Assembly: GCF_900625025.1 (NCBI RefSeq)
Contig: NZ_LR130578.1
Span: 186,001 to 250,000 of the forward strand
Source of the DNA: Lachnoclostridium sp. Marseille-P6806
GTDB lineage: Bacteria > Bacillota > Clostridia > Lachnospirales > Lachnospiraceae
Direction: 5' to 3'
DNA length: 64,000 nucleotides
A program made the position numbers and the translations under genes. Shown one piece after another: positions 1 to 64,000 of this stretch. Below the pieces are notes generated by a model. The model was not told the origin of the DNA. It made no database searches and saw only the letters and a list, made by a program, of their open reading frames with translations. Position 1 is the stretch's first letter. Each line of letters opens with the position of its first letter.

Positions 1-1069
1 TCACGACCGACTTCCTCTCGATCAGGCGGCAGCGGAGGCGGATACCGAGGCCGTCCCCGATCTCCGTATCGCCGAGCGCGCGCTGCTCCTCTCCGAGCGC
101 AAAGGGTTTGTCCGGCTCCATGAGGGAAATGAGCTGGCGGACCGCTGTCGTGCCAAAGCGGAACAGCGGAATTTCCATCGTCGTAAGCTCCGGATACTGA
201 TACTCCGAGATCAGCTCATTGTCAAAGCCGGCGACGGAAATATCCCGTCCGACCATAATGCCGTGCTCATGGCAATACTGATAGACGCCGCCCGCCATAC
301 GGTCATTCATGCAGAAAATTGCGGTTACGCCCCGAGAAAGGAGGGCTGCGCACTCCGCATAGCCTCCGGTTTTCTCCCAGTCCGAGCACACGATCAGCGT
401 CGGATCGTACAGGGCTCCAGCCTCAAAGAGAGCCTCCTGATGCCCCTGCAGACGGAGCTGCGTGTGAAGGTTATCCATGGCCCCCGCAATGACGCCGATC
501 CTGCGGTGCCCCCGTTCGATGAGATAGCGCGTGATATCAAAGGCCCCCTGCCGGTCGTCGATGACCGTATACGGCGTCTCCCCGCCGTCCGGGTACGCGT
601 AGGTCAGAACAATGGGCATCCCCTCGACCTGCGGAACCTCGAAGCGGCGGCCGTGGCCCGCGATATAGATGATGCCGTCTACCATGATGGTCTCAAGCTC
701 CCGGATCGCCGGGCCCAGAACCGAGCTCACCATCCGCGCGTTGTAGAACCATGAGCCTTTCCATCGGGAATACAGGCGCAGATTCTGCACCGTCGTCCGG
801 TAGCCGAAATGCTCGCACTCCGCCATCGCCCCGTCGATGATCGCCGGGACGCTGAACTGGGTGAAGTCCTCGGCGATGATGCCGATCGTCCGCGTCTTCT
901 GGTTCCGCAGGCCCTGCGCAATGATATTCGGCCGATAGCCCCGGGCTTTGACGACCTCCATGACCCGTCTACGCGTCTCCTCCCCCACATTCTTTTTCCC
1001 GTTCAGAATATTGGAGACGGTCGCCGGGGAAACGCCGCATTCACGCGCTATCTCCTTGATCGTAACCAT
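1..1069 (-). CDS. LacI-family transcriptional regulator (3' end cut by window edge)
   Basis: I translated this open frame by hand from the ATG at 1069; it runs off the left edge after 356 codons without a stop. The N-terminus has the LacI helix-turn-helix (starting MVTIKEIARECGVSPATVSN), followed by the periplasmic-binding-protein-like effector domain with the usual FDNE segment late in the protein. The last visible residues (RLIERKSV) resemble the normal C-terminus of this family, so little is missing. An AGGGG ribosome site lies 8 bases before the ATG. The stop of the AAA ATPase gene is only 14 bp upstream, so the two are probably co-transcribed. It probably represses a sugar operon to the left of the window; the ligand is unknown. 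Confidence 0.9.
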   Translation of the reverse strand, partial: MVTIKEIARECGVSPATVSNILNGKKNVGEETRRRVMEVVKARGYRPNIIAQGLRNQKTRTIGIIAEDFTQFSVPAIIDGAMAECEHFGYRTTVQNLRLYSRWKGSWFYNARMVSSVLGPAIRELETIMVDGIIYIAGHGRRFEVPQVEGMPIVLTYAYPDGGETPYTVIDDRQGAFDITRYLIERGHRRIGVIAGAMDNLHTQLRLQGHQEALFEAGALYDPTLIVCSDWEKTGGYAECAALLSRGVTAIFCMNDRMAGGVYQYCHEHGIMVGRDISVAGFDNELISEYQYPELTTMEIPLFRFGTTAVRQLISLMEPDKPFALGEEQRALGDTEIGDGLGIRLRCRLIERKSVV

Positions 1070-1083
1070 AATACCCCTCCGCC

Positions 1084-2589
1084 TTACCGCATCAGCTTCT
1101 CCGTCGTTTCCGCATCAAATACCACGCGCTCCACATGCTCATACTCTATACGGAACAGCGCGTTCGCTGCCATATGCTCCGCCGCCTGCTCGAGATCACG
1201 CACACCGGGCTGCGAGGCAAAGCGCTTTATCACGATCTCCGCCGCTTCATCCGTCACCGCGATCTCCTCCTCGCCGAGTCCGATGCGCCGCAGCACTTTC
1301 GGAAGAGCGTAGCGCAGAAAGATCGTCTTTTTCTCCTCCGGCGTATAGTCCGGAATGTCAATCACGGCAAAGCGCGTCATCAGCGGCTCGCTGATCCGGC
1401 TCTTGTCATTGGCCGTCGCGATCGGATAGACCCCTGCCGTCGGAATCGTACATTCCATATAGTTGTCCGTAAAGCCGAGATTGTCGAGGAGCGTAAGCAG
1501 AGCGTCCGCAGGGCTCCCCTGCGCGGTTCCCGAATCCGCCTTATCCAGCTCGTTGATAATGAATACCAGATTGGATTCCCCGGCGAGAGAAAAAGCTTCC
1601 ATGATGCTTCCGGGCCTCGCGTTCGCATACACGCGGGAGCTCCCGGTGAGCTGTGCGGAATCATGGATCGAGCTCATGTCCAGCGAGGTCCACGGGAGCT
1701 GCAGAATACGGGCCACCGCATAGGCGATCTGCGACTTTCCCGTCCCGGCCGGGCCCGCCAGCAGCAGCCCGTAGGCCGGGAGCTTGTGCGTCCGGTTGAT
1801 CTGAATGATCGTCTCGATGATGCGCTGCTTGACGTTCTCCATGCCGTAGAGCGCCTCGTCAAGTATCGCCCGCGCGCGGACCGGGTCGATTGCCGCGAAA
1901 TAGGAATCTTTCCACCGCACATTCAGCATGACCGACAGCGCGTGCTGCGCATGGCGCTTCTCCTCGGGGCTGGCCTCCGCCGAGCGGGCCACCGCAAGAT
2001 TCCGCCGCGCCCACTTGCGGATATTGGCCGGGATGGTGTTCTTTGCGCAGTCCAGATAGTCGCTGAGGCTCTGCACGCTGGTGAGCCTCATGTCGTCGCT
2101 GTCCTCCTCGCTTTCCTCCCCGGCGGCCTCCTCCTGCGCGCTGCTCTCAAAGAGCCTTGCCATGACATACTGGAGAAAACCGTCCTCCGCCGAGAGCTTT
2201 GTCTCCGTGCCGGACGCCAGCTCGCGGATACGGCAGACCGCATAGCCCTCCGCCGTGCCCGTCCCGGAAAGGCGCACGCGGATCCGATTTTTCCCGAGCC
2301 ACTCGACAAGGCCACGAAAACGGCTGTCAAGGCGGAGAATGTCCGCCGTCCTCATATTCTGCCCCTCTCCGGACGCAAACGCCGCGCGAACCGATGGCTC
2401 CAGAAAGACGCCGGACGCAGAATCCGCAAAGCGCCGCTCCGGATCCGCGAGCATCATGATCGGCTGCTCCGGCGTCGCCTCCGGCGCGTCCGATATAAAG
2501 AAACGGCAGGAGGATGCCTCCGCCTTTTCCTCCGGGGCGGGCAAAGCATCCTCCGCCGCCTGCCCGAAATCAAACACTCTGTCCGCCAT
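1084..2589 (-). CDS. Lon-like AAA ATPase without protease domain
   Basis: A 501-aa cytoplasmic protein. Residues 1-230 match no family I know and include an acidic stretch (about 151-166). Residues 240-490 form an AAA+ module of Lon type: DEALYGMENVKQRI resembles the Lon pre-Walker region, Walker A is GPAGTGKS (279-286), and GVRDLEQAAEHM near the C-terminus resembles the Lon sensor-2 helix. Walker B reads VFIINELDK, with Asn346 where Asp is expected; the neighbouring Glu347 is kept. The chain ends after the AAA lid, so the Ser-Lys protease domain of Lon is absent. It may be an unfoldase, a remodelling ATPase or a regulatory protein. The client is unknown. The AAA assignment is certain; the function is open. 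Confidence 0.85.
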   Translation of the reverse strand: MADRVFDFGQAAEDALPAPEEKAEASSCRFFISDAPEATPEQPIMMLADPERRFADSASGVFLEPSVRAAFASGEGQNMRTADILRLDSRFRGLVEWLGKNRIRVRLSGTGTAEGYAVCRIRELASGTETKLSAEDGFLQYVMARLFESSAQEEAAGEESEEDSDDMRLTSVQSLSDYLDCAKNTIPANIRKWARRNLAVARSAEASPEEKRHAQHALSVMLNVRWKDSYFAAIDPVRARAILDEALYGMENVKQRIIETIIQINRTHKLPAYGLLLAGPAGTGKSQIAYAVARILQLPWTSLDMSSIHDSAQLTGSSRVYANARPGSIMEAFSLAGESNLVFIINELDKADSGTAQGSPADALLTLLDNLGFTDNYMECTIPTAGVYPIATANDKSRISEPLMTRFAVIDIPDYTPEEKKTIFLRYALPKVLRRIGLGEEEIAVTDEAAEIVIKRFASQPGVRDLEQAAEHMAANALFRIEYEHVERVVFDAETTEKLMR

Positions 2590-2631
2590 ATCCTCTCCGT
2601 TCCGCGCGCCGCGCAGGGCGAGCCGCTGTCA

Positions 2632-2681
2632 TATATAAAAAGAGAGCCGGAAAACATTGATCGCTCAATCTCTTCCGGCTC
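2632..2681 (-). terminator. Rho-independent terminator after tRNA-Pro
   Basis: On the minus strand a 9-bp stem (GAGCCGGAA with TTCCGGCTC, 2644-2681) encloses a smaller ATTGA/TCAAT stem. It is followed by TCTTTTTAT. It lies just downstream of the tRNA and upstream of the AAA ATPase start, so it separates the tRNA transcript from the next gene. Confidence 0.8.
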
Positions 2682-2691
2682 TGTACTCGCA

Positions 2692-2764
2692 TCGGAGTGG
2701 CGTGGCTCGAACACGTGACCCCCACGTCCCTAACGTGGTGCGCTACCAACTGCGCTACACCCCG
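2692..2764 (-). tRNA. tRNA-Pro, anticodon AGG
   Basis: Reading the minus strand gives a full 73-nt cloverleaf. The 7-bp acceptor stem starts CGGGGTG and has one G-T wobble. The D arm is GCGC/GCGC with loop AGTTGGTA. The anticodon stem is CCACG/CGTGG with loop TTAGGGA, so bases 34-36 are AGG and G37 follows, as usual for tRNA-Pro. The variable loop has 5 nt. The T arm has loop TTCGAGC and one A-C mismatch at the base of its stem. The discriminator is A73 and CCA is not encoded. The C1-G72 pair with A73 is the bacterial tRNA-Pro identity pattern. A34 would have to be edited to inosine to read several CCN codons. Confidence 0.92.
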
Positions 2765-2867
2765 AAGCCCGTCGGGATATGACCGCTCCCGACGCGCAGT
2801 TGTTATTATATAGGCTGACAAAAGGATTTGCAATACTCTTTTTCCTATCCTGTCCGTCCAGCTCCGA

Positions 2868-3608
2868 TCAGGCTGCACTGCCGAAGATTTTTCCCTTGAG
2901 CGTATCGTACAGCTCCGCGTTGGTGCAGTGCTGGTACGGGTTGGTGTAGAAAATGTCGAGCAGGCCGCAGGTCAGCAGGCTCAGAAGATGCCAGCCGATG
3001 AACGAGAGATCGAGAACAAACGCATTCATCTTCTCCCCGTCCATCATCGCCTTGGAGATGCGGAACGCCTCCTGCCGCTCAATCTCGGGATTCTCCGCGA
3101 GAATGTACGGAATCATCCGGTACTCATAGCCCTTGATGATTCCGGGAATCACGAAGAGAAGCGACCAGAGAAAGGTATAGAGCCAGCGGAAAAACTGCAC
3201 GCACACCACGTTCATATAGCCGTGGCCGAACGGAAAGCCGATCTCTCGCAGCTCCGTGTCCTGCACCCGGTTGACGATAAAGAATCTCTGCGCACCGACC
3301 TCCAGAGGATTGAGCAGGAAAAACGACACCGCAATGCCGACGGCCGCCGAGATCAGAACAACCAGAAGTCCGACAGAAAGCAGCAGGGCGAGCAGACCGC
3401 TGTCAGCAATGCTCCCGTACTCCCCGAGGGTGGTGTAATCCGAAGACGAATTCACGCCGGAGCCGCCGAGGCGCCCCATCACGCTGCCGGCGCTCCCGCC
3501 GGCTCCGCCCGCCAGCATAAGAAGAAGACTGGCAAGAACCGCTTTCCAGTAGGAGCGGTGCATCGCCATCTTTCCCCTCATTTTCAGTTCTTCTCTTGTC
3601 CAAGGCAT
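2868..3608 (-). CDS. DUF975-family integral membrane protein
   Basis: A 246-aa protein starting MPWTREELKMRGKMAMH. This start was chosen over a longer upstream frame because GGAGGAC precedes it and because DUF975 proteins begin with this amphipathic (R/K)ELK...A segment followed by YWKAVL. About four to five hydrophobic segments are visible, around residues 18-38, 75-108, 150-175 and 200-225. The motif RFFxxNR in the middle and the VIPGIIKGYEY segment are typical of the family. It is a cytoplasmic-membrane protein of unknown function, often monocistronic in Clostridia. It stands alone here, between the tRNA and the rhamnosidase gene, in the same direction as both. Confidence 0.85.
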   Translation of the reverse strand: MPWTREELKMRGKMAMHRSYWKAVLASLLLMLAGGAGGSAGSVMGRLGGSGVNSSSDYTTLGEYGSIADSGLLALLLSVGLLVVLISAAVGIAVSFFLLNPLEVGAQRFFIVNRVQDTELREIGFPFGHGYMNVVCVQFFRWLYTFLWSLLFVIPGIIKGYEYRMIPYILAENPEIERQEAFRISKAMMDGEKMNAFVLDLSFIGWHLLSLLTCGLLDIFYTNPYQHCTNAELYDTLKGKIFGSAA

Positions 3609-3820
3609 CGTTTGTCCTCCATAAAAAGTATTGCTCTGCATTTTCATCACGGCGCTGCGCGCCGCTTTCCCAGATATTTTATCACAGCTCCCGCCCGCAA
3701 TGCAAAATATCATCCCCTGACGGCGCCTTGCCGAGACAAAATTTGTTTACATAGTCCACAAAATTTCCCCCGGACACTTCCTTGAAGACATAGCTGAAGG
3801 GGGCAGGAAGCAACAGGCGA

Positions 3821-3850
3821 CAGGAGAGGCCGCATTTACGGCCTCTCCTG
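3821..3850 (-). terminator. Hairpin at the end of the GH78 gene (possible terminator)
   Basis: A perfect 12-bp inverted repeat (CAGGAGAGGCCG and its complement) with a 6-nt loop. The GH78 stop codon TAA (3836-3838) lies inside the loop. On the minus strand the downstream run is only moderately T-rich, so termination may be inefficient, or the hairpin may protect the mRNA 3' end. Confidence 0.6.
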
Positions 3851-6577
3851 ACACAGCTCTCCCTCGATCAGATACTCTCCCTTTGTGAAAACCCGGCCGT
3901 GCAGCTCTTCCTCCGTCACCGCCGCGCCATCAAGGATAAAACGCCTGCATATGCGGTCCGGCACAAACCCGGCTTTCCCGCCGAACGGCACCGAGAAGCG
4001 ATAGCTTATGCGGCTCCCATCCTCCGAAAACCTCCAGCCTGAGGTATAGCGCCCTGCAGCAAAGCGCACCGAGGCCTCCGCGCTCCCGAGTCTTTCATCC
4101 GTATGCGGGGCAATGATGAGGCTCTGACCGCCGATGCTGTCCTGTGTCCCCGGATTCGCCCCCTCCCGGTCAATGCACAGGCCGCAGACGCTTTCGTAGA
4201 GCCACCCGGCTATGCAGCCGTAGGCATAGTGATTCAGGGAGTTCATTCCCGTTCCCGAAATACTGCCGTCCGGAAGAAGGGAATTCCAGCGCTCCCAGAT
4301 CGTTGTGGCACCGAGATTCACCTCATAGAGCCAGCTCGGGTAATCCTCATTGAGAAGCAGCGTGAAAGCCTCTCTTCCATGCCCGGTCTGCGTCAGGGCA
4401 CTGCAGATATAGGCCGTGCCGACAAAGCCCGTGGACAGGTGATCTTTCCATTCATGAACCAGCTGCATAAGCTGTTCCCCGGCGATCCTCATCTCCTCCC
4501 CGCTCTCGAACAGCCGGAAATGGACGGCCAGCGCATAGGCTGTCTGCGTACGGATGGAGAGCGTTCCGGGGCCGGTCACATACCGGGCCGTCACAGCCCT
4601 CCGGATCTCTCCGGCAAGCCTGCCGTAAAAGGCGGCATCCTCTGTCTTTTCAAGCACCTCAGCCGCGGCGGCCGTGAGCTCCGCGGAATACATGTAGTAG
4701 ACCGAGGCGACGAAATATTTGTCCGTGCCGCCCTCGCGGTTGTTCATGCCGGCCGCATCCCCCTCCACGTCGAGGCTCAGCCAGTCCCCGAAATGAAAGC
4801 CGCAGGTCCAGAGCCGGCTACCCCCGCAGTGCTCCTCATCCATGCGGAGGATAAAGTCCGTCCACTGCTTCATATTGTCATATTCCGCATCCAGCCACCT
4901 CCGGTTGCCGAAATGCAGATACATAGTCCACGGAATGATCGTCGCCGCATCTCCCCATACCGCCGATCCGGCCTCTCCCCATCCGTCCTCCTCTATTGCA
5001 AAGGGCGGCTCCGCCAGCTTTTCCCGCCCGATCGTCAGAACATCCGGAACGACATACGGGACCGCACCGCCCTTTTCCCTCTGCTCCCATGCCATATCCC
5101 GGAGATACTTGCGGAAGAAAGCCGGCGTCTCCATGTGATAAGAGGCTGCGCCGCAGAAAATCTGTGCGTCTCCCGTCCAGCCGCAGCGCTCATCCCGCTG
5201 CGGACAGTCCGTCGGGATATCAACGAAATTGTCTTTCTCGCTCCACTTGGTGTTTTCGATCAGGCGGTTGACCTTTTTGTTCCCCGTCGTGATAAAGCCG
5301 GTCTCCTCGAGATCGGAATAGAGCGACACCGCCGTGAAATCCGCCGTCCGGACCTGCTCGCTGCTCATCCCGGTCACGCGGACATAGCGGAAGCCGAAGA
5401 AGGTGAAGTGCGCTGCCGCCCTCTCCTTTCTGCCTGACGAGATAAATTCGTAGCGCGCGGCGGCCGTGCGGAGATTATCCCGGTAAAAGCAGCCGTTCTG
5501 AAGCACCTCTCCGTATTCAAGCACGATGCTGTGATCCGCCGGTACATCCGCGGTAAATTCCGCCCAGCCCGATATCTCCTGTCCGAAATCAAGGACCGTC
5601 TCTCCGGCCGGCGTCATGAGAATTTTCTCCGGTGCCCGCTTCTCTCTCTGCACGACCGGAACGCCGAGCATCGGACACAGCAAGGCTTTCGGAGCCTCCG
5701 CCTCCCTCACGGGGCAGAGCTTTTCTGCCGGGGGAGCCGCGAGAATATCAGTAAGCCGCGCATCATAGGCTTCGCCGTCATAAATTCCCGACAGCACGAC
5801 CGGCGATCGAAGACAGTGCCAGTCCGTATCCGTGCCGATGACACGGCTCCCGTTCTCCCCGTTCAGATACAGGTCCGCGAGAAGACAGAACGTGTCGCCG
5901 TAGTATTCCCGCAGCTGCCCGTTTGCGAGATAACCGAAGCGCCCTTTGTACCAGCCGTTTCCGAGCCAGATATCGAGCGTGTTTTCCCCCTCCCGGAGGA
6001 GCCCCGCGATATCATAGGTCTGATACTGCAGCCAGTACCGGTAATCCGTGAAATACGGCGTGAGGAACTGCTCTCCGACTCTCACGCCGTTGAGACGGCA
6101 TTCATAAAGTCCGAGCCCTGTGACATAGAGCCGCGCGGAGCAGAGCTCTGCTTTCTCCTTTGCGGAAATCGAAAAGCTCCTGCGCATGACCGGATGAATT
6201 TCTCTCGAAAAGGCAGGACGGATCCACTTTCCCGTCCATCCGCCCTCCGGATGTCCGCCCTCAAAGAAAGCGGTCCCGCTCTCCGCCGCGTCCCCCGCGT
6301 CGTCCGTGACCGCCACTTTCCAGTAATAGCGCACGGCCGGCTGCACGGTGATATCCGGCGTATAGCACCATGAAGGCAGCTTTCCCTTTCTGTCCGCCTC
6401 GTCCCTGTCACTGTCGAAAAGGAGATCCCGGAATGAGGGATCTGCGGAGAGCATAAATCTCGTATGCTCCGCAAATGCCCCCGCCGCCTCCTCGATCTGC
6501 CATGTGAAGCTCAGATCGGACAGCTCGATCCCTATGGGGTCTTTCTGATAATCCGTTTTCAGTCCTGTGATCCTCAT
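3836..6577 (-). CDS. Alpha-L-rhamnosidase, glycoside hydrolase family 78
   Basis: A 913-aa protein starting MRITGLKTDYQKDP, chosen because GGAGGCAGGCGG sits just before this ATG; the frame stays open further upstream without family similarity. It has the GH78 layout: N-terminal beta domains with a rhamnose-binding-type segment (MRRSFSISAKEKAELCSARLYVTGLGLYECRLNG), then the (alpha/alpha)6 barrel with the signature DCPQRDERCGWTGD, which carries the general acid. A later GATTIWERWNS segment carries the probable base Glu. No signal peptide is seen, so it acts inside the cell on imported oligosaccharides, releasing terminal alpha-L-rhamnose. It is the last gene of the racemase/BKACE/kinase/GH127 operon, 94 bp after GH127. 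Confidence 0.93.
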   Translation of the reverse strand: MRITGLKTDYQKDPIGIELSDLSFTWQIEEAAGAFAEHTRFMLSADPSFRDLLFDSDRDEADRKGKLPSWCYTPDITVQPAVRYYWKVAVTDDAGDAAESGTAFFEGGHPEGGWTGKWIRPAFSREIHPVMRRSFSISAKEKAELCSARLYVTGLGLYECRLNGVRVGEQFLTPYFTDYRYWLQYQTYDIAGLLREGENTLDIWLGNGWYKGRFGYLANGQLREYYGDTFCLLADLYLNGENGSRVIGTDTDWHCLRSPVVLSGIYDGEAYDARLTDILAAPPAEKLCPVREAEAPKALLCPMLGVPVVQREKRAPEKILMTPAGETVLDFGQEISGWAEFTADVPADHSIVLEYGEVLQNGCFYRDNLRTAAARYEFISSGRKERAAAHFTFFGFRYVRVTGMSSEQVRTADFTAVSLYSDLEETGFITTGNKKVNRLIENTKWSEKDNFVDIPTDCPQRDERCGWTGDAQIFCGAASYHMETPAFFRKYLRDMAWEQREKGGAVPYVVPDVLTIGREKLAEPPFAIEEDGWGEAGSAVWGDAATIIPWTMYLHFGNRRWLDAEYDNMKQWTDFILRMDEEHCGGSRLWTCGFHFGDWLSLDVEGDAAGMNNREGGTDKYFVASVYYMYSAELTAAAAEVLEKTEDAAFYGRLAGEIRRAVTARYVTGPGTLSIRTQTAYALAVHFRLFESGEEMRIAGEQLMQLVHEWKDHLSTGFVGTAYICSALTQTGHGREAFTLLLNEDYPSWLYEVNLGATTIWERWNSLLPDGSISGTGMNSLNHYAYGCIAGWLYESVCGLCIDREGANPGTQDSIGGQSLIIAPHTDERLGSAEASVRFAAGRYTSGWRFSEDGSRISYRFSVPFGGKAGFVPDRICRRFILDGAAVTEEELHGRVFTKGEYLIEGELCQERP

Positions 6578-6671
6578 ACCGCCTGCCTCCTGTCTGCCTC
6601 TGTCCCTGCCTGCTCCGCGCCCAAACCGCTCGTACGCAATGGAAAGCGCGGGCTCTTCCGTCCTGTGCGGC

Positions 6672-8681
6672 TCAGCTCCACAGGACCGGGAACCAGATGC
6701 GCATCTCATCCTCTGTCCCGTCGTCCGCCGCCTCCCGTGCAGCGCTCCGGTTGTCCCACGCATAGTACGGGATCATCGTGACCGGAACCTCGGTGAACTG
6801 CGCGGGCTCCAGTCTCCTGTAGAGAGCGCTTCCGGCCGTCCTCTCCTCCGCGCTCCGGCGTCTCATTCGCCCCCGGAGCGCCGGGATCCGCCTCCCCGCG
6901 ATCTCCAGCTCCTCCGGCAGGAAGCTCTCCCGGTCCCCGAAAGCAAGCCAAAGCCCCGACATTCCGCGTCCGGCCTCATCCTCCGGCAGATCCGCCGTTT
7001 CCATACAGTACACGAGAGGCCCCCGCTCCACTGCGGCCCTGCCTCGATCCTCCTCGACCATATCGTCCGCCGCCGTAAGTCGGATCTCCATCGGCAGCAT
7101 GAGCTCTATTTTCTCCCCCTCCGAGAGGGCGAGCGGCACCTCGTAGTAGCTTCCCTCGTCCTCCCCGGAGAGCAGCACACGCTTACCCCCCGCCGCGACC
7201 GAGGCTCCGCGCGCCCAGACCGGAATGCGGAGCGCGAGCTTTGCCGCACCGCGCGCTTTCACTTCCGACACCTCAAAGACGATCCGGCCGTCAGACGGGT
7301 ATTCCGTTCTCTGTGTGAGTGTAAACGCCGCGCCTCCCGCCAGCACGAGCTGCGCCCTGCAGGAGCCGTAAAGGCCGGTATAGACGATATCTCCGCTCTG
7401 CGCATAGCAGTATTCGGAGGCCTCCGCAAGGTTTCTCGCCAGATTCGGCGGACAACAGTAGCTCAGGATATAATCCGTGCGATGCCGTTTCCAGACAAGC
7501 TCATAGTCCAGCCGCGCCGTTCTTTCCAGCATGTTTTCGTAAAAGAAACGAAGCCCGTCCAGGCTTACCGCCGCGAGGTTCGTATTCAGCATGACCCGCT
7601 CGATGATATCGAAATACTGTGCCTTGGGCTCCGCAAGGAACATGCGGTATGCCCACATGACGAGACCGACGTTCGCGCAGGTTTCGTTGTAGGCCGTGAT
7701 ATTCGGCAGCTGGTAGGCATAGCCGTAAGCCTGATGCACAAGCTGATGGTCAAAGAAATTGCCGTAGGGAGAAGCGCCGTTGTAGAGGGCGCCGCAGCCG
7801 CCGGTTATGTAGATTTTCGAGCGCAGCAGATCCTCCCACACACTGTCCAGCACTTCCCGGTACTGCGGATCCCCCGTCTCCATGTAGAGATCCGCCACCC
7901 CCGCATAGAGATAATTCGCGCGAACCGCATGTCCGATGATCCTGCGGTGACGCCGAAGCGGCAGGCGGTCCTGATTGTCGTCAAGACCGTGCCGCACCGA
8001 ATCCCGCAGCGTAACCGCCTCTTTCGCAAGGCGCAGATACCTGTCCTTCCCGGTCACCCGGTACAGTTCGATGAGCCCCATGTAATGCGAGGGACAGACC
8101 GCCGTCTGTATCTCTCCCTTTCTCCGGGCCTCCTCATAGAGCCCTTCCAGATAATCCGCAGTTCTCTCCGCGACGGAAAGAAAATTAACCTTTCCGGTCA
8201 AACGATAATGCAGTGCCGCGGCCGTGAACAGGTGGCCGAAATTGTAAACCTCAAAATCGTTGATGTCCCCCATACGGGATGCGCCGGTCCCGCTCTTCTC
8301 CCCGATGATCTGTTTCGTCGAGAGATAGCCGTCGGGCTGCTGTGCCCTGCCGATCAGCGCAATATATTCGTCGAGCTCTGCAAGGAGCCGGGAATCTCCG
8401 GTCCGAACCGCGCTGTACATGGCCGCTTCCATCCACTTGTAAAAGTCTCCGTCTCCGAAAACCGTACCGTCGAACACTCCCTCCCGCTCTCCTGCCGCAA
8501 TGCGGAAATTCTCAACCACATGGCTGATATCCGCGCAATCGAACATCCTCCGCAGCTGCGGCACCGTGGCGGAAAAAACAGTTTGCTCCACATCCCTCCA
8601 GAACCCGTCCGTCCAGACCACGGCGCGGCTGTCCGGAGGCGAAGCCTTTGCATAGGGTGATTTCCTCGTATCTGTAAGCAT
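6672..8681 (-). CDS. GH127-family (DUF1680) beta-L-arabinofuranosidase-like protein
   Basis: A 669-aa intracellular protein preceded by AGAAAGGA. It shows the GH127 zinc/thiol site: Glu333 and Cys335 in NETCAN, and Cys409-Cys410 in CCPPN. In the characterised enzyme HypBA1 the corresponding residues bind zinc, and one Cys of the CC pair is the nucleophile. The residue 16 positions before the zinc Glu, which is the catalytic acid/base Glu in HypBA1 (recalled from memory), is Gln317 here (VHQAYGYAYQLPN). The true substrate may therefore differ from beta-L-arabinofuranose. It lies 30 bp after the DUF1537 kinase, in an operon with the GH78 rhamnosidase, which suggests pectin side-chain breakdown. 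Family confidence is high; substrate confidence is low. Confidence 0.88.
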   Translation of the reverse strand: MLTDTRKSPYAKASPPDSRAVVWTDGFWRDVEQTVFSATVPQLRRMFDCADISHVVENFRIAAGEREGVFDGTVFGDGDFYKWMEAAMYSAVRTGDSRLLAELDEYIALIGRAQQPDGYLSTKQIIGEKSGTGASRMGDINDFEVYNFGHLFTAAALHYRLTGKVNFLSVAERTADYLEGLYEEARRKGEIQTAVCPSHYMGLIELYRVTGKDRYLRLAKEAVTLRDSVRHGLDDNQDRLPLRRHRRIIGHAVRANYLYAGVADLYMETGDPQYREVLDSVWEDLLRSKIYITGGCGALYNGASPYGNFFDHQLVHQAYGYAYQLPNITAYNETCANVGLVMWAYRMFLAEPKAQYFDIIERVMLNTNLAAVSLDGLRFFYENMLERTARLDYELVWKRHRTDYILSYCCPPNLARNLAEASEYCYAQSGDIVYTGLYGSCRAQLVLAGGAAFTLTQRTEYPSDGRIVFEVSEVKARGAAKLALRIPVWARGASVAAGGKRVLLSGEDEGSYYEVPLALSEGEKIELMLPMEIRLTAADDMVEEDRGRAAVERGPLVYCMETADLPEDEAGRGMSGLWLAFGDRESFLPEELEIAGRRIPALRGRMRRRSAEERTAGSALYRRLEPAQFTEVPVTMIPYYAWDNRSAAREAADDGTEDEMRIWFPVLWS

Positions 8682-8711
8682 AGCATCCTTTCTCCCGAAG
8701 GCCTGTCCCGC

Positions 8712-10190
8712 TCAGCGCGCGGAAAGCGTCTCCACCACTCTGCAGAGACTGTCCTCCTCTCCGACATTTCCCGGAAAGATCACATAGGGGATGCCCGGAA
8801 AACGACTCTCCCCGCCGCAGCGCCAGACCGGGATCCCCGGCTGCACCTGTCCCAGCACCCACGCCCGCTTCACGCGGAGCGCTTTCGTTCCCACATCGCT
8901 CGAGGTGATCCCGCCCTTTGCGATCACATAGGCCGGCGTCTCCTCCATCTCCCCGATCACGGAAACCAGCGCCTCCGAGATCGAGACCGACCGCCGCAGC
9001 GCCCTCTCTGCCGTGTCGCCCGGCAGCTCGAGGCGCTTTCGCTTCGTATAAACGACCGGCGTGATCCCCCGTTTCACATCACTCTCCGCGAGGATGCGCA
9101 CCCGGGCCGCCTCCTCCGCGAGGCCGCCGCTCACGACCAGATCCGAATCGAACTCTATGAAGTCCAGCCCCGGCAGACCGCGCAGCCTCTCCAGCTGCCG
9201 CGTCGTCTTCTCCGTATGGGAGCCGGCCACGATGACGCCGCCGTGTCCCGACGGGCTCTCCGCACACATCTCCTTTGCCGTGAGGAGCGGTATATCCGGA
9301 ACCGCGCCGACAGCCCTGACAAAATCCGCTGCCGTGCGGCAGAGGAAATGCCGCCCTTTCGCGATGCACCGGTACAGCGCGGCAGCAAAGACCCTGAGGT
9401 CCGAGAGCTCGAGGGCGTTGACCACGATCACCCGGCCGTCCCGCGCATGGAGGAGCCGTTCCTCCGCTCCGTCCGCATCCCCTCTCCGGAGGAGCTCCAG
9501 CGGAATGCTGAGGACCTCCTGCGCCGGGACCTTTCCCCCCGTCTTCTCCTCGACATAGTCGGGAAGAAAGGAATGGGAATAGCCAAAGCTCACATCACGG
9601 GCAAACTCTGTCTGCGCCGCGGGGATGAGCTCATCGCCCCGCAGCACATAGTGGACATTTCCTATTGTTATCCGGCCGCCCGCAAGAAAAAACGGTGCGA
9701 GAATAATTCCGTCCTGCGAGGTGCCGAGACGCTCTTCAAGTCCGGCCCCGATCAGCTCCGTCTCCAGCGGGAAATGACCGCGGAGCGTGGAATCGCTGCG
9801 GCTGATGATCTGAAACGCCGTCCCCGTCTCCTCCGCCGCCGTGCAGAGATTCTCCACAAGCTCGCGGTGCAGCGCCGTCGTCTCCGTCTCCGTAAGTCCG
9901 CGGGAATTGGTGAGGACATAAAACATCGGGAGCCGCTCCGAGAAAGCCCTGCGCAGGGTATCCGCGCTCCATTCCGTATAGACCGGCAGATCGTGGATCG
10001 TCTGCACTCCCGTGGGATCATCGTCGAGAACCACCCAGCAGAAGCCGGCGGCCGCTGCCCTCTCCCGGAGCTCCCTCTCCGCCGCCGCGATCCGCTCCCT
10101 GTTTTCCGCTTTTGCGGCAATCGCCCCGTAATATTCCCGCTGCTCCCGGCAGCTCAGGACAGTCTGTTCCCTCTCTCTCGATACGAACAT
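8712..10190 (-). CDS. DUF1537-family acid-sugar kinase (four-carbon acid sugar kinase type)
   Basis: A 492-aa cytoplasmic kinase, start backed by GGAGGAACGGAGC. The N-terminal substrate domain carries the family hallmark VVLDDDPTG (about residues 52-60). The C-terminal nucleotide domain carries VIAKGGITSSDVGTKALR. A roughly 45-residue charged N-terminal helix precedes the usual start of the fold. Known members phosphorylate erythronate, threonate, 3-dehydro-tetronates or 3-oxo-isoapionate. The usual partner dehydrogenases, aldolases or PdxA2-like enzymes are absent from this operon; instead it sits 24 bp after a BKACE gene and 30 bp before a GH127. It therefore probably phosphorylates a rare acid sugar released from plant glycan. 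The substrate cannot be read from sequence. Confidence 0.88.
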   Translation of the reverse strand: MFVSREREQTVLSCREQREYYGAIAAKAENRERIAAAERELRERAAAAGFCWVVLDDDPTGVQTIHDLPVYTEWSADTLRRAFSERLPMFYVLTNSRGLTETETTALHRELVENLCTAAEETGTAFQIISRSDSTLRGHFPLETELIGAGLEERLGTSQDGIILAPFFLAGGRITIGNVHYVLRGDELIPAAQTEFARDVSFGYSHSFLPDYVEEKTGGKVPAQEVLSIPLELLRRGDADGAEERLLHARDGRVIVVNALELSDLRVFAAALYRCIAKGRHFLCRTAADFVRAVGAVPDIPLLTAKEMCAESPSGHGGVIVAGSHTEKTTRQLERLRGLPGLDFIEFDSDLVVSGGLAEEAARVRILAESDVKRGITPVVYTKRKRLELPGDTAERALRRSVSISEALVSVIGEMEETPAYVIAKGGITSSDVGTKALRVKRAWVLGQVQPGIPVWRCGGESRFPGIPYVIFPGNVGEEDSLCRVVETLSAR

Positions 10191-10214
10191 GCTCCGTTCC
10201 TCCCTCCCCCGGGA

Positions 10215-11105
10215 TCACCGGCCCGCTTCGTTGATGCGAAAAAGCCGGCGCGCCTCGTCCGACGTCATCGGCTCACAGCCCGCCTCCCGGACAAGCTGCG
10301 CCGCCCTCCGGATGAGCGGCGCATTCACCGCAGCCCGCCTCCCCGGTTCCAGATAATCTGAATCCTCAAAGCCTACGCGCAGGGAATCTGCTCCCTGCTC
10401 CAGCGCGTACCGCATCATATCCCAGTCCCGGCGCCCCGCCTGCGTATAACCCCACAGAAGCTCCCGGCCCTCCGCCGGTCTTTCGATGTGATCCCCAAGA
10501 TACGCGAGCGCCGGAGCCCTGTCGCAGACATGACTGCCAAAGCTCTCATCCAGAAATTGCAGCATATGATGCAGCGCCGCAGGGGTGGCCGGCAACTCCC
10601 CGCCGTGCCCGAAGACAAGCGCGACAAGAAGCGGATCCCGGAACGGAAGCTGCTCCGTGAGCCTCCGCAGCGTGTGGATCATCCCCAGCTCAAAAACCTC
10701 CGTCTCGGGGAGCTTCCGGTTCTCAAGTATCCTTGCCGCGCAGTACTCCACCTCGTCGGCAGGGTTCCGGTAGACCGCTTTTCCCAGATTCACGGAACCG
10801 ACATTCAGGCTGTTCGCCTCCACATAATCGGGAAAGCACGGCGCACAGCGCTCCCGGATCGTCAGATCGGACACGCCGCCGGTGGATACCTCAATGATGA
10901 TGTCACATTTTTCCCGGATCCTCCGCACGGTTTCCGCAAGGAACGTGAGATCGGAGGTGAGCGCCGCATTCTCATCCCGCACATGAAGATGCACCATGGC
11001 GGCTCCCTCCCGGCAGCACTGCCGCACATCCTCCGCCAGAGCGGCAGGATCGATGCGGTGCGGAGACGCCGGGACCGGCGCCGCTGACAGCATGACCTTA
11101 TGCAT
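10215..11105 (-). CDS. BKACE-family (DUF849) beta-keto acid cleavage enzyme
   Basis: A 296-aa protein of the family named after 3-keto-5-aminohexanoate cleavage enzyme (Kce). Family members condense a beta-keto acid with acetyl-CoA to give acetoacetate and a new acyl-CoA, using zinc. The metal motif HLHVRD is present near residue 40, IEVSTGG in the middle, and LRVGFEDSDY near residue 235, matching the family's GxED active-site strand. The lysine-fermentation partner genes expected for true Kce are absent, so the substrate is probably different, perhaps a keto form of an acid sugar. Its start overlaps the racemase-like gene by 8 bp, and the DUF1537 kinase follows after 24 bp. Confidence 0.87.
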   Translation of the reverse strand: MHKVMLSAAPVPASPHRIDPAALAEDVRQCCREGAAMVHLHVRDENAALTSDLTFLAETVRRIREKCDIIIEVSTGGVSDLTIRERCAPCFPDYVEANSLNVGSVNLGKAVYRNPADEVEYCAARILENRKLPETEVFELGMIHTLRRLTEQLPFRDPLLVALVFGHGGELPATPAALHHMLQFLDESFGSHVCDRAPALAYLGDHIERPAEGRELLWGYTQAGRRDWDMMRYALEQGADSLRVGFEDSDYLEPGRRAAVNAPLIRRAAQLVREAGCEPMTSDEARRLFRINEAGR

Positions 11106-11799
11106 GGTTTTCCCGCCTCCTGTCCGGCATCAGCGTTCCTTTGTCCTGCAGTGCGCGGCGGAGAGCCGCCGCTCCGAAGCGGGGGCTCGAGAGCACAGGC
11201 CTGCGGCAGCGCTCCGCAAGATAGGACTCGCAGTACGCCATGCTGCCCTGCGCAAGGACGATGACGTCCGCACTGTCCGCGATCCTGTCCGCGCACTCCC
11301 CCATCCGCTCCCGGAAAGCCTCCTGATTTAAGCCGAATGCCCCGTCCACAAGACATTCCGTGATCTCCACCGCCATTCCGCATTCTCTCGCCGCACGGCG
11401 TATCGTACTGCAGGTAGGAGCGAGCGTCGTGGGAAGCGTCGCCATTACGCCGATGCGTCGTCCCCTCCGCACCGCTTCACGGCACATCTCCTCATCGATA
11501 CGGACGATGGGAACGCCGAGATACTTTGCCGCATCCTGCATAGAGTCCGCCGCCTCTCCCACCGAGGAACAGACATTCAGCACCGCATCGCAGTTTTCCT
11601 GTACCGCATTCATGAACATCGTGAAAAGACGCGCTGCCGGGGCGGCCGTCACATAGCCGTTCTCCCGCACCTCGGCAAGGATCGACGGATCCTCCTGCGC
11701 ATAGATCTCAATCTCTTCCCCAAGAGCCCTGCGCAGCTCGCGGTTCACATCCTCTTTCAGCTCCGGCGTCGTACTCGTATACACGATACCTACTTTCAT
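11098..11799 (-). CDS. Asp/Glu/hydantoin racemase superfamily protein
   Basis: A 233-aa protein starting MKVGIVYTST. A GTG start 39 bp upstream is possible, but the added residues are not family-like. It has two repeated alpha/beta lobes, each with a catalytic-type Cys: Cys77 in LNVCSSVGEAAD and Cys190 in AQGSMAYC. This two-Cys pattern occurs in amino-acid racemases and hydantoin racemases, while arylmalonate decarboxylase-like relatives keep one. As the first gene of an operon with BKACE and an acid-sugar kinase, it more likely acts on a sugar-derived acid (epimerisation or decarboxylation) than on a cell-wall amino acid; that is inference. It overlaps the BKACE gene by 8 bp, suggesting coupled translation. 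Confidence 0.8.
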   Translation of the reverse strand: MKVGIVYTSTTPELKEDVNRELRRALGEEIEIYAQEDPSILAEVRENGYVTAAPAARLFTMFMNAVQENCDAVLNVCSSVGEAADSMQDAAKYLGVPIVRIDEEMCREAVRRGRRIGVMATLPTTLAPTCSTIRRAARECGMAVEITECLVDGAFGLNQEAFRERMGECADRIADSADVIVLAQGSMAYCESYLAERCRRPVLSSPRFGAAALRRALQDKGTLMPDRRRENHA

Positions 11800-11861
11800 A
11801 TCCTCAGGCCCTTTCTTTTCTCTCCCCTGCCGGTTCACAGCAGGATGAATGCTCCGTCTTC

Positions 11862-11890
11862 ATTATAAAGCAGCCCCGGCCCGCCTCGAA
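11862..11890 (-). promoter_or_regulatory. Candidate promoter for the racemase-BKACE-kinase-GH127-GH78 operon
   Basis: On the minus strand a perfect -10 TATAAT (11862-11867) has a weak -35 TTCGAG (11885-11890) at 17-bp spacing, about 60 bp before the racemase-like gene. It makes the last five genes of the locus a separately transcribed unit after GH42. Confidence 0.6.
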
Positions 11891-11949
11891 GTCCGATAAA
11901 TTGTGATTGCGGTGGAAAATTTTAAGCCGCAGCGGCAGACGTATCGCCA

Positions 11950-13980
11950 TCATATTTTCCGCTCTGCCGGCGCATCCCGGCCAAGAACCAGCACATCGCC
12001 CGGCGCCACCGCCGTGCGCCCGCGCAGAGTCTCCCCCGTGAGGAGATTTCGGAAATCTTCCCCGCCGAGCTCCACATAGCCCTCCGCCTCATCAAAGCTG
12101 ATGACGAACCATGTGCTCACGCCTTCCCTGTCCCGCCTTGTGATTTCGAGCTGCCCCGAGGAGGCAAGGACCGGGCGCACGCCTGCGGAGGCAAGGAGCC
12201 TTCCCGCAAAAAAGGAGAGAAACTCCGCCGACGGCCTCGTCGCCACATAATACGCTTTTCCGTCTCCCCATGCGTGCTCGGTGACCGCAGGCATGCCCGC
12301 ATAGAAATCCTTTTCATACACGGCGATCGCCCGTGCTCCGTCAAGGTGAACGAGGTCGCACAGAAGATCGCAGGGATAAGATGCCGGAGAGTCCCCGTCC
12401 GTCCAGCGCAGCGCATTGCACTCATCCGGATACAGAGCATCCGTCTCCTCCACCCATACGCCGGTCACCCTGCGGAGAGGCCCCGGACAGGCGCCGAACA
12501 CGCAGCGGTCGTTCTCATCCGCGTACCCGCTCATATAGGTCGTGACAAGGGTTCCTCCGTCCCGCACAAAACGCTCCAGACGCTCCGCAGCATCTCCCTT
12601 CATCATGTAGAGGAGCGGCGCCACAATGATCCGGTAGCGGTCAAACGAGGCGCTTGATTTAAGGATATCGACCGGGACGTTCCGGATATAGAAAGGCTCA
12701 TAAAAACGTCTCACGTCCTCCAGATAATCCAGATCCTTTGTAGGCCCGCTGCAGAGCTCCGCCGCTCTCCACGAATCCCAGTCAAAGAGAAGTCCGACCT
12801 CCGCCGCCGTCCTGCCCCCGACAAAGCGGGCGCCCAGCTTTTCCAGCTCGCTTCCAAGCTGCGCGGCCTCGCGAAAGGTCCGCGTCGTATCGCTTCCCAC
12901 CCTCGAAATGATGGCGCCGTGGAGCTTTTCCTGTCCGGCGACCGACTGCCGCATCTGGAAGTACAGGCTGCTGTCCGATCCGTGCGCCAGCCCCTGATAC
13001 GCGAGCCTGCGCAGCTCGCCGGGACGCTTCAGCTTGTTGTAGGGCTGCCAGTTCTGCTGCGCCGGGGACTGCTCCGCCACATAATAGGACTCCCCGTCCT
13101 TTGCCGCCCGCATGATGTCATGCTTCAGCGCCGGAAGACTCCGCGGGTCCCGGGGCCCCGGATAATTGTCCCAGCCCGCCACATCCATATGCGGGACCAT
13201 CGCAAACTGGTCGAGCTTCTTGAGGTAACCGGAGATATTCGTAAAGACAGGCAGCTTTGGCGAAGCCGCTTTCACGATCCTATACTCGTTCTCAAAGCAT
13301 TCGATCGTGGAATCCGTCTTGAAGCGCTGGTAATCCAGCTCTACCGCGGGATAGAAGCGATAGTCGTCGTTGAGCTCGGTCGGGAGCATGATCTCCTCAA
13401 AGGAGGTGAGCGTGCGCCCCCAGAAGGACGTATGCCAGCGCGTGTTGACCTCCTCTATCGTTCCGTAGCGCTCTCTGACCCATTCCCGGAACCTCCTCTG
13501 ACAGGTATCGCAGTAGCAGGAGGTCCCGTATTCGTTGGCAATATGCCAGCCCGAGAGCCCTTTGCGGCCGCCGTAGCGCTCCGCCATACGGGCGGCGACA
13601 GCCGCCGCCCTCTCCCGGTATTTCTCGCTGTTCACGCAGAAAAACACACGCATCCCGTGTGTCCGTTTCCTCCCCGCGATATCCACGGGCAGCACCTCCG
13701 GATACTTCCTGCTCATCCACGCGGGCTGCGCGCTGGTCGGCGTGGCGAGGATGTAGTGCAGTCTGTTCTCCTCCAGAACGTCGAGAATATGATCCAGCCG
13801 GCCGAATTCATACTGTCCCTCCGACGGCTCAAGGCTGGCCCACGAAAATACGGGGAGGATCACGGTATTGATGTGTGCCTCCCGGAAATACTTCATGTCC
13901 TGTGCGATCGTCCGTTCATCCCACTGATCCGGATTGTAATCTCCCCCGAACAAAATGTACGGTCTTTTCTCATAGCTCAT
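11950..13980 (-). CDS. GH42 beta-galactosidase / alpha-L-arabinopyranosidase
   Basis: A 676-aa intracellular glycosidase with the GH42 TIM barrel at the N-terminus (GGDYNPDQW at 12-20). The acid/base is Glu150 in WHIANEYG and the probable nucleophile Glu303 in YVAEQSPAQQNW. Four cysteines (115, 155, 157, 160) match the GH42 zinc cluster. The beta-galactosidase trimerisation domain and a short beta C-terminal domain follow. Known members cleave beta-D-galactose or alpha-L-arabinopyranose ends; both sugars occur in pectin side chains. Its ATG overlaps the stop of the upstream LacI gene by 4 bp, so it is the last gene of the transporter operon that starts at 18216. Confidence 0.92.
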   Translation of the reverse strand: MSYEKRPYILFGGDYNPDQWDERTIAQDMKYFREAHINTVILPVFSWASLEPSEGQYEFGRLDHILDVLEENRLHYILATPTSAQPAWMSRKYPEVLPVDIAGRKRTHGMRVFFCVNSEKYRERAAAVAARMAERYGGRKGLSGWHIANEYGTSCYCDTCQRRFREWVRERYGTIEEVNTRWHTSFWGRTLTSFEEIMLPTELNDDYRFYPAVELDYQRFKTDSTIECFENEYRIVKAASPKLPVFTNISGYLKKLDQFAMVPHMDVAGWDNYPGPRDPRSLPALKHDIMRAAKDGESYYVAEQSPAQQNWQPYNKLKRPGELRRLAYQGLAHGSDSSLYFQMRQSVAGQEKLHGAIISRVGSDTTRTFREAAQLGSELEKLGARFVGGRTAAEVGLLFDWDSWRAAELCSGPTKDLDYLEDVRRFYEPFYIRNVPVDILKSSASFDRYRIIVAPLLYMMKGDAAERLERFVRDGGTLVTTYMSGYADENDRCVFGACPGPLRRVTGVWVEETDALYPDECNALRWTDGDSPASYPCDLLCDLVHLDGARAIAVYEKDFYAGMPAVTEHAWGDGKAYYVATRPSAEFLSFFAGRLLASAGVRPVLASSGQLEITRRDREGVSTWFVISFDEAEGYVELGGEDFRNLLTGETLRGRTAVAPGDVLVLGRDAPAERKI

Positions 13981-15044
13981 TTCTTCCCCCCTGTCCCGCT
14001 GCGCTGCCGTCCGCCCATGTCCCGGACGCTTTTTCTTTCTATCAGCCTTGTCTTTATCGCGGTCTTCTGCACGCCGTCGACCTGGCCGTCCATCAGGTTC
14101 ACAAGCTGGTTTACCGCACAGTTCCCAAGCTCCTGCTTGGAGGTGCTGACGCTGGTGAGCGGCGGTTCTACAAGTCCTGCGATCGGAATGTCGTCAAAGC
14201 CCACCACCGAAACGTCCTCCGGGATCCGAAACCCCAGCTCACGCAGCACCTTGATGGCATATACCGCTATAATATCGTTATCCGCAAAAAAGGCCGTCGG
14301 CATCTGATGCCTGCCCTCCATTTTCTTTTTCAGCTCCCAGAAAACAGCCTCTCCGCCGTACAGCGTGGAGAAGCGTATGATGTCCTCCTCGCGGATCGGA
14401 AGGCTGTGAAGCTCCATGGCGCGGCGAAACCCGAAATACCGCTCCCGGAAGTTGACGGCGTCTCCCTCCACATGGATATATCCGATCCTCTCATGCCCTC
14501 TGCTGACCAGATGGGAAATCGCCAGCTCCACTCCCTGCTCATTATTGAGCATAACGCAGTTGAGATCCGCCCTCTCGCAGTAATTGTCCAGCACGACCAT
14601 GGGAAGACGGAGCCGGTCAAGCAGCAGGATCTTCTCCTCCTCCATTTCCGTGGCAAGGACAAGAAGCCCCGCCGTGCCCCTGCGGTCGATGCTGCCGGTC
14701 ACCTCCTCGAAATTCTCTGCGTCGGCCGTGAGAATGCTGAGCTCACATTCCTTACACCTCGCCTGTCTTTCCACGCCCTCGATCACGCTGGAAAAGGTCT
14801 GTGAAAAGTAGGACTGATTGCTGCCCTGTCCGTTTTTGCGATATTCAAGAAACAGGATCTTCCTCCGCTTTTCATTCTCCGGTTCGGAAAGAAGCCCCGC
14901 ATTCCGCGCCTCCTCCAGAACACGGGCGCGCGTCCCCGCGCTCACTCCCGGACGATTGTTAAGCGCCAGAGAAACACTGGCCGCCGATATCCCCAGCCTC
15001 TGTGCAATATCCCTTGATGTCACGAACAGCTTTCTCTTACTCAT
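13977..15044 (-). CDS. LacI-family transcriptional regulator
   Basis: 355 aa, starting MSKRKLFVTSRDIAQRLG; a longer upstream frame was rejected because it overlaps the permease and lacks family similarity. The helix-turn-helix (SRDIAQRLGISAASVSLALN) and hinge precede a sugar-binding effector domain (FADNDIIAVYAIK, VVGFDDIPIAG). The gene sits inside the transporter operon: its ATG overlaps the permease stop by 4 bp and its stop overlaps the GH42 ATG by 4 bp. Its level should therefore rise with the operon it presumably controls. It is clearly related to the regulator at 31370: both have YRK(N/H)G, TAGL..L.TEM and a DN pair after the LLLD/VVLD strand, and their recognition helices are very alike. 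Confidence 0.92.
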   Translation of the reverse strand: MSKRKLFVTSRDIAQRLGISAASVSLALNNRPGVSAGTRARVLEEARNAGLLSEPENEKRRKILFLEYRKNGQGSNQSYFSQTFSSVIEGVERQARCKECELSILTADAENFEEVTGSIDRRGTAGLLVLATEMEEEKILLLDRLRLPMVVLDNYCERADLNCVMLNNEQGVELAISHLVSRGHERIGYIHVEGDAVNFRERYFGFRRAMELHSLPIREEDIIRFSTLYGGEAVFWELKKKMEGRHQMPTAFFADNDIIAVYAIKVLRELGFRIPEDVSVVGFDDIPIAGLVEPPLTSVSTSKQELGNCAVNQLVNLMDGQVDGVQKTAIKTRLIERKSVRDMGGRQRSGTGGKK

Positions 15045-15874
15045 TTGACCGAGCCCAGAATCCCTTCCACAAAATTTTTCTGCAATACGAAGAAAATGAA
15101 AATTGTCGGAAGCGTAGAAATCACGATCCCCACCATAATCATACCGTAATCCGGCGCGAAGCCCCCCGCAAGATTGGAAACCATGAGAGGCAGCGTATAT
15201 TTTTCCTCGCTCTGCAGCGCCACAAGCGGCCACATATAATTATTCCATGCCGCCATAAAGGAAAAGACCGCTGCCGCCGCGTAGGTCGACCGCATCATCG
15301 GCATATAGATCCGCAGAAAAATTCCCGCTTCACTGCAGCCGTCGACGCGGGCCGCCTGCATCGTCTCTCTCGGAAAGCTCTCGGAATTCTGACGGAAAAA
15401 GAACACCAGAAACGGGGCCCCTATCGCCGGAAGAATAATGGCCCAGTAATTATTAAGAAGATGCATATTCGCGAAAATCCTGTACAGGGGGATCAGCTTT
15501 GCCGCAAACGGGACCATCATGGAGGCGATCAGGATGAGGAAGACGATTTCCGTCGCCCGGGAGCGGTAGATCGCAAAGGCGTAGCCCGCCGCCGAACAGA
15601 CAAGAATCGAAAGGACCGTGACCATGACGGAAACATAAACGGAATTGAGAAACGCTCTGCCGATATCCGCCGCTTCAAAGGCGTTCCGCAGGTTCTCCAC
15701 AAGCCGCGTCCCCGGCAGCAGTTTGCCCATGGATATCTCCGCCGAGCTGTTCGTCGCGCTCACGAGCATCCAGAGGAAAGGAAAGACGGACAGAAAGGAT
15801 ATCAACAGCATAAAGATATGCCTCACTCCGTAGCGCAGGCTTCTCCTTTTATTTTTCATCTGTTTTGATCTCAT
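15041..15874 (-). CDS. Carbohydrate ABC transporter permease (MalG type)
   Basis: 277 aa with six predicted membrane helices and the EAA loop ETMQAARVDGCSEAGIFLRIYMPMM, which docks on the ATPase. A strong AAAAGGAGG precedes the ATG. It is the second permease of a family-1 sugar importer (binding protein 16912-18216, first permease 15889-16764). No ATPase gene is nearby; in Clostridia a shared MsmX/UgpC-type ATPase encoded elsewhere normally serves such systems. The C-terminus ends EGILGSVK, normal for the family. It is coupled to the LacI gene by a 4-bp overlap. Confidence 0.92.
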   Translation of the reverse strand: MRSKQMKNKRRSLRYGVRHIFMLLISFLSVFPFLWMLVSATNSSAEISMGKLLPGTRLVENLRNAFEAADIGRAFLNSVYVSVMVTVLSILVCSAAGYAFAIYRSRATEIVFLILIASMMVPFAAKLIPLYRIFANMHLLNNYWAIILPAIGAPFLVFFFRQNSESFPRETMQAARVDGCSEAGIFLRIYMPMMRSTYAAAAVFSFMAAWNNYMWPLVALQSEEKYTLPLMVSNLAGGFAPDYGMIMVGIVISTLPTIFIFFVLQKNFVEGILGSVK

Positions 15875-15888
15875 ATTCTGCCTCCTTT

Positions 15889-16764
15889 TCAGTCCCGATC
15901 CCTCAGAACGGCTTTCTGAATGAGCGTTATGGCTACGACCAGAATAAACACCGCAAAGGAGACGGTCGCCGCATACCCGTAGCTCGGCACATACCGGAAA
16001 GAAAGATCATAAATATATTCCGAAATGGTGCGCGTCGCATTGCCGGGTCCGCCGTCCGTCAGATTCACCACCTCATCGAAAAGCTGAAGAATGGAATTGA
16101 GAGCCATGATCCCCGTGAGAAAGACGATGGGCTTAAGAAGCGGCAGCGTGATGCGGCAGAACGTCTGCCCCGTTCCTGCGCCGTCGAGCTTTGCCGCTTC
16201 ATAAACGCAAGGGTCTATATTCTGCAGCGCCGCAAGAAAGAAGATCATGTAGTATCCCGTATAGCGCCAGAGCAGAGCGACGATCACGACAAATTTTGCC
16301 CAGAGAGGATCCTGTATGAAGGCTACCGGCCGTTTCACCAGATGAAGCGCCATGAGCAGATGGTTCACGATCCCGTCCAGCGAAAAAAGATACTTGAACA
16401 GGATAGAATACGAAACCATGGAGGTGACACAGGGAAGAAAGATACAGGTCCTGTATACGCCCCTGTATTTCATGACGGGATCGTTCAGAATGACCGCAAT
16501 GATCATGGCCGCCAGAATCATGATCGGAATGACAAAAGCGGCATACAGCAGCGTATTGCCTGCCGTGACCCAGAATGTCGCATCGCCCAGCAGTCTTCTG
16601 TAATTTGCGGCCCCGTTGAATTTCAGGTTGATTCCTTTGCCGGTCTGAAAAGACAGAAGAAAAGCCTGTATGGTGGGCCAATAGCCGAAAACTCCGATAA
16701 ATACACCTGCCGCCGCCACCATTGCCCAGCCTGTGCGAGTCTGTTTTCCTTTTCCTCTTCCCAT
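15889..16764 (-). CDS. Carbohydrate ABC transporter permease (MalF type)
   Basis: 291 aa, six membrane helices, with the EAA loop YEAAKLDGAGTGQTFCRITLPLL followed by the usual conserved segment NLTDGGPGNATRTISEYIY. It forms the membrane channel together with the permease at 15041-15874, 14 bp downstream. AGGAGCTCCT precedes the start. A long imperfect stem-loop separates it from the upstream binding-protein gene and may lower its expression relative to the binding protein. Confidence 0.92.
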   Translation of the reverse strand: MGRGKGKQTRTGWAMVAAAGVFIGVFGYWPTIQAFLLSFQTGKGINLKFNGAANYRRLLGDATFWVTAGNTLLYAAFVIPIMILAAMIIAVILNDPVMKYRGVYRTCIFLPCVTSMVSYSILFKYLFSLDGIVNHLLMALHLVKRPVAFIQDPLWAKFVVIVALLWRYTGYYMIFFLAALQNIDPCVYEAAKLDGAGTGQTFCRITLPLLKPIVFLTGIMALNSILQLFDEVVNLTDGGPGNATRTISEYIYDLSFRYVPSYGYAATVSFAVFILVVAITLIQKAVLRDRD

Positions 16765-16795
16765 AGGAGCTCCTGTTCAAAAAGGGACCGTGCGC

Positions 16796-16869
16796 ATTAA
16801 GGACAGGGACGGCAGGGCACAGTGCTTTCCGGCAGATATTCCTCTGTGCCCCTACGCCTTTTCCTTAAT
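16796..16869 (-). other. Intercistronic stem-loop between binding protein and permease genes
   Basis: The outer arms ATTAAGG (16796-16802) and CCTTAAT (16863-16869) and the inner arms GGGCACAG (16815-16822) and CTGTGCCC (16844-16851) can fold into one long interrupted hairpin. It has no T-run, so it is more likely an mRNA-stabilising or attenuating element than a full terminator. A similar arrangement occurs in the second transporter operon (21777-21802). Confidence 0.6.
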
Positions 16870-16911
16870 ACGGCAGTCCCTCACCCGTTTCCGATCACCG
16901 CAGTTCTGTTC

Positions 16912-18216
16912 TTATTCCTGCACTGCGGCATTAAACTGTGCTTCCGCCGCCTCCAGCTCCGCATCCAGATCCGATCCGGCAAGAATATTCGGCGTCACAG
17001 CAAGAAGCGCCGCCTGCGCCTCGGCGGAGTAGGCGCCGGGATTAATGGACGGGATCTCCGCGATCCATCCGGCCAGCGTCGCATTGATCTGCTGCCCTCC
17101 GAAGAACTCATCCGCGGCGCTGTAGGCCTCTACATCGGATGCCGGAAGATAAGTTCCCATGATATTGGCTTTTTCTGCAAGTACATTATACAGCTCCGTG
17201 CTGCCGCCGAAGGTTTTTGCAAGGAACCTTGCCGCTTCCTCCGGATGTGCTCCGTTCGCAAGGACATAAATGGAGGAGCCGCCCTGGTTGGAACGGTTAA
17301 CCGCTCCCTCTACCCCATCGAGCGTCGGGATGGGCGCCAGCTTCCAGAGCCCGCTCTGATCCGTTCCTCCCTTGATGGTGGAGGTGATCCATGAGCCGCG
17401 AATGACACAGGCGACATCACCGCCATTGATCGCTCCCGCAAACTCGTTCCAGTCACTGACCTTTTTGACAAAGTCCCCGTCATTAAATTCCCGGAACAGA
17501 CGATATGCCTCTTTCAGCGCCGCATTGTTCACAAAATCTGCCTTTCCGGCGTCGTCCGTAAACCACGCCCCCGCAGACTGGAGCAGGATCTGCATATTGG
17601 CCACATCATTCGGATTGAAGGTCTGGAGGTAGTGTCCTTTCTCTCTCAGCTTCTTTCCCAGCTCCTCATACTCATCCCAGCTGAGCTCCTGCATATCCTC
17701 ATCCGTATAGCCTGCCTCTTCGATATAATCGGAGCGGTAAAACAGCCCTGCCACTCCCGTATCGAACGGAACCCCGTATCCGGCTCCGTCATAGGAGACA
17801 TACGCTTTTTTATAGGGAGCAAAATCATCATAATTCAGATAATCATCCATCGGCAGAAATGCGCCCGGATATGCCATCAGGTATCCCTGCGCATTCAGGT
17901 CGCTGATCGTGACAATATCCGGAAGTCCCTCTGTCACGCCCGAGGAAAGCACCGTATGGAGCTTTTCAAGGCAATCCGCCTTGCCCATTTCGACAAAATT
18001 GACCTTGACGGAATCATCCAGCTTGTCCGCTTCCTCAAAGGCCGCTCCGTTGAAGGAGGCATCCCAGCTCCACACCGTAAGCTCTGCCGGCTCCTCCTCT
18101 GTGCTCTGCGCAGAATCTGCTGCGGCAGCCGCCCCCTGCGAAGTGCTTCCGCAGCCCGCAAGCAGCGCCGCCGCCACTGCGGCCGTCAATACCATCGATA
18201 CCGCTTTCTTTTTCAT
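16912..18216 (-). CDS. Family-1 extracellular solute-binding lipoprotein (sugar)
   Basis: 434 aa, starting MKKKAVSMVLTAAVAAALLAGCG; the AGGAG site before this ATG fixes the start. The lipobox LLAGC marks Cys22 as the lipidated residue after signal-peptide cleavage, so it is anchored outside the membrane. The rest is a two-lobe binding fold of the MalE/UgpB type, with the family segment AARFLAKTFGGSTELYN. It captures an oligosaccharide for the two permeases that follow. The ligand is not readable from sequence; the co-operonic GH42 suggests a galactose- or arabinose-containing oligosaccharide. It is the first gene of this operon, behind a roughly 290-bp regulatory region. Confidence 0.92.
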   Translation of the reverse strand: MKKKAVSMVLTAAVAAALLAGCGSTSQGAAAAADSAQSTEEEPAELTVWSWDASFNGAAFEEADKLDDSVKVNFVEMGKADCLEKLHTVLSSGVTEGLPDIVTISDLNAQGYLMAYPGAFLPMDDYLNYDDFAPYKKAYVSYDGAGYGVPFDTGVAGLFYRSDYIEEAGYTDEDMQELSWDEYEELGKKLREKGHYLQTFNPNDVANMQILLQSAGAWFTDDAGKADFVNNAALKEAYRLFREFNDGDFVKKVSDWNEFAGAINGGDVACVIRGSWITSTIKGGTDQSGLWKLAPIPTLDGVEGAVNRSNQGGSSIYVLANGAHPEEAARFLAKTFGGSTELYNVLAEKANIMGTYLPASDVEAYSAADEFFGGQQINATLAGWIAEIPSINPGAYSAEAQAALLAVTPNILAGSDLDAELEAAEAQFNAAVQE

Positions 18217-18504
18217 AATTATACTGCTCCTCTCTCGGAATCTAAACTTTTCTAAACATAAGTAAACACATTTCATACACTGCCCGTTCCGTTCAGATAT
18301 ACTGATTTTATCTCTGAAACCGCTATCGTTCCATTCGCATTTTGCCGTTTTATATCGGATGTCTTTCTGCTATTATCAACAAAATATGATGCCGTCTCCG
18401 CCATATGTTTAGAAATATTTAGTTCGCATCACAAGCAGCCCTGACGGGACAGAGCTCCATACCGCTCCGTCAGAAGCCAAGACGCTTTCGACATGCCTTA
18501 TCGA
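18217..18504 (-). promoter_or_regulatory. Regulatory region of the transporter-LacI-GH42 operon
   Basis: There is no gene in 18217-18545. The region is AT-rich near the gene. Two copies of one 18-bp motif lie in opposite orientation: TGTTTAGAAAAGTTTAGA on the minus strand (18241-18258) and TGTTTAGAAATATTTAGT on the plus strand (18406-18423), 15 of 18 bases alike. Each contains two TTTAG half-sites 10 bp apart. A candidate promoter between them on the minus strand is TTGATA followed by GATATAAAA. A CTGACGG/CCGTCAG stem lies further upstream. The motif pair looks like operator sites for the LacI or AraC-type regulators of this locus; that is inference. Confidence 0.5.
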
Positions 18505-18556
18505 AACAGAAAAACAGGCATAAGCCCGGCAAAGCATCTGCCGGTTTACGCCTGTT
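18505..18556 (-). terminator. Rho-independent terminator overlapping the stop of the MGH1-type gene
   Basis: On the minus strand a stem of about 17 bp with small bulges (arms at 18513-18531 and 18538-18556) is followed by TTTTCTGTTT. The stop codon (18546-18548) lies within the stem. It separates the 23188-18546 operon from the next transporter operon. Confidence 0.85.
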
Positions 18557-19853
18557 CCTCCATCTCTGCCGCCATATTCAGCACCAGAATATTCCAGTTG
18601 AGAAAGCCGCCGTTCATGACGGGCCGCCCGTCCGCCGGGTCATAGTATTCATGCAGGCAGCCGTGCTCCTCAAGATCCTTTGAAAGAAGACGCACCGTTC
18701 CCTCATATATCTCTTTCGCCTCCGCTCGGAAGCCGTAATTCAGCATTCCGCGGAACACACAGTAATTCGCCACCAGCCATATCGGGCCCAGCCAGTCGGA
18801 CGGATTATTCGTAGCTTCGATCCGGTACATTTTCTCTCTCTTATCGAGCGTCGTGATGCCGTAGGCCGTCCCGAAAGCCTCGCTCCTCCTGTACCACTGC
18901 CGGAGGCTTTCCGCCTCCTCCTTTGTCGCAAATCCCGCGAGCATGGGAAGAAAGCCGCTCCATACCGCGATGCGTATCGGGATCGTCTTCCAGAAAACGC
19001 CGAGCCCTTGATGAAACCAGTCGTAAGCCCGGGTCCGGATATCCACATCCTGCGAATAGAAAAAGCCGTCCCTCCGGTCATACATTTCCCTGTGAATCGC
19101 CTTTTCGAGCGCCGCCCTGTGCGCCTCCGCCTCTGCGGCACGCCGTTCCTCCCGCTCTCTCACCGCACGATCGCCTTCCGGCGGTCCGCCGCTTCTTCCC
19201 CCGTCTGCGGCATCCGCGGCCCGGCGGAACAGCTTTTCCGCCGCGGCGAGCTCCATCACCATAAAGCTGTTGAGAAAAATATTGGCCGTCGAGGACTCGG
19301 GTCTGCCGAAAGAGGCAGGGTCATTGTCCATTCCGATCATGATGTCGTCGCGCCATACATACAGGCCGCAGGCCGCATTCCAGTAATTCTGCCGGTAGCA
19401 GTCAAAATAGCGGGCGATCTGCTCCGTGCTCTGTGTGATCCACGACCAGTCTCCGGTATATTCGCTGATGCATGCGATCTGCTGACACAGGAAAGGCTTG
19501 TGCATGTTCATGAGGCGCCCCTGCTTATGCTGAATATTGAGATAGGGCTCCGGCCACTCTCCCGCCTCGATCATCATCGGGATATAGCCGTCCGGGAGCT
19601 GCCAGTCCAGAAAATTCCGGACATTGCCCTTGGCATGACGGAGGACGCGCTCCTTAAGAGTGCCGCCCTTCATCCGGTCCAGCTGAGGGAGCAGCCCGTA
19701 CACACACCAGAATGTATCCCAGTCCCACACATTGCCGTCATAAACCGATCCGGGATCAATAAAAGGGAAGCGGATAAAGCTGCGCGGTTCTTTCAGCGTC
19801 TTTTCTGTATTCTCTTCGATATAACGGTAAAGCTCTTCTATATTTTCCATCAT
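18546..19853 (-). CDS. MGH1-type glycoside hydrolase (GH63/GH37-like clan)
   Basis: 435 aa without signal peptide. An (alpha/alpha)6-barrel enzyme is suggested by FPFIDPGSVYDGNVWDWDTFW near the start (the position of the catalytic acid in trehalase/GH63-like enzymes), STANIFLNSFMVMELAAAEKLF in the middle, and NNPSDWLGPIWLVANY plus GGFLNWN near the end. A charged, low-complexity insert of about 40 residues sits near residue 210-250. The family includes alpha-glucosidases, mannosylglycerate hydrolases and trehalases, so the substrate is uncertain. It is the last gene of the operon binding protein-permease-permease, suggesting it trims the imported oligosaccharide. The ribosome site is weak. Either of two adjacent ATGs could start it. 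Confidence 0.75.
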   Translation of the reverse strand: MMENIEELYRYIEENTEKTLKEPRSFIRFPFIDPGSVYDGNVWDWDTFWCVYGLLPQLDRMKGGTLKERVLRHAKGNVRNFLDWQLPDGYIPMMIEAGEWPEPYLNIQHKQGRLMNMHKPFLCQQIACISEYTGDWSWITQSTEQIARYFDCYRQNYWNAACGLYVWRDDIMIGMDNDPASFGRPESSTANIFLNSFMVMELAAAEKLFRRAADAADGGRSGGPPEGDRAVREREERRAAEAEAHRAALEKAIHREMYDRRDGFFYSQDVDIRTRAYDWFHQGLGVFWKTIPIRIAVWSGFLPMLAGFATKEEAESLRQWYRRSEAFGTAYGITTLDKREKMYRIEATNNPSDWLGPIWLVANYCVFRGMLNYGFRAEAKEIYEGTVRLLSKDLEEHGCLHEYYDPADGRPVMNGGFLNWNILVLNMAAEMEEQA

Positions 19854-19963
19854 AGAAAATCCGTATTAATCCCCATGCCGAAGCGCCCCTTGCGAGGCGC
19901 ACGGCGCAAAATTCGCGCAGGCGATTTTGCGGCTGTGATCAGAGGCAATTTGTGCAGACGAGG
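19854..19963 (-). repeat. Structured intergenic spacer carrying a recurrent CATGCCGAAGC element
   Basis: The spacer before the MGH1-type gene holds TTAATCCCCATGCCGAAGC (19866-19884). Two inverted repeats follow: GCGCC/GGCGC, and CGCAAAAT/ATTTTGCG around 19908-19933. Near-identical CATGCCGAAGC cores occur at 46941-46956 and 59777-59792, and a partial match ends the window. This looks like a small dispersed intergenic repeat. Confidence 0.45.
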
Positions 19964-20815
19964 TCATCCCTTGACCGCACCGGCCGTCATGCCCTCGATG
20001 ATTGTCTTATTGAGGATCGTGTACAGAACCAGCATAGGGACAATGCTCATGGATACCGATGCAAAAATCGCGCCCCAGTTTCTGGAGCCGAATTCATCCG
20101 AAAAGTACATCAGACCGGTCTGGATCGTCTTGAGCTCCGTGCTCGACACAAAGGTCATCGAAAAGAGCAGGTCGTTCCATTTGAAGAAAAACTGCAGCAC
20201 CAGCACGGTGACGATGGCATTCTTCATCAGCGGCACGATCACGCGGAACATCAGAGAATAGATGCCGCAGCCGTCTATGACCGCTGCCTCCATGATCTCA
20301 TCCGGGAAAGAACGCAGATATCCCGTAACCAGATAGACCGAGAGGGAAAGCCCGAACGCGATATAGGACAGAATCAGTGCGCTGCTCGTATTATACAGTC
20401 CGGCGCTGTTATAGATCTGAAACAGAGGAATCAGCGCCGTCGCGACCGGAACCATGATGCCGAGCTGAAAATACCGGTTGACAGCATTCCTGAATTTCCA
20501 GTCCATCTTGGTCACCGCAAAACCCACCGCCGAAGAGAAAATGACGATGAAGACCAGAGAAATCAGTGTGTCCACCAGTGAATTTCTAAAAAACGTAGAC
20601 ATGTGCCCCCTGTTCCACGCGTCGATATAGTTGCGAAAGTAGAAGCCGTCCGGCAGCGCATAGGCCGGCTTGGCCGACCATTCGCTGGATTTCTTGAATG
20701 ATGCCGTAAGCATCCAGAAGATCGGATAAATATCGATCAGACAGATCACAAAAATTATAACCTTCACCGCTGTCCCGGAGACTGTAAGCCGCTTCCTGTT
20801 CCTCTTGCTGTTCAT
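19964..20815 (-). CDS. Carbohydrate ABC transporter permease (MalG type)
   Basis: 283 aa from MNSKRNRKRLTVSG; a longer upstream frame overlapping the partner permease was rejected. AGGGG lies before the ATG. Six membrane helices are visible, with the EAA loop DEIMEAAVIDGCGIYSLMFRVIVPLM. The C-terminus is EGMTAGAVKG, standard for this subfamily. It pairs with the permease at 20856-21737 to import a sugar bound by the lipoprotein at 21818-23188. No dedicated ATPase gene is present. Confidence 0.92.
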   Translation of the reverse strand: MNSKRNRKRLTVSGTAVKVIIFVICLIDIYPIFWMLTASFKKSSEWSAKPAYALPDGFYFRNYIDAWNRGHMSTFFRNSLVDTLISLVFIVIFSSAVGFAVTKMDWKFRNAVNRYFQLGIMVPVATALIPLFQIYNSAGLYNTSSALILSYIAFGLSLSVYLVTGYLRSFPDEIMEAAVIDGCGIYSLMFRVIVPLMKNAIVTVLVLQFFFKWNDLLFSMTFVSSTELKTIQTGLMYFSDEFGSRNWGAIFASVSMSIVPMLVLYTILNKTIIEGMTAGAVKG

Positions 20816-20855
20816 AATAATAACCCCTATTATCCCGCGCGTTTCTTCCGCCTTG

Positions 20856-21737
20856 TCACTCCTCTTTCCTGTCAAACAGATTAATGAGCCCCGAGCCGAA
20901 AATGCACAGCAGGAAGATAAAGATCGCGATGACGGATCCGTAGCCCGCCTTGTTATAGGTGAAAGACACAGAATACATATACATGGACAGAGAACGCGTC
21001 GCCGTGCCCGGGCCTCCGTTTGTGAGAGCCAGCGCCGATTCGAACATCTTGACCGTTCCGGAAAAGGAGAACACCGCAGAGCTGATGAGCATCGGCCTGA
21101 GAAGCGGCGCAAGAATGCTCCGGAAGAGCTGCCAGCTGCTGCAGCCGTCGATCCGGCCCGCCTCTATGATGTCTCCGGGAATATCGAGCAGCGCACCATA
21201 GAGAATGATGGAGTGAAAGCCTATGCCGGTCCAGATATCCATGATAATCAGGGCCGGAAGAGCCGTCGAGGCCTGTCCGATCCACGGCTGTACGAGCTGC
21301 TGCAGGCCGATCCTCGAGAGCAGCGAATTCAAAAGGCCGTAATTGGGCTGAATCTCATAGATCTTGGCGAAGAGCTGGCCTACCGCTACCGTGGGCAAAA
21401 CCGTCGGAAAGAAAATGATGGTCCGGATGATATTCTTATATTTTTTAAGCCAGAAGCGGAACAGCAGCGCCATCAGAAGACCGCCTCCGACCTGCCCCAG
21501 CATGGTAAAACCGATATATTTCAGATTTACGGCGAGCGCTTCCAGAAAGTTCCTGTCCCGAAAGAGCTTCAGATAGTTTCCGAGGCCGCTGAATTTCCAT
21601 TTCAGTCCCGGCGTCCCGGAATAAAGCGAATAATAGAAAGACCAAAGAACCGGAAGCACCACAATAATCGAGTACAGGATCAGAGGAGGAAGAACAAACA
21701 GCGCTATCGCTTTTTTATTTCCAAGTACCTTCTTCAT
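20856..21737 (-). CDS. Carbohydrate ABC transporter permease (MalF type)
   Basis: 293 aa, six membrane helices, starting MKKVLGNKKAIALFVLPPL. It has the EAA loop GDIIEAGRIDGCSSWQLFRSILAPLL and the downstream conserved segment ALTNGGPGTATRSLSMYMY. It forms a heterodimeric channel with the next gene, 40 bp downstream. GAGG precedes the start. A GC-rich hairpin (21777-21802) lies between it and the binding-protein gene. Confidence 0.92.
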   Translation of the reverse strand: MKKVLGNKKAIALFVLPPLILYSIIVVLPVLWSFYYSLYSGTPGLKWKFSGLGNYLKLFRDRNFLEALAVNLKYIGFTMLGQVGGGLLMALLFRFWLKKYKNIIRTIIFFPTVLPTVAVGQLFAKIYEIQPNYGLLNSLLSRIGLQQLVQPWIGQASTALPALIIMDIWTGIGFHSIILYGALLDIPGDIIEAGRIDGCSSWQLFRSILAPLLRPMLISSAVFSFSGTVKMFESALALTNGGPGTATRSLSMYMYSVSFTYNKAGYGSVIAIFIFLLCIFGSGLINLFDRKEE

Positions 21738-21776
21738 AGGAACCTCATACCGCCTGAAGCCGGGATTTTCGCATCA

Positions 21777-21802
21777 CAGGCGGAGCCGGCCGGCCCCGCC
21801 TG
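21777..21802 (-). other. GC-rich intercistronic hairpin after the second binding-protein gene
   Basis: A 26-bp near-perfect palindrome (arms CAGGCGG and CCGCCTG around GCC/GGC) lies between the binding-protein stop and the first permease, without a T-run. It probably stabilises the upstream mRNA segment or reduces read-through, giving more binding protein than permease. Confidence 0.65.
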
Positions 21803-21817
21803 CATATTCTCTGCCTG

Positions 21818-23188
21818 TTACATTCCGGCCATATCCGCCGCGTCCTGAATGGACTGCATATACTCCTCCGGCGTCATTTCCCCGGACAGAAGAGTCTGTA
21901 CGTTCTGCTGCGCCGCATCAGAGACTTCGGAAACCATGGTGGATTCATACCATGTGAAAGCGCTGGTCGCCTTGCCCATCTCATCGAGAACGAGCTGCGT
22001 GTAGCCGCTCATATCCTCAGGCTGGGCCGAATAAGTATAGCCTTTGATGGATCCCTGCAGCTCCATCGCCACATCGCCGATATGCTCTACAAAGTATTTC
22101 ACGAACCATTTGGTCGCTTCATCCGTCTTTGCACTGGAGAGGCAGAGAATATTGCCGCAGTTCATCGAATAGGCGCCGGCGTCGCTGACCGCTTCGTCCA
22201 CGACCGGGACATTAAAGAAGCCGATCCCGTCCTCTCCCGCTTCATTGGCGCTCGCATCATTGAGATTGGAGGTGAACCATGATCCGTTATAAAAGACAGC
22301 GGCTTTCCCGGTCATCAGCATGGAACCCGCCGTGCCCATATCCACCGTATTGACGCCCTCCCCGAAATAGCCCTTGTCGGCCCATTCCTGAATTTTGGCT
22401 GCTGCATCCACATAGCCCTGCTCCGTGTAGGAAGCCTCCCCGGCCGCCGCTTTCCGCATGGCGTCCGCTCCGAGACTGCGCACCGTATAGGCGTTGATGA
22501 GGCGGGTTGCTCCCCACTTGTCTGCCGCACCGCAGGCGAGCGGCTGAATTCCGGCATCCTTGAGCTTCTGCAGAACCGTTTCGAATTCATCCCATGTTGC
22601 CGGTGCTTCCGTAATGCCCGCTTTCTCGAACAGCGCCTTGTTGTACCAGAAGCCCTCCACATTGAGGCCGAGCGGAAGGTCATAGATTGTGTCGGTACCG
22701 GAAAGCGTCTGCAGCAGAGAGGTGGCGGACGGCGTCACATAATCCGCAGAGCCGACCTCTTCAAGAAGCGCACCGATATCTGTGATCCGACCCGCCTCGA
22801 TCAGGTCCACGATCGGCTTACCGGACTCATAGGCAAACATGTCCGGAAGGTCGTTGGAGGATGCCAGCGTCGAAACCTTCTGCCGCAGGTCATCCGAAGC
22901 GACCAGCTCATACTCATAGGTAAAATTCGGATTGATTTTCTTATAGTCCTCACAGATTCTGGTAATAAGGACGCCGTTGTCATTATCCTCCGCCCAGATC
23001 GAAAGAATGTGGAAGTCCTTTGCAAGCTGAGGATCCTCTCCGGTAAAATCGCCGGACGCTGCGGCACTCTCCTCCGTCTCTGCCGCCGCTCCCGCCGCCG
23101 GCACATCAGCCGCCGAAGAGCCGCAGCCGGAAAGAAGAGCCGCCGTCATCGCGGCGCTCAGCATTGCCGCCAAAACCTTTTTCTTCAT
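21818..23188 (-). CDS. Family-1 extracellular solute-binding lipoprotein (sugar)
   Basis: 456 aa with a strong GGGAGGG before the ATG. The signal peptide MKKKVLAAMLSAAMTAALLSGCG ends in lipobox LLSGC, with Cys22 lipidated. An Ala/Glu-rich linker leads to the two-lobe sugar-binding fold, with the family segment AVFYNGSWFTSNLNDA in the second half. It delivers an oligosaccharide to the permeases at 20856 and 19964. It lies directly downstream of the YesM/YesN-type pair, which in Firmicutes commonly activates the neighbouring transporter, so that pair is the likely regulator. The ligand is unknown. Confidence 0.92.
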   Translation of the reverse strand: MKKKVLAAMLSAAMTAALLSGCGSSAADVPAAGAAAETEESAAASGDFTGEDPQLAKDFHILSIWAEDNDNGVLITRICEDYKKINPNFTYEYELVASDDLRQKVSTLASSNDLPDMFAYESGKPIVDLIEAGRITDIGALLEEVGSADYVTPSATSLLQTLSGTDTIYDLPLGLNVEGFWYNKALFEKAGITEAPATWDEFETVLQKLKDAGIQPLACGAADKWGATRLINAYTVRSLGADAMRKAAAGEASYTEQGYVDAAAKIQEWADKGYFGEGVNTVDMGTAGSMLMTGKAAVFYNGSWFTSNLNDASANEAGEDGIGFFNVPVVDEAVSDAGAYSMNCGNILCLSSAKTDEATKWFVKYFVEHIGDVAMELQGSIKGYTYSAQPEDMSGYTQLVLDEMGKATSAFTWYESTMVSEVSDAAQQNVQTLLSGEMTPEEYMQSIQDAADMAGM

Positions 23189-23247
23189 TTGTACCCTCCC
23201 TTTTTTGTTTTGATGTGGATTTTACACATCGAAATTGATTGGTTTTC

Positions 23248-23283
23248 CTTATATTTGAACAATATCACGGCACAATGCCGTGA
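23248..23283 (-). promoter_or_regulatory. Candidate promoter and palindromic operator before the second binding protein
   Basis: On the minus strand a -35-like TTGTGC and a -10-like TATAAG (23248-23253) are 16 bp apart. The -35 lies within a perfect 8-bp palindrome with a 3-nt spacer (TCACGGCA/TGCCGTGA, 23265-23283). The rest of 23189-23469 is an AT-rich leader with A/T runs and no gene. Confidence 0.45.
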
Positions 23284-23469
23284 AAAAAGGTCAAAAAATA
23301 TATATTACGTCCGCTTTTTTTAGGATTTTCAGAGATTCTTTGGATGTGTTGAAGATTTGACGGCACAGGCCGCAGAAAATGTCCTCTCCCTTTTCCGTCC
23401 CCTGCTTCTGCGGCAGGAATCGGCTTCCCGCCGCCGCAGCGCTGCACGACGCGAAGCGATGGCCGTTCT

Positions 23470-24279
23470 TTACCCCCGCTCCTTGTACTCACTGGGCGTC
23501 ATTCCCGTATTTTTCTTGAATATTTCATAAAAATAGTGCGGGTCATTATATCCCACCGCAGTTCCGACCTCCGAGGCTTTCCTGCCCTCCGCGAGCATTT
23601 GTTTGGCTTTTTCGATCCGTATCCCCGTCAGATATTTGATGAACGAAATCCCGACATTTTCCTTAAAGAGGACGCTGAGGTAGGCCGGGTTCATTCCCAC
23701 GAGTTCCGACAGCTCAAGCAGACCGATGTCCCTGTCATAATTCTGCTGAATATAAGACAGCACCCGGACGATCGCCGCATGGCCTCCGGCTTCTGCCCGC
23801 TCTGCCGCGGCATGCACATCGAAAGAGCTCTCCCCCGGCCATTCTGAAGTCTCGCCGCATTCCGAAGCTCTGCCGTCTTTTTCCCGGAGGGAAGCCCCCG
23901 CATCTCCTCTCTTTCTCTCCTCGTATCTCCCGAGAGCGGCCGCCAGCTTATCCTGCGTGATCGGCTTGTCGATATAATCCAGCGCACCCAGACGAAGCGC
24001 CGTCCTCACATATTCAAATTCCTGATAGCCGCTGATCACAATATATTCCGTCTCCGGCAGAAGCTCCCTGCAGGACTCGATGAGAGACAGACCGTCCATA
24101 TAGGGAATGCGTATGTCTGTGATGACCACATCCGGTCTTGTCTCCCGTATGAGCGTGAGTGCCGTCCGCCCGTCCTGCGCCGTCCCCGCCACCTTCGCCG
24201 GGGTTCCGAGCCTTCTAAGGAGAGCGCGGATCCCCTCGACTACAATGTATTCATCATCCACAACCACCAGTCTGTACAT
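23470..24279 (-). CDS. YesN-type response regulator with AraC DNA-binding domain
   Basis: 269 aa from MYRLVVVDDEYIVVEGI; this start is set by the receiver domain and overlaps the 3' end of the histidine kinase gene by 26 bp. The receiver domain (1-120) has the acidic pair Asp8-Asp9, phospho-acceptor Asp55 (VVITDIRIPYMDG) and a DKPIT lysine. After a variable linker (about 120-165) come two AraC helix-turn-helix motifs ending YNDPHYFYEIFKKNTGMTPSEYKERG. It should bind direct repeats upstream of sugar-uptake promoters when phosphorylated by the partner kinase. The gene order suggests it controls the transporter at 19964-23188 and perhaps its own operon. Confidence 0.93.
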   Translation of the reverse strand: MYRLVVVDDEYIVVEGIRALLRRLGTPAKVAGTAQDGRTALTLIRETRPDVVITDIRIPYMDGLSLIESCRELLPETEYIVISGYQEFEYVRTALRLGALDYIDKPITQDKLAAALGRYEERKRGDAGASLREKDGRASECGETSEWPGESSFDVHAAAERAEAGGHAAIVRVLSYIQQNYDRDIGLLELSELVGMNPAYLSVLFKENVGISFIKYLTGIRIEKAKQMLAEGRKASEVGTAVGYNDPHYFYEIFKKNTGMTPSEYKERG

Positions 24280-26038
24280 GCCCCGACTCCTTAATTGCCT
24301 GCTCAACCTGCTTCCCGGAAAGAGAGGGAATACGGATCTCCGCCACAGTTCCTCCGCTCTCCCGGTTCCGGAAGCAGATTCCGTACTCCTCCCCGTAAAA
24401 CAGTCTGATGCGTTCCCTGATATTGCGGATCCCGTATCCGTGATCCAGCGCATCAGCATCAGCGATCCCCACCCCGTCGTCCAGAACGGAAAATTCCAGC
24501 ACGCCTCCGTTTCGCTTCCCGCGCACTGTGACCGTACCCGGTCCGGGCTTCGGCTCGAGTCCGTGATAAACCGCATTCTCCACGAGCGGCTGGAGGATGA
24601 ACGTAAGGATATATTCCTCCCTCATCTTCTCCTCCACATCGATGTGCAGCGTGTACCGGCCGTGAAAACGGTAGTTCTGGAGCTTCATGTATGCCGCGAT
24701 CCGCTGCATTTCACTGCTGACCGGTATCAGCTTGTCCCCCTGATTGAGGCTCAGCTTGAAATTTTCGGAGAGGGACTGCACGAAATCGGCGATTTCATCC
24801 TCGTTTTTGAGAATGGCCATGAAATACAGCGTATCCAGCGTATTATACAGAAAATGCGGATTAATCTGCGATTGGAGGAGCAGAAGCTCCGACTCCCGCT
24901 CCCGGATCGTTGACTGAAGCAGTCGATCCTTGAGCTCCAGATTATTGTTGACAAGATCCTTGAAGCGGTTTCCGATCCTCCCCGCCTCGCTGTCGTCAAA
25001 GCTCGCCTCGACGCGCAGATTTCCCTCGCCGACACTCCGTATCGTCCCCTCCAGCACCGACAGCGGCGCAGTAATCGTCCGCGAAACACGGGCCGAAACC
25101 GGAATTGCCAGCCCGATCAGCAGAAATGCCAGCAGAAGCGCCGTCATCGCGACGAGGCGGCTGCGGGAGAAAAGCTCCGCCTCTGAAATAGCGCTGACCA
25201 CAGTCCAGCCGCTGATCCGGTTGTTCTCCTGCGCAAAAACATAACTTCCTCGGCCCTGTCCCCCAAAGGCCGCGAGAATCCCGGCAAGCTCCTCATCGTC
25301 TGCGGGAAGGGAGGTATACACCGGCCTCACCTTCCCAGCCGCGCTGTGTTCCCCGCTCCCGGGCGCATCTGCCGCAAGGATCAGATATTCCGAATTGTCA
25401 TATCCCTCCTTCGGGGTCCCGAAAGCCGACGCGAGCGACGATTTCCGCACATTAAAAACGAGATACCCCATCGGCTCCCCCGAGGCGGACAGCAGGAGCT
25501 TGGCCACCGAGAAAGCATCATCTCTGCCGCTGTCAAAGAGAATGTTGCCGACATAAAAGACCTCGCGCCCCTTTGCTGCATCGCAGTCCGCCACCCATGC
25601 TCTCTGCAGAATATTTTCCTCTGTCTGGTACGGAACGATATAGCTGCGGTTTGAATCATTCTGCGAGGCAAAAACGATATTGCCCGCCATGTTGACTGCG
25701 AGAATATCCCGCACGGCATTTCCCGAAAAAAGCGGCTTCTGAAGCTGGTCGAGCAGGATGCGGCTGCCGCTCGCCGTGAACGTCCGGCTCCCCGGATTCT
25801 CCTCCGCAAATGCACTCCGAAAGACAGTATTCGCAAGAAACGACCGTTCTTCATCAACGACGGACTTCAGCGTGATTTCCAGAACATGATTCGCAACCTG
25901 TATGCCGTCCGCATGGGCGGACTGATATTCCTCGCGTATCGTCCGGCTGGAGAAATAATAAAGAGCAGCGCCAAGAACCGTCGTGGTGAGCACCGCGACG
26001 GTTACAAGGGCAATGAATATCTGTTTGCGTATTGTCAT
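24254..26038 (-). CDS. YesM-type sensor histidine kinase
   Basis: 594 aa: membrane helix 1 (about 7-29), an extracellular sensor region of dCache type (30-290), membrane helix 2 (296-316), HAMP (317-370), and a His_kinase module with phospho-acceptor His395 in QINPHFLYNTLDT. A HATPase domain follows, with N box QPLVENAVYHGLEPK and G boxes DDGVGIAD and GYGIRNIRERI. It senses an external ligand, often through a sugar-binding protein, and phosphorylates the response regulator at 23470-24279. Its ATG overlaps the stop of the FGGY kinase by 4 bp, placing it in the same operon as the apiose-type catabolic genes. Confidence 0.93.
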   Translation of the reverse strand: MTIRKQIFIALVTVAVLTTTVLGAALYYFSSRTIREEYQSAHADGIQVANHVLEITLKSVVDEERSFLANTVFRSAFAEENPGSRTFTASGSRILLDQLQKPLFSGNAVRDILAVNMAGNIVFASQNDSNRSYIVPYQTEENILQRAWVADCDAAKGREVFYVGNILFDSGRDDAFSVAKLLLSASGEPMGYLVFNVRKSSLASAFGTPKEGYDNSEYLILAADAPGSGEHSAAGKVRPVYTSLPADDEELAGILAAFGGQGRGSYVFAQENNRISGWTVVSAISEAELFSRSRLVAMTALLLAFLLIGLAIPVSARVSRTITAPLSVLEGTIRSVGEGNLRVEASFDDSEAGRIGNRFKDLVNNNLELKDRLLQSTIRERESELLLLQSQINPHFLYNTLDTLYFMAILKNEDEIADFVQSLSENFKLSLNQGDKLIPVSSEMQRIAAYMKLQNYRFHGRYTLHIDVEEKMREEYILTFILQPLVENAVYHGLEPKPGPGTVTVRGKRNGGVLEFSVLDDGVGIADADALDHGYGIRNIRERIRLFYGEEYGICFRNRESGGTVAEIRIPSLSGKQVEQAIKESGHVQTGGCG

Positions 26039-27519
26039 TTATGCAGCGCCATGCCCACGGCAGCCCTCCAGCCCGCGTAGAGCTCATCCGCCTCCTGCCC
26101 GCTCATCGAAGGCTGATAGCTCCGCCGCTCCACACTGTCAAAAAGCTCATGTCTGTCATAAAGACCGACCGCGAGCCCCGCCGCATAAGCAGCACCCATT
26201 CCGGAGAGCTCCTCGGTCGGCGGAACCGCGACCGGGATCCCGGTGATGTCGCTCTGAAACTGCATAAGGTAACGGTTGCCGGTAGGCCCGCCGTCCACAC
26301 GGAGCTCCCGGAGCGGCAGTCCCGTATCAGCCTGCATCGCGCGCAGAACATCCGTGATCTGATAGGCAATACACTGCAGGGCATCACGCACGATTTCCGC
26401 ACGCCCTGTCGTCCTTGACATGCCGCAGAGCAGCCCCCTCGCATGCGGAGCCCAATAAGGGGCCCCAAGGCCCGTGAAAGCAGGCACAAGATAGGAGCGG
26501 TCATCCGGATTCGCCACTTCTGCGAGCGTCTGCGTCTGTCCCGCGGAATCGATAAGCCCCAGATCATCCTTGAGCCATGTGACGACCGCGCCGGTATAAT
26601 TGATATTTCCCTCGAGGACATACTCCGCACGTCCCCCCATTCTCCACGCAAGAGAGGTCACCAAGCCGTTTCCGGAAAGCACCGGCCTGTCCCCTATATG
26701 CATCATGATCGACGAGCCGGTGCCGTAGGTCGCCTTTATCATGCCCTTTTCGAGACAGCCCTGACCGAACAGTGCGCCGTGCGAATCCCCCAGCACACCC
26801 CGGATGGGGATCGGGTACGGAAGGTAGCCCTCAAGGTCCGTCTCCCCGAAGTCGCCGTCTGAATCCGTGATCTCCGCGAGCACCTCCTCCGGCACGCCGA
26901 ACAGAGCACATATCTCCTTGTCCCACGAGAGCGAGGCCAGATTGAACAGCTGCGTTCTCGAAGCATTGGAGCAGTCCGTGCGGTATACCCTGCCGTGCGT
27001 AAGCCGGTACACAAGATAGCTGTCCATCGTCCCCATACGCAGACGCCCCTCTCTCAGAACGCGTCCCGCCTCCGGCACATTTTCCAGTATCCATGCGAGC
27101 TTTGCCCCAGGGAAGTACGGAGAGAGGCGGATCCCCGTCGCCGCATACACCCTCCCCGAAATATCTTCTCCGCTTTTTGCTATCCGCTCACAGAGCTCCG
27201 CCGCCCGCGCGCACTGCCAGACAACGGCATCGCAGACCGGCTTCCCCGCATCATCAAAAGCCACCGTGGTCTCCCGCTGGTTGCTGATGCCGAGCGCTGC
27301 GATCTCCTTTCTGTCAATCCCGGATCTGTCCACCACATTCCTGACGGCCTGCAGCGTGTTCGCATAGATCTCCTCCGGGTCATGGCTGACCCAGCCCCGT
27401 TCGCTCACAATCTGCCTGTGTGCGAGATCCGCCCGCTGCATGAGCCTGCCCCCGGCGTCGAAGAGCAGAGCCTTGGTCCCCTGCGTGCTCTGGTCGATGC
27501 TCAGAATATACTTTCCCAT
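26035..27519 (-). CDS. FGGY carbohydrate kinase; probable apulose kinase (AplK-like)
   Basis: 494 aa from MGKYILSIDQSTQGTKALLF, with AAGGATGA before the ATG. Both FGGY halves are present. The ATP-side phosphate loop is DQSTQGTK, the catalytic Asp lies in LGDSHGALFGQG, and the C-terminal nucleotide site includes VDGGPTGNRYLMQFQSDI. By sequence it resembles glycerol kinase (NQRETTVAFD, VVWQCAR), but no glycerol genes are nearby. It follows a fucose-isomerase-type gene and a split transketolase, the gene set of the D-apiose pathway, in which an FGGY kinase phosphorylates D-apulose. It also overlaps the histidine kinase by 4 bp. Kinase family certain; apulose inferred from context; glycerol kinase is the main alternative. 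Confidence 0.75.
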   Translation of the reverse strand: MGKYILSIDQSTQGTKALLFDAGGRLMQRADLAHRQIVSERGWVSHDPEEIYANTLQAVRNVVDRSGIDRKEIAALGISNQRETTVAFDDAGKPVCDAVVWQCARAAELCERIAKSGEDISGRVYAATGIRLSPYFPGAKLAWILENVPEAGRVLREGRLRMGTMDSYLVYRLTHGRVYRTDCSNASRTQLFNLASLSWDKEICALFGVPEEVLAEITDSDGDFGETDLEGYLPYPIPIRGVLGDSHGALFGQGCLEKGMIKATYGTGSSIMMHIGDRPVLSGNGLVTSLAWRMGGRAEYVLEGNINYTGAVVTWLKDDLGLIDSAGQTQTLAEVANPDDRSYLVPAFTGLGAPYWAPHARGLLCGMSRTTGRAEIVRDALQCIAYQITDVLRAMQADTGLPLRELRVDGGPTGNRYLMQFQSDITGIPVAVPPTEELSGMGAAYAAGLAVGLYDRHELFDSVERRSYQPSMSGQEADELYAGWRAAVGMALHK

Positions 27520-27583
27520 CGTCTCATCCTTATGTCTGGCCTGTCCCGGCAGACGTCTCTCCCGTATCCGCGCAGCGCAGGCA

Positions 27584-28519
27584 TCAGGCAAGCGCTTCCT
27601 TTGCCTTTTGGGCAATGCCCTCTGCATTCATACCGTAATAGTCAAAAACCTCCGCAGAAGTCCCCGTGATGACGGGCTCGTCCGGAAGTGCGATTTCCAG
27701 CACCTTTTTCGGATCGTTCTCCGAGACGATCTGCGCGGTTATGGCGCCCAGTCCCCCGAACGGCGCGTGCTCCTCCACCGTGACGATGGCGCGTGTTGTC
27801 CGTGCCGCGCGGAGCACCGCCTCCCTGTCGACCGGCTTCAGACAATACATGTCAAGGACCTGTGCGCTGATGCCCTCCGCCGCGAGCAGCTCCGCTGCAT
27901 CCGCCGCAGGGCGCACCATTTCTCCGCAGGCGAGGATCGCCACATCGCTCCCCTCCCGGACAAGCGTCGCCCTGTCCATTTCAAAGGGACAGTTTTCTTC
28001 CGTGTAGACGTCCTCCACCGGATTTCTTCCTGTCCGAATATAGGCCGGCTTCTCATCTGCCAGAAGGGCCTCGAACAGCTTTCTCGTCTGGAAGCGGTCC
28101 GAAGGAAGATATACGCGCATGCCCGGAATGGCTGTCATCGCTGCGATGTCCTGCGCGCTGTGATGGCTCATGCCCAGAGCACCATAGCTGATGCCTCCGG
28201 AAATCCCGATGAGCTTGACGTTCTGGCCGGAGTAGGCGCAGTCCACCTTGACCTGCTCATAGCTCCTCGTAGAGAGAAAGCTCGCCGGAGAGGCTGCGTA
28301 AGGTTTCTTTCCGCTCTTGGCAAGTCCCGCCGCGATACCGACGAGATCCTGTTCGGCGATACCGACCTCGACCGACTGCCCCGGGTATCGCTCGAAGAAC
28401 GGGGTGAGCGACGCAGAGCCGCGGGAATCGCTGCACAGCACGACAATATCTTTGTCGACCACGGCATGCTCCATCAGAACATCGCAGATCACTTTGCGGT
28501 TCGGAATACGGTTAGACAT
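27584..28519 (-). CDS. Transketolase C-terminal subunit; probable apulose-4-phosphate transketolase subunit B
   Basis: 311 aa from MSNRIPNRKVICDVL. It holds the pyrimidine-binding domain (catalytic-type Glu in VEVGIAEQDLVGIAAGLA) and the transketolase C-terminal domain (DMYCLKPVDREAV, VTVEEHAPFGGLG). It forms an active enzyme with the N-terminal subunit, whose gene overlaps its start by 8 bp. Split transketolases in carbohydrate operons are usually specialised. Here the neighbours (isomerase, FGGY kinase) match the D-apiose pathway, in which apulose-4-phosphate and glyceraldehyde-3-phosphate give xylulose-5-phosphate and dihydroxyacetone phosphate. The reaction is inferred from context. Confidence 0.75.
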   Translation of the reverse strand: MSNRIPNRKVICDVLMEHAVVDKDIVVLCSDSRGSASLTPFFERYPGQSVEVGIAEQDLVGIAAGLAKSGKKPYAASPASFLSTRSYEQVKVDCAYSGQNVKLIGISGGISYGALGMSHHSAQDIAAMTAIPGMRVYLPSDRFQTRKLFEALLADEKPAYIRTGRNPVEDVYTEENCPFEMDRATLVREGSDVAILACGEMVRPAADAAELLAAEGISAQVLDMYCLKPVDREAVLRAARTTRAIVTVEEHAPFGGLGAITAQIVSENDPKKVLEIALPDEPVITGTSAEVFDYYGMNAEGIAQKAKEALA

Positions 28520-29354
28520 TGAGAAGCGCCTCCTTTCCTGCATCCAGATCGCGGACGATGTGTTCATATTCCTCCACCGTCGGCACATGATGATGCCACT
28601 CCGCCTTGTTTTCCATTACGGGGCTTCCCTTGCCCTTGACGGTATTCGCTATGAGGCAGGTGGGACATCCCTTTGTCTCACGGGCCTCTGCAAAGGCGGC
28701 ATGCAGCGCATCAAGATCATTGCCGTCCTCCACATTCACGACGTGCCAGCCAAAGGAGCGCACTCTGTCCGCCAGCTTCTCCTGCGCCATGACGTCCTCC
28801 GTACTGCCGGAAATCTGCAGCCGGTTCCTGTCGATTACGGCACAGAGCGTATCCAGTCCGTACATATGTCCGGACATGAAGCCCTCCCACACCGAGCCCT
28901 CCGCGAGCTCACCATCACCCATGACCACATAGGTGCGGCTGTCCCTCCCGCTCATCCGGTTGCCGAGCGCCAGTCCCACCGCCACGGGAAGACCGTGGCC
29001 AAGAGAGCCCGAATTCATCTCCATGCCCGGCAGCTTGTTGTTCGGATGCCCGATATAAGGCGACCCGAAGCGGGAGAAACGCGCCCTGACATCCTCCAGA
29101 TCAAGAAAGCCCCTCGCGCACAGGACCGCATAATACGCCTCCACGGCGTGTCCCTTGCTGAGAATAAAATAATCCCGATCCGGATCCTCCCGGTTCTCCG
29201 GGGAAATATTCATCTGGTTGAAATACAGCTCGATCAGTGTATCCATGACACTCATATCGCCGCCGATGTGGCCTCCGCCGCCCGCCATGATGATATCGAG
29301 CGTATCCCTGCGAAGGTCATATGCCCTGCGCTTCAGATTTTCCATGCTCTCCAT
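28512..29354 (-). CDS. Transketolase N-terminal subunit; probable apulose-4-phosphate transketolase subunit A
   Basis: 280 aa from MESMENLKRRAYDLRR; AAAGGAGGATCGGA before this ATG fixes the start. It carries the thiamine diphosphate and Mg site GDGELAEGSVWEG with the distal Asn177 (IDRNRLQI), the His-Gly segment SKGHAVEAYY and the loop GSLGHGLPVAVG, all standard for transketolase. It lacks the pyrimidine and C-terminal domains, which are on the next gene. The two genes overlap by 8 bp, as expected for a fixed-ratio heteromer. Its role in apiose breakdown is inferred from the neighbouring isomerase and kinase genes. Confidence 0.78.
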   Translation of the reverse strand: MESMENLKRRAYDLRRDTLDIIMAGGGGHIGGDMSVMDTLIELYFNQMNISPENREDPDRDYFILSKGHAVEAYYAVLCARGFLDLEDVRARFSRFGSPYIGHPNNKLPGMEMNSGSLGHGLPVAVGLALGNRMSGRDSRTYVVMGDGELAEGSVWEGFMSGHMYGLDTLCAVIDRNRLQISGSTEDVMAQEKLADRVRSFGWHVVNVEDGNDLDALHAAFAEARETKGCPTCLIANTVKGKGSPVMENKAEWHHHVPTVEEYEHIVRDLDAGKEALLNV

Positions 29355-29469
29355 TCCGATCCTCCTTTCCCCTGCCGGAGCTCTTCCGGCACCCCGCGCT
29401 CTCTCTGTGGGCGCAGAGCACACAATACCATCTCAAGCACCATCCGGAGCTCATGCACGGCCTCAGGGC

Positions 29470-30897
29470 TCAGATTTCATCAAATACAACGTCCTCACCG
29501 CGCAGACAGGCCCGGACCTTATCCTCGATCGGATCATAAAGATCCGGCGTGATGCCCAGATATTTGCACGCCTCATACAGAACCGGCACGACATCAGAAT
29601 GAATGGCAACACAGTGATGAATATAGGGGCCCTCGACGATTTTGGCCTCGAGACGCTTCCAGTTGCTCACCTCTATCCAGAGATAGGTTCCTCTCGTGTA
29701 GGGGCCGTCGATCCCTTTCGCATGGCCCAGCAGCAGAAAATAATCCCCTCCGTCTCCGTCAAAACGCGCAATCGAAATTTTTCCGTGCCTTGCCTCTGCG
29801 GAAACCGCGCCGTTCTGCGGAAACGCAACCGGCACACAGATCGTGGGCTTCTCTTTCGCCACACTGATCGGCCACGGACCGCAGTGCTGCAGAAGCTCAC
29901 CGTTATCGTTGTCAGGATGGCGCACCGTCCAGTCCGCAAACATCGCGCGGTGCTCGCCCATATCAGCCGCTTCCACCATGATCTGCGTGATCGCACCGTG
30001 AATATCGGTCTCACAGACGACCGGCAGTCCTTCCTCGATAAGGAGGGAATTTGCCGCGCAGGGCATGATCCCTATCTCGTCCTGCAGCGCATTCCAGCAC
30101 TGGATCGCCGCCGCGCCCGCTCCGTACCTGTCCGCAAGATTCCGCATCGCACATTTGAGAGAGGCGACCGAGGTCAGGTATCTTTCCTCAATGTCGCAGT
30201 TCATATTGGCGCGGCAGTATTCAACCACTCCGCGGATCTTCTCCGGCTCTTCCGCCTCCAGACGGTGCATCTCCTTATAGAGCTCCGGCAGCGGCACCGG
30301 CGCGAGCTGTATGTTGAATTTCTCAAGCAGCTCCCCCTCATTGCACATCGTCGACCAGAAATCGAAAGGCCGCGGCCCTATCTGCAGAACACGCAGTCCG
30401 CGGAATTTCTTGACCACATTGCAGACACGCAGGAAATCCCGCATTCCGCGTTCAAACTCCGGATCCTCCAGACCGCAGTTGGTCATATAGGTAAACGGAA
30501 CGCCGAAACGGCGCAGCACCTTGCCGGTCGCAAAGAGACCACACTGCGAATCCCGCTCACGTGAGCCTTTCGCATCAGGTCTTTCGTCTCTCGGCCCCCA
30601 GAGCAGCACCGGTACATCCAGCTCTTTCGCAAGACGCGCACACTCATATTCCGTACCGAAATTCTCATGTGCAAGAAAGAGTCCATCGATCTTCTCCTCT
30701 CTGAATTTCTGTGCAATCTTCCTGCGATCCTCATCGTCGTAAAGAAGACCCTCCTCATTGAATTCCCTGATATCTACGTAATCGATGCCGAGCTCATCCA
30801 TTTTTTTTCTCGTGTAGTCGGCGTATCGCACCGCGGCCGGTGCACTGAAAATCGCACGCCGTGTGGGCGCAAAACCGATTCTGATCTGTGCCGTCAT
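29470..30897 (-). CDS. L-fucose/L-arabinose isomerase-family protein; probable D-apiose isomerase
   Basis: 475 aa with ribosome site GAAAGGATGGAAAGGG. The N-terminal half has two Rossmann-like domains (HENFGTEYECARLAKELDVPVLLWGPRDE, LRVLQIGPRPFDFWS). The C-terminal half has the metal-site region of this family (GIMPCAANSLLIEEGLPVVCETDIHGAIT, then WTVRHPDNDNGELLQHCGPWP). Members interconvert aldoses and ketoses such as fucose, arabinose and apiose. No fuculose or ribulose aldolase or epimerase is present; the following genes encode a split transketolase and an FGGY kinase, so D-apiose to D-apulose is the best guess. It is the first gene of this operon and is divergent from the LacI gene at 31370. 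Confidence 0.7.
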   Translation of the reverse strand: MTAQIRIGFAPTRRAIFSAPAAVRYADYTRKKMDELGIDYVDIREFNEEGLLYDDEDRRKIAQKFREEKIDGLFLAHENFGTEYECARLAKELDVPVLLWGPRDERPDAKGSRERDSQCGLFATGKVLRRFGVPFTYMTNCGLEDPEFERGMRDFLRVCNVVKKFRGLRVLQIGPRPFDFWSTMCNEGELLEKFNIQLAPVPLPELYKEMHRLEAEEPEKIRGVVEYCRANMNCDIEERYLTSVASLKCAMRNLADRYGAGAAAIQCWNALQDEIGIMPCAANSLLIEEGLPVVCETDIHGAITQIMVEAADMGEHRAMFADWTVRHPDNDNGELLQHCGPWPISVAKEKPTICVPVAFPQNGAVSAEARHGKISIARFDGDGGDYFLLLGHAKGIDGPYTRGTYLWIEVSNWKRLEAKIVEGPYIHHCVAIHSDVVPVLYEACKYLGITPDLYDPIEDKVRACLRGEDVVFDEI

Positions 30898-31104
30898 TCC
30901 CTTTCCATCCTTTCCGGGAGCATTCCCTGCCTGAAAAACCGCCCCCCGCTTCCGCAGTCACCCGTTCCCACATCCGGAAAATCCAAAATTCTTTCTCTGG
31001 GACTCCGTAATTACCCTGATGATAGCAAGGTTTTTTCTAAATTTAAATCTATAATTTAGTTTATATTTTCTAAATTCTTCCAAGTTTATTCCCGCGAGCA
31101 ATGA

Positions 31105-31136
31105 GCCAAATGGACATGCTTGCATGTCCATTTGGC
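31105..31136. repeat. Perfect 15-bp inverted repeat (palindromic intergenic element)
   Basis: GCCAAATGGACATGC and its exact complement are separated by 2 nt. The palindrome is flanked by direct copies of CCGCGAG (31092-31098 and 31142-31148), so the unit spans about 31092-31148. No T-run follows on either strand, so it is not a simple terminator. It looks like a REP-type or small mobile palindromic unit. Confidence 0.7.
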
Positions 31137-31200
31137 GAATGCCGCGAGGGTCAAATCTCCCCCGCCCCTTGGGGTGCACAAATCGGAAACAAACTAAATC

Positions 31201-31226
31201 ATGCCCCGTAGCTTGCTGCGGGGCAT
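31201..31226. repeat. 12-bp inverted repeat near the lacI promoter side
   Basis: ATGCCCCGTAGC and GCTGCGGGGCAT form a 12-bp stem with one mismatch and a 2-nt loop, 65 bp from the larger palindrome. It may be the other end of the same repeat unit or an independent hairpin. No gene ends here, so a terminator role is unlikely. Confidence 0.55.
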
Positions 31227-31369
31227 TTGACTTGCAGATATTTATTATTCTGATACACTGTCCTACAGAATCATAAAGTCCTGCATGAGGATGGAGCGGT
31301 GCGAAGCGCCGCGGGAATCCGAATGCAGGGAGGATTGCGGGAGCCGCACCGCCCCGGAACAGGATGCCC

Positions 31370-32362
31370 ATGACCTCCAAAGAACTGGCAAAACTCCTTG
31401 GATTATCCGAGACCTCCGTCTCCTTTGCACTGAACGGCAAGGCGGGAGTCTCCACACAGACCCGCAACCGTGTACTCGAAGCGGCGGAAAAATACGGAAT
31501 GCCGCCGCGCAGACCAGCGGCGCCATCTGCCGGCACCATCTGTCTGCTTTATTACCGCAAGCACGGGGCCGTTCTCAATGACAGCTCCTTTTTCACCGAA
31601 CTCACCGAAGGGGTAGAGCAGAAATGCGCGGAGGAGGGCTGGCGCGTCAGCCTCGTCAATGTATATTCTCCCGAGGATCTGGAAATACAGATCCGCGAGC
31701 TTTCCAATATGAAGACCGCCGGTCTCATGATCCTCGGGACAGAAATGAAGCAGGATGATTTCAATATCCTTCCGTTTGCCGAAATCCCCTGCCTCCTGCT
31801 CGATAATCATTTTATTTCCGCCCGCATCGACTCTGTTCAGATCAACAATACCGACGGCGCCTTTACCGCCGCCAATTATCTTATCAAAAAGCTCAAGGTG
31901 CAGCCGGGGTATCTTCATTCCTCTTACCCCATCAACAATTTTGATCAGCGCACCGAGGGCTTCCACAAGGCCCTTCGCCACAACGGAATGTCTGTTTCCA
32001 ATATCGTCGTCCATGAATTGACCCCCTCCATAGACGGCGCCTTTGCCGATATGACAGCTATATTGGAAAGCGGGGAAAAGCCCGTCCGGTCCTACTTTGC
32101 CGATAATGACCAGATCGCGATCGGCGCCATGCGGGCACTCCGCGAAAAGGGCTTTCGCATCCCGGAGGATGTCGCTCTCATAGGCTTTGACGACATCCCC
32201 ATGTGCAGCTATACCGAACCGCCGCTTTCCACCGTCCATGTTCCAAAGCACCATATGGGCATCGTGGCCGCGGAGCGGCTTCTCTCCGCAATCCGAACGG
32301 GAGATCGCTATTCGGTCAATATTGAAATTTCCACCAATCTGGTACTGCGCCGGACAATCTGA
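31370..32362 (+). CDS. LacI-family transcriptional regulator, divergent from the apiose-type operon
   Basis: 330 aa from MTSKELAKLLGLSETSVSFALN; an ATG two codons upstream (31364) is also possible, but AGGA spacing favours 31370. It has the helix-turn-helix and hinge at the N-terminus (with GKAGVSTQTRNRVLEAAEKYG), then a sugar-effector domain (YFADNDQIAIGAMRALREKGFRIPEDVALIGFDDIPM). It is the only clear plus-strand gene of the window, and being head-to-head with the isomerase operon suggests it represses that operon and itself. It is a close relative of the LacI at 13977-15044. The two regulators may share operators (TTTTCTAAA motifs lie at both promoters) or ligands. Confidence 0.92.
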   Translation: MTSKELAKLLGLSETSVSFALNGKAGVSTQTRNRVLEAAEKYGMPPRRPAAPSAGTICLLYYRKHGAVLNDSSFFTELTEGVEQKCAEEGWRVSLVNVYSPEDLEIQIRELSNMKTAGLMILGTEMKQDDFNILPFAEIPCLLLDNHFISARIDSVQINNTDGAFTAANYLIKKLKVQPGYLHSSYPINNFDQRTEGFHKALRHNGMSVSNIVVHELTPSIDGAFADMTAILESGEKPVRSYFADNDQIAIGAMRALREKGFRIPEDVALIGFDDIPMCSYTEPPLSTVHVPKHHMGIVAAERLLSAIRTGDRYSVNIEISTNLVLRRTI

Positions 32363-32434
32363 AGCTCAGCCCCAAACAGTCCCCCAAAATTCGGCCTTCT
32401 GCACGGACACTCTTGACATGCCACCCGAATTCAT

Positions 32435-32492
32435 GGCAAAAACGAACAAGGCCTGACCGGCAGGAATGCCGTTCAGGCCTTGCAGACAGTTT
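32435..32492. terminator. Bidirectional Rho-independent terminator between lacI and rplT
   Basis: A 16-bp stem with one mismatch (arms 32447-32462 and 32467-32482) and a 4-nt loop. On the plus strand AGACAGTTTTTG follows; on the minus strand TTCGTTTTTGCC follows. It serves both convergent genes. No gene lies between 32363 and 32500. Confidence 0.88.
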
Positions 32493-32500
32493 TTGAATGA

Positions 32501-32872
32501 TCAATTTTTTTCCGGCGCAGAAACCTTCTCCTCCGCCAGCTTCGCAAGCGCTGCGAATCCCGCCGCGTCGTTCACTGCCATCTCCGCAAGCATCTTGCGG
32601 TTGATGTCGACGCCGGCCAACTTCAGCCCGTGCATCAGTCTGCTGTAAGAAATGCCGCTCATGCGGGCCGCCGCGTTGATACGGGTGATCCACAGCGATC
32701 TCATATCTCTCTTTCTCTGCTTGCGTCCCGCAAAGGAAGAGGCGAGCGCTCTCATAACCGACTGCTTGGCCACTCTGTACTGCTTGGAACGGGCTCCGCG
32801 GTATCCCTTTGCCAGCTTCAGAACTCTGTTATGCTTCTTCTTGGCGTTTAAGCCACCTTTAATACGTGCCAT
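32501..32872 (-). CDS. rplT: Ribosomal protein bL20
   Basis: 123 aa, starting MARIKGGLNAKKKHNRVLKL, the near-invariant bL20 N-terminus, with a long basic helix followed by the globular domain (RSLWITRINAAARMSGISYSRLMHGL). It binds 23S rRNA early in 50S assembly and, in Firmicutes, represses its own operon by binding the infC leader. GGAGG precedes the ATG. The usual length is 115-120 aa; the C-terminal tail here is slightly extended (EEKVSAPEKN). It is the last gene of infC-rpmI-rplT. Confidence 0.98.
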   Translation of the reverse strand: MARIKGGLNAKKKHNRVLKLAKGYRGARSKQYRVAKQSVMRALASSFAGRKQRKRDMRSLWITRINAAARMSGISYSRLMHGLKLAGVDINRKMLAEMAVNDAAGFAALAKLAEEKVSAPEKN

Positions 32873-32962
32873 GCTGAATTATCCTCCAATCTGATTGTCC
32901 CCGCAAAAGCTCCCGGCGCGCACCGTCGTCCGGAGTTCTCAGGGTTTCTGCCGCCGTTCCGC

Positions 32963-33160
32963 TTATGCGTAGGGCATGATCTTGCGCATGCTCTTTACGT
33001 TCGTCGCGTCAACCGGCGCAGTCTGTCTGAGATTTCTCTTCCGCTTCGTGCTCTTCTTGGTCAGGATGTGGCGCTTGTTCGCCTTGAATCTCATAAGCTT
33101 TCCGCTTCCGCTGATTTTGAAACGCTTTGCGGCGGATCTGTTTGTCTTCATGCTGGGCAT
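32963..33160 (-). CDS. rpmI: Ribosomal protein bL35
   Basis: 65 aa, starting [20 protein letters not shown], the conserved bL35 signature, with a highly basic middle ([16 protein letters not shown]) and the terminal segment MRKIMPYA. It is a small 50S subunit protein. GGAGGAAACAGCA precedes the ATG. It lies between infC (56 bp upstream) and rplT (90 bp downstream), the universal order. Confidence 0.98.
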
Positions 33161-33216
33161 TGCTGTTTCCTCCTGTTTTTTACATCTGGATTCTTAATAA
33201 CTGATCGATGAACCTC

Positions 33217-33753
33217 TCAGTTCTTCTTTTCAGCTAAGAACATGGTCATGGTGCGGCCCTCGACCTTCGGCATGCGGTCGACCACCGCACAGTCGGCGAG
33301 AGAATTTGCAAAATCCGTGAGAATGTGGACGCTTGCACCCATATGCGCCATCTCGCGCCCGCGGAAACGGAGCGTGATCTTGACGCGGTCACCCCGGGTC
33401 AGGAACTTGCGGGCTGCCGTGACCTTGGTCTGCAGATCGTTGTCGTCGATGTTCGGTGACAGGCGGATCTCCTTGATCTCGACGGTCTTCTGCTTTTTCC
33501 TCGCTTCCTTGTCCCTGCGGGACTGCTCGTAGCGGAACTTACCATAATCAATAATCTTGCAGACAGGCGGCTGAGCGTTGGGCGAAACCATGACGAGATC
33601 AAGCTCCGCTTCCTCCGCGGCTCTGCGCGCGTCGCCGATCGACAGAATCCCCAGCATCTCGCCGTGCGCGCCGATCACACGGACCTCTCTGCTGCGGATG
33701 TGCTCATTCACGGCAAAATCATTGCCTCTGCTGTTTCTGCTGTTGTTATTAAT
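33217..33753 (-). CDS. infC: Translation initiation factor IF-3
   Basis: 178 aa when started at the ATT codon at 33753-33751, which follows GGGGAGGG at a proper 7-nt spacing. No ATG lies nearby, and the upstream frame has no IF-3 similarity. IF-3 genes commonly use ATT, ATC or ATA starts, which lets IF-3 control its own synthesis. The N-domain (NDFAVNEHIRSREVRVIG) and C-domain (RFRGREMAHMGASVHIL, then VEGRTMTMFLAEKKN) are complete. IF-3 binds the 30S subunit and checks start codons. It is first in the infC-rpmI-rplT operon, behind an attenuator leader. Confidence 0.96.
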   Translation of the reverse strand: MNNNSRNSRGNDFAVNEHIRSREVRVIGAHGEMLGILSIGDARRAAEEAELDLVMVSPNAQPPVCKIIDYGKFRYEQSRRDKEARKKQKTVEIKEIRLSPNIDDNDLQTKVTAARKFLTRGDRVKITLRFRGREMAHMGASVHILTDFANSLADCAVVDRMPKVEGRTMTMFLAEKKN

Positions 33754-33814
33754 GTTGATACCCTCCCCCGGGCAGAGACCGGAACCGCCGTGCGGCCCTG
33801 CCGTCCCCCGCATA

Positions 33815-33851
33815 TAAAAGAAACCAGTGGACACACAGAGCATCCACTGGT
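33815..33851 (-). promoter_or_regulatory. Leader attenuator (terminator) of infC-rpmI-rplT, probable L20-controlled leader
   Basis: On the minus strand a perfect 9-bp stem ACCAGTGGA/TCCACTGGT (33823-33851) is followed by TTCTTTTA, between the promoter (33997-34025) and the IF-3 start. Firmicutes infC operons use an L20-bound leader to end transcription early. The leader runs from about 33990 to 33754. I did not model the competing antiterminator fold. Confidence 0.75.
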
Positions 33852-33996
33852 CAGAATCCATAGACACCGCGTCGGCCGTCCTGCCGAAAGAAGCGGACGC
33901 GGGCGGTATGACCGCCATATCAACACCGGAAGCTGCGCCGCCGGGTGAGAGTGGAAAACTCTGCTTTCTATGTTTGACTGCTTTACAGCCGTTGAT

Positions 33997-34025
33997 ACCT
34001 TAGCATACTGCGGGGCGCCTGTCAA
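33997..34025 (-). promoter_or_regulatory. Candidate sigma-A promoter of infC-rpmI-rplT
   Basis: Minus-strand TTGACA (34020-34025), a 17-bp spacer and TAAGGT (33997-34002), about 245 bp upstream of the IF-3 start. The distance leaves room for the attenuator leader. Confidence 0.65.
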
Positions 34026-34113
34026 ATAATTTCTTTCCGTCCGCCGAGCTCATTCGCCGGAAGTCCGCCGGACTGACGCTGCCACGACACCCTGTCCGCC
34101 ATCAGACAAAGCC

Positions 34114-36993
34114 TCAGCGCAGCGCCGTCTCATAGACGCTGCGCACCCGGTACGGCCCGGGCGGGATCGCAGCGGGCCGGGCCTCCTCCCCGTTTCCAGC
34201 GAGGATATGCCTGCTGCATGCAACCAACTCGTCCTGCGCAAAGCTCCGGCTCACATAGGCGGCCGCAAGCCCCGTCACGCCGGAACGGGAGCCCTCCTCC
34301 GCCGGCTCCCCGTCCTCATCCACAATACGGAGCACGACGGTTCCGGCCTCCATATCAAAGAAGTTGTCGTCCAGACGCAGATTCCCGTCCGCCGATTCGA
34401 CGGCGACCGCCTTGGCATACGCCCCGGCAGTGATTTCCACCCGGTTTCCGTCGCAGCGAAGCCGGAGCTCCGGGTCCGCAAAGTGGTAGTGCTTCGGCGC
34501 ACAGAAAAGGGTGTTGCCGCCGGAGATCCTCTCTCCCGCCGCATCCAGAAGCGCATAGCTGAGGTGGACGTCCAGCGGGCTGAACGGTCCTGCTGCAGAG
34601 GAGCTCCGCACCGCAGCGGAAGAAACGCTCCGGCCCTCCGGGCTCTCCGCCGCGGCCTCCTCGGAGATCAGCGCATTCAGGTCGAGCGACGGCAGCCATG
34701 TGCCTCCGAACGGCTCGGCATAGACCGCAAAGCTCCCCTCCGCAACCACCGTGCTGTCGGGCAGACGGAGAGCCCATTGCACCGTTCCCTCAAAGGGCTC
34801 CGCCGTCTCATTGGCGACATGGAGCAGCGCCGAGAAATCGACGGGCTTCCTCTGCGCGTTCGGAAACGGTTGCTGATCGATTTCCCCGTGCTCCTCGCAG
34901 GAGAGCAGCACCGGCGCGAACATCCGCTTCTCCGCATACTGCAGCGCTTTCCACCGGCCGAAATAATCCATGCCCGCCCAGCTTGCCACCGGCCAGATAT
35001 CATTGAGCTGCCACACGACCGTTCCCATGCAGCTTCCGCGGAAGCGGCGGAAGTGCTCCACCCCGTAGCGGATCGCATCCGCCTGCAGAAGCTGCGAGCA
35101 GTACAGCAGGTCGTCAAAGCTCTTCGGGTAGAGATAGGTCTGCGACAGATAATTCATAATTTTGCCGTTCGCGGCCGAATTTCTCTGGTGCATTTCCATG
35201 ACGCGGGAGTACACGTTGCGGTCCTCCGGGCACGTGAAGCTCTTGACCGTCGCAAGACAGGGAAAGGACTGAAAGCCGAATTCCGACAGAAAGCGGTAAT
35301 GGTGACCGCGGTATGCCGTAAACGGCTCCCCGCCGTGCCAGACGCCCCAGTAATGGGCGTCCCCGACATTTTCGGCCCACGGATTCCGCTGATCCCCGCC
35401 CGAGGACGGAGAGCTCGGCCAGTAAAGACGCTCCGGATCCTCCTCCTTCACCAGCTTCGGGAGGATGTATTCAAACATCTTGATGTAATCGAGGCGCTGC
35501 TTCGGCGACGGCCCCCATGCGCCCTCGAGGGTCTGCGTCTCCATCTCGTTGTTGCCGCACCAGAACGCGATGCAGGCATGATGACGGAGCCTGCGGATGT
35601 TGTCGCGGATCTCCTGCGAAAAATTCTCCTCGAACGCATCCTCCAGCTCGTAGGCGGCGCAGCTGAACAGAAAATCCTGCCAGACAAGCAGCCCGTACTC
35701 ATCGCACAGCTCGTAGAAATCGTTGTCGGGGAAATAGCCGCCTCCCCAGACGCGGATCGTATTCATATGGCACTGCGCCGCGGATTTCAGGAGGCTCGCC
35801 GTCCGCTCCCGCGACTGCCGAGCGAGCAGAGAATCCTCCGGGATATAATCCGCACCCATGGAAAAAATCTGCAGCCCGTTGACCTCAAGCGCAAAATTTT
35901 CCCCCGGCTCCGTATCCTCCGCCTGCCCCTGCATGTGCGAATCCCGGGTCTCCGCCGGGAGCGGATCGCGGTTCACCGTGCAGGTGCGAAGACCGATGCG
36001 GAGCGTCTTCACATCCAGAAGTTCCCCGCCCAGCAGAAGCGAAACCTCTGCCGTGTAGAGAGGCTGCGGACCGTAGCCGTTCGGCCACCAGAGCTCCGGG
36101 TGATCGATCTCAAGCTCTCCGTCGTCGCTCCCCCAGCTCCGGCTCCCGTCCGGCGAAACGATGCGGAGGCTCGTGCAGAGCTTTTCTTCCTCCTCCGCAG
36201 ACGGGGCACCCGCCCACGTGACCTCCGTATCCAGACTGATGAGAACGCTGTCCGTGAGATTCCCGCGCACGCTCCGGCCGGAGATGAGATGCCGCTGCGA
36301 GAGGCGCACATCGGTGAGGCGGGCCCGCTTCACCGAGAGCAGACGAACCGGGCGGAAAAGCCCCGCATCGGGCAGACGCGGCCCCCAGTCCCAGCCGAAC
36401 ATGCAGGCCGTCTTGCGGATATGGGGAAAGCCGATCATGGCGTCCGGCGTTCCGCCGGCGTGCACCCGCTCGTCCTCCCGCGCAATATATTCCGTGGGAG
36501 AATGGAGAACGACCCTGAGCTCCGCCGGCATCGGGAGCGTCCGCAGGAGCTCCGTAACGTCAAATTCCCATGTGCGGTGCATATTGTCCGTACTGCCGAG
36601 ATGCCGGCCCCCGAGGTACACATCCGCCAGCGTATCGATCCCGTCGAAGCAAAGGATCCACTGATCCGCGTCCCGCTCCTCCGCCTCGGGCGAGAGCTCC
36701 GTCACGAATGTGTAATCCCTGTCCATACACCCTGTGAGCGCAAGCTCGTTATCCCGCCAGAACGGATCGCCGATGAGGCCGTTTGCAAGGAGCGTGCCGT
36801 ACACCGTCCCCGGCACAGAGGCCGGCATCCCGCCGCGCGCCTGCACAATGCCGTACACTTCGCCGCACTCCTCCGCGAAGCCGGTCCTACCAGCCCCGAA
36901 GTCCTCCCGGGAAGCCGCATCGCAGAGCACTGCCGCTTCTATATCTTTAGCCGGAAGCATCCTCCAGCCCTGTCCGATCACCCGTGAAATCAT
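34114..36993 (-). CDS. GH2 beta-mannosidase
   Basis: 959 aa, start backed by AAGGAGGGGGAGT. The order is GH2 sugar-binding domain (CFDGIDTLADVYLGG, HRTWEFDVTELL), the beta-mannosidase hallmark CMFGWDWGPRLPDAGLFRPV, an immunoglobulin-like domain, then the TIM barrel with acid/base Glu in WCGNNEMET and nucleophile Glu in LSEFGFQSFP. C-terminal beta domains follow, with a low-complexity Ser/Ala stretch near residue 780-800. There is no signal peptide, so it acts inside the cell, releasing beta-D-mannose from short manno- or N-glycan-derived oligosaccharides. It follows a small membrane protein, a HAD hydrolase and a LysR gene in the same direction, but no mannose-specific genes are adjacent. Confidence 0.92.
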   Translation of the reverse strand: MISRVIGQGWRMLPAKDIEAAVLCDAASREDFGAGRTGFAEECGEVYGIVQARGGMPASVPGTVYGTLLANGLIGDPFWRDNELALTGCMDRDYTFVTELSPEAEERDADQWILCFDGIDTLADVYLGGRHLGSTDNMHRTWEFDVTELLRTLPMPAELRVVLHSPTEYIAREDERVHAGGTPDAMIGFPHIRKTACMFGWDWGPRLPDAGLFRPVRLLSVKRARLTDVRLSQRHLISGRSVRGNLTDSVLISLDTEVTWAGAPSAEEEEKLCTSLRIVSPDGSRSWGSDDGELEIDHPELWWPNGYGPQPLYTAEVSLLLGGELLDVKTLRIGLRTCTVNRDPLPAETRDSHMQGQAEDTEPGENFALEVNGLQIFSMGADYIPEDSLLARQSRERTASLLKSAAQCHMNTIRVWGGGYFPDNDFYELCDEYGLLVWQDFLFSCAAYELEDAFEENFSQEIRDNIRRLRHHACIAFWCGNNEMETQTLEGAWGPSPKQRLDYIKMFEYILPKLVKEEDPERLYWPSSPSSGGDQRNPWAENVGDAHYWGVWHGGEPFTAYRGHHYRFLSEFGFQSFPCLATVKSFTCPEDRNVYSRVMEMHQRNSAANGKIMNYLSQTYLYPKSFDDLLYCSQLLQADAIRYGVEHFRRFRGSCMGTVVWQLNDIWPVASWAGMDYFGRWKALQYAEKRMFAPVLLSCEEHGEIDQQPFPNAQRKPVDFSALLHVANETAEPFEGTVQWALRLPDSTVVAEGSFAVYAEPFGGTWLPSLDLNALISEEAAAESPEGRSVSSAAVRSSSAAGPFSPLDVHLSYALLDAAGERISGGNTLFCAPKHYHFADPELRLRCDGNRVEITAGAYAKAVAVESADGNLRLDDNFFDMEAGTVVLRIVDEDGEPAEEGSRSGVTGLAAAYVSRSFAQDELVACSRHILAGNGEEARPAAIPPGPYRVRSVYETALR

Positions 36994-37039
36994 ACTCCCC
37001 CTCCTTACCGGAGCCGGCCGCCCTTGGCAGGTCTCCCGG

Positions 37040-37366
37040 TCACTTCCGGTTCTCCGGCCCGTCCTCCGCGGCCGTTTTTCCCTGCAGCTCCTCTTCCATC
37101 CTCTTTCTCGATTCCGGATCGGAATTCAAAAGATCGAGACTCGCGATCGTCCGCCGGCCCGCAAAGATGCCGTACAGCCAGATCACAAGCCAGCACACGG
37201 CCGGCAGGAACACCGTGAGGGCAAGGCTTGCCCGGAACAGCGCCGCCGCGCCGGGTCTTGCCGTCAACGCCGCAAGGAGCGTTATGACGTACATCGCCCC
37301 GAGGCCTGCAATGCAGAGCCACGCGGCCGTCCGCTTCAACGTCCACGGATATTTTTTTCTGCTCAT
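37040..37366 (-). CDS. Small two-helix membrane protein, conserved-looking, unknown function
   Basis: 108 aa with a strong GGAGGACAGAGCAGT before the ATG. A basic N-terminus (MSRKKYPWTLKRTA) leads to two hydrophobic helices (about 13-35 and 45-68), then a charged cytoplasmic tail (SLDLLNSDPESRKRMEEELQGK). I recognise no named family; proteins of this size and layout are common in Lachnospiraceae. It lies between a HAD hydrolase (42 bp upstream) and the GH2 gene (46 bp downstream). Confidence 0.7.
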   Translation of the reverse strand: MSRKKYPWTLKRTAAWLCIAGLGAMYVITLLAALTARPGAAALFRASLALTVFLPAVCWLVIWLYGIFAGRRTIASLDLLNSDPESRKRMEEELQGKTAAEDGPENRK

Positions 37367-37408
37367 ACTGCTCTGTCCTCCTGTCTGACGCCGCGCGGCA
37401 GACGCAGC

Positions 37409-38023
37409 TCAGCGCCCCAGCAGCGCGTCCAGCTCGCTCTCCGCCTGCTCCTGACTCCGGTAGTGTATCGTGCGGATGCCGAAGCGCTCCGCTCCGGTAA
37501 GGTTCTTCTGCGTATCGTCGATGAACACCGCCCGCGCCGGATCGATCGCATAGCGCCCGAGCAGCAGCTCGTAGATCAGCGGCTCCGGCTTGATCACATG
37601 CTCGCGAAACGACAGGATGCCGCCGTCCGTCTCGTCCAGAAACTGCATGGCGTCCTCCCGGCAGTCCTCATAGGCGGTGTGCGAAAAATTGGACAGCACC
37701 AGCGCGCGGCAGCCGCGCGCCTTTACCGAGCGGATCCACGGAATCGCCGTCTCTCTCTTCGTGACAATGCCCGCCATATGCGTCAGCGAGGCGTCGATCT
37801 CCTCCGCCAGCTCCGGCGCATTTTTCTTAAAACAGCCGCGGATCTCCTCGTCGGAGAGGAGCCCCCGGTCATACTCGTCCCACCAGCTTGAACGCATCGT
37901 CACCGCGGCAAGACGCGCCGCCGTCTCCGGAGCATAGCCCCTTCTCCGGTAGTATTCCTCCTGATGATAGTCAACCAGAACGCCGCCGATATCAAAAATC
38001 ACTGTATTTATTTTTTTCGTCAT
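37409..38023 (-). CDS. HAD-superfamily hydrolase (subfamily IA)
   Basis: 204 aa. HAD motif I is VIFDIGGVLVDY, where the first Asp is the nucleophile; the second position is Gly, as in the YihX-like group. Motif II is VLSNFS, and motifs III/IV are the Lys in EHVIKPEP and VFIDDTQKN. A helical cap domain occupies about residues 16-80. It probably dephosphorylates a small sugar or nucleotide phosphate; the substrate cannot be told. Its ATG overlaps the stop of the LysR gene by 4 bp, so the two are translated together and may be functionally linked. Confidence 0.88.
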   Translation of the reverse strand: MTKKINTVIFDIGGVLVDYHQEEYYRRRGYAPETAARLAAVTMRSSWWDEYDRGLLSDEEIRGCFKKNAPELAEEIDASLTHMAGIVTKRETAIPWIRSVKARGCRALVLSNFSHTAYEDCREDAMQFLDETDGGILSFREHVIKPEPLIYELLLGRYAIDPARAVFIDDTQKNLTGAERFGIRTIHYRSQEQAESELDALLGR

Positions 38024-38934
38024 AATACTCTTTCCGCCGTATTGTCCAGATCCGCCCGGATCAGCGAAAGAAGCGCCGTCGCCGCCGCGGGCAGGACGCT
38101 CTTTCTGCTCAGAATCACATAAAAGCTGCGCTTCGGAATATATTTGTTGAAGCGCAGCTCAAAAAGCTGTCCGCTCTCCAGATAATCCAATGCAAAATCG
38201 CGCACGACACAGCCGATCCCCAGATTCCGGAGAGCAAACTGAACAATCATGTCGCTGGTCGCAAGCTGAAATTCCGGATGAATCTCCGCACCGTTTTTTG
38301 ACATAAAGGCGTCAATATATGCCCGGCTCGAGGTCCTCTGCTCCAGACAGATCAGAGGGAGCCCCTCCAGATCGTGAAGATCCATCATCCGGTTCCGATA
38401 CTGGATGAAGCGCCGCGCCGCCACGAAGCAGTCCTGTATCTCCCGCACCGGGATCGCCGAAATATGCGGCAGAGACGGAAGAGGTCCGGAAACGACGCCG
38501 AAATCGATGCTCTCGTTTTCGAGCATAGCAATGGTCTCCGGCGTCGGGGCGTTGTTGACGATCACCTTTACGCCGGGATGGCGCTCATGAAAGCGCTCAA
38601 GATACGGAAGCAGATAGAAGCGCAGCGTCATATCGCTGGCCCCGATGTGCAGCTCGCCGATGTCCAGATTCTGCATCTGCCGCAGCTTCTTCTCCCCCGT
38701 CTCGATGAGATCGCAGCCGCGGCGGACATATGACCAGAGCAGCTCCCCCTCCCGGGTGAGACTGACGCCGCGGGACGACCGGACAAACAGCTGTGTCTCC
38801 AGCGCCCCCTCAAGCTGCTTCAGGGACTGGCTTACCGCCGGCTGGGAGACGGAAAGCTGCTCGGCAGCCAGCGTCAGAGAGCCGCACTGCGCCACATGAT
38901 TGAATACCCGATACCATTCGAGATTCGCCGTCAT
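38020..38934 (-). CDS. LysR-family transcriptional regulator
   Basis: 304 aa from MTANLEWYRVFNHVAQCGSL; a GTG two codons earlier is too close to the AAAGGAGG site. The winged helix-turn-helix (LTLAAEQLSVSQPAVSQSLKQLEGAL, about 19-44) precedes the type-2 periplasmic-binding effector domain (GELHIGASDMTLRFYLLPYL). It usually acts as an activator responding to a small metabolite. It lies 72 bp downstream of purA and overlaps the HAD gene, which may be its target or a co-effector gene. The regulon is unknown. Confidence 0.92.
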   Translation of the reverse strand: MTANLEWYRVFNHVAQCGSLTLAAEQLSVSQPAVSQSLKQLEGALETQLFVRSSRGVSLTREGELLWSYVRRGCDLIETGEKKLRQMQNLDIGELHIGASDMTLRFYLLPYLERFHERHPGVKVIVNNAPTPETIAMLENESIDFGVVSGPLPSLPHISAIPVREIQDCFVAARRFIQYRNRMMDLHDLEGLPLICLEQRTSSRAYIDAFMSKNGAEIHPEFQLATSDMIVQFALRNLGIGCVVRDFALDYLESGQLFELRFNKYIPKRSFYVILSRKSVLPAAATALLSLIRADLDNTAERVL

Positions 38935-39006
38935 GCGCACAGCCTCCTTTTCTGCTTTTCCCCTGTACGGAGCCCCTTTCGGGTTTCGCGGCAGGGCGCC
39001 GCCCGT

Positions 39007-40302
39007 CTACCTTTTCAGCGGGCTCTCGCGGTAAATGATATCCTCACGGGCCGGACCGTTGGAGACCATCGTGATCGGGAAGCCGAGCCGCCCCTCGATA
39101 AAGTTCACATAGTCCTGCGCCTCCTGCGGCAGCTCCTCAAAGCGGCGGATCCCGCGAATATCGCACTTCCATCCCTTGAACACCCGGTACACCGGCTTCG
39201 CCTCCGCGAGCTTTGCCGTGGTCGGAAACTCCGTCGTCTCCTTTCCGTCCAGCTCATACGCGACGCAGACCGGAATCTCGTCGAGATAGCCAAGGTCGTC
39301 GAGCACGGTAAAGGCCACGTCGGTCGCTCCCTGCACGCGGCAGCCGTAGCGCGAGGCCACGCAGTCATACCAGCCCACGCGCCGGGGTCTTCCCGTCGTC
39401 GCGCCGTACTCGCCGCCGTCGCCGCCGTGATTGCGCAGAAGAACCGCCTCGTCGCCGAAGATCTCCGAGACAAACTCACCCGCTCCGACCGCGGAGCTGT
39501 ACGCCTTGGTCACGACCACGATCTGCCGCAGCTCATAGGGCGCAATGCCGCAGCTCACCGCGCCGAAGGCGGCGAGAGGCGAGGAGGAGGTGACCATCGG
39601 ATAGATGCCGTGGTCCGGATCCTTCATGGTTCCAAGCTGTCCCTCGAGAAGAATCTCCTTTCCCTCCCGGATCGCCTGCGCAAGGTACGAGGAAACATCC
39701 CCGATAAAGGGGCGCACCCTCTCCCTCTGCTCCCGGATCCACGCAAGAAGCCCCTCCCGGTCGATGGGGTCCGTATGATACAGATTGACCAGCAGGCAGT
39801 CCTTGATGTCCGCCACGCGGTTAATTTTCTCCATCAACACATCGTCGTCCTGATAGAACTCATTGATCTGCCAGCCGATCTTCGCGAACTTGTCGGAATA
39901 GAACGGCGCGATGCCGGACTTTGTGGAGCCGAAGCTCTTGCCCGCAAGACGGGCCTCCTCAAGAGAATCGAGCAGCACATGGTACGGCATCATAACCTGC
40001 GCGCGGTCGGAAATCATGAGCTGCGGCATCGGAACACCCCTCCCCGTGATCTCTTCGATCTCGCGCATGAATTTCTCGATATCAAAGGCGACCCCCGCCC
40101 CCATGATATTCATGATATTCTGATGAAACGCGCCGGACGGAACCGTGTGGAGCGCAAACTTGCCGTACTCGTTCACAATCGTGTGGCCCGCGTTCGCACC
40201 GCCCTGAAAACGGACGACCACATCCGCGCTGTCCGCGAGCGTGTCCGTGATCTTGCCCTTGCCCTCGTCGCCCCAGTTTGCACCTACAACTGCCTTTACC
40301 AT
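39007..40302 (-). CDS. purA: Adenylosuccinate synthetase
   Basis: 431 aa, the usual length. It starts MVKAVVGANWGDEGKGKITD, with the GTP-binding signature GDEGKGK and the GGANAGHTIV motif; the catalytic Asp and His are in these segments. GGGAGG lies before this ATG. It makes adenylosuccinate from IMP, aspartate and GTP, the first committed step to AMP. purB, whose product acts next, lies 223 bp upstream on the same strand. The frame extends upstream but without homology. Confidence 0.97.
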   Translation of the reverse strand: MVKAVVGANWGDEGKGKITDTLADSADVVVRFQGGANAGHTIVNEYGKFALHTVPSGAFHQNIMNIMGAGVAFDIEKFMREIEEITGRGVPMPQLMISDRAQVMMPYHVLLDSLEEARLAGKSFGSTKSGIAPFYSDKFAKIGWQINEFYQDDDVLMEKINRVADIKDCLLVNLYHTDPIDREGLLAWIREQRERVRPFIGDVSSYLAQAIREGKEILLEGQLGTMKDPDHGIYPMVTSSSPLAAFGAVSCGIAPYELRQIVVVTKAYSSAVGAGEFVSEIFGDEAVLLRNHGGDGGEYGATTGRPRRVGWYDCVASRYGCRVQGATDVAFTVLDDLGYLDEIPVCVAYELDGKETTEFPTTAKLAEAKPVYRVFKGWKCDIRGIRRFEELPQEAQDYVNFIEGRLGFPITMVSNGPAREDIIYRESPLKR

Positions 40303-40525
40303 ATCCCTCGGCCTCCCTTGGATTCTGCAACGGTCGTCATGCAACGTCTACCAGTATATATTCCCTCCTGATATAAATAAAATCGATATTTTTAATATTT
40401 ATCCTAATTAACACTTATGCCATGTCGTCCGGTCGCCGCTCCGCTGATCATTGTTCATCGGCCGGCCACCATCCGGCCGCCCATTGGCCGTCACCTGCCG
40501 ATTGCCTGTCGGCTGTGTCGGACCG
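40303..40525 (-). promoter_or_regulatory. purB-purA spacer with an AT-rich promoter-like island
   Basis: The half next to purB is GC-rich and made of imperfect short repeats of CGGCC/GGCCG type (about 40460-40520). The half next to purA (about 40355-40415) is strongly AT-rich and holds several -10-like hexamers (TATATC, TATTAA), without a clear -35. No gene, riboswitch or clear terminator is visible. Confidence 0.4.
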
Positions 40526-41962
40526 TCAGACGTTGATCTGCGCCGTCGCCCCCAGCGCGTCCCGATTCGCCTCCAGCACAGGCCGGACCACCGTCTCCAG
40601 ATACCTTTCGACCTGATGCGGCGCGCAGCCCACATAGAGCTGCGGGTCCATTCTCGCCTCCATCTCTTCCAGCGTCACATGGAACATGGGATTAGCGGCA
40701 ATCAGCTCCAGCAGATTGTTGTCGAGTCCCTCTTCCTTGACTCTCCGGCCGGCCTCCATGGACATCCGCCGGATCTCCTCGTGGAGCTCCTGCCGGTTTC
40801 CGCCGTACTGACCGACCTCGTCCATCATGATGTTCTCCGTCGCCATAAACGGCAGCTCCGCCCGCAGATGACGCTCGATCAGCTTCGGGTAGACCCGGAG
40901 GCCGTCCGCCACGTTGAGGCACAGATCCAGAACGCCGTCGACCGCAAGGAACCCCTCCGGAATGGACAGGCGCTTGTTCGCGGAGTCGTCCAGCGTTCTC
41001 TCAAACCACTGTGTCCCGGAGGTGAACGCCGGATTCAGCGCATCCGCCATCACATAGCGGGCAAGCGAGCAGATTCTCTCGCTGCGCATCGGGTTTCTCT
41101 TATAGGCCATGGCCGAGGAGCCGATCTGATTCTTCTCAAAGGGCTCCTCCACCTCCTTGAGATGCTGAAGCAGCCGGATATCCGTCGCCATCTTCATCGC
41201 GGAGGCCGCGATCCCGGCGAGAACGTTTGCCACCTGTGTATCCACCTTGCGGGAATAGGTCTGCCCGGACACCGGGACACAGGCGTCAAAGCCCATTTTT
41301 TCCGCAATGATCGGATCGAGCGCGTCCACCTTGCCGAGATCGCCGTGAAACAGCTCGAGGAACGAGGCCTGCGTTCCGGTGGTCCCCTTGCTGCCGAGGA
41401 GCTTCAGATTGCCGATCACATGATCCGTCTCCTCGAGGTCGAGCATGAACTCGTTGATCCAGAGAGCCGCCCGCTTGCCGACCGTCGTCGGCTGCGCCGG
41501 CTGGAAATGCGTGAACGCGAGGGTCGGCTGATTCCGGTAGCGCTCCGCAAAATCCGCGAGCTCCGCAATCACGCTGATGAGCTTGCGGCGGACCAGCTGC
41601 AGCGCCTCCCGCATGACGATGATATCCGTGTTGTCGCCGACAAAGCAGCTCGTCGCGCCCAGATGAATGATCCCCGCCGCGTTCGGGCACTGCTGCCCGT
41701 AGGCGTAGACATGACTCATCACGTCATGCCGGACCTTTCTCTCCCGCTCGCGCGCCACGTCGTAATTGATGTCCTCTGCGTGACGGCGCAGCTCCTCGAT
41801 CTGCTCGTTCGTAATATCGAGTCCCAGCTCTTTTTCCGCCTCCGCAAGCGCGATCCACAACTTTCTCCATGTCGTGAACTTCATATCCTGCGAGAAAATA
41901 TACTGCATTTCGCGACTTGCGTAGCGCTCGGAAAGCGGGCTGCTGTAACGGTCTGTCGGCAT
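40526..41962 (-). CDS. purB: Adenylosuccinate lyase
   Basis: 478 aa from MPTDRYSSPLSERYASREM; GGAGGTAAGTAC just before the ATG fixes the start. It has the fumarase/aspartase superfamily signature GSSAMAYKRNPMRSE (the catalytic-Ser loop), the general-acid His region GATSCFVGDNTD, and TAFTHFQPAQPTT-like THFQPAQPTTVGKR. It converts SAICAR to AICAR and adenylosuccinate to AMP, both with release of fumarate. It lies upstream of purA, which makes its substrate. Confidence 0.97.
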   Translation of the reverse strand: MPTDRYSSPLSERYASREMQYIFSQDMKFTTWRKLWIALAEAEKELGLDITNEQIEELRRHAEDINYDVARERERKVRHDVMSHVYAYGQQCPNAAGIIHLGATSCFVGDNTDIIVMREALQLVRRKLISVIAELADFAERYRNQPTLAFTHFQPAQPTTVGKRAALWINEFMLDLEETDHVIGNLKLLGSKGTTGTQASFLELFHGDLGKVDALDPIIAEKMGFDACVPVSGQTYSRKVDTQVANVLAGIAASAMKMATDIRLLQHLKEVEEPFEKNQIGSSAMAYKRNPMRSERICSLARYVMADALNPAFTSGTQWFERTLDDSANKRLSIPEGFLAVDGVLDLCLNVADGLRVYPKLIERHLRAELPFMATENIMMDEVGQYGGNRQELHEEIRRMSMEAGRRVKEEGLDNNLLELIAANPMFHVTLEEMEARMDPQLYVGCAPHQVERYLETVVRPVLEANRDALGATAQINV

Positions 41963-42042
41963 GTACTTACCTCCATGGAATATCATACGAGGCCGCTCCC
42001 CCGCCGCGGGCGGAGAACGTCGGCAAAAACAGAATCGTCTTT

Positions 42043-42051
42043 ATCATAGCA
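42043..42051 (-). promoter_or_regulatory. Extended -10 promoter candidate for purB
   Basis: Minus-strand TGCTATGAT (extended -10, TGn plus TATGAT), about 80 bp before the purB start, without a recognisable -35. No PurBox or purine riboswitch is evident in 41963-42123. Confidence 0.45.
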
Positions 42052-42123
42052 CGTTTTCCCTCCCGCTGCGGCGCCAAGTTTCCTCCATGCAGGGCCGCTG
42101 TGTATTTCGCCTCGCGGGGCGCA

Positions 42124-42879
42124 TCACGCCCGGAGGCGGCCGATGAAGCTCCGCACGCGGGCATTTTCGGTGGAAAAGAGCTCCTCGGGCGTTCCCTCCT
42201 CCTGAATATAGCCGTTCTCCATGAATACGATGCGGTCGGACAGCTCCCGCGCAAACTCCATTTCATGCGTGACAATCACCATCGTCATCCGCTTTCCGGC
42301 AAGAGCGCGAATCACCCGCAGCACCTCCGCCGTGAGCTCCGGATCGAGCGCCGAGGTCGGCTCGTCGAAAAACAGGATCTTCGGGTCCAGCGCGAGAGCC
42401 CTCGCAATGGAAACCCGCTGCTGCTGTCCGCCGGAGAGCTGGCAGGGATATTTGGCCGCGTGATCCGAGAGGCCGAGGCTCTCCATGAGTTCATCGGCTT
42501 TCCGCTCCGCCTCCTCCCGGGAGCGCCCCGCGATGCGCTGCGGCTCGACAATGTTTTTCTTCACGGAATAATGAGGAAAAAGATGAAAACTCTGAAACAC
42601 AAGCCCCAGCTCCCGACGGATCAGACGGAGCTCCTGCGCGGGCGCATAGACGCTCCGTCCGCCCTCCTCCCGTGCCGCGCACCGTCCCCCGATGCGCAGT
42701 TCGCCGCTGTCCATCGTCTCCAGCAGCGTCGCACAGCGAAGCAGCGTCGATTTTCCCGATCCGGAGGGCCCGATGACGGAGAGCACCTCCCCCTCCCGGA
42801 CGGAGAGAGAAATATTCTCAATCACCGGCACGCCGTCAAAGCTCTTTTTCATATGACTGATTTCCAGCAGATTCATCAT
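42124..42879 (-). CDS. Polar amino-acid ABC transporter ATP-binding protein (GlnQ type)
   Basis: 251 aa. Walker A is GPSGSGKST, the Q loop is [12 protein letters not shown], the signature is LSGGQQQRV, Walker B is [14 protein letters not shown], and the switch His is in VTHEME. It has the typical GlnQ/HisP length and wording. Together with the permease 19 bp upstream and the binding protein at 43583 it powers amino-acid uptake. Either of two adjacent ATGs may be the start. It is the last gene of the operon. Confidence 0.95.
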
Positions 42880-42898
42880 GGTCGCTCCCAGCTCCGGC

Positions 42899-43552
42899 TT
42901 ATATTTTGTAATAATCGTAGTGCTTCTCGATCCGGGCGCAGACCCACGCCACCAGAACGTTGAAGATGTAATAAAACACTCCCGCCGCCATCAGCGGCAT
43001 GAGAGAGGCCTCTTTCGCTGAAATCTGCTTTGCAATGGTAAACATCTCCGCCGTCGCGATGGCAAAGGCCAGCGAGGTGTCCTTGACCAGCGTGATCACC
43101 TCGTTCGTGACCGGAGGCAGAACCCGCTTCACAACCTGCGGAAGAATGATATGAAAGAATGTCTGCGCACGGCTGTAACCGAGGACATGCGCCGCCTCAT
43201 ACTGCCCCGCCGGAATCGATCGAAAACCGGAGCGGTAGATTTCCGCAAAATACGCCGCGTAGTTCAGCGCAAAGGCTAAAATTACCGCCACAAAGCGATA
43301 TGAGGAGGAGATTTTAATATGAAACAGATAAAAGGGCGCGAAATAAATCACGATCAGCTGAAGCATCAGCGGCGTCCCGCGCATAACGGATATATAGACC
43401 TGCACCAGCAGGGAGAGGAGCCGGCTCCGCGTCATCCGGAGCAGCGCAACCACCATGCCGAGGGGCATGGAAAACACCAGCGTCAGTATGAAGATGGCGA
43501 CCGTGACGCCCATGCCCCCCATCAGCTGTATGAAAATCGTTTCTGTACTCAT
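42899..43552 (-). CDS. Polar amino-acid ABC transporter permease
   Basis: 217 aa with about five hydrophobic helices. It has the HisM/GlnP family segments MRGTPLMLQLIVIYF and YFAEIYRSGFRSIPAGQYEAAHVLGYSR, which include the EAA loop contacting the ATPase. GGGGAGAAA precedes the ATG. It forms a homodimeric channel with the ATPase encoded downstream. Confidence 0.95.
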   Translation of the reverse strand: MSTETIFIQLMGGMGVTVAIFILTLVFSMPLGMVVALLRMTRSRLLSLLVQVYISVMRGTPLMLQLIVIYFAPFYLFHIKISSSYRFVAVILAFALNYAAYFAEIYRSGFRSIPAGQYEAAHVLGYSRAQTFFHIILPQVVKRVLPPVTNEVITLVKDTSLAFAIATAEMFTIAKQISAKEASLMPLMAAGVFYYIFNVLVAWVCARIEKHYDYYKI

Positions 43553-43582
43553 ATTTCTCCCCGTCCCCGCGCGGATTCATCC

Positions 43583-44413
43583 TTACTTCCCGATGCAGAG
43601 CGCCTCCGGTACGCCGTAGTCTGCATATTTTTCCGCGATCTTTGCCACCGTTCCATCGGACGCCATCTCATCCAGCGTCTTCTGCACCGCATCGCGCAGC
43701 TCCTCGTTTCCCAGCCGGAAGCCGACGGCATACTGCTCGGTGGACAGATACTCGTCCAGCATGCGGAAGCCGCCGTCCCGTTTCCCGATCTGGTAGCTTG
43801 CGACGCCGATGTCGATGGCCACCGCATCGATCGCCCCCTGCTCAAGATCCATGAACGCCATGTTGTAATCCGCATACTGCGTGAGCTCCGCAAAGGTCGA
43901 AGCCAGCTCCGCCTCGTCGCCCTCGAGAGCGGACAGGGCGCTCGAGTCTTTCTGCACGCCGACCTTTTTGCCGGCGAGCTCCGCAAGGCTTGAAATGCTC
44001 CCGTCGTCGGGCACGACAAAGACCTGACTGTTGTCGATGTACGGGGCGGACCATGTATACTGCTCCTCCCGGCCGTTCATCGTAAAGCCGTTCCAGATGC
44101 AGTCGATGGTTCCGGCGTTCAGCTCGGCGTCCTTGGCATCCCAGTCGATCGGCTGCGCGACAAACGTCCAGCCGTTGCGCTTTGCCGTCTCTTCGGCCAG
44201 CTCCAGATCGAAGCCGGTGTATTCGCCGTCGTCGCCCATAAAGCCGTAGGGCGGAAATTCCGCGTCAAAGCCGACGGTAAAGGTCTTTGTCTCACTGCTG
44301 CCGCAGCCGGCGAAAGCCCCCGCCAGCAGAGCCGCCGTCAGCGCAAGCGCCGCCTTTCCAAGCGCCTTTCTCCCGGATGCCGTGTTTCCGAATACCATTT
44401 TCTTTTTCATCAT
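43583..44413 (-). CDS. Amino-acid ABC transporter substrate-binding lipoprotein
   Basis: 276 aa with GGAGG before the ATG. The N-terminal signal ends AGAFAGC (Cys37), a usable lipobox. The mature part starts KTFTVGFDAEFPPYGF and contains GFDLELAEETAKRNGW and DAKDAELNAGTIDCIWNGFT, the standard polar amino-acid (His/Glu/Cys) binding fold of family 3. It binds the substrate outside the cell and passes it to the permease. The exact amino acid cannot be told. Confidence 0.95.
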   Translation of the reverse strand: MMKKKMVFGNTASGRKALGKAALALTAALLAGAFAGCGSSETKTFTVGFDAEFPPYGFMGDDGEYTGFDLELAEETAKRNGWTFVAQPIDWDAKDAELNAGTIDCIWNGFTMNGREEQYTWSAPYIDNSQVFVVPDDGSISSLAELAGKKVGVQKDSSALSALEGDEAELASTFAELTQYADYNMAFMDLEQGAIDAVAIDIGVASYQIGKRDGGFRMLDEYLSTEQYAVGFRLGNEELRDAVQKTLDEMASDGTVAKIAEKYADYGVPEALCIGK

Positions 44414-44541
44414 TCCAGTCCTCCCTCATTGCTCCCACGTTCCTGCTGTTCCGCCGCTCCGGTATTCCCCGGCATTATCCCGGCGCCCGTCCGCTTTATT
44501 GGTTTACCAGTTTATCACGCTAAATTGCCGCGGCAGAAATT

Positions 44542-44571
44542 ATCCTATCACAGACCGCCTCCGCGCGTCAA
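44542..44571 (-). promoter_or_regulatory. Candidate sigma-A promoter for the amino-acid transporter operon
   Basis: Minus-strand TTGACG (44566-44571), 18-bp spacer, TAGGAT (44542-44547), about 130 bp before the binding-protein ATG. The leader between them shows no obvious riboswitch. Confidence 0.6.
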
Positions 44572-44638
44572 TATCGTCATGGCGAGCCGCTCCGATCGCC
44601 TGAACGCCTGAACGATTCCGATCGGCATGCGCTTCCGG

Positions 44639-45529
44639 TTACAGCATGCGGTTCAGATTCAGGCGGTAATTTTCCCGGAGGTTCCGTATCGTGCCCTGCA
44701 GCTCCTCGCGGAACTGCTGCGCGGGCTCGGACGGAATATCCGCTCCCGCCACAAGAAGCTCTTTCCCGGACGCGGGCACGCTCTGCCGCCACAGCGCCCG
44801 CAGATGCTCGACCTGTCCCGTCCCCGGCTGGGAGGAATAACTCCCGTCCGCCTCGTCCATCCGTTTTTCCAGTTCCATCGAGGCCTCGTAGGCTTCCGGA
44901 TGCCGCGCCACAAAGGCGACATAATCGGTTCCGGGAAGATACATCCGAATCGAGGCCAGATAATCGAGATAATACGCCGTGTCCTCGTTCAGACTCCACG
45001 CGCGCTGAAAGCATTCCGCCGCCATGGCAAAATTGAAGAGGCCGGCAAAAATCACCCCGCGGCTGTGCTCGACCCGGGCGCGGAGCCTGCGCTCCGGCTC
45101 GGGAAGCTCCTCGAGGATCCGTTCGTATTCCGCAAGCGCCTGATAAAAATGGCCGCCGTCCATCATATAATCCGCACGGGCCTCGCGCTGCTCGTAGTGC
45201 GCAAGCCCCTCTCCGGCGCGGATGATGCGGATGATATCCCCGCGTCTCTCCTCCGGGATATAGTCGCTCTCCTCCAGAATCGCCGCCGCAAAATCCGGCG
45301 CCGCCTCCGGTCTGTCCAGATACGGCGCAAGACGCCGCGCCAGCTCGGGAAGCCCACACTCCTCCGAGAGCCACCGCACCAGCTCCGGGTCAAGAAGCTG
45401 CTCGTCCAGAAACTGGGCGCTCTGCGCCATACAGAAGCAGAGTTCCTCGAGCGACCAGACATTCCGTCCCGCCCACTCGATACGATATGGAGCATTCGCC
45501 CGTTTCCCCGTCGTCAGCAGCAGTCCCAT
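44639..45529 (-). CDS. TPR-like protein of the DUF5717/DUF5716 operon
   Basis: 296 aa, soluble, all-helical by appearance. Residues about 1-45 (TTGKRANAPYRIEWAGRNVWSLEELCFCMAQ) form a distinct N-terminal segment. Residues about 120-190 hold at least two TPR-like helix pairs (GGHFYQALAEYERILEELPE; FNFAMAAECFQRAWSLNED). No enzyme motif or signal peptide is seen. It lies 44 bp after the DUF5716 gene and is the last gene of a three-gene operon. TPR proteins usually hold complexes together, so it may be the adaptor of the actin-like protein encoded upstream. I do not recognise a named family. Confidence 0.75.
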   Translation of the reverse strand: MGLLLTTGKRANAPYRIEWAGRNVWSLEELCFCMAQSAQFLDEQLLDPELVRWLSEECGLPELARRLAPYLDRPEAAPDFAAAILEESDYIPEERRGDIIRIIRAGEGLAHYEQREARADYMMDGGHFYQALAEYERILEELPEPERRLRARVEHSRGVIFAGLFNFAMAAECFQRAWSLNEDTAYYLDYLASIRMYLPGTDYVAFVARHPEAYEASMELEKRMDEADGSYSSQPGTGQVEHLRALWRQSVPASGKELLVAGADIPSEPAQQFREELQGTIRNLRENYRLNLNRML

Positions 45530-45573
45530 ACGCTACGCTTTTCCGTCTCCCTATATATCACAGATCCATCTTG

Positions 45574-46938
45574 TCACAGCTCAATCTTGAAATCCCAGCT
45601 CTTCCCGCTCGCCGGAAACAGCTCGCCGAAGCCCAGATCCTCAATGCGGATTCCCAGCTCGCGGGCGCTTTCCATCGCAAGCGACAGACGGATGCGGGTC
45701 GTCCGCTCCGGGCGCTCCGGCGGTTCGGTCAGCCGGAGCGTCTCCTCCCGCACGGTCCCCCCGGTGATCGGAGTGATCACAAGCCGTATCTCCTCTTTTC
45801 CCTCGAGGAAAAATTCCTCCTCCGCCCGCGCCTCGTACCAGCTCGTCCCGGCGCTCATCAGCGGACAGTAGGCGCTGCGCTCATGCCGCAGGGCCACGAC
45901 TCCGATATTGGCGGACAGACGATTTTCATCGAGATAGAAGCAGCGCGCGGCCTCCTCCGGCAGCTCCCGGCGCAGCAGTGCTCCGCAGGCCGCCCCGCGG
46001 CTGTACAGATTGCTGCCGAGGAACACTCTGCGGTGATAGCAGATGTATTCCAGCGAGCGCTTCATCCACTTTTCCTGAAAGCCCTCCCCGATGAGAAAGA
46101 TACTGGAAATTTCGCCCTCAGGTATGGCCTCCCGACAAATTGCAAGAAAGCTCTCATCCCTCCGGTCGGCCTGCGGCGTCCCCGCAGACTCCGCCGCGCC
46201 TGCGGACACGGCGCCCCCGCCGCTTCTTTCTCCCGACGGGCGGACGAGCGGAGAGACCGGCGTCCTCACGGCCTCCGCGGCCATCTCGGGGTATTCCCTG
46301 TTCTCAATAAAGGCAACCGCCGGCGCGGCGCCCCGGTGAAAGCGCATCCGGGACACCGCCATGGGCCGTATGCCGTCATATTCGCACAGGAGACTGTCCC
46401 TTGCGTACATGGACTCCGGCTGGCGAAGCAGAAAATGATAATAGGAATTGCCGTAGCTCTCCTGAAAGAACTCGCAGCCGGGAAGATCCAGAAAGGACTG
46501 CATTCTGTCAAGCGCCTCCGCCGTCCTCCGGTCCAGAACCGCCGTGGTAAAGGTCAGAGCCGCCATCTTCTCCGGCGGCACGTCCCGCGCAAGGAGCGCA
46601 AGGCAGCGCCGCACAAACAGCGCAAGCAGCGAACAGGGATCATACTCCTGTCCCTCGATGGCCACGGCGCGGCCGGAGACCGCCGCCGAGAAAATATGCT
46701 TCGTCAGGGTTCCCCCCGCCTTTGCCCACTCCTCCGACTCGCGGCCGACAAACCAGAGATTCGCTCCGGCTTTCTTGGTGATCTGCGTCGGAATCGAAAA
46801 CTGCTCCGCCCCCTCCGTCATGGAAAAGGTATGCAGCTCGTTCGGCGCGTTGTTCGCCAGATAGGAAATCTGGCTGAAGCGCTCCCCCAGATCGAAGCCG
46901 ACCATATATTTTTTGTCACTCGTTCTGGTATACAGCAT
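45574..46938 (-). CDS. DUF5716-family protein, actin/Hsp70-fold-like
   Basis: 454 aa with GGAGGA close to the ATG. The N-terminus (MVGFDLGERFSQISYL) looks like the phosphate-1 loop of Hsp70/actin-fold ATPases, followed by FSIPTQITKKAGANLWFVGREA-like text. Near residue 290-345 the segments SIFLIGEGFQEKWMKRSL and RVFLGSNLYSRGAACGALL resemble the phosphate-2 and adenosine motifs of the same fold. A Gly/Ala/Ser-rich insert (about 230-260) interrupts the middle. It lacks the peptide-binding domain of DnaK. It belongs, from memory, to the Lachnospiraceae-centred family DUF5716. It is probably a nucleotide-binding regulator or scaffold. The gene lies between DUF5717 (27 bp) and the TPR-like gene (44 bp). 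Confidence 0.78.
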   Translation of the reverse strand: MLYTRTSDKKYMVGFDLGERFSQISYLANNAPNELHTFSMTEGAEQFSIPTQITKKAGANLWFVGRESEEWAKAGGTLTKHIFSAAVSGRAVAIEGQEYDPCSLLALFVRRCLALLARDVPPEKMAALTFTTAVLDRRTAEALDRMQSFLDLPGCEFFQESYGNSYYHFLLRQPESMYARDSLLCEYDGIRPMAVSRMRFHRGAAPAVAFIENREYPEMAAEAVRTPVSPLVRPSGERSGGGAVSAGAAESAGTPQADRRDESFLAICREAIPEGEISSIFLIGEGFQEKWMKRSLEYICYHRRVFLGSNLYSRGAACGALLRRELPEEAARCFYLDENRLSANIGVVALRHERSAYCPLMSAGTSWYEARAEEEFFLEGKEEIRLVITPITGGTVREETLRLTEPPERPERTTRIRLSLAMESARELGIRIEDLGFGELFPASGKSWDFKIEL

Positions 46939-46940
46939 AC

Positions 46941-46956
46941 TCCTCCATGCCGAAGC
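46941..46956 (-). repeat. 16-bp element GCTTCGGCATGGAGGA carrying the DUF5716 ribosome site
   Basis: The minus-strand 16-mer is identical to the one just before hflC (59777-59792). It includes the Shine-Dalgarno GGAGGA. A related sequence lies before the MGH1-type gene (19866-19884). Confidence 0.5.
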
Positions 46957-46965
46957 ACTTTATGC

Positions 46966-49900
46966 TCAGTATCTGCGGAATAACGACTCTACCATATGCG
47001 CGCGGCGGTTGTACTCCTCCAGCGCGTCCAGCGCCTCCTCATAGCGCCCCATCGCGGCGTACATCGAGAGGCGGTTGATCCGGGAGAAGCGGTCCTCACC
47101 GGCATCCGGAATCCGGGTGTCCTGTCCGAACGCCCCGCTCTCCACCGTGTTTTTCTGTTCCGCGTCGTCCGTGATGAAATAGCGCACCTGCTCGCCGAAA
47201 AAGAGGACGAAGCCGACGACATAGATTCCGTCGTACATCTCTTTCATCGGGAGGACCTGATACCGGCTGTCCGGGGAGCTCCCCGAGACCGCCCCCGCTC
47301 CCGCATCCCGGTCGATCACATAATGGAGCAGCATGCTTGCGCCGGACCGGCCCCGGAACTGCATGATCGTCTCATCCGCATATTCCTGCAGCCGGGGGAG
47401 AAGCCCCGAAAACCTCCGGTAGAACGGAAACACTATGTTCTGCCGCAGAAGATCGGCAAGAAAGAGCTTCGCCACACCAAGCTCCTCCTCCGTCATCTCC
47501 CCGGAGCGCCGCGAGAGCTGAAGAAGAAAGGCCATGCGGCACACGTCATAGACCGGCGTCCCCTTTCTGCCGTATTCGGCGATCCGGTCAAACACCGCTT
47601 TTCCGAATGCCAGATCCCCGACAAAATAATAGTGCGCGATCTGCGCGAGGAGCGCCGTGATCGCGGCGTCCGGCATACGGGCCTCCGCCGCGGCGCGGAT
47701 GATATCCTCCTCCGCTTTCAGCACGACCCCCGTATAGAGGAGCTGCGTCACCATGCGGCGGAGAAGCGGCTCCGTATCCGTCCCGAAGCGCTCCGAGGCG
47801 CGGCGCAGCTCATCCAGCTCAGCCGTGAGCCCCTCAAAGCAGCGTCCCATATAAAGAAGAAGATTCTCATTGTACTTGCCGCGGACAAAAACCTCATGGA
47901 CCAGCTCGCCGAGACGCTCATCTTCCTCTGGCTCCTCCTCGGCGATCACGCGGTCAAAAAGCCGCATAAGCACAGCCGGCTCCGAACCGAATGTCCCGTA
48001 GCGGTAAACCCAGTCGAGAGCCTGTTCAAAGCGACCCCGCTGCACCAGATAGAACAGAAGTCCGCCCCGCTCCGCCGCCGAGAGTTCTCCCGGCCGCAGC
48101 TGCGAGAGAAGTCGGTCCGTCTCCCGTGTCATGTCGTGCCCGTCATAGTACGAAAGAAGCTGCATGCGGAGCTCCCTCCGGCTCTCCTCCCGCAGCATCC
48201 CGCTTTCTGAAAGAGCGGCAAAGCGCGCGGCCTCCGCCGGGGAAACTCTCTCCCAGACGCGGGATGACCCGATCTGATACAGGTCAAAATACGGATTCTC
48301 CGTATCATAATCCGCGAGGAGCGGCGCAATATCCTGATAACGCGCAAGGCGCTCCCTTTCACACTTTGCGCTGGCCGCATAGCGGCCGCCCTCCCGGTCC
48401 GCAAAGAAAATATGCACCCTCTCGCCGAACACCGGCAGGATGCAGGCCCCGTCCTGCACCGGATAGACCAGTTCCTCCGCCGCGCCATCATAGCGGAGAA
48501 TGACCTGCGTCACATCCGTACGCTCCGTGCGGAGACGGCAGGAAAACACGCACCAGCAGGCATCCGCCGCATTTTCGCTCCGAATCGTCGTGTTGTCCAG
48601 CACATGCTCATAGAGATAGCACAGCGCCGGCGTGACGCGGCGTCTCGCCAGCTGCTCCATCGCAAAGCTCCGCATCGCCCCGCGATACTGCTGCTCGTAT
48701 TCCCGGGCATACTGCCCCCTGTGCTGATGAACATACTGATAGAGCCGCGCTGTCCTGTCATAGGGCAGTGCGCACGGATAGCCGAAATAGAGAACCACCG
48801 CCTGCGGAATTTCCCCCGCGTAGTCCTCCGGCAGGGACAGCATATAGTACTCAAAGAGGCGGGTCAGGGACAGCTCCCCGCGCACCCCCTCCGCATACCA
48901 CGCAAAGCTCCCGGGCGTCGTCATATTGCCGCGGATCAGCAGAGAGCAGATGCTCTGCAGCGTCTCCGTCACAAAAATATTTGCCCGGAACGCGGCGATA
49001 AAAATGCGCAGAAGAAGCCCCGAGTAGACTTTCCTCCGCCCCGCGAGAAGATTCATCTGACTGACGATCCCTTCGTCAAGCAGTCCTCTCCGCGCCGCAA
49101 AGGAAAGCACCTGCAGCTCAAAATCATCGAGAGAGGCCAGATATTCCGGATGCTTTGCCAGCAGCCTCCACGCCTCGACATAGAGCACGGGGCTCCGGGA
49201 GCCCCGCTCGTACTGTTCGCGGATCAGCTCCCACTTGCTGCGCGGACTGCGATTAAACTCCGCCGCACAGTACATCCAAAGCCATGCGATGCGCCAGTCG
49301 TCCGGACAGCGCCGCAGCTCCTCGCCCAGACGCTCCGCCGCGTCATAGGCGGTCATCGCACTCTCGTCGTCGGCGCAGATCGCACCCAGATACACCCGAT
49401 AGCTGTAAAGGAGAGGATCCTCCCGCCGGAGCCCCCGGTGCTCCGGGTCGGAATAGGAGGGAATTTCCAGCGTCTCCTCCACCCGGCGGTCAAAGTCGAT
49501 CAGCCCCCACGCGGCCTCCCGCTGCTTGCCGCCGCTGATCTGGCAATGCACCTTGAGGAGTGCCGCCATCGGATCATCTGGGGAGAGGCGCTGCATCCGG
49601 TCGACCAGAAACTCGGTCTGCGGAAGCCACTCTCTGCCGCGCAGCTTTTTCGTCCGGAAGTCAAGGTAATAGCTCACGATCCGGGCGCGGATCTGCTCCA
49701 GCTCCCGCCGGTTCAGATAATCCGGCTCCATGGACGAGCTGCGCTGCGACACCTCGATGGGCACCACGATGTCGCACCACGCGCCGCAGATGCGGATCCC
49801 GCCGCAGTTCCGCCCGAAATGGAGGGCCGAGGGATCGACCCTATAATGGATCTCCACACTCTGCCCCTCGAAGTCCTCCTGTGTGACGACGCTCTTCAGC

Positions 49901-50667
49901 GGACAGAGAAAATCCCCCTCCGCGCTGACCGAAAGGGAGGTATAGCCCCAGCCGTTCCGGAACAGGCGGAAATAATATTCATGCCCGGAACCGCTCCCCG
50001 GCACCCCGCCCGCTTCCGTGCGGCTGTACGGAACGCGGAGACCAAGATCCGTCCGGATGAACGTCGTCTCCGGCGTATATTCCATCGCCGCCTTGCGCCC
50101 CGACGAAATCAGAAACTCCTCTACGTTCTGTTCGCTGCCCGGCACGGCGGACAGCCCCCGGTACAGCGCCGCCGTCTCCCCGTCGTCTCCGAGGATATCC
50201 GCAAAGCCCGGCTCGTAAAAAAGACGCGCCGCCTCTTTCCAGTTTTTCTTCGCGAGCGCCGTAAAATCGACCAGAGAGGAGATCGTTTCCTCCCCCGAGA
50301 CAAGGGCCGGGTGCTGTACCCGCACCGTAAACGGCAGGCGATATTCCCCCTGATTGGAGATAATGCGGAAAAATCCCTCGACCGTCTCCCCTGCGCGGTA
50401 GGGCGCGCCGTCAAAGCGCCATGCGATCTCATCCGCCGAGCCGGAAAATTCGCGCGTGAGCAGAAGCATCGATGTCGTCGAGGACAACACGAAGCCCTCC
50501 GCTCCGAAGCCTGTGGGGCCGTAAATCGTAAAGCTCCCGTCCGTCTCCCGCCCCGGCTCGGCCGTGATTTCAAGGCTCGCCGCGGAAAACGTCATCGGAC
50601 CGCGTATGATATGAAATTGTTCGCCCGCAAGATGGTCGGACAGGGACCGCGATAAACTCATAGACAA
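46966..50667 (-). CDS. DUF5717-family large protein, unknown function
   Basis: About 1233 aa. The start is TTG at 50667 (6 nt after GGGAG) or ATG two codons later (50661). The N-terminal roughly 300 residues look like tandem beta-sandwich domains (FHIIRGPMTFSAASLEITAEP; YRAGETVEGFFRIISNQGEYRLPFTVRV). The remainder looks mostly helical and repeat-like, in the style of TPR or solenoid proteins, e.g. LSYYDGHDMTRETDRLLSQL and RGRFEQALDWVYRYGTFGSEP. No signal peptide, membrane helix or catalytic motif is seen. From memory it matches DUF5717, a Lachnospiraceae family. It heads the operon with DUF5716 and a TPR-like protein, and is probably a large cytoplasmic scaffold. Confidence 0.78.
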   Translation of the reverse strand: MSMSLSRSLSDHLAGEQFHIIRGPMTFSAASLEITAEPGRETDGSFTIYGPTGFGAEGFVLSSTTSMLLLTREFSGSADEIAWRFDGAPYRAGETVEGFFRIISNQGEYRLPFTVRVQHPALVSGEETISSLVDFTALAKKNWKEAARLFYEPGFADILGDDGETAALYRGLSAVPGSEQNVEEFLISSGRKAAMEYTPETTFIRTDLGLRVPYSRTEAGGVPGSGSGHEYYFRLFRNGWGYTSLSVSAEGDFLCPLKSVVTQEDFEGQSVEIHYRVDPSALHFGRNCGGIRICGAWCDIVVPIEVSQRSSSMEPDYLNRRELEQIRARIVSYYLDFRTKKLRGREWLPQTEFLVDRMQRLSPDDPMAALLKVHCQISGGKQREAAWGLIDFDRRVEETLEIPSYSDPEHRGLRREDPLLYSYRVYLGAICADDESAMTAYDAAERLGEELRRCPDDWRIAWLWMYCAAEFNRSPRSKWELIREQYERGSRSPVLYVEAWRLLAKHPEYLASLDDFELQVLSFAARRGLLDEGIVSQMNLLAGRRKVYSGLLLRIFIAAFRANIFVTETLQSICSLLIRGNMTTPGSFAWYAEGVRGELSLTRLFEYYMLSLPEDYAGEIPQAVVLYFGYPCALPYDRTARLYQYVHQHRGQYAREYEQQYRGAMRSFAMEQLARRRVTPALCYLYEHVLDNTTIRSENAADACWCVFSCRLRTERTDVTQVILRYDGAAEELVYPVQDGACILPVFGERVHIFFADREGGRYAASAKCERERLARYQDIAPLLADYDTENPYFDLYQIGSSRVWERVSPAEAARFAALSESGMLREESRRELRMQLLSYYDGHDMTRETDRLLSQLRPGELSAAERGGLLFYLVQRGRFEQALDWVYRYGTFGSEPAVLMRLFDRVIAEEEPEEDERLGELVHEVFVRGKYNENLLLYMGRCFEGLTAELDELRRASERFGTDTEPLLRRMVTQLLYTGVVLKAEEDIIRAAAEARMPDAAITALLAQIAHYYFVGDLAFGKAVFDRIAEYGRKGTPVYDVCRMAFLLQLSRRSGEMTEEELGVAKLFLADLLRQNIVFPFYRRFSGLLPRLQEYADETIMQFRGRSGASMLLHYVIDRDAGAGAVSGSSPDSRYQVLPMKEMYDGIYVVGFVLFFGEQVRYFITDDAEQKNTVESGAFGQDTRIPDAGEDRFSRINRLSMYAAMGRYEEALDALEEYNRRAHMVESLFRRY

Positions 50668-50713
50668 ATAATTCTCCCGACAGGAAAACAGACCTGTCGG
50701 GAGAATTATAACA
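50668..50713 (-). promoter_or_regulatory. Extended -10 promoter overlapped by a perfect 17-bp inverted repeat, before DUF5717
   Basis: The minus strand has TGTTATAAT (50705-50713), an extended -10. A perfect inverted repeat (arms 50668-50684 and 50693-50709, 8-nt spacer) starts inside the -10. Its downstream arm contains the ribosome site GGGAGA of DUF5717. It could be a repressor operator, a hairpin hiding the ribosome site, or both. Confidence 0.65.
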
Positions 50714-50738
50714 CGTGCAGTATTCTCAATCTATCGCT

Positions 50739-52871
50739 TTATGACGACTCCCCGGCAATCCGGAGCATGATCTCGTTCGTGCGGGCCACAAATTTCGTCA
50801 TGGCCTCCGGTTCGAGCGGTGCGTTCTGGAGCTGCGCGAGATCATAGAGCTGCTCGCAGATCAGCTCCGTGTCCTCCCCCTCGCCGTGCGCAATGACATA
50901 CTGCACGAGCGGATGATTCGCGTTGAGCACCAGCGTCTGGCCCTCTTTTGCATAGTCGCCAAGGCCCATCGGCATGCCGCCCGAGGCATACATTTTCATC
51001 ATGTCCGCCATGCGGCGCGCCTGCTCGTCGACCGTCAGCATCGAGGAGATCTTCTTGTTTTTCAGCTTCGTGAGCGAGACCTTGAGCTTATCGTTCTTCA
51101 GCACTTTCTGCACGGTCTTCGCAAGCGCCTCCTCCTGCGCTTTGAGCTCCTCGGCGGCTTTCTTTCCGGTACGGCTCTTCAGCGCGTCCTGCACGCCGGC
51201 GTCGATCCGGGCAAAGTGCAGGCCCTCGTTCTTCATCTCGAGCTGCTGCATGAACGGCGTGTCGATCTGATGATCGAAGACAAACGCCTGCATCTTCTGC
51301 GAGCGGAACATGTTGATATACTGGCTCTGCTGCTGCGGGTCCGTGACATAGTAGACTGTGCGGTCCTGCGGCTTATCCGCCTCCGGCCTGTCTCCGTCGC
51401 CGCTCCCTGCGGCCTCCCCGGAAATCGGATTGCCGTTCTCGTCCAGAACCTCCGCCTCTGCCTGCTCCGACGCGCTCTCCTCATCCGCTCCGGCGTCCTT
51501 ATTGATCTCGAGCGCATCCGGCAGCGCCACGTACTTTCCGTCCAGATCGCGGAACAGGATGTAGTCGGTCATCTTCTCACAGAACTTATCGTCCCTGAGG
51601 CATCCGTATTTGATGAACGGCGCAATGTCGTCCCAGTATTTCTCGTAGTTCTCACGGTCTGTCTTGCACATGCCGGAGAGCTTCTCCGCCACCTTTTTCG
51701 TAATATAATCCGAAATCTTTCTGACGAAGCCGTCGTTCTGCAGCGCCGAGCGGGACACGTTGAGCGGCAGATCCGGACAGTCGATCACGCCCTTTAAGAG
51801 CATCAGGAACTCCGGAATCACCTCCTTGATGTTGTCGGCGATGAATACCTGATTGTTGTAGAGCTTGATCACACCCTCGGCGGACTCATACTCGAGATTC
51901 AGCTTCGGGAAATACAGGATGCCCTTGAGATTGAACGGGTAGTCCATATTCAGATGAATCCAGAACAGGGGCTCTTTGTAATCGCGGAACGTCTTGCGGT
52001 AGAACTCCTTGTACTCCTCGTCGGTGCAGTCCTTCGGCGTCTTGCCCCAGAGAGGGTGAATGTCGTTCTGAAGCTCCGGGCGCTTCTTGATCTTGAAGCG
52101 CTTCTCCGCCGGCTTCTCTTCCTTTCCGTCCTCTGCTCCCTCCGCGGCCGCCGTCTCCGGTTTCTTCTCCGGCTCCAGCTCCTCAAGGACGACGTCCTCC
52201 GGGAGGCGCTCGGACTCGCGGATGATCTGCGTATCCTTTGTCCCCGCGGTCTGCAGATAAATTTCGGTCGGCATGAACGAGCAGTATTTCTCAATAACCT
52301 CTTTCACGCGGTAGTAATTGGAAAACTCGACGCAGTCCTCGGTCAGGTGCAGGATGATGCTGGTTCCGAAGCCCGTTCGCGTCCCCTCCTCCATCTCGTA
52401 CTCGCTGCCGCCGTCGCAGCTCCAGTGCACCGGCTTCGCCCCCTCTCCGCAGGAGAGCGTGTCGATCTCCACGAGCTCCGAAACCATGAACGTCGAGTAA
52501 AAGCCGAGACCGAAATGGCCGATAATCTGATCGCTGTTCGCCTTGTCCTTGTACTTCTCGAGGAAAGCCGCCGCGCCGGAAAACGCGATATTGTTAATAT
52601 ACTCCCTGACCTCATCCGCCGTCATGCCGATGCCGTTGTCGGAAAAGGTCAGCGTCTTCTCCTCCGGGTCCGTAATGACGTCGATCCGCCCGCGATAGTC
52701 CTCCGGCATGGAGAACTCGCCCATGACGCTCAGCTTGTGGAGCTTGGTGATGGCGTCGCAGGCGTTTGAAATCACCTCGCGGACAAAAATATCATGATCC
52801 GAATACAGCCACTTCTTGATAATCGGAAACATATTTTCACTGTTAATGGAAAGACTACCTTTTTCTCCCAT
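50739..52871 (-). CDS. htpG: Hsp90-family molecular chaperone HtpG
   Basis: 710 aa from MGEKGSLSINSENMFPIIKKWLYSD, with GGAGGTCAGT before the ATG. The GHKL ATPase domain shows REVISNACDA (catalytic Glu), SDNGIGM and GHFGLGFYS. The middle domain includes VSRSALQNDG with the ATP-contact Arg, and the C-terminal dimerisation domain is complete. Two acidic inserts stand out: about 225-270 (Glu/Lys-rich) and about 490-540 (Ala/Glu/Asp-rich). The usual bacterial length is about 625 aa, so these inserts explain the extra size. It helps fold or remodel client proteins. A CIRCE operator upstream implies HrcA control. Confidence 0.97.
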   Translation of the reverse strand: MGEKGSLSINSENMFPIIKKWLYSDHDIFVREVISNACDAITKLHKLSVMGEFSMPEDYRGRIDVITDPEEKTLTFSDNGIGMTADEVREYINNIAFSGAAAFLEKYKDKANSDQIIGHFGLGFYSTFMVSELVEIDTLSCGEGAKPVHWSCDGGSEYEMEEGTRTGFGTSIILHLTEDCVEFSNYYRVKEVIEKYCSFMPTEIYLQTAGTKDTQIIRESERLPEDVVLEELEPEKKPETAAAEGAEDGKEEKPAEKRFKIKKRPELQNDIHPLWGKTPKDCTDEEYKEFYRKTFRDYKEPLFWIHLNMDYPFNLKGILYFPKLNLEYESAEGVIKLYNNQVFIADNIKEVIPEFLMLLKGVIDCPDLPLNVSRSALQNDGFVRKISDYITKKVAEKLSGMCKTDRENYEKYWDDIAPFIKYGCLRDDKFCEKMTDYILFRDLDGKYVALPDALEINKDAGADEESASEQAEAEVLDENGNPISGEAAGSGDGDRPEADKPQDRTVYYVTDPQQQSQYINMFRSQKMQAFVFDHQIDTPFMQQLEMKNEGLHFARIDAGVQDALKSRTGKKAAEELKAQEEALAKTVQKVLKNDKLKVSLTKLKNKKISSMLTVDEQARRMADMMKMYASGGMPMGLGDYAKEGQTLVLNANHPLVQYVIAHGEGEDTELICEQLYDLAQLQNAPLEPEAMTKFVARTNEIMLRIAGESS

Positions 52872-52946
52872 ACTGACCTCCGTTGTCACAGTCCTCATGA
52901 CAAATATTGATTTCTGATACGGAACACCCATCTCCGTACAGAAATG

Positions 52947-52975
52947 ATTGTAGCCACCCCGGGCGCATTCGTCAA
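52947..52975 (-). promoter_or_regulatory. Sigma-A promoter of htpG
   Basis: Minus-strand TTGACG (52970-52975), exact 17-bp spacer, TACAAT (52947-52952), about 75 bp before the ATG. The CIRCE element lies 7 bp upstream of the -35. Confidence 0.85.
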
Positions 52976-52982
52976 CAAAAAA

Positions 52983-53009
52983 TTAGCACTCATTGCGAAT
53001 GAGTGCTAA
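52983..53009 (-). promoter_or_regulatory. CIRCE operator (HrcA binding site)
   Basis: TTAGCACTC, a 9-nt spacer and GAGTGCTAA match the CIRCE consensus exactly. It sits just upstream of the htpG promoter and overlaps the last codons and stop of the parvulin gene. HrcA binding here would repress htpG until heat shock. Confidence 0.96.
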
Positions 53010-54171
53010 CAAATTCTGTACTGTCCTCGCCGAATATGCGGTCAAAGCATTCAAAAAAGCTCTCTCGCTCCGGCACCGCGCCGTCCGGCGGATGAATCTC
53101 CTCCATGGCGCTCCGGTTCATATCGCTCTCCACCTGCTCGGCAAACTGGTCGTACTGCTCGCCGAATGCCGCCGCCCGGCGGCTCTCGAGGAGCCTCGCC
53201 TTGTTGTTCTCCGTCTCTGCGCGGTCAAAATTACTGATACAGCGGACGATGCGGTAGCCCTCCTCCGTCTCGATCACATCGCTGATCTCTCCGTTATCGA
53301 GCGAAAAGGCCGTCTCCGTCAGCGCGTCCGACGTTTCCTCCCCGCTGCGGCTGAGGCTGTATTCGCTGCGGCTGTCCTCATTGTACTGCAAAAGAAGACT
53401 GTCAAAATCGCCTCCTGCCCGAATCTCCCTAAGAACGCTCTGCGCGGCTGCAAGGGCCCGCGCCCGCGCCGTCCCGTCCGGCGAATCTCCGCTCCCGTCC
53501 CCTGCCCGGAACAGGATGCTCCTCACGCGGACGATGCGCGCCTCGTCGTCGCTGATCTCCGTCCGGATCGAAGCCGTCACATACTCATAGCAGCGGAGCG
53601 CCAGCGCATACTCCCCGTACATCGCGGCGAGCGTCTCCTCCGTAATGCCCGTGCGCTCCCTCTCTTCCCCGGAGAGCGAGGCATAATACTCCGCGGCAGC
53701 CTCCGCCGCATCCTCTCTGTCCGTCTCCTCCAGCGCAATGCCCCGCCCGGCGGCCATCAGGTTCAGCGCCTTGACCCGGGAGAGGCGGGCCAGCATGACG
53801 TTCTCCATGCGGCCGCAGAGCGTCTTGTGTTCCCCGCCATTCCAGAGCCCGTCTCCCAGAAGACGGCGGTATTCATACGCCAGGTCGTCATAATAAATCT
53901 GCGCCTCCGGCACAGTGCAGAGAATGGTGCTGTGATCCGCATTATTTGTGAGGCGGAAGAGCTCCTGCTCCTCTCTCCCCGAATAAATCACAAGCCGCGG
54001 CGCATCCGCTCTCGTAAAAGAGCAGCCCGAAAGGAAGATCGCAAAACAGAGCGCGGAAACAACCGCGGCAAAAGAAGTCCTCCCTGCCTGCCCGCAGCGC
54101 TCCTCCCGCTGCGGCCCTTTTCGGCCGCAGACTCTCACTTTCCGACTTTTCCACAACAGACGGCGTATCAA
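52990..54171 (-). CDS. Parvulin-type peptidyl-prolyl isomerase lipoprotein (PrsA/SurA-like)
   Basis: 393 aa, started at TTG (54171) after AAGGAGGGAG; no better ATG exists. A long basic N-terminal region precedes the hydrophobic segment and lipobox FLSGC (near Cys50). The middle is a SurA-like helical chaperone region. Residues about 225-330 form the parvulin domain (VRVRSILFRAG, LLLQYNEDSRSEYSLSRSGEE, FSLDNGEISDVIETEEGYRIVRC). It is anchored outside the membrane and helps secreted proteins fold. Its start overlaps the flavoprotein stop (TTGA), and its stop lies inside the CIRCE element of htpG. Confidence 0.85.
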   Translation of the reverse strand: MIRRLLWKSRKVRVCGRKGPQREERCGQAGRTSFAAVVSALCFAIFLSGCSFTRADAPRLVIYSGREEQELFRLTNNADHSTILCTVPEAQIYYDDLAYEYRRLLGDGLWNGGEHKTLCGRMENVMLARLSRVKALNLMAAGRGIALEETDREDAAEAAAEYYASLSGEERERTGITEETLAAMYGEYALALRCYEYVTASIRTEISDDEARIVRVRSILFRAGDGSGDSPDGTARARALAAAQSVLREIRAGGDFDSLLLQYNEDSRSEYSLSRSGEETSDALTETAFSLDNGEISDVIETEEGYRIVRCISNFDRAETENNKARLLESRRAAAFGEQYDQFAEQVESDMNRSAMEEIHPPDGAVPERESFFECFDRIFGEDSTEFVSTHSQ

Positions 54172-55658
54172 GCGGATGCTCCCTCCTTTTTGGCAAGAAT
54201 CGCCCGCGCGGCGCAGAGGCCGTTGGCGGACGCCTGCTGAAGACCGCGCGTGATGCCGGCGCCGTCCCCGATGGCATAGAGTCCCGGCACGCTGGTCTCG
54301 AACTCGCGGTTCACCACCAGCCGGTTGGAATAAAACTTGACCTCCACGCCGTAGAGGAGCGTCTCATCCGACGCAATGCCGGGCGTCACCTTGTCGAGCG
54401 CATAGATCATCTCCTCGAGATCGACCATAATACGATGAGGAAACACCAGCGACAGGTCGCCCGGAACCGCGTCCTTAAGCGTCGGAATCAGATTGTTGCG
54501 GCACATCCGCTCCTCCGTCGAGCGGCGTCCCCTCCGAAAGTCGCCGAACGTCTGCACGATGATCCGGTTGCCGCAGAGCATGTTGCTGAGCTCCGCGATC
54601 TTCCGCCCGTACTCGATGGGCGTCCGGAACGGCTTCGTGAAATTCTTGGACACAAGAAGCGCAAAATTCGTGTTGTGCGTGGCGTACTCGCCGCCGGCAT
54701 AGGCGTGGCCGTTGACCACCGCCAGATTGCCGTCGTAGTATTCCGTCGCCACCTCGCCGTGCGGATTCGTGCAAAACGTGCGCACCTTGTCGTCAAATGT
54801 CGGCGTATGGTAGATGAGCTTCGCCTCGTACAGATTGTCGTTGAGGAACTGCATGACCTCGTCCCGGACCTCCACGCGGACGCCGATGTCCACAGTCCCC
54901 GGCACGGACTCGATGCCGAACTTCTCGCATTGCCCGTTCAGCCAGTCCGCTCCCTCGCGCCCAACGGCGGCGATAACCCGCGGCGCATAGTAGCGCGCGC
55001 CGTCCGCCGCTGCGACGCCGGTCACATGCTCCCGCACCGTTCCGTCCTCCGCCCCGGACGTTTCGATGAGAATGTCCTCCACCGCGGTGTTGAACAGAAT
55101 GTCGACGCCCGCATCAAGCAGATGCCGCTGCAGGGCCGCGTAGATCTCATACCCTTTCTCCGTCCCGAGGTGCCGGATCGGGCACTCCACAAGCTTGAGA
55201 TTCGCCGTGATCGCTTTCGCCCGGATCTCACGGATCTCCTTTTCCTTGTCCACGCCCCAGATCTTCCGGTCTGCGCCGAATTTCAGATATATATCATCCG
55301 ACTCCCGGATCAGCGCCGCCGCCTCGTCATAGCCAAGAATATCCGACAGCGTGCCGCCGACATCCGGCGACAGGGACAGCTTGCCGTCCGAGAACGCGCC
55401 CGCACCGGAAAAGCCCGTCGTAATGGAGCAGGGCCGGCAGCCCACGCACTTTCCTCCGTTCGTGCGCTTCGGACAGGCCCGCTTCTCGATGGAGCGTCCC
55501 TTTTCCAGAATAAGCACCCGCAGGGAGGGCGCTTTCTCCTTGAGCTCATACGCCGCAAAGGCGCCTCCCGGACCTGCTCCGATGATGATCACGTCATAAG
55601 ACACGCTGTGTAATGTCTCCTTTGATGTGTTTTGTGATGTATCATGCTGATGATTCAT
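54168..55658 (-). CDS. COG2509-type FAD-dependent oxidoreductase, unknown substrate
   Basis: 496 aa. After a polar N-terminus comes the FAD dinucleotide site VIIIGAGPGGAFAAYEL (about 25-41). A Cys cluster follows (CPKRTNGGKCVGCRPC) before FSGAGAFSDGKLSLSPDVGG, then a second substrate/FAD region and the closing motif GLYAIGDGAGITRGLQQASANG. This matches a conserved family of uncharacterised FAD proteins distantly related to geranylgeranyl reductase and L-aspartate oxidase-like folds. The four Cys could hold a metal or Fe-S site or take part in redox chemistry. It is coupled to the parvulin lipoprotein by a 4-bp overlap. Confidence 0.85.
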   Translation of the reverse strand: MNHQHDTSQNTSKETLHSVSYDVIIIGAGPGGAFAAYELKEKAPSLRVLILEKGRSIEKRACPKRTNGGKCVGCRPCSITTGFSGAGAFSDGKLSLSPDVGGTLSDILGYDEAAALIRESDDIYLKFGADRKIWGVDKEKEIREIRAKAITANLKLVECPIRHLGTEKGYEIYAALQRHLLDAGVDILFNTAVEDILIETSGAEDGTVREHVTGVAAADGARYYAPRVIAAVGREGADWLNGQCEKFGIESVPGTVDIGVRVEVRDEVMQFLNDNLYEAKLIYHTPTFDDKVRTFCTNPHGEVATEYYDGNLAVVNGHAYAGGEYATHNTNFALLVSKNFTKPFRTPIEYGRKIAELSNMLCGNRIIVQTFGDFRRGRRSTEERMCRNNLIPTLKDAVPGDLSLVFPHRIMVDLEEMIYALDKVTPGIASDETLLYGVEVKFYSNRLVVNREFETSVPGLYAIGDGAGITRGLQQASANGLCAARAILAKKEGASA

Positions 55659-55717
55659 GCAGAAATTTTCCTTTCCCGCAGGATGCTCCGGTTTCTTTCA
55701 CGCGGCGGAGGACAGGC

Positions 55718-57415
55718 TCAGCGTCCGGTTTTCTCCAGGGCGCCGTCCTTTTCGAGATTTTCCACGATTCTCCGGAGCGTTCCGTCCTCAAACGGGTTGT
55801 CGAGGCCCGCCTGCGGGAGGAGGCCTGTAAAGAAGTCCGAGGCCGACAGGCGGCAGAGCTTCAGATAGCTCTCCCACGCCGCCCTGTAATCGCGGTTCAT
55901 CCACGCCTTGTATTGCAGCGCGTTCGTTCCCGCGATGCAGTAATCGAGATAATACAGCGGGCTCTCATAGATATGCGCCTGCTTCTGCCAGAAGCGTCCT
56001 CCGGAGAGGTACGCGTTGCCCTCGTAATTCAGATGCGGCTTGTACTGACGCTCCAGCTCGCTCCACACGCCGCCCCGTTCTTTCGGAGACAGGCCGGGAT
56101 TCGCGTAACAGATATCCTGAAACTCGTCGACCATTGTCCCATAGGGAATGAACGTGATGGCGTCCTCGAAGTGCATCGCGCGGTAATCCTCCGCGCGCGC
56201 TCCGAAGAGCAGCTCCATCCACGGATCGGTGAAAAATTCCATCGACATGGAATGTGTTTCCGCCGTCTCCATCGTAACGTCCGCATGCTCGCGGATCGGA
56301 TCCTCCGCGGAGATCCAGCCCTGAAACGCGTGGCCGCATTCGTGCGTGATCACATCCGCATCGCCGCTGGTTCCGTTGAAATTGGCAAAAATAAACGGAC
56401 TTTTATAATCCGGCAGATAGGTCATGTAGCCGCCGGTCTTTTTGGTCTTGCGTCCCAGTACATCGAACAGCTCATTCTCGCACATAAAGTCCATGAAGCG
56501 CTTCGTCTCGGGCGAGAGCTCGCCGTACATCCTGCGCCCGGCTGCCAGAATCTCCTCCGGCGTGCCGGTCGGCGCGGGGTTTCCCTCCGCAAAATATACG
56601 TTCTCGTCGAAATAGCGGAGCTCATTCCACGGGATCCCGATGCGGGCGGCTCTCCTCTCATGGAGCTTCTCCGCATAGGGCACAAGGTCGCGCTTCACCT
56701 GCTCGCGGAAGCGCTGCGCGTCCTCGCGGATCCAACAGTTCCGGTTCATCCGGGCATAGCCGAGGGCGAGATAATTGTCATAGCCCATCTTCCCCGCCTG
56801 CTCCGTGCGGTTGCGGACCAGTCTGTCATAAATTTCATCCAGCTCCTCCGCATTCGCCTCGAAGAACGCCGTGTACTTCTGCCACGCCTCCTTTCGGACG
56901 CTTCGGTCCCTGTGGGTGAGATACGGGTTCATCAGAGAGAGGTTCAGCGTCTCGCCGTGCCAGTCGATTTTTGCCGTGGCGAGGAGCTTGCCGTAGCGCG
57001 TCGTCAGCGCATTCTCCTCCTGCATGAGCGGAACGAGCTTCGGGTCCACCGACTTCATCGCAAGCTCAATATTCCGGAACGCGACCGGGCCGATCTTCTC
57101 CTCAAGGAACGCGCGGTGAGCCGACCGGTACAGGCTCCGCTGATAGGCGACGATCAGATTTCGGAACACCGGGACGTTCTCATCGTAATAATCCTGCTCT
57201 TTCGCATAAAATTCATCCTTCATATCAATGTCATGCCGGATCTCCGCGATGGTCATCTGCGTGGCAATGCGATCCGTCAGACGGTAGAACTCCTGATGCG
57301 CCGCGAACGCCTCCTCCCCCGAGCCGGCGCTCTCAAGGCGCGCTGTCAGCGCGGTGAAATCCGCTTTCACCGCTTCAAAATCAACCCTCTTGTAGGGCAT
57401 CTCACTGAATTTCAT
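55718..57415 (-). CDS. M3-family oligoendopeptidase (PepF-like)
   Basis: 565 aa from MKFSEMPYKRVDFEAVKADF, the usual start of this group; an ATG 21 bp upstream within the DHFR frame is less likely. It is mostly helical, with the zinc motif HECGH (VITHECGHAFQGW) and the third ligand Glu in a downstream helix (AETHSMSMEFF). It is a cytoplasmic metallopeptidase cutting short peptides. It lies directly after the DHFR stop (4 bp), so it is transcribed with thyA-dfr. Confidence 0.93.
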   Translation of the reverse strand: MKFSEMPYKRVDFEAVKADFTALTARLESAGSGEEAFAAHQEFYRLTDRIATQMTIAEIRHDIDMKDEFYAKEQDYYDENVPVFRNLIVAYQRSLYRSAHRAFLEEKIGPVAFRNIELAMKSVDPKLVPLMQEENALTTRYGKLLATAKIDWHGETLNLSLMNPYLTHRDRSVRKEAWQKYTAFFEANAEELDEIYDRLVRNRTEQAGKMGYDNYLALGYARMNRNCWIREDAQRFREQVKRDLVPYAEKLHERRAARIGIPWNELRYFDENVYFAEGNPAPTGTPEEILAAGRRMYGELSPETKRFMDFMCENELFDVLGRKTKKTGGYMTYLPDYKSPFIFANFNGTSGDADVITHECGHAFQGWISAEDPIREHADVTMETAETHSMSMEFFTDPWMELLFGARAEDYRAMHFEDAITFIPYGTMVDEFQDICYANPGLSPKERGGVWSELERQYKPHLNYEGNAYLSGGRFWQKQAHIYESPLYYLDYCIAGTNALQYKAWMNRDYRAAWESYLKLCRLSASDFFTGLLPQAGLDNPFEDGTLRRIVENLEKDGALEKTGR

Positions 57416-57419
57416 AAAT

Positions 57420-57911
57420 TCATTTTTTCCTTTCATATCTCACGAAGTGATAGGTCGTATCAAAATAACTCATCTCGTCGCTCCTCCCGGTGACCTCCCA
57501 CTCGGGATCCGCGTCAAGATCGGGGAAATAACAGTCCGCCTCAAACGCCTGATCAATCCGCGTCACATGACAGGTGTCGGCATAGGGAAGAAGCTCCCGG
57601 TAGACGCTCGCTCCGCCGATGATGTAGACATCCTTGCTGTCATAGGCTTTCAGCACATCCAGCAGCTCCTCCACGCTGTGCACAACCGATGCGCCCTTTA
57701 CCCGGTAATCCGGTCTGGACGACAGAATGATATTTTCCCTGCGGTCAAGCGGCTGCCGCATGGGAAAGGTTTCCAGCGTCTTCCGTCCGTAGACGATCAC
57801 CTTGCCGAGCGTCTCCTGCCGGAACATCTTGAGATCCGCCGGGATGCTCATCAGCAGGGCTCCTTTGCTGCCGATTCCCCAGTTGGCGTCGGCCGCTACA
57901 ATCATATTCAT
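57420..57911 (-). CDS. Dihydrofolate reductase
   Basis: 163 aa from MNMIVAADANWGIGSKGALL, with GGAGGGATAAAGCG before the ATG. The conserved Trp and the active-site acid in IPADLKMFR are present, as are GRKTLETFP (NADPH site), ILSSR and YIIGGASVYRELLPY. It reduces dihydrofolate to tetrahydrofolate with NADPH, restoring the cofactor oxidised by thymidylate synthase, whose gene lies 38 bp upstream. Length and motifs are normal. Confidence 0.96.
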   Translation of the reverse strand: MNMIVAADANWGIGSKGALLMSIPADLKMFRQETLGKVIVYGRKTLETFPMRQPLDRRENIILSSRPDYRVKGASVVHSVEELLDVLKAYDSKDVYIIGGASVYRELLPYADTCHVTRIDQAFEADCYFPDLDADPEWEVTGRSDEMSYFDTTYHFVRYERKK

Positions 57912-57949
57912 CGCTTTATCCCTCCGAAAGCGCGGAGCTCTCCCGCGCA

Positions 57950-58882
57950 TCACACTGCAATCGGTATATTCCTTATCTGCTCGCCGGTCTCGTAATGCTC
58001 CGCGCGGATATCCTCTCTGGTGAAATCATAGAAGCTCTTCACCTCCGGGTTCAGGCAGAACGCCGGCGCAGGAAACGGTTTCCTTGCAATAAGCTCCTCG
58101 ATGATGCCCACATGCCGGTCATAGATATGCGCGTCGGCGATGACGTGCACCAGCTCCCCCGCCTCCATGCCGCAGACCTGCGCCAGCATGGACAGGAGCG
58201 CTGCGTACTGCGCGACATTCCAGTTGTTCGCGGCGAGCACATCCTGCGAGCGCTGATTCAGCACCGCATTCAGCGTGAGCCCGTCCCGCCCCTTTCTCTG
58301 CGTGACATTGAACGTCATGCTGTACGCGCAGGGATAGAGGTTCATTTCATGGAGATCCGCAAAGGTGTAAATATTCGTCATGATACGGCGGCTGAACGGA
58401 TGATTGATGAGATCATAGATCACCCGGTCCACCTGATCCATGTACCAGAGCCCGGACGCCTCGTCCCGCACCGCATGCCCCGCAAGCGTTCCCACCGCGG
58501 GCTCCATGGCATCCAGCCCCTCCTCCGTCACGTCGGCATAGCCGTGCTTCACGCCGAGCTGGTAGCCGTAGGCCTTGCCGATGGAGCCGTCCGCATCGGC
58601 CCACGAATCCCAGATATGGCTGTGCAGATCACGGATGCTGCTCGATTTGAGCTGCCATATCCACAGCACCTCGTCAACCGCGCTTTTCAGCGCCGTGCGC
58701 CGCAGCGTAAGGAGCGGAAACTCTTCCGACAGATCGTAGCGGTTCACCACCCCGAATTTCTTAATTGTGTAAGCCGGCGTGCCGTCCTCCCAGCGGGGGC
58801 GCACCTTTTCCCCCTCCGTGCTGGTTCCGTTATCCAGTATATCCCGGCACATACGAATAAAAATATCATCCGCTCTGCTCAT
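57950..58882 (-). CDS. thyA: Thymidylate synthase (divergent ThyA)
   Basis: 310 aa. It makes dTMP from dUMP and methylene-tetrahydrofolate. The catalytic nucleophile is Cys185 in NLYPCAYSMTFNV. The residue after it, His in most ThyA (PCH), is Ala186. The conserved QRSxD motif is present (NQRSQD), but the usual GLPFN segment is replaced by AANNWNVAQY. A roughly 20-residue insert (GYADVTEEGLDAMEPAVGTLAGHAV) lies before the phosphate-binding RR pair (FSRRIMTN). It thus belongs to a divergent clostridial branch. It is coupled to DHFR downstream and overlaps hflC upstream by 4 bp. Confidence 0.92.
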   Translation of the reverse strand: MSRADDIFIRMCRDILDNGTSTEGEKVRPRWEDGTPAYTIKKFGVVNRYDLSEEFPLLTLRRTALKSAVDEVLWIWQLKSSSIRDLHSHIWDSWADADGSIGKAYGYQLGVKHGYADVTEEGLDAMEPAVGTLAGHAVRDEASGLWYMDQVDRVIYDLINHPFSRRIMTNIYTFADLHEMNLYPCAYSMTFNVTQRKGRDGLTLNAVLNQRSQDVLAANNWNVAQYAALLSMLAQVCGMEAGELVHVIADAHIYDRHVGIIEELIARKPFPAPAFCLNPEVKSFYDFTREDIRAEHYETGEQIRNIPIAV

Positions 58883-59772
58883 GGCTGCGTCTTTCCTTTC
58901 TCCCCGCCGATTCCGTAGAACATCTGCGCGATATCCGAATCCTTATCGAGCAGTATCGTCTTGTTTCCCCCGGCGAGCGAGGCTTTGAGCGCGTCCAGAG
59001 AACGGACAAAATTGTAGAACTCCGCCTTGTCCGCGTCATTGTAGGCGTCGGCGAGAATATTCATGTATTCCGCCTCGCCCTCAGCCACCGTGATGTCCGC
59101 CTGCTTCGTCGCCTCCGCTTTCATGACGGCCACCTCCCGGTCGGTCTGGTTGCGGATCTTCTGCGCCTCGGACTCGCCCTCCGCCTCATAGGAGGCCGCG
59201 ATGTTCTGCCGCTCGGAAATCATTCTCTCGTAGACCGCCTCCTTGTTGTCGTCCGGCAGATCCAGCGCCTTGATGGCGGCCTGCGTGATCTCGATTCCGT
59301 ATTCCGACATATTGTCATTGGCGTCCTTCGTGATGAGGCTCGTCATTCTCTCTCCGCGGGCCTCGATGACCTCGTCCTGCGTCATGGAGGAGATCACCTC
59401 CTTCGTCGCATTGTACACTGCCGCCTCGATGCGCTCCTGCGCCCGGGCGTCCAGCGCGTTCAGGGTCTGCACGTAGCGAACCGGATCCGAGACCCGCCAG
59501 AGAACGTAATCGTCGGCGATCATGGATTTTTTATCCTTGGTGATGACGTCCGATTCCGGAATATCGTACAGATGAACCGCCGCCGAGATCGCCTGCGTGG
59601 ACTGGACAAAGGGGAGCTTGATCTTAAGCCCCGGCGTCGTCTCGACCCGCACGATCCGCCCGAACTGGCGCACCGCCACATACTGCTTCTGCGTCACGGT
59701 ATAGCAGGAGCTCACCGCGACCACGACCGCCGCCGCAAGAAGCGGCAGAATCACAAGCCATTTTTTCTTCAT
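58879..59772 (-). CDS. hflC: HflC-type SPFH/prohibitin-family membrane protein
   Basis: 297 aa. One N-terminal membrane anchor (about 5-23) is followed by an SPFH domain (KQYVAVRQFGRIVRVETTPGLKIKLPFVQ). A long Ala/Glu-rich coiled coil comes next (SERQNIAASYEAEGESEAQKIRNQTDREVAVMKAEATKQADITVAEGEAEY shows the pattern in separate segments). With HflK it forms a large cage on the membrane that, in E. coli, encloses and regulates FtsH. GGAGGA precedes the ATG. It lies 42 bp after hflK, and its stop overlaps the thyA start. Confidence 0.93.
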   Translation of the reverse strand: MKKKWLVILPLLAAAVVVAVSSCYTVTQKQYVAVRQFGRIVRVETTPGLKIKLPFVQSTQAISAAVHLYDIPESDVITKDKKSMIADDYVLWRVSDPVRYVQTLNALDARAQERIEAAVYNATKEVISSMTQDEVIEARGERMTSLITKDANDNMSEYGIEITQAAIKALDLPDDNKEAVYERMISERQNIAASYEAEGESEAQKIRNQTDREVAVMKAEATKQADITVAEGEAEYMNILADAYNDADKAEFYNFVRSLDALKASLAGGNKTILLDKDSDIAQMFYGIGGEKGKTQP

Positions 59773-59776
59773 TTAT

Positions 59777-59792
59777 TCCTCCATGCCGAAGC
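59777..59792 (-). repeat. 16-bp element GCTTCGGCATGGAGGA carrying the hflC ribosome site
   Basis: Identical to the 16-mer before DUF5716 (46941-46956). Here it also forms half of a short hairpin (ATGCCG, CTT, CGGCAT) between hflK and hflC. Confidence 0.5.
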
Positions 59793-59814
59793 GGCATCAG
59801 CGTGATTTTTCACA

Positions 59815-60834
59815 CTAATCCTCCGCAGCCGCGCCGCCGGCAAACGACTCCAGCGGCAGCATCGTCTGTGTGTTCCCGTCTGTGATGATCAGCTTGAGCT
59901 CCGGCAGCACATCCTCCATCGTCTCATAAAAAAGCCTCTGCTTCGTGATGAGCGGATATCTGGCGTACTGCCTGTACATCTCTCCGAAGCGCTCGACCTG
60001 ACCCTCAGCCTCGGCAATGCGGGACGCCCGCTCGGCCTCCGCTTCCTGCGTGATGCGGTCTGCTTCGGCCTCGGCGGCGGGAATCTGCTCATTGCGGTAC
60101 TTGTTGGCGTTGTTGATCGCGGTTTCCTTGCCCTGCTTGGCGGTCTCCACCGCCTTAAAGGCCGACACGATCTCCGCGGTCGGAGGCTCCGCGTCCTGCA
60201 CCTGAATATTGACGATCGACAGGCCCACGCTGTGCGTCTCCATCTCCGCCATCAGGCGCTCCTTGACCTCCGCCTGAATCTGCGCCTTTCCGGTCGTCAT
60301 AACATCGTCGACCGGATAATCGCTGACGGTGTTGCGGATGCTGGCCAGAGCGAGGTTCCGCATGATCTCCTCCGGCCGCGCGGAATTGTAAATGTACGCC
60401 ACAGGATCCGACACCTTGTACTCGAGATAAAAGTCGATATCGACAAAGTTGAAATCCGAGGTGATCATGACGCCGTCCTCTTCGTTGGCGATATTCTGGC
60501 CGCCGTCCGTTACCTCGTAGCCGATCCCGATGCCGTGGGTCGTCATATCCACCATGTGAACCCGCTGCAGATACGGGATCTTGAAATGAAGTCCCGCCGT
60601 ATCTGTCCGGATCACCTTTCCGAACATCGTAACCACCGCATTTTCCTGCTCGGAAACGTTATAAAAGGCGCCGAGGCCGGTCACAAGGACAAACAGCGCG
60701 AGGAGAACCGCGAGCACAATGCCGCCCGCTTTTTTTCCGTCTCCGCCGCCCTTTTTCGCCTCCTGCTTCCGAAACTGTTCTTTCGCCCGCTCAAAGCTGT
60801 CCTTCACCGCGTCAAAATCGCTGTTCTTCTTCAT
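59815..60834 (-). CDS. hflK: HflK-type SPFH/prohibitin-family membrane protein
   Basis: 339 aa. A charged cytoplasmic N-terminus (about 1-40, lacking the Gly-rich tract of the E. coli protein) leads to a membrane helix (about 45-67) and an SPFH domain (VSEQENAVVTMFGKVIRTDTAGLHFKIPYLQRVHMVDM). A coiled coil rich in Ala, Glu and Arg follows, with the family segment SVGLSIVNIQVQDAEPP. It assembles with HflC. The gene order hflK-hflC is the standard one. Confidence 0.93.
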   Translation of the reverse strand: MKKNSDFDAVKDSFERAKEQFRKQEAKKGGGDGKKAGGIVLAVLLALFVLVTGLGAFYNVSEQENAVVTMFGKVIRTDTAGLHFKIPYLQRVHMVDMTTHGIGIGYEVTDGGQNIANEEDGVMITSDFNFVDIDFYLEYKVSDPVAYIYNSARPEEIMRNLALASIRNTVSDYPVDDVMTTGKAQIQAEVKERLMAEMETHSVGLSIVNIQVQDAEPPTAEIVSAFKAVETAKQGKETAINNANKYRNEQIPAAEAEADRITQEAEAERASRIAEAEGQVERFGEMYRQYARYPLITKQRLFYETMEDVLPELKLIITDGNTQTMLPLESFAGGAAAED

Positions 60835-60894
60835 CCTCTCTCCTTATCGCCGCAAAATGCGGCAGGGCTTCCTTTCCGTTGCCGCGGCGGATGC

Positions 60895-62622
60895 TTACCG
60901 CCGCTTTTCCTGCTTCTGTTCCCGCTCCGTCTGATACTGCTCCGCGAGCCTCTCGAGCTCGCCGGCAAGGCAGTCGAGCTCTCTGTTCGGCAGCCCTCCG
61001 CTCCGGGATACGACCTCCGACAGACGCTGCTCCGCCGCCTTGAGCCGCAGATACGCGTCGGAATGCGCCGCGGAGCGCCCGCGGCCCGGAGACGGCACGC
61101 CGGTGAGGGATGGGGTTTCTCCCTCTCCGGAGGCCGCCGGAATTCCCTCCGTCACCCGTTCAAACTGCCCCGCTGCCAGATTGAACACCGTGCCGCTGTA
61201 CGGAGCAAACGCGTCGAAGCCGTGCTCCTCCTCAAGGCAGCGCGCAAAGGCGTCCGCGCTCTCCGCATCCCCGTGCACGACGAAGACTTTCCGGGGCCTC
61301 TGCTCCGCAAAGCCCCCGATCCACTCAAGAAGCCCCGCCTTGTCGGCATGCCCCGACAGCCCCGTCAGCTTGCGGATCTCCGCCCGCACCTGCACCTCCT
61401 CGCCGAAAATGTGAATGGATGCGGCTCCGTCCACAATGCTGCGGCCGGGCGTTCCGACCGACTGATAACCGACGAAGAGCATCGTGCACTCCGGCCGCCA
61501 GAGATTATATTTGAGATGGTGCTTGATGCGCCCCGCATCGCACATGCCCGATGCGGAAATGATGACTTTCGGCTCCGTATCGGCGTTAATCTGCTTCGAT
61601 TCATCCGAGGAGATCGTCATATGGAGATTCGGGAACAGCAGCGGATTGATTCCTCTGCGGACATATTCCATGGCCTCCTCATCGTAGCAGGCCATGCCGT
61701 TCTCCCTGAAGATTTCCGTCGCCTCCACCGCCAGAGGGCTGTCCAGATATACCGGGAAATCCGGCAGCTCGGGAATCAGACCGTTTTGCTTTATCTTTCG
61801 TATGAAATACAGCATTTCCTGCGCTCTGCCGATGGCAAAGCTCGGAATGATCACATTGCCGCCCCGGAGCAGCGTCGCCTTGATGATCCCGGCCAGCTCC
61901 TCTTCATAATTGCCCTGCGGCGGCTCGTGAAAGCGGTCCCCGTAGGTCGATTCCATCACAACATAGTCGGCGGAGGCGGTGAAGCTAGGGTCCTTCAGAA
62001 GAGGCTGATTCTTGTTGCCGATGTCCCCGGAAAACACGATTTTCTTCGTGACCGTTCCCTCCGGCGCGCCGCCCGGATTGCCCGCCGCCACCCCGTTCCG
62101 GTTCTCCGTGAGCCAGAGCTCGAGACTCGCGGAGCCGAGAAGATGCCCGATATCCGTGAAGCGGAATTCCACCCCGTTGCAGAGCTGGTAGCGCTTGCCG
62201 TAGCGGCAGGGCTTAAGCTGGCGCAGGAGGGCGAGCGTATCCTCCATCGTGTAAAGGGGCTCGGCCCGCTCTGTGCTGCCGCGGCGGGCGAGCTTCTTGT
62301 TCTTCCACTCCGTCTCGGCATTCTGGATATGCGCCGAATCACGGAGCATGATATCACAGAGCTCCGCCGTCGCCTCCGTCGTCACGACCTGCCCCCGGAA
62401 GCCGTCATGATACAGCTTCGGCAGCATTCCGCTGTGGTCAATGTGCGCGTGCGTGAGAAATACATACTGAATCTTCGACGGCTCCACAGGGAGAGGCACG
62501 TTTTCAAATACATTCCTCCCCTGCTCCATGCCGCAGTCCACGAGAATGTTCACTGCCCCGACCTGAAGATAATGACAGCTCCCGGTCACCTCATGATCCG
62601 CACCGATAAACGTAAGTCTCAT
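60895..62622 (-). CDS. Beta-CASP metallo-beta-lactamase RNA-processing enzyme (CPSF/YsdA-like)
   Basis: 575 aa. The metallo-beta-lactamase core carries HAHIDHSG (His58, His60, Asp62, His63). Residues about 245-370 form the beta-CASP cap (NVIIPSFAIGRAQEMLYFIRKI), followed by the RMMBL motifs (ISASGMCDAGRIKHHL, VRAEIRKLTGLSGHADKAGLLEWI, VFVVHGD). This is the family of 3'-end nucleases and RNase J relatives; the length and wording match the bacterial CPSF-like branch rather than RNase J itself. The C-terminal roughly 70 residues, rich in Arg, Glu and Gln, are extra. It probably cleaves RNA. Confidence 0.9.
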   Translation of the reverse strand: MRLTFIGADHEVTGSCHYLQVGAVNILVDCGMEQGRNVFENVPLPVEPSKIQYVFLTHAHIDHSGMLPKLYHDGFRGQVVTTEATAELCDIMLRDSAHIQNAETEWKNKKLARRGSTERAEPLYTMEDTLALLRQLKPCRYGKRYQLCNGVEFRFTDIGHLLGSASLELWLTENRNGVAAGNPGGAPEGTVTKKIVFSGDIGNKNQPLLKDPSFTASADYVVMESTYGDRFHEPPQGNYEEELAGIIKATLLRGGNVIIPSFAIGRAQEMLYFIRKIKQNGLIPELPDFPVYLDSPLAVEATEIFRENGMACYDEEAMEYVRRGINPLLFPNLHMTISSDESKQINADTEPKVIISASGMCDAGRIKHHLKYNLWRPECTMLFVGYQSVGTPGRSIVDGAASIHIFGEEVQVRAEIRKLTGLSGHADKAGLLEWIGGFAEQRPRKVFVVHGDAESADAFARCLEEEHGFDAFAPYSGTVFNLAAGQFERVTEGIPAASGEGETPSLTGVPSPGRGRSAAHSDAYLRLKAAEQRLSEVVSRSGGLPNRELDCLAGELERLAEQYQTEREQKQEKRR

Positions 62623-62724
62623 GGTTTCCTTTCCCGTCGCGCCGCGCGCGGCCGCTGATCCCCATATGTCCCCCGGAAAGACGCCATTCCCGGAGAAAAA
62701 TCCCCTCCCCGAGAGAAAAAGACG

Positions 62725-63984
62725 TCATTCCCCGGCGAGGCGTCTCGCCTCCCGGAGAGAAATTCCCTCCCGGCGTGCAATCGTCGCGAGATCTTCATAC
62801 TCCGCCTTTTCGCGGCAGGCGCCGTACCCCTCGGCGCGCTTGATCCGCACCGGTCCGGCTTCGCTCTCCCGCACATACTCCGACCGGTCAAGCCGCCAGC
62901 GTTCGCAGCGGTACTCCCGTATTCCCAGCGTCGTCGTCTGCCGGAATATCTCCCGGACCATCCGCTCCCTGTCCTCCGTCCTGCACATGCAGGTGAGCAG
63001 AATGCCCGGGCGGTTTTTCTTCATTCCGATATTCGTCGTGCAGACGTCCAGCGCGCCGGCGTCAAACAGGCGCTCCATGACAAAACCCAGCTCCTCGCCG
63101 GTCATATCGTCGATATTGCAGGCGAGCTCCGAGATTTCGTCTCCGCCCGCCGGCGTTCCCGCATTTTCGCTGCAGGAGACCTCCTGTCCCAAAAATGCGC
63201 GGACACAGTTCGCCGCCTCAAAGTCCTTGCTTCCCATGCCGCAGCCGATCTGCGATACCGCCATCACCGGCATCGCGCCGAAGCTCCCGGCGAAGCTGCG
63301 AAGCAGCGCCGCGCCGGTGGGCGTGCAGAGCTCGCCGCGAATTTTACCTCCGTAGACCGGCACCCCGCGCAGAATCCTCGCCGTGGCCGGGGCCGGAACC
63401 GGAAGCACGCCGTGCGCGCAGCGCACCTCCCCAAAGCCGACGTGCACCGGGGAGCAGATCACCCGATCCGGGGCGAGCAGCTCCAGCGCGAGGCACGCAC
63501 CGACGACATCCGCGACCGCATCCAGCGAGCCGACCTCATGAAAATGAATCTCCTGCACCGGGATGCCGTGCACCTCGCTCTCCGCCTGTGCGATGCGGTC
63601 GTAGACCTGCCGGGCCCGCCGCTTTGCATTCTCCGGAACCTCCATGGCGCCGATGCGCTCCATCAGTTCCTCCGCGCTGTAATGATGATGCCCATGGTCA
63701 TGAGCGTGCACGCTGCCGCAGGCGCTCTCCCCGGCCGCCTCGCAGGCAGGGGCCGGCGCATCTCCGCCCGTCTCTTCCCCGCCGAGCACCGTCACCCGCA
63801 TATGCGTGCCGTTCAGTCCGCACTTGACGGACGGCTCCGCGCTGACCGCAATATCTCCGGGCGCGATTTCATTCATCACGGAGAGAAACTGCGCTCTCTG
63901 CTCCTCATTCAGCAGCTCATAGAGCGCCGCCATGAGCATATCGCCCGCGGCCCCCATGTTGCATTCCAGATACAGTGTTTTCAT
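62725..63984 (-). CDS. larC: LarC, nickel-pincer cofactor (NPN) nickel insertion protein
   Basis: 419 aa, starting MKTLYLECNMGAAGDMLMAALYELL, the signature of the DUF111/LarC family. A His-rich metal-binding stretch (SVHAHDHGHHHYSAEE, about 88-103) is followed by the conserved EIHFHEVGSLDAVADVVG and the C-terminal domain (ELACNIDDMTGEELGFVMERL). In lactic acid bacteria LarC inserts nickel into the cofactor of lactate racemase, often by ribosomal frameshifting between larC1 and larC2. Here the gene is one continuous frame. No larA, larB or larE is in the window; they may lie to the right. Confidence 0.93.
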   Translation of the reverse strand: MKTLYLECNMGAAGDMLMAALYELLNEEQRAQFLSVMNEIAPGDIAVSAEPSVKCGLNGTHMRVTVLGGEETGGDAPAPACEAAGESACGSVHAHDHGHHHYSAEELMERIGAMEVPENAKRRARQVYDRIAQAESEVHGIPVQEIHFHEVGSLDAVADVVGACLALELLAPDRVICSPVHVGFGEVRCAHGVLPVPAPATARILRGVPVYGGKIRGELCTPTGAALLRSFAGSFGAMPVMAVSQIGCGMGSKDFEAANCVRAFLGQEVSCSENAGTPAGGDEISELACNIDDMTGEELGFVMERLFDAGALDVCTTNIGMKKNRPGILLTCMCRTEDRERMVREIFRQTTTLGIREYRCERWRLDRSEYVRESEAGPVRIKRAEGYGACREKAEYEDLATIARREGISLREARRLAGE

Positions 63985-64000
63985 ATTTAATCCCTATGCC

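What the first reader, a model, noticed from the sequence alone, without database searches (positions are those of the whole stretch)
8712..11890. Candidate undescribed acid-sugar pathway: racemase-like protein, BKACE and DUF1537 kinase in an operon with GH127 and GH78
Sequence: three small-molecule enzymes are packed with overlaps or short gaps (8-bp overlap, then 24 and 30 bp) behind their own TATAAT promoter, and run straight into two pectin-type glycosidases. Established knowledge: DUF1537 kinases act on acid sugars such as threonate, erythronate or 3-oxo-isoapionate; BKACE proteins split beta-keto acids with acetyl-CoA; the racemase fold also includes decarboxylases. I know no pathway that combines the three. 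Inference: the operon may degrade an unusual acid sugar freed from plant glycan. In RG-II, aceric acid, KDO and DHA are candidates. From memory and unchecked, a Bacteroides GH127 has been linked to aceric acid.
Basis: partly seen in the sequence, partly recalled or inferred. Interest (0 to 1): 0.75.

Follow-up and report, generated by a model that had tools for sequence, protein, structure and literature searches.

The report
Probable aceric acid breakdown gene set
These bacterial genes look like a so far undescribed route for using aceric acid, a rare acidic sugar of the plant pectin RG-II, because three metabolic genes keep company in many genomes with an enzyme resembling the one known to cut that sugar free.

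Summary
The triplet is real: overlap and gaps are as stated, though the separate promoter is not supported. It is conserved: a racemase-gene scan gave 57 loci; 40 hold both kinase and BKACE, 29 of them also GH127.

The GH127 points to the substrate. It scores 713 bits on NCBI's aceric acid hydrolase model (cut-off 950, not met); five other GH127s score 424-473. It shares an insertion with its closest solved structure that eight other GH127s lack. In 150 genomes of its family, this GH127 clade and the racemase-like gene co-occur (6 shared of 8 and 8; p=5e-8); by my reading a divergent BKACE form occurs only in the ten genomes holding either. A likely D-apiose gene block lies about 14 kb upstream, and near the racemase gene in 10 of 57 loci. 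Genomes without this GH127 tend to carry an acid importer instead.

Best reading: an aceric-acid breakdown module for RG-II. The racemase-like protein keeps one active-site Cys, so is probably an isomerase or decarboxylase. The chemistry is inferred; nothing was assayed. The families are known; I found no pathway combining them.

The parts
11098..11799 (-). RAC: racemase-like protein (PF01177), single conserved active-site Cys, proposed isomerase or decarboxylase; ORF as listed runs to 11838
   Evidence: Pfam 60.8 bits; Met14 conserved 54/56; Cys at the first and Gln at the second Cys place in 12 of 12 aligned, both invariant in the 43 rows of A1
10215..11105 (-). BKACE-family protein of a distinct RAC-linked subfamily
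   Evidence: Pfam 191 bits; 51 RAC-linked sequences split from 15 ordinary BKACEs with support 0.976, shorter N-terminal stretch, six catalytic positions unchanged
8712..10190 (-). KIN: DUF1537-family acid sugar kinase
   Evidence: SBD_N 165.6 and NBD_C 114.6 bits; far below cut-offs of named kinases
6672..8681 (-). GH127 of the aceric-acid-hydrolase-like clade
   Evidence: NF049879 713 bits, cut-off 950; best PDB sequence 5MQO 500.9 bits; clade insertion
3836..6763 (-). GH78 alpha-L-rhamnosidase (start probably near 6577)
   Evidence: Pfam Bac_rhamnosid6H 353.7 bits
11950..13980 (-). GH42 beta-galactosidase family (alpha-L-arabinopyranosidase also known in the family, recalled)
   Evidence: Pfam Glyco_hydro_42 436 bits
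13977..15044 (-). LacI-family regulator (listed ORF runs to 15233; start is my reading)
   Evidence: Peripla_BP_3 125.2 bits; LacI DNA-binding match 26.5 bits, just under its cut-off 27
15041..15874 (-). ABC permease
   Evidence: BPD_transp_1 57.8 bits
15889..16764 (-). ABC permease
   Evidence: BPD_transp_1 60.9 bits
16912..18276 (-). ABC solute-binding protein
   Evidence: SBP_bac_8 92.9 bits
18546..19853 (-). MGH1/GH63-like glycosidase; relatives in 5 of 57 RAC loci
   Evidence: Pfam 80.3 bits; loci tally
26035..27627 (-). FGGY kinase, candidate D-apulose kinase
   Evidence: 38% identical to E. coli SE15 AplK; but over a GlpK subfamily cut-off (560.8 against 498)
27584..28588 (-). split transketolase, C-terminal half (AptB-like)
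   Evidence: 37% to AptB; Pfam
28512..29423 (-). split transketolase, N-terminal half (AptA-like)
   Evidence: 41% to AptA; Pfam
29470..30897 (-). L-fucose/sulfoquinovose-isomerase-like protein, candidate apiose isomerase
   Evidence: NF048012 104.5 bits, cut-off 700; Fucose_iso_C 21.7 bits, cut-off 29.3

Best explanation
It is an aceric-acid utilisation module inside a locus for RG-II side-chain oligosaccharides. Supported by sequence: GH78 and GH42 could trim the chain, and the GH127 resembles the enzyme that releases aceric acid (3-C-carboxy-5-deoxy-L-xylose). Inferred chemistry, in the order I think likeliest: (1) RAC isomerises the aldose to its 2-ketose, HOCH2-CO-C(OH)(COOH)-CHOH-CH3, a branched beta-keto acid and the methyl homologue of 3-oxo-isoapionate, a known DUF1537-kinase substrate (recalled); (2) the BKACE-family enzyme uses its Zn site for a retro-aldol split into acetaldehyde and 3-oxo-tetronate; (3) the kinase makes 3-oxo-tetronate 4-phosphate; (4) decarboxylation, spontaneous or by an aldolase-family enzyme, gives dihydroxyacetone phosphate and CO2. 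The sum balances (C6H10O6 = C4H6O5 + C2H4O) and needs no dehydrogenase, matching the lack of one in the triplet. The confidence below is for the claim 'aceric acid module'; for this exact order and enzyme assignment I give about 0.3.
For: (a) Conserved set: of 57 loci, KIN in 46, BKACE in 46, both in 40, GH127 in 38, all three in 29; of 38 loci with at least 5 kb on both sides of RAC, both in 31. (b) In 150 genomes of the family, the GH127 clade (8) and strong RAC (8) share 6, p=5e-8, on the same contig within about 15 kb in all 6; the ten genomes with either all have KIN and a BKACE, and by my reading of profile coverage and score the divergent BKACE form is in those ten alone. (c) GH127: 674-793 bits on the aceric acid hydrolase model in 5 clade members against 424-473 in 5 others; insertion in 40 of 40 clade members examined and, closely similar, in 5MQO, absent in 8 of 8 others. 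(d) Candidate apiose block near RAC in 10 of 57 loci and about 14 kb from it in the window; apiosidase-like protein in 4 of 57, GH29 in 7, GH2 in 5 (one of each typed by Pfam); rhamnose isomerase in one. In RG-II aceric acid carries beta-1,2-galactose (PMC11739564, passage). (e) Of 13 genomes without the GH127 clade, 10 loci hold a TRAP or bile-acid-symporter-type importer, against 5 of 44 others (p=1e-5, families typed). (f) In Succinivibrionaceae-type loci L030, L053 and L055 RAC and BKACE stand in one run with 3-oxo-tetronate kinase (572, 545, 545 bits; cut-off 350) and an OtnC-like decarboxylase (271 over, 231 and 234 under the cut-off 250); no dehydrogenase in that run nor among the 10 flanking proteins scanned.
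Against: No enzyme was assayed. The GH127 misses the curated cut-off of the aceric acid hydrolase family (713 of 950), so it could have another acidic substrate. That 5MQO is BT1003 is recalled; no paper in the library names it. In the 150 genomes, G077 has the GH127 clade without RAC, G098 with only an 80-bit RAC relative, and G037 and G054 have RAC without the clade. At class level two of five GH127 carriers lack a RAC hit: G418 (stretch beside BKACE reads N) and G361 (no module near). Twelve of 19 genomes without GH127 in the fetched locus have none at all, among them Sporomusa and Pelosinus, for which free aceric acid is a surprising food. The own genome has no GH106, so a full RG-II set is not evident. 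RAC as an aldose-ketose isomerase would be new for its fold (recalled). In the Succinivibrionaceae-type loci an OtnI-like isomerase (286-305 bits, cut-off 325) sits beside RAC, so one of the two is unexplained by my scheme; L030 also has an enolase-superfamily protein upstream. Loci share ancestry, so the p-values are optimistic.
Confidence: 0.62

Rival explanations
1. Same substrate, other order: BKACE (or an unlinked enzyme) makes the ketose, the kinase phosphorylates it, RAC decarboxylates it (as arylmalonate decarboxylase of its superfamily does, recalled) to a 5-deoxypentulose 1-phosphate, and a class II aldolase gives dihydroxyacetone phosphate and acetaldehyde.
For: RAC keeps one Cys and has Gln at the second Cys place in 12 of 12 aligned, fitting a one-base enzyme. 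A class II FBA-type aldolase stands near RAC and kinase in 4 of 57 loci (L018, L022, L025, L040), in Rhodococcus and in Deinococcus. In an alternative module a xylose-isomerase-like TIM barrel and a split transketolase replace BKACE and kinase while RAC stays (L007, L081, L082, L085), which gives isomerase + RAC + cleavage.
Against: Makes BKACE an isomerase, unknown for its family (recalled). In L030, L053 and L055 the kinase scores as 3-oxo-tetronate kinase above cut-off. No aldolase lies in the window triplet.
Confidence: 0.28
2. The substrate is another organic or sugar acid (a tetronate or a larger acid); the GH127 clade has a related but different acidic glycoside.
For: GH127 below the curated cut-off; carriers without GH127 but with acid importers; RAC relatives with an annotated NAD(P)-dependent oxidoreductase and sugar ABC importer in Caballeronia, Paraburkholderia and Deinococcus.
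Against: The GH127 clade with its insertion is the tightest glycosidase partner, and the pectin-type enzymes and apiose-like block fit RG-II.
Confidence: 0.25
3. BKACE works classically: a beta-keto acid plus acetyl-CoA gives acetoacetate and an acyl-CoA.
For: All six checked catalytic positions are unchanged in 51 of 51 RAC-linked sequences.
Against: The N-terminal stretch before the first Zn ligand is 29-30 residues against 35-38 in 15 ordinary BKACEs. The ketose of aceric acid has no alpha hydrogen, which the classical mechanism needs (recalled).
Confidence: 0.15
4. Chance neighbours: a general acid-sugar set next to pectin glycosidases.
For: Kinase and BKACE families are not rare by themselves: 22 and 24 of 150 genomes.
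Against: GH127 clade with RAC p=5e-8, KIN with either p=6e-10, and the set recurs in many genera.
Confidence: 0.03

Closest known systems
D-erythronate / L-threonate pathway (DenD or LtnD, OtnI, OtnK, OtnC) with DUF1537 kinase
   Same: DUF1537-family kinase; in L030, L053 and L055 OtnK-, OtnC- and OtnI-type proteins sit with RAC and BKACE. The gene set is described in PMC10580937 (passages).
   Different: No dehydrogenase in the triplet; RAC and BKACE are extra; the window kinase scores only 24.7 bits on the OtnK model (cut-off 350).
D-apionate pathway with 3-oxo-isoapionate kinase OiaK (Carter 2018, recalled; cited in PMC6302742, passage)
   Same: Branched plant acid sugar, DUF1537 kinase, beta-keto acid intermediate; the proposed ketose is a methyl homologue.
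   Different: Uses a dehydrogenase and RuBisCO-like enzymes (partly recalled); the window kinase has no OiaK match at E 0.001.
Bacteroides thetaiotaomicron RG-II degradome, BT1003 (GH127 aceric acid hydrolase; PMC10850190, passage)
   Same: GH127 with the shared insertion (if 5MQO is BT1003, recalled).
   Different: Known for releasing aceric acid; the searches (listings, and passages of a few papers) showed nothing on what happens to it afterwards.
3-keto-5-aminohexanoate cleavage enzyme (Kce, 2Y7D)
   Same: Zn ligands and catalytic Glu, Arg and Asp conserved (residue roles recalled).
   Different: At most 31% identity to the 15 ordinary BKACEs compared and a shortened N-terminal stretch.
D-apiose pathway (ApsI, AplK, AptA/AptB; PMC13001218, passages)
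   Same: Window kinase and split transketolase 37-41% identical to the E. coli SE15 proteins.
   Different: Isomerase resembling L-fucose/sulfoquinovose isomerases; not the SDR pair of E. coli; ApsI itself was not compared.

Membership tests
GH127 | Catalytic domain PF07944 over cut-off | tested here: met
   310.5 bits, cut-off 24.9
Aceric acid hydrolase (NCBIfam NF049879) | Score over the curated cut-off 950 | tested here: not met
   713 bits; four other clade members 674-793; five other GH127s 424-473
Aceric acid hydrolase | Releases aceric acid from RG-II chain B | not testable with these tools
   no assay
DUF1537 acid sugar kinase | SBD_N and NBD_C domains | tested here: met
   both over cut-off
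D-threonate kinase or 3-oxo-tetronate kinase equivalogs | Curated cut-offs 450 and 350 | tested here: not met
   39.8 and 24.7 bits
BKACE (PF05853) | Family score and Zn/catalytic residues | tested here: met
   191 bits, cut-off 24.8; H39, H41, E136, R243, E247, D248
Lysine-fermentation Kce equivalog (NF052387) | Cut-off 382 | tested here: not met
   167.1 bits
BKACE | Acetyl-CoA-dependent cleavage | not testable with these tools
   no assay
Asp/Glu racemase superfamily (PF01177) | Domain over cut-off | tested here: met
   60.8 bits, cut-off 31
Two-Cys racemase | Two active-site Cys (motif recalled) | tested here: not met
   Cys at the first place, Gln at the second, 12 of 12
Arylmalonate decarboxylase | Cofactor-free decarboxylation | not testable with these tools
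   no solved structure matched by sequence or profile; structure prediction switched off
D-apiose pathway | AplK, AptA, AptB homologues in one block | tested here: inconclusive
   37-41% identity, but the kinase also passes a GlpK subfamily cut-off

The most novel reading that the evidence does not exclude
The first bacterial pathway for free aceric acid: a one-Cys racemase-fold ketose isomerase and a BKACE-fold aldolase, both new activities for their folds, feed a DUF1537 kinase and end in dihydroxyacetone phosphate, CO2 and acetaldehyde without any redox step. A second, interchangeable module (xylose-isomerase-like TIM barrel plus split transketolase and transaldolase-like protein) does the same job in other Clostridia, and acid-importing bacteria without the glycosidase live on aceric acid released by others.
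Probability: 0.25. Interest if true: 0.8.

Novelty: new variant of a known kind. Interest (0 to 1): 0.66.

Why it matters
RG-II is a pectin of land plants and so common in diets; I could not find the bacterial fate of its aceric acid described. If right, the locus closes that gap, gives functions to a racemase-like family, a BKACE subfamily and a DUF1537 kinase clade found in gut and rumen Clostridia, and makes a directly testable three-enzyme prediction, including possible cross-feeding by bacteria that import the acid but lack the glycosidase.

Tried and rejected
KDO or DHA as substrate: no support found, but no KDO- or DHA-specific search was made; the glycosidase partner belongs to the aceric-acid-like GH127 clade. 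Lysine-fermentation BKACE: below cut-off, separate branch. Two-base racemase: second Cys absent. Own promoter: not supported. RAC match to a solved structure: none. Full RG-II degradome in the own genome: no GH106, two apiosidase-domain proteins; other RG-II families were not searched. Plasmid relatives of BKACE: at most 33.3% identical among the 20 rows shown, not followed. Literature on DUF1537 with BKACE and on acid sugar kinase with the cleavage enzyme: 0 papers each. Rows set aside: homologues under 85% of query length were left out of the conservation counts (2 of 57 RAC, 3 of 45 KIN, 0 of 46 BKACE); of 38 locus GH127s, 34 went into (two too short, two in over-long frames), with five from further genomes. 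In one search one BKACE row (L116) was a wrong-frame ORF; it was dropped. Alignment A1 holds the window and 42 of 57 loci. The locus scan uses short peptide patterns and finds close relatives only.
Full report
The window genes. On the minus strand, and in this order of transcription, lie a solute-binding protein, two ABC permeases, a LacI-type regulator, GH42, a racemase-like protein (RAC), a BKACE-family protein, a DUF1537-type kinase (KIN), GH127 and GH78. RAC probably starts at 11799 (Met14 of the ORF conserved in 54 of 56). The claimed separate promoter rests on a lone hexamer and was not found by the two-hexamer scan.

Conservation. One pattern scan of the genome collection (84,980 species) with RAC gave 57 loci, among them Lachnospiraceae, other Clostridia, Sporomusa, Pelosinus, Succinatimonas, Brachyspira and Vagococcus. 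KIN is present in 46, BKACE in 46, both in 40, GH127 in 38 and all three in 29; of the 38 loci with 5 kb on both sides, 31 have KIN and BKACE. Four loci have an OtnK-like DUF1537 kinase instead of KIN. Several misses are at contig ends. Of 19 genomes whose fetched locus lacked GH127, 6 have the same GH127 clade elsewhere, 1 has only a distant GH127 and 12 have none.

A background. In 150 genomes of the window's family, some GH127-like match occurs in 60, but the window's clade (734 bits or more) in 8. RAC at 243 bits or more occurs in 8, weaker relatives in 6 more. The two sets share 6 (Fisher p=5e-8), on the same contig in all 6. G077 and G098 have the clade without strong RAC; G037 and G054 have RAC without the clade. 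The ten genomes in the union all have KIN and a BKACE. In the whole 150, KIN occurs in 22 and BKACE in 24. By my reading of profile coverage and score, the divergent BKACE form occurs only in those ten; in G077 it is a fragment in an odd frame. A tree splits 51 RAC-linked BKACEs (window, 46 loci, L084 and three of the ten genomes) from 15 ordinary ones with support 0.976; the stretch before the first Zn ligand is 29-30 against 35-38 residues, and all six checked catalytic positions are unchanged. In 391 genomes of the class the GH127 clade occurs in 5, the window included, RAC relatives in 13, and both in 3.

Why aceric acid. The GH127 scores 713 bits on NCBIfam's aceric acid hydrolase model. 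Four more clade members score 674-793 and five other GH127s 424-473; none reaches the cut-off of 950, so it cannot be filed as a confirmed member. Its best solved relative by sequence is 5MQO (500.9 bits), ahead of the next (332.4, 272.9 and about 268). I recall 5MQO as BT1003 but could not verify it. The insertion GALYxGxxPYG...HQAxGxxYQLPN is in 40 of 40 clade members examined (L083 and L087 not beside RAC), in closely similar form in 5MQO, and absent in 8 of 8 other GH127s. BT1003 is the aceric acid hydrolase (PMC10850190, passage). In RG-II aceric acid bears beta-1,2-galactose (PMC11739564, passage), so the GH42 (7 of 57 loci) and GH2 (5 of 57) proteins fit. A block of isomerase, split transketolase and FGGY kinase, three of the four 37-41% identical to the E. 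coli apiose proteins, lies about 14 kb from RAC in the window and near RAC in 10 of 57 loci; apiose is in the same polymer (PMC7939467, figure legend). Against this, the own genome has no GH106, although two apiosidase-domain proteins.

Acid import. TRAP (Pfam DctP, DctM) or bile-acid-symporter-type importers lie in 10 of the 13 loci whose genomes lack the GH127 clade, and in 5 of 44 others (p=1e-5). So the imported substrate looks like a free acid, with the GH127 as the alternative source. Related loci share ancestry, so the p-values are optimistic.

What the enzymes may do. In the Succinivibrionaceae-type loci L030, L053 and L055 RAC and BKACE stand in one run with OtnK (572.3, 545 and 544.6 bits, cut-off 350), OtnC (270.7 over, 231 and 234.3 under the cut-off 250) and OtnI-like proteins (304.6, 286.3, 286.1; cut-off 325); L034 shows OtnC (265.6) and OtnI-like (299.5) beside RAC on a short contig. 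No dehydrogenase was in that run or among ten flanking proteins scanned; an enolase-superfamily protein (L030) and a glycerate kinase (L055) were. In the known pathway a dehydrogenase makes 2-oxo-tetronate (PMC10580937, passages). So RAC and BKACE probably supply an oxo-tetronate. Aceric acid, once isomerised to its ketose, would split between C3 and C4 into exactly 3-oxo-tetronate and acetaldehyde. That is my leading scheme. The rival scheme makes RAC a decarboxylase. It gains from the class II aldolases near RAC and KIN in 4 loci, Rhodococcus and Deinococcus, and from a second module: in L007, L081, L082 and L085 a xylose-isomerase-like TIM barrel and a split transketolase, in three of them also a transaldolase-like protein, replace KIN and BKACE while RAC remains. 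RAC keeps a single active-site Cys with Gln at the second place in 12 of 12 sequences, distant relatives included, so a two-base racemase is unlikely.

Novelty and limits. Searches for DUF1537 with BKACE, for acid sugar kinase with the cleavage enzyme and three for aceric acid showed no such pathway; I saw listings and passages, not whole texts, and most subscription journals are not held. The protein families are known; the combination, the subfamilies and the substrate assignment appear new. All chemistry is inference.

Noticed in passing
L081, L082, L085, L007: Alternative module: RAC with a xylose-isomerase-like TIM barrel, split transketolase and GntR regulator, in three of them with a transaldolase-like protein, instead of kinase and BKACE.
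   Followed up: partly
L063, L064, L065: The same kinase clade beside a GarR-like dehydrogenase; in Priestia and Ligilactobacillus plasmids also a gluconate:H+ symporter: a minimal acid-sugar set of unknown substrate.
   Followed up: no
L059, L066: Rhodococcus and Deinococcus plasmids join a RAC relative, kinase, class II FBA-type aldolase, SDR-type oxidoreductase and sugar ABC importer.
   Followed up: partly
window 18546-23188: A second ABC-type importer gene set (by my reading of the ORFs) with an MGH1/GH63-like glycosidase whose relatives recur in 5 of 57 RAC loci.
   Followed up: no
window 34114-36993: GH2-type glycosidase with mannosidase-like domains, a few kb from the candidate apiose block.
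   Followed up: no
L018, L021, L022, L025: An HbpS-like protein (PF03928 in L022, 92.4 bits) conserved between the bile-acid-symporter-type importer and the GntR regulator.
   Followed up: no
L086:9483-11578: In G077 kinase and BKACE frames are broken or fused to a binding-protein start: a decayed copy or an assembly error.
   Followed up: no
L030:5097-6272: An enolase-superfamily (MR_MLE) protein upstream of the divergent DeoR regulator; a similar annotation is near RAC in Rhodococcus L059.
   Followed up: no
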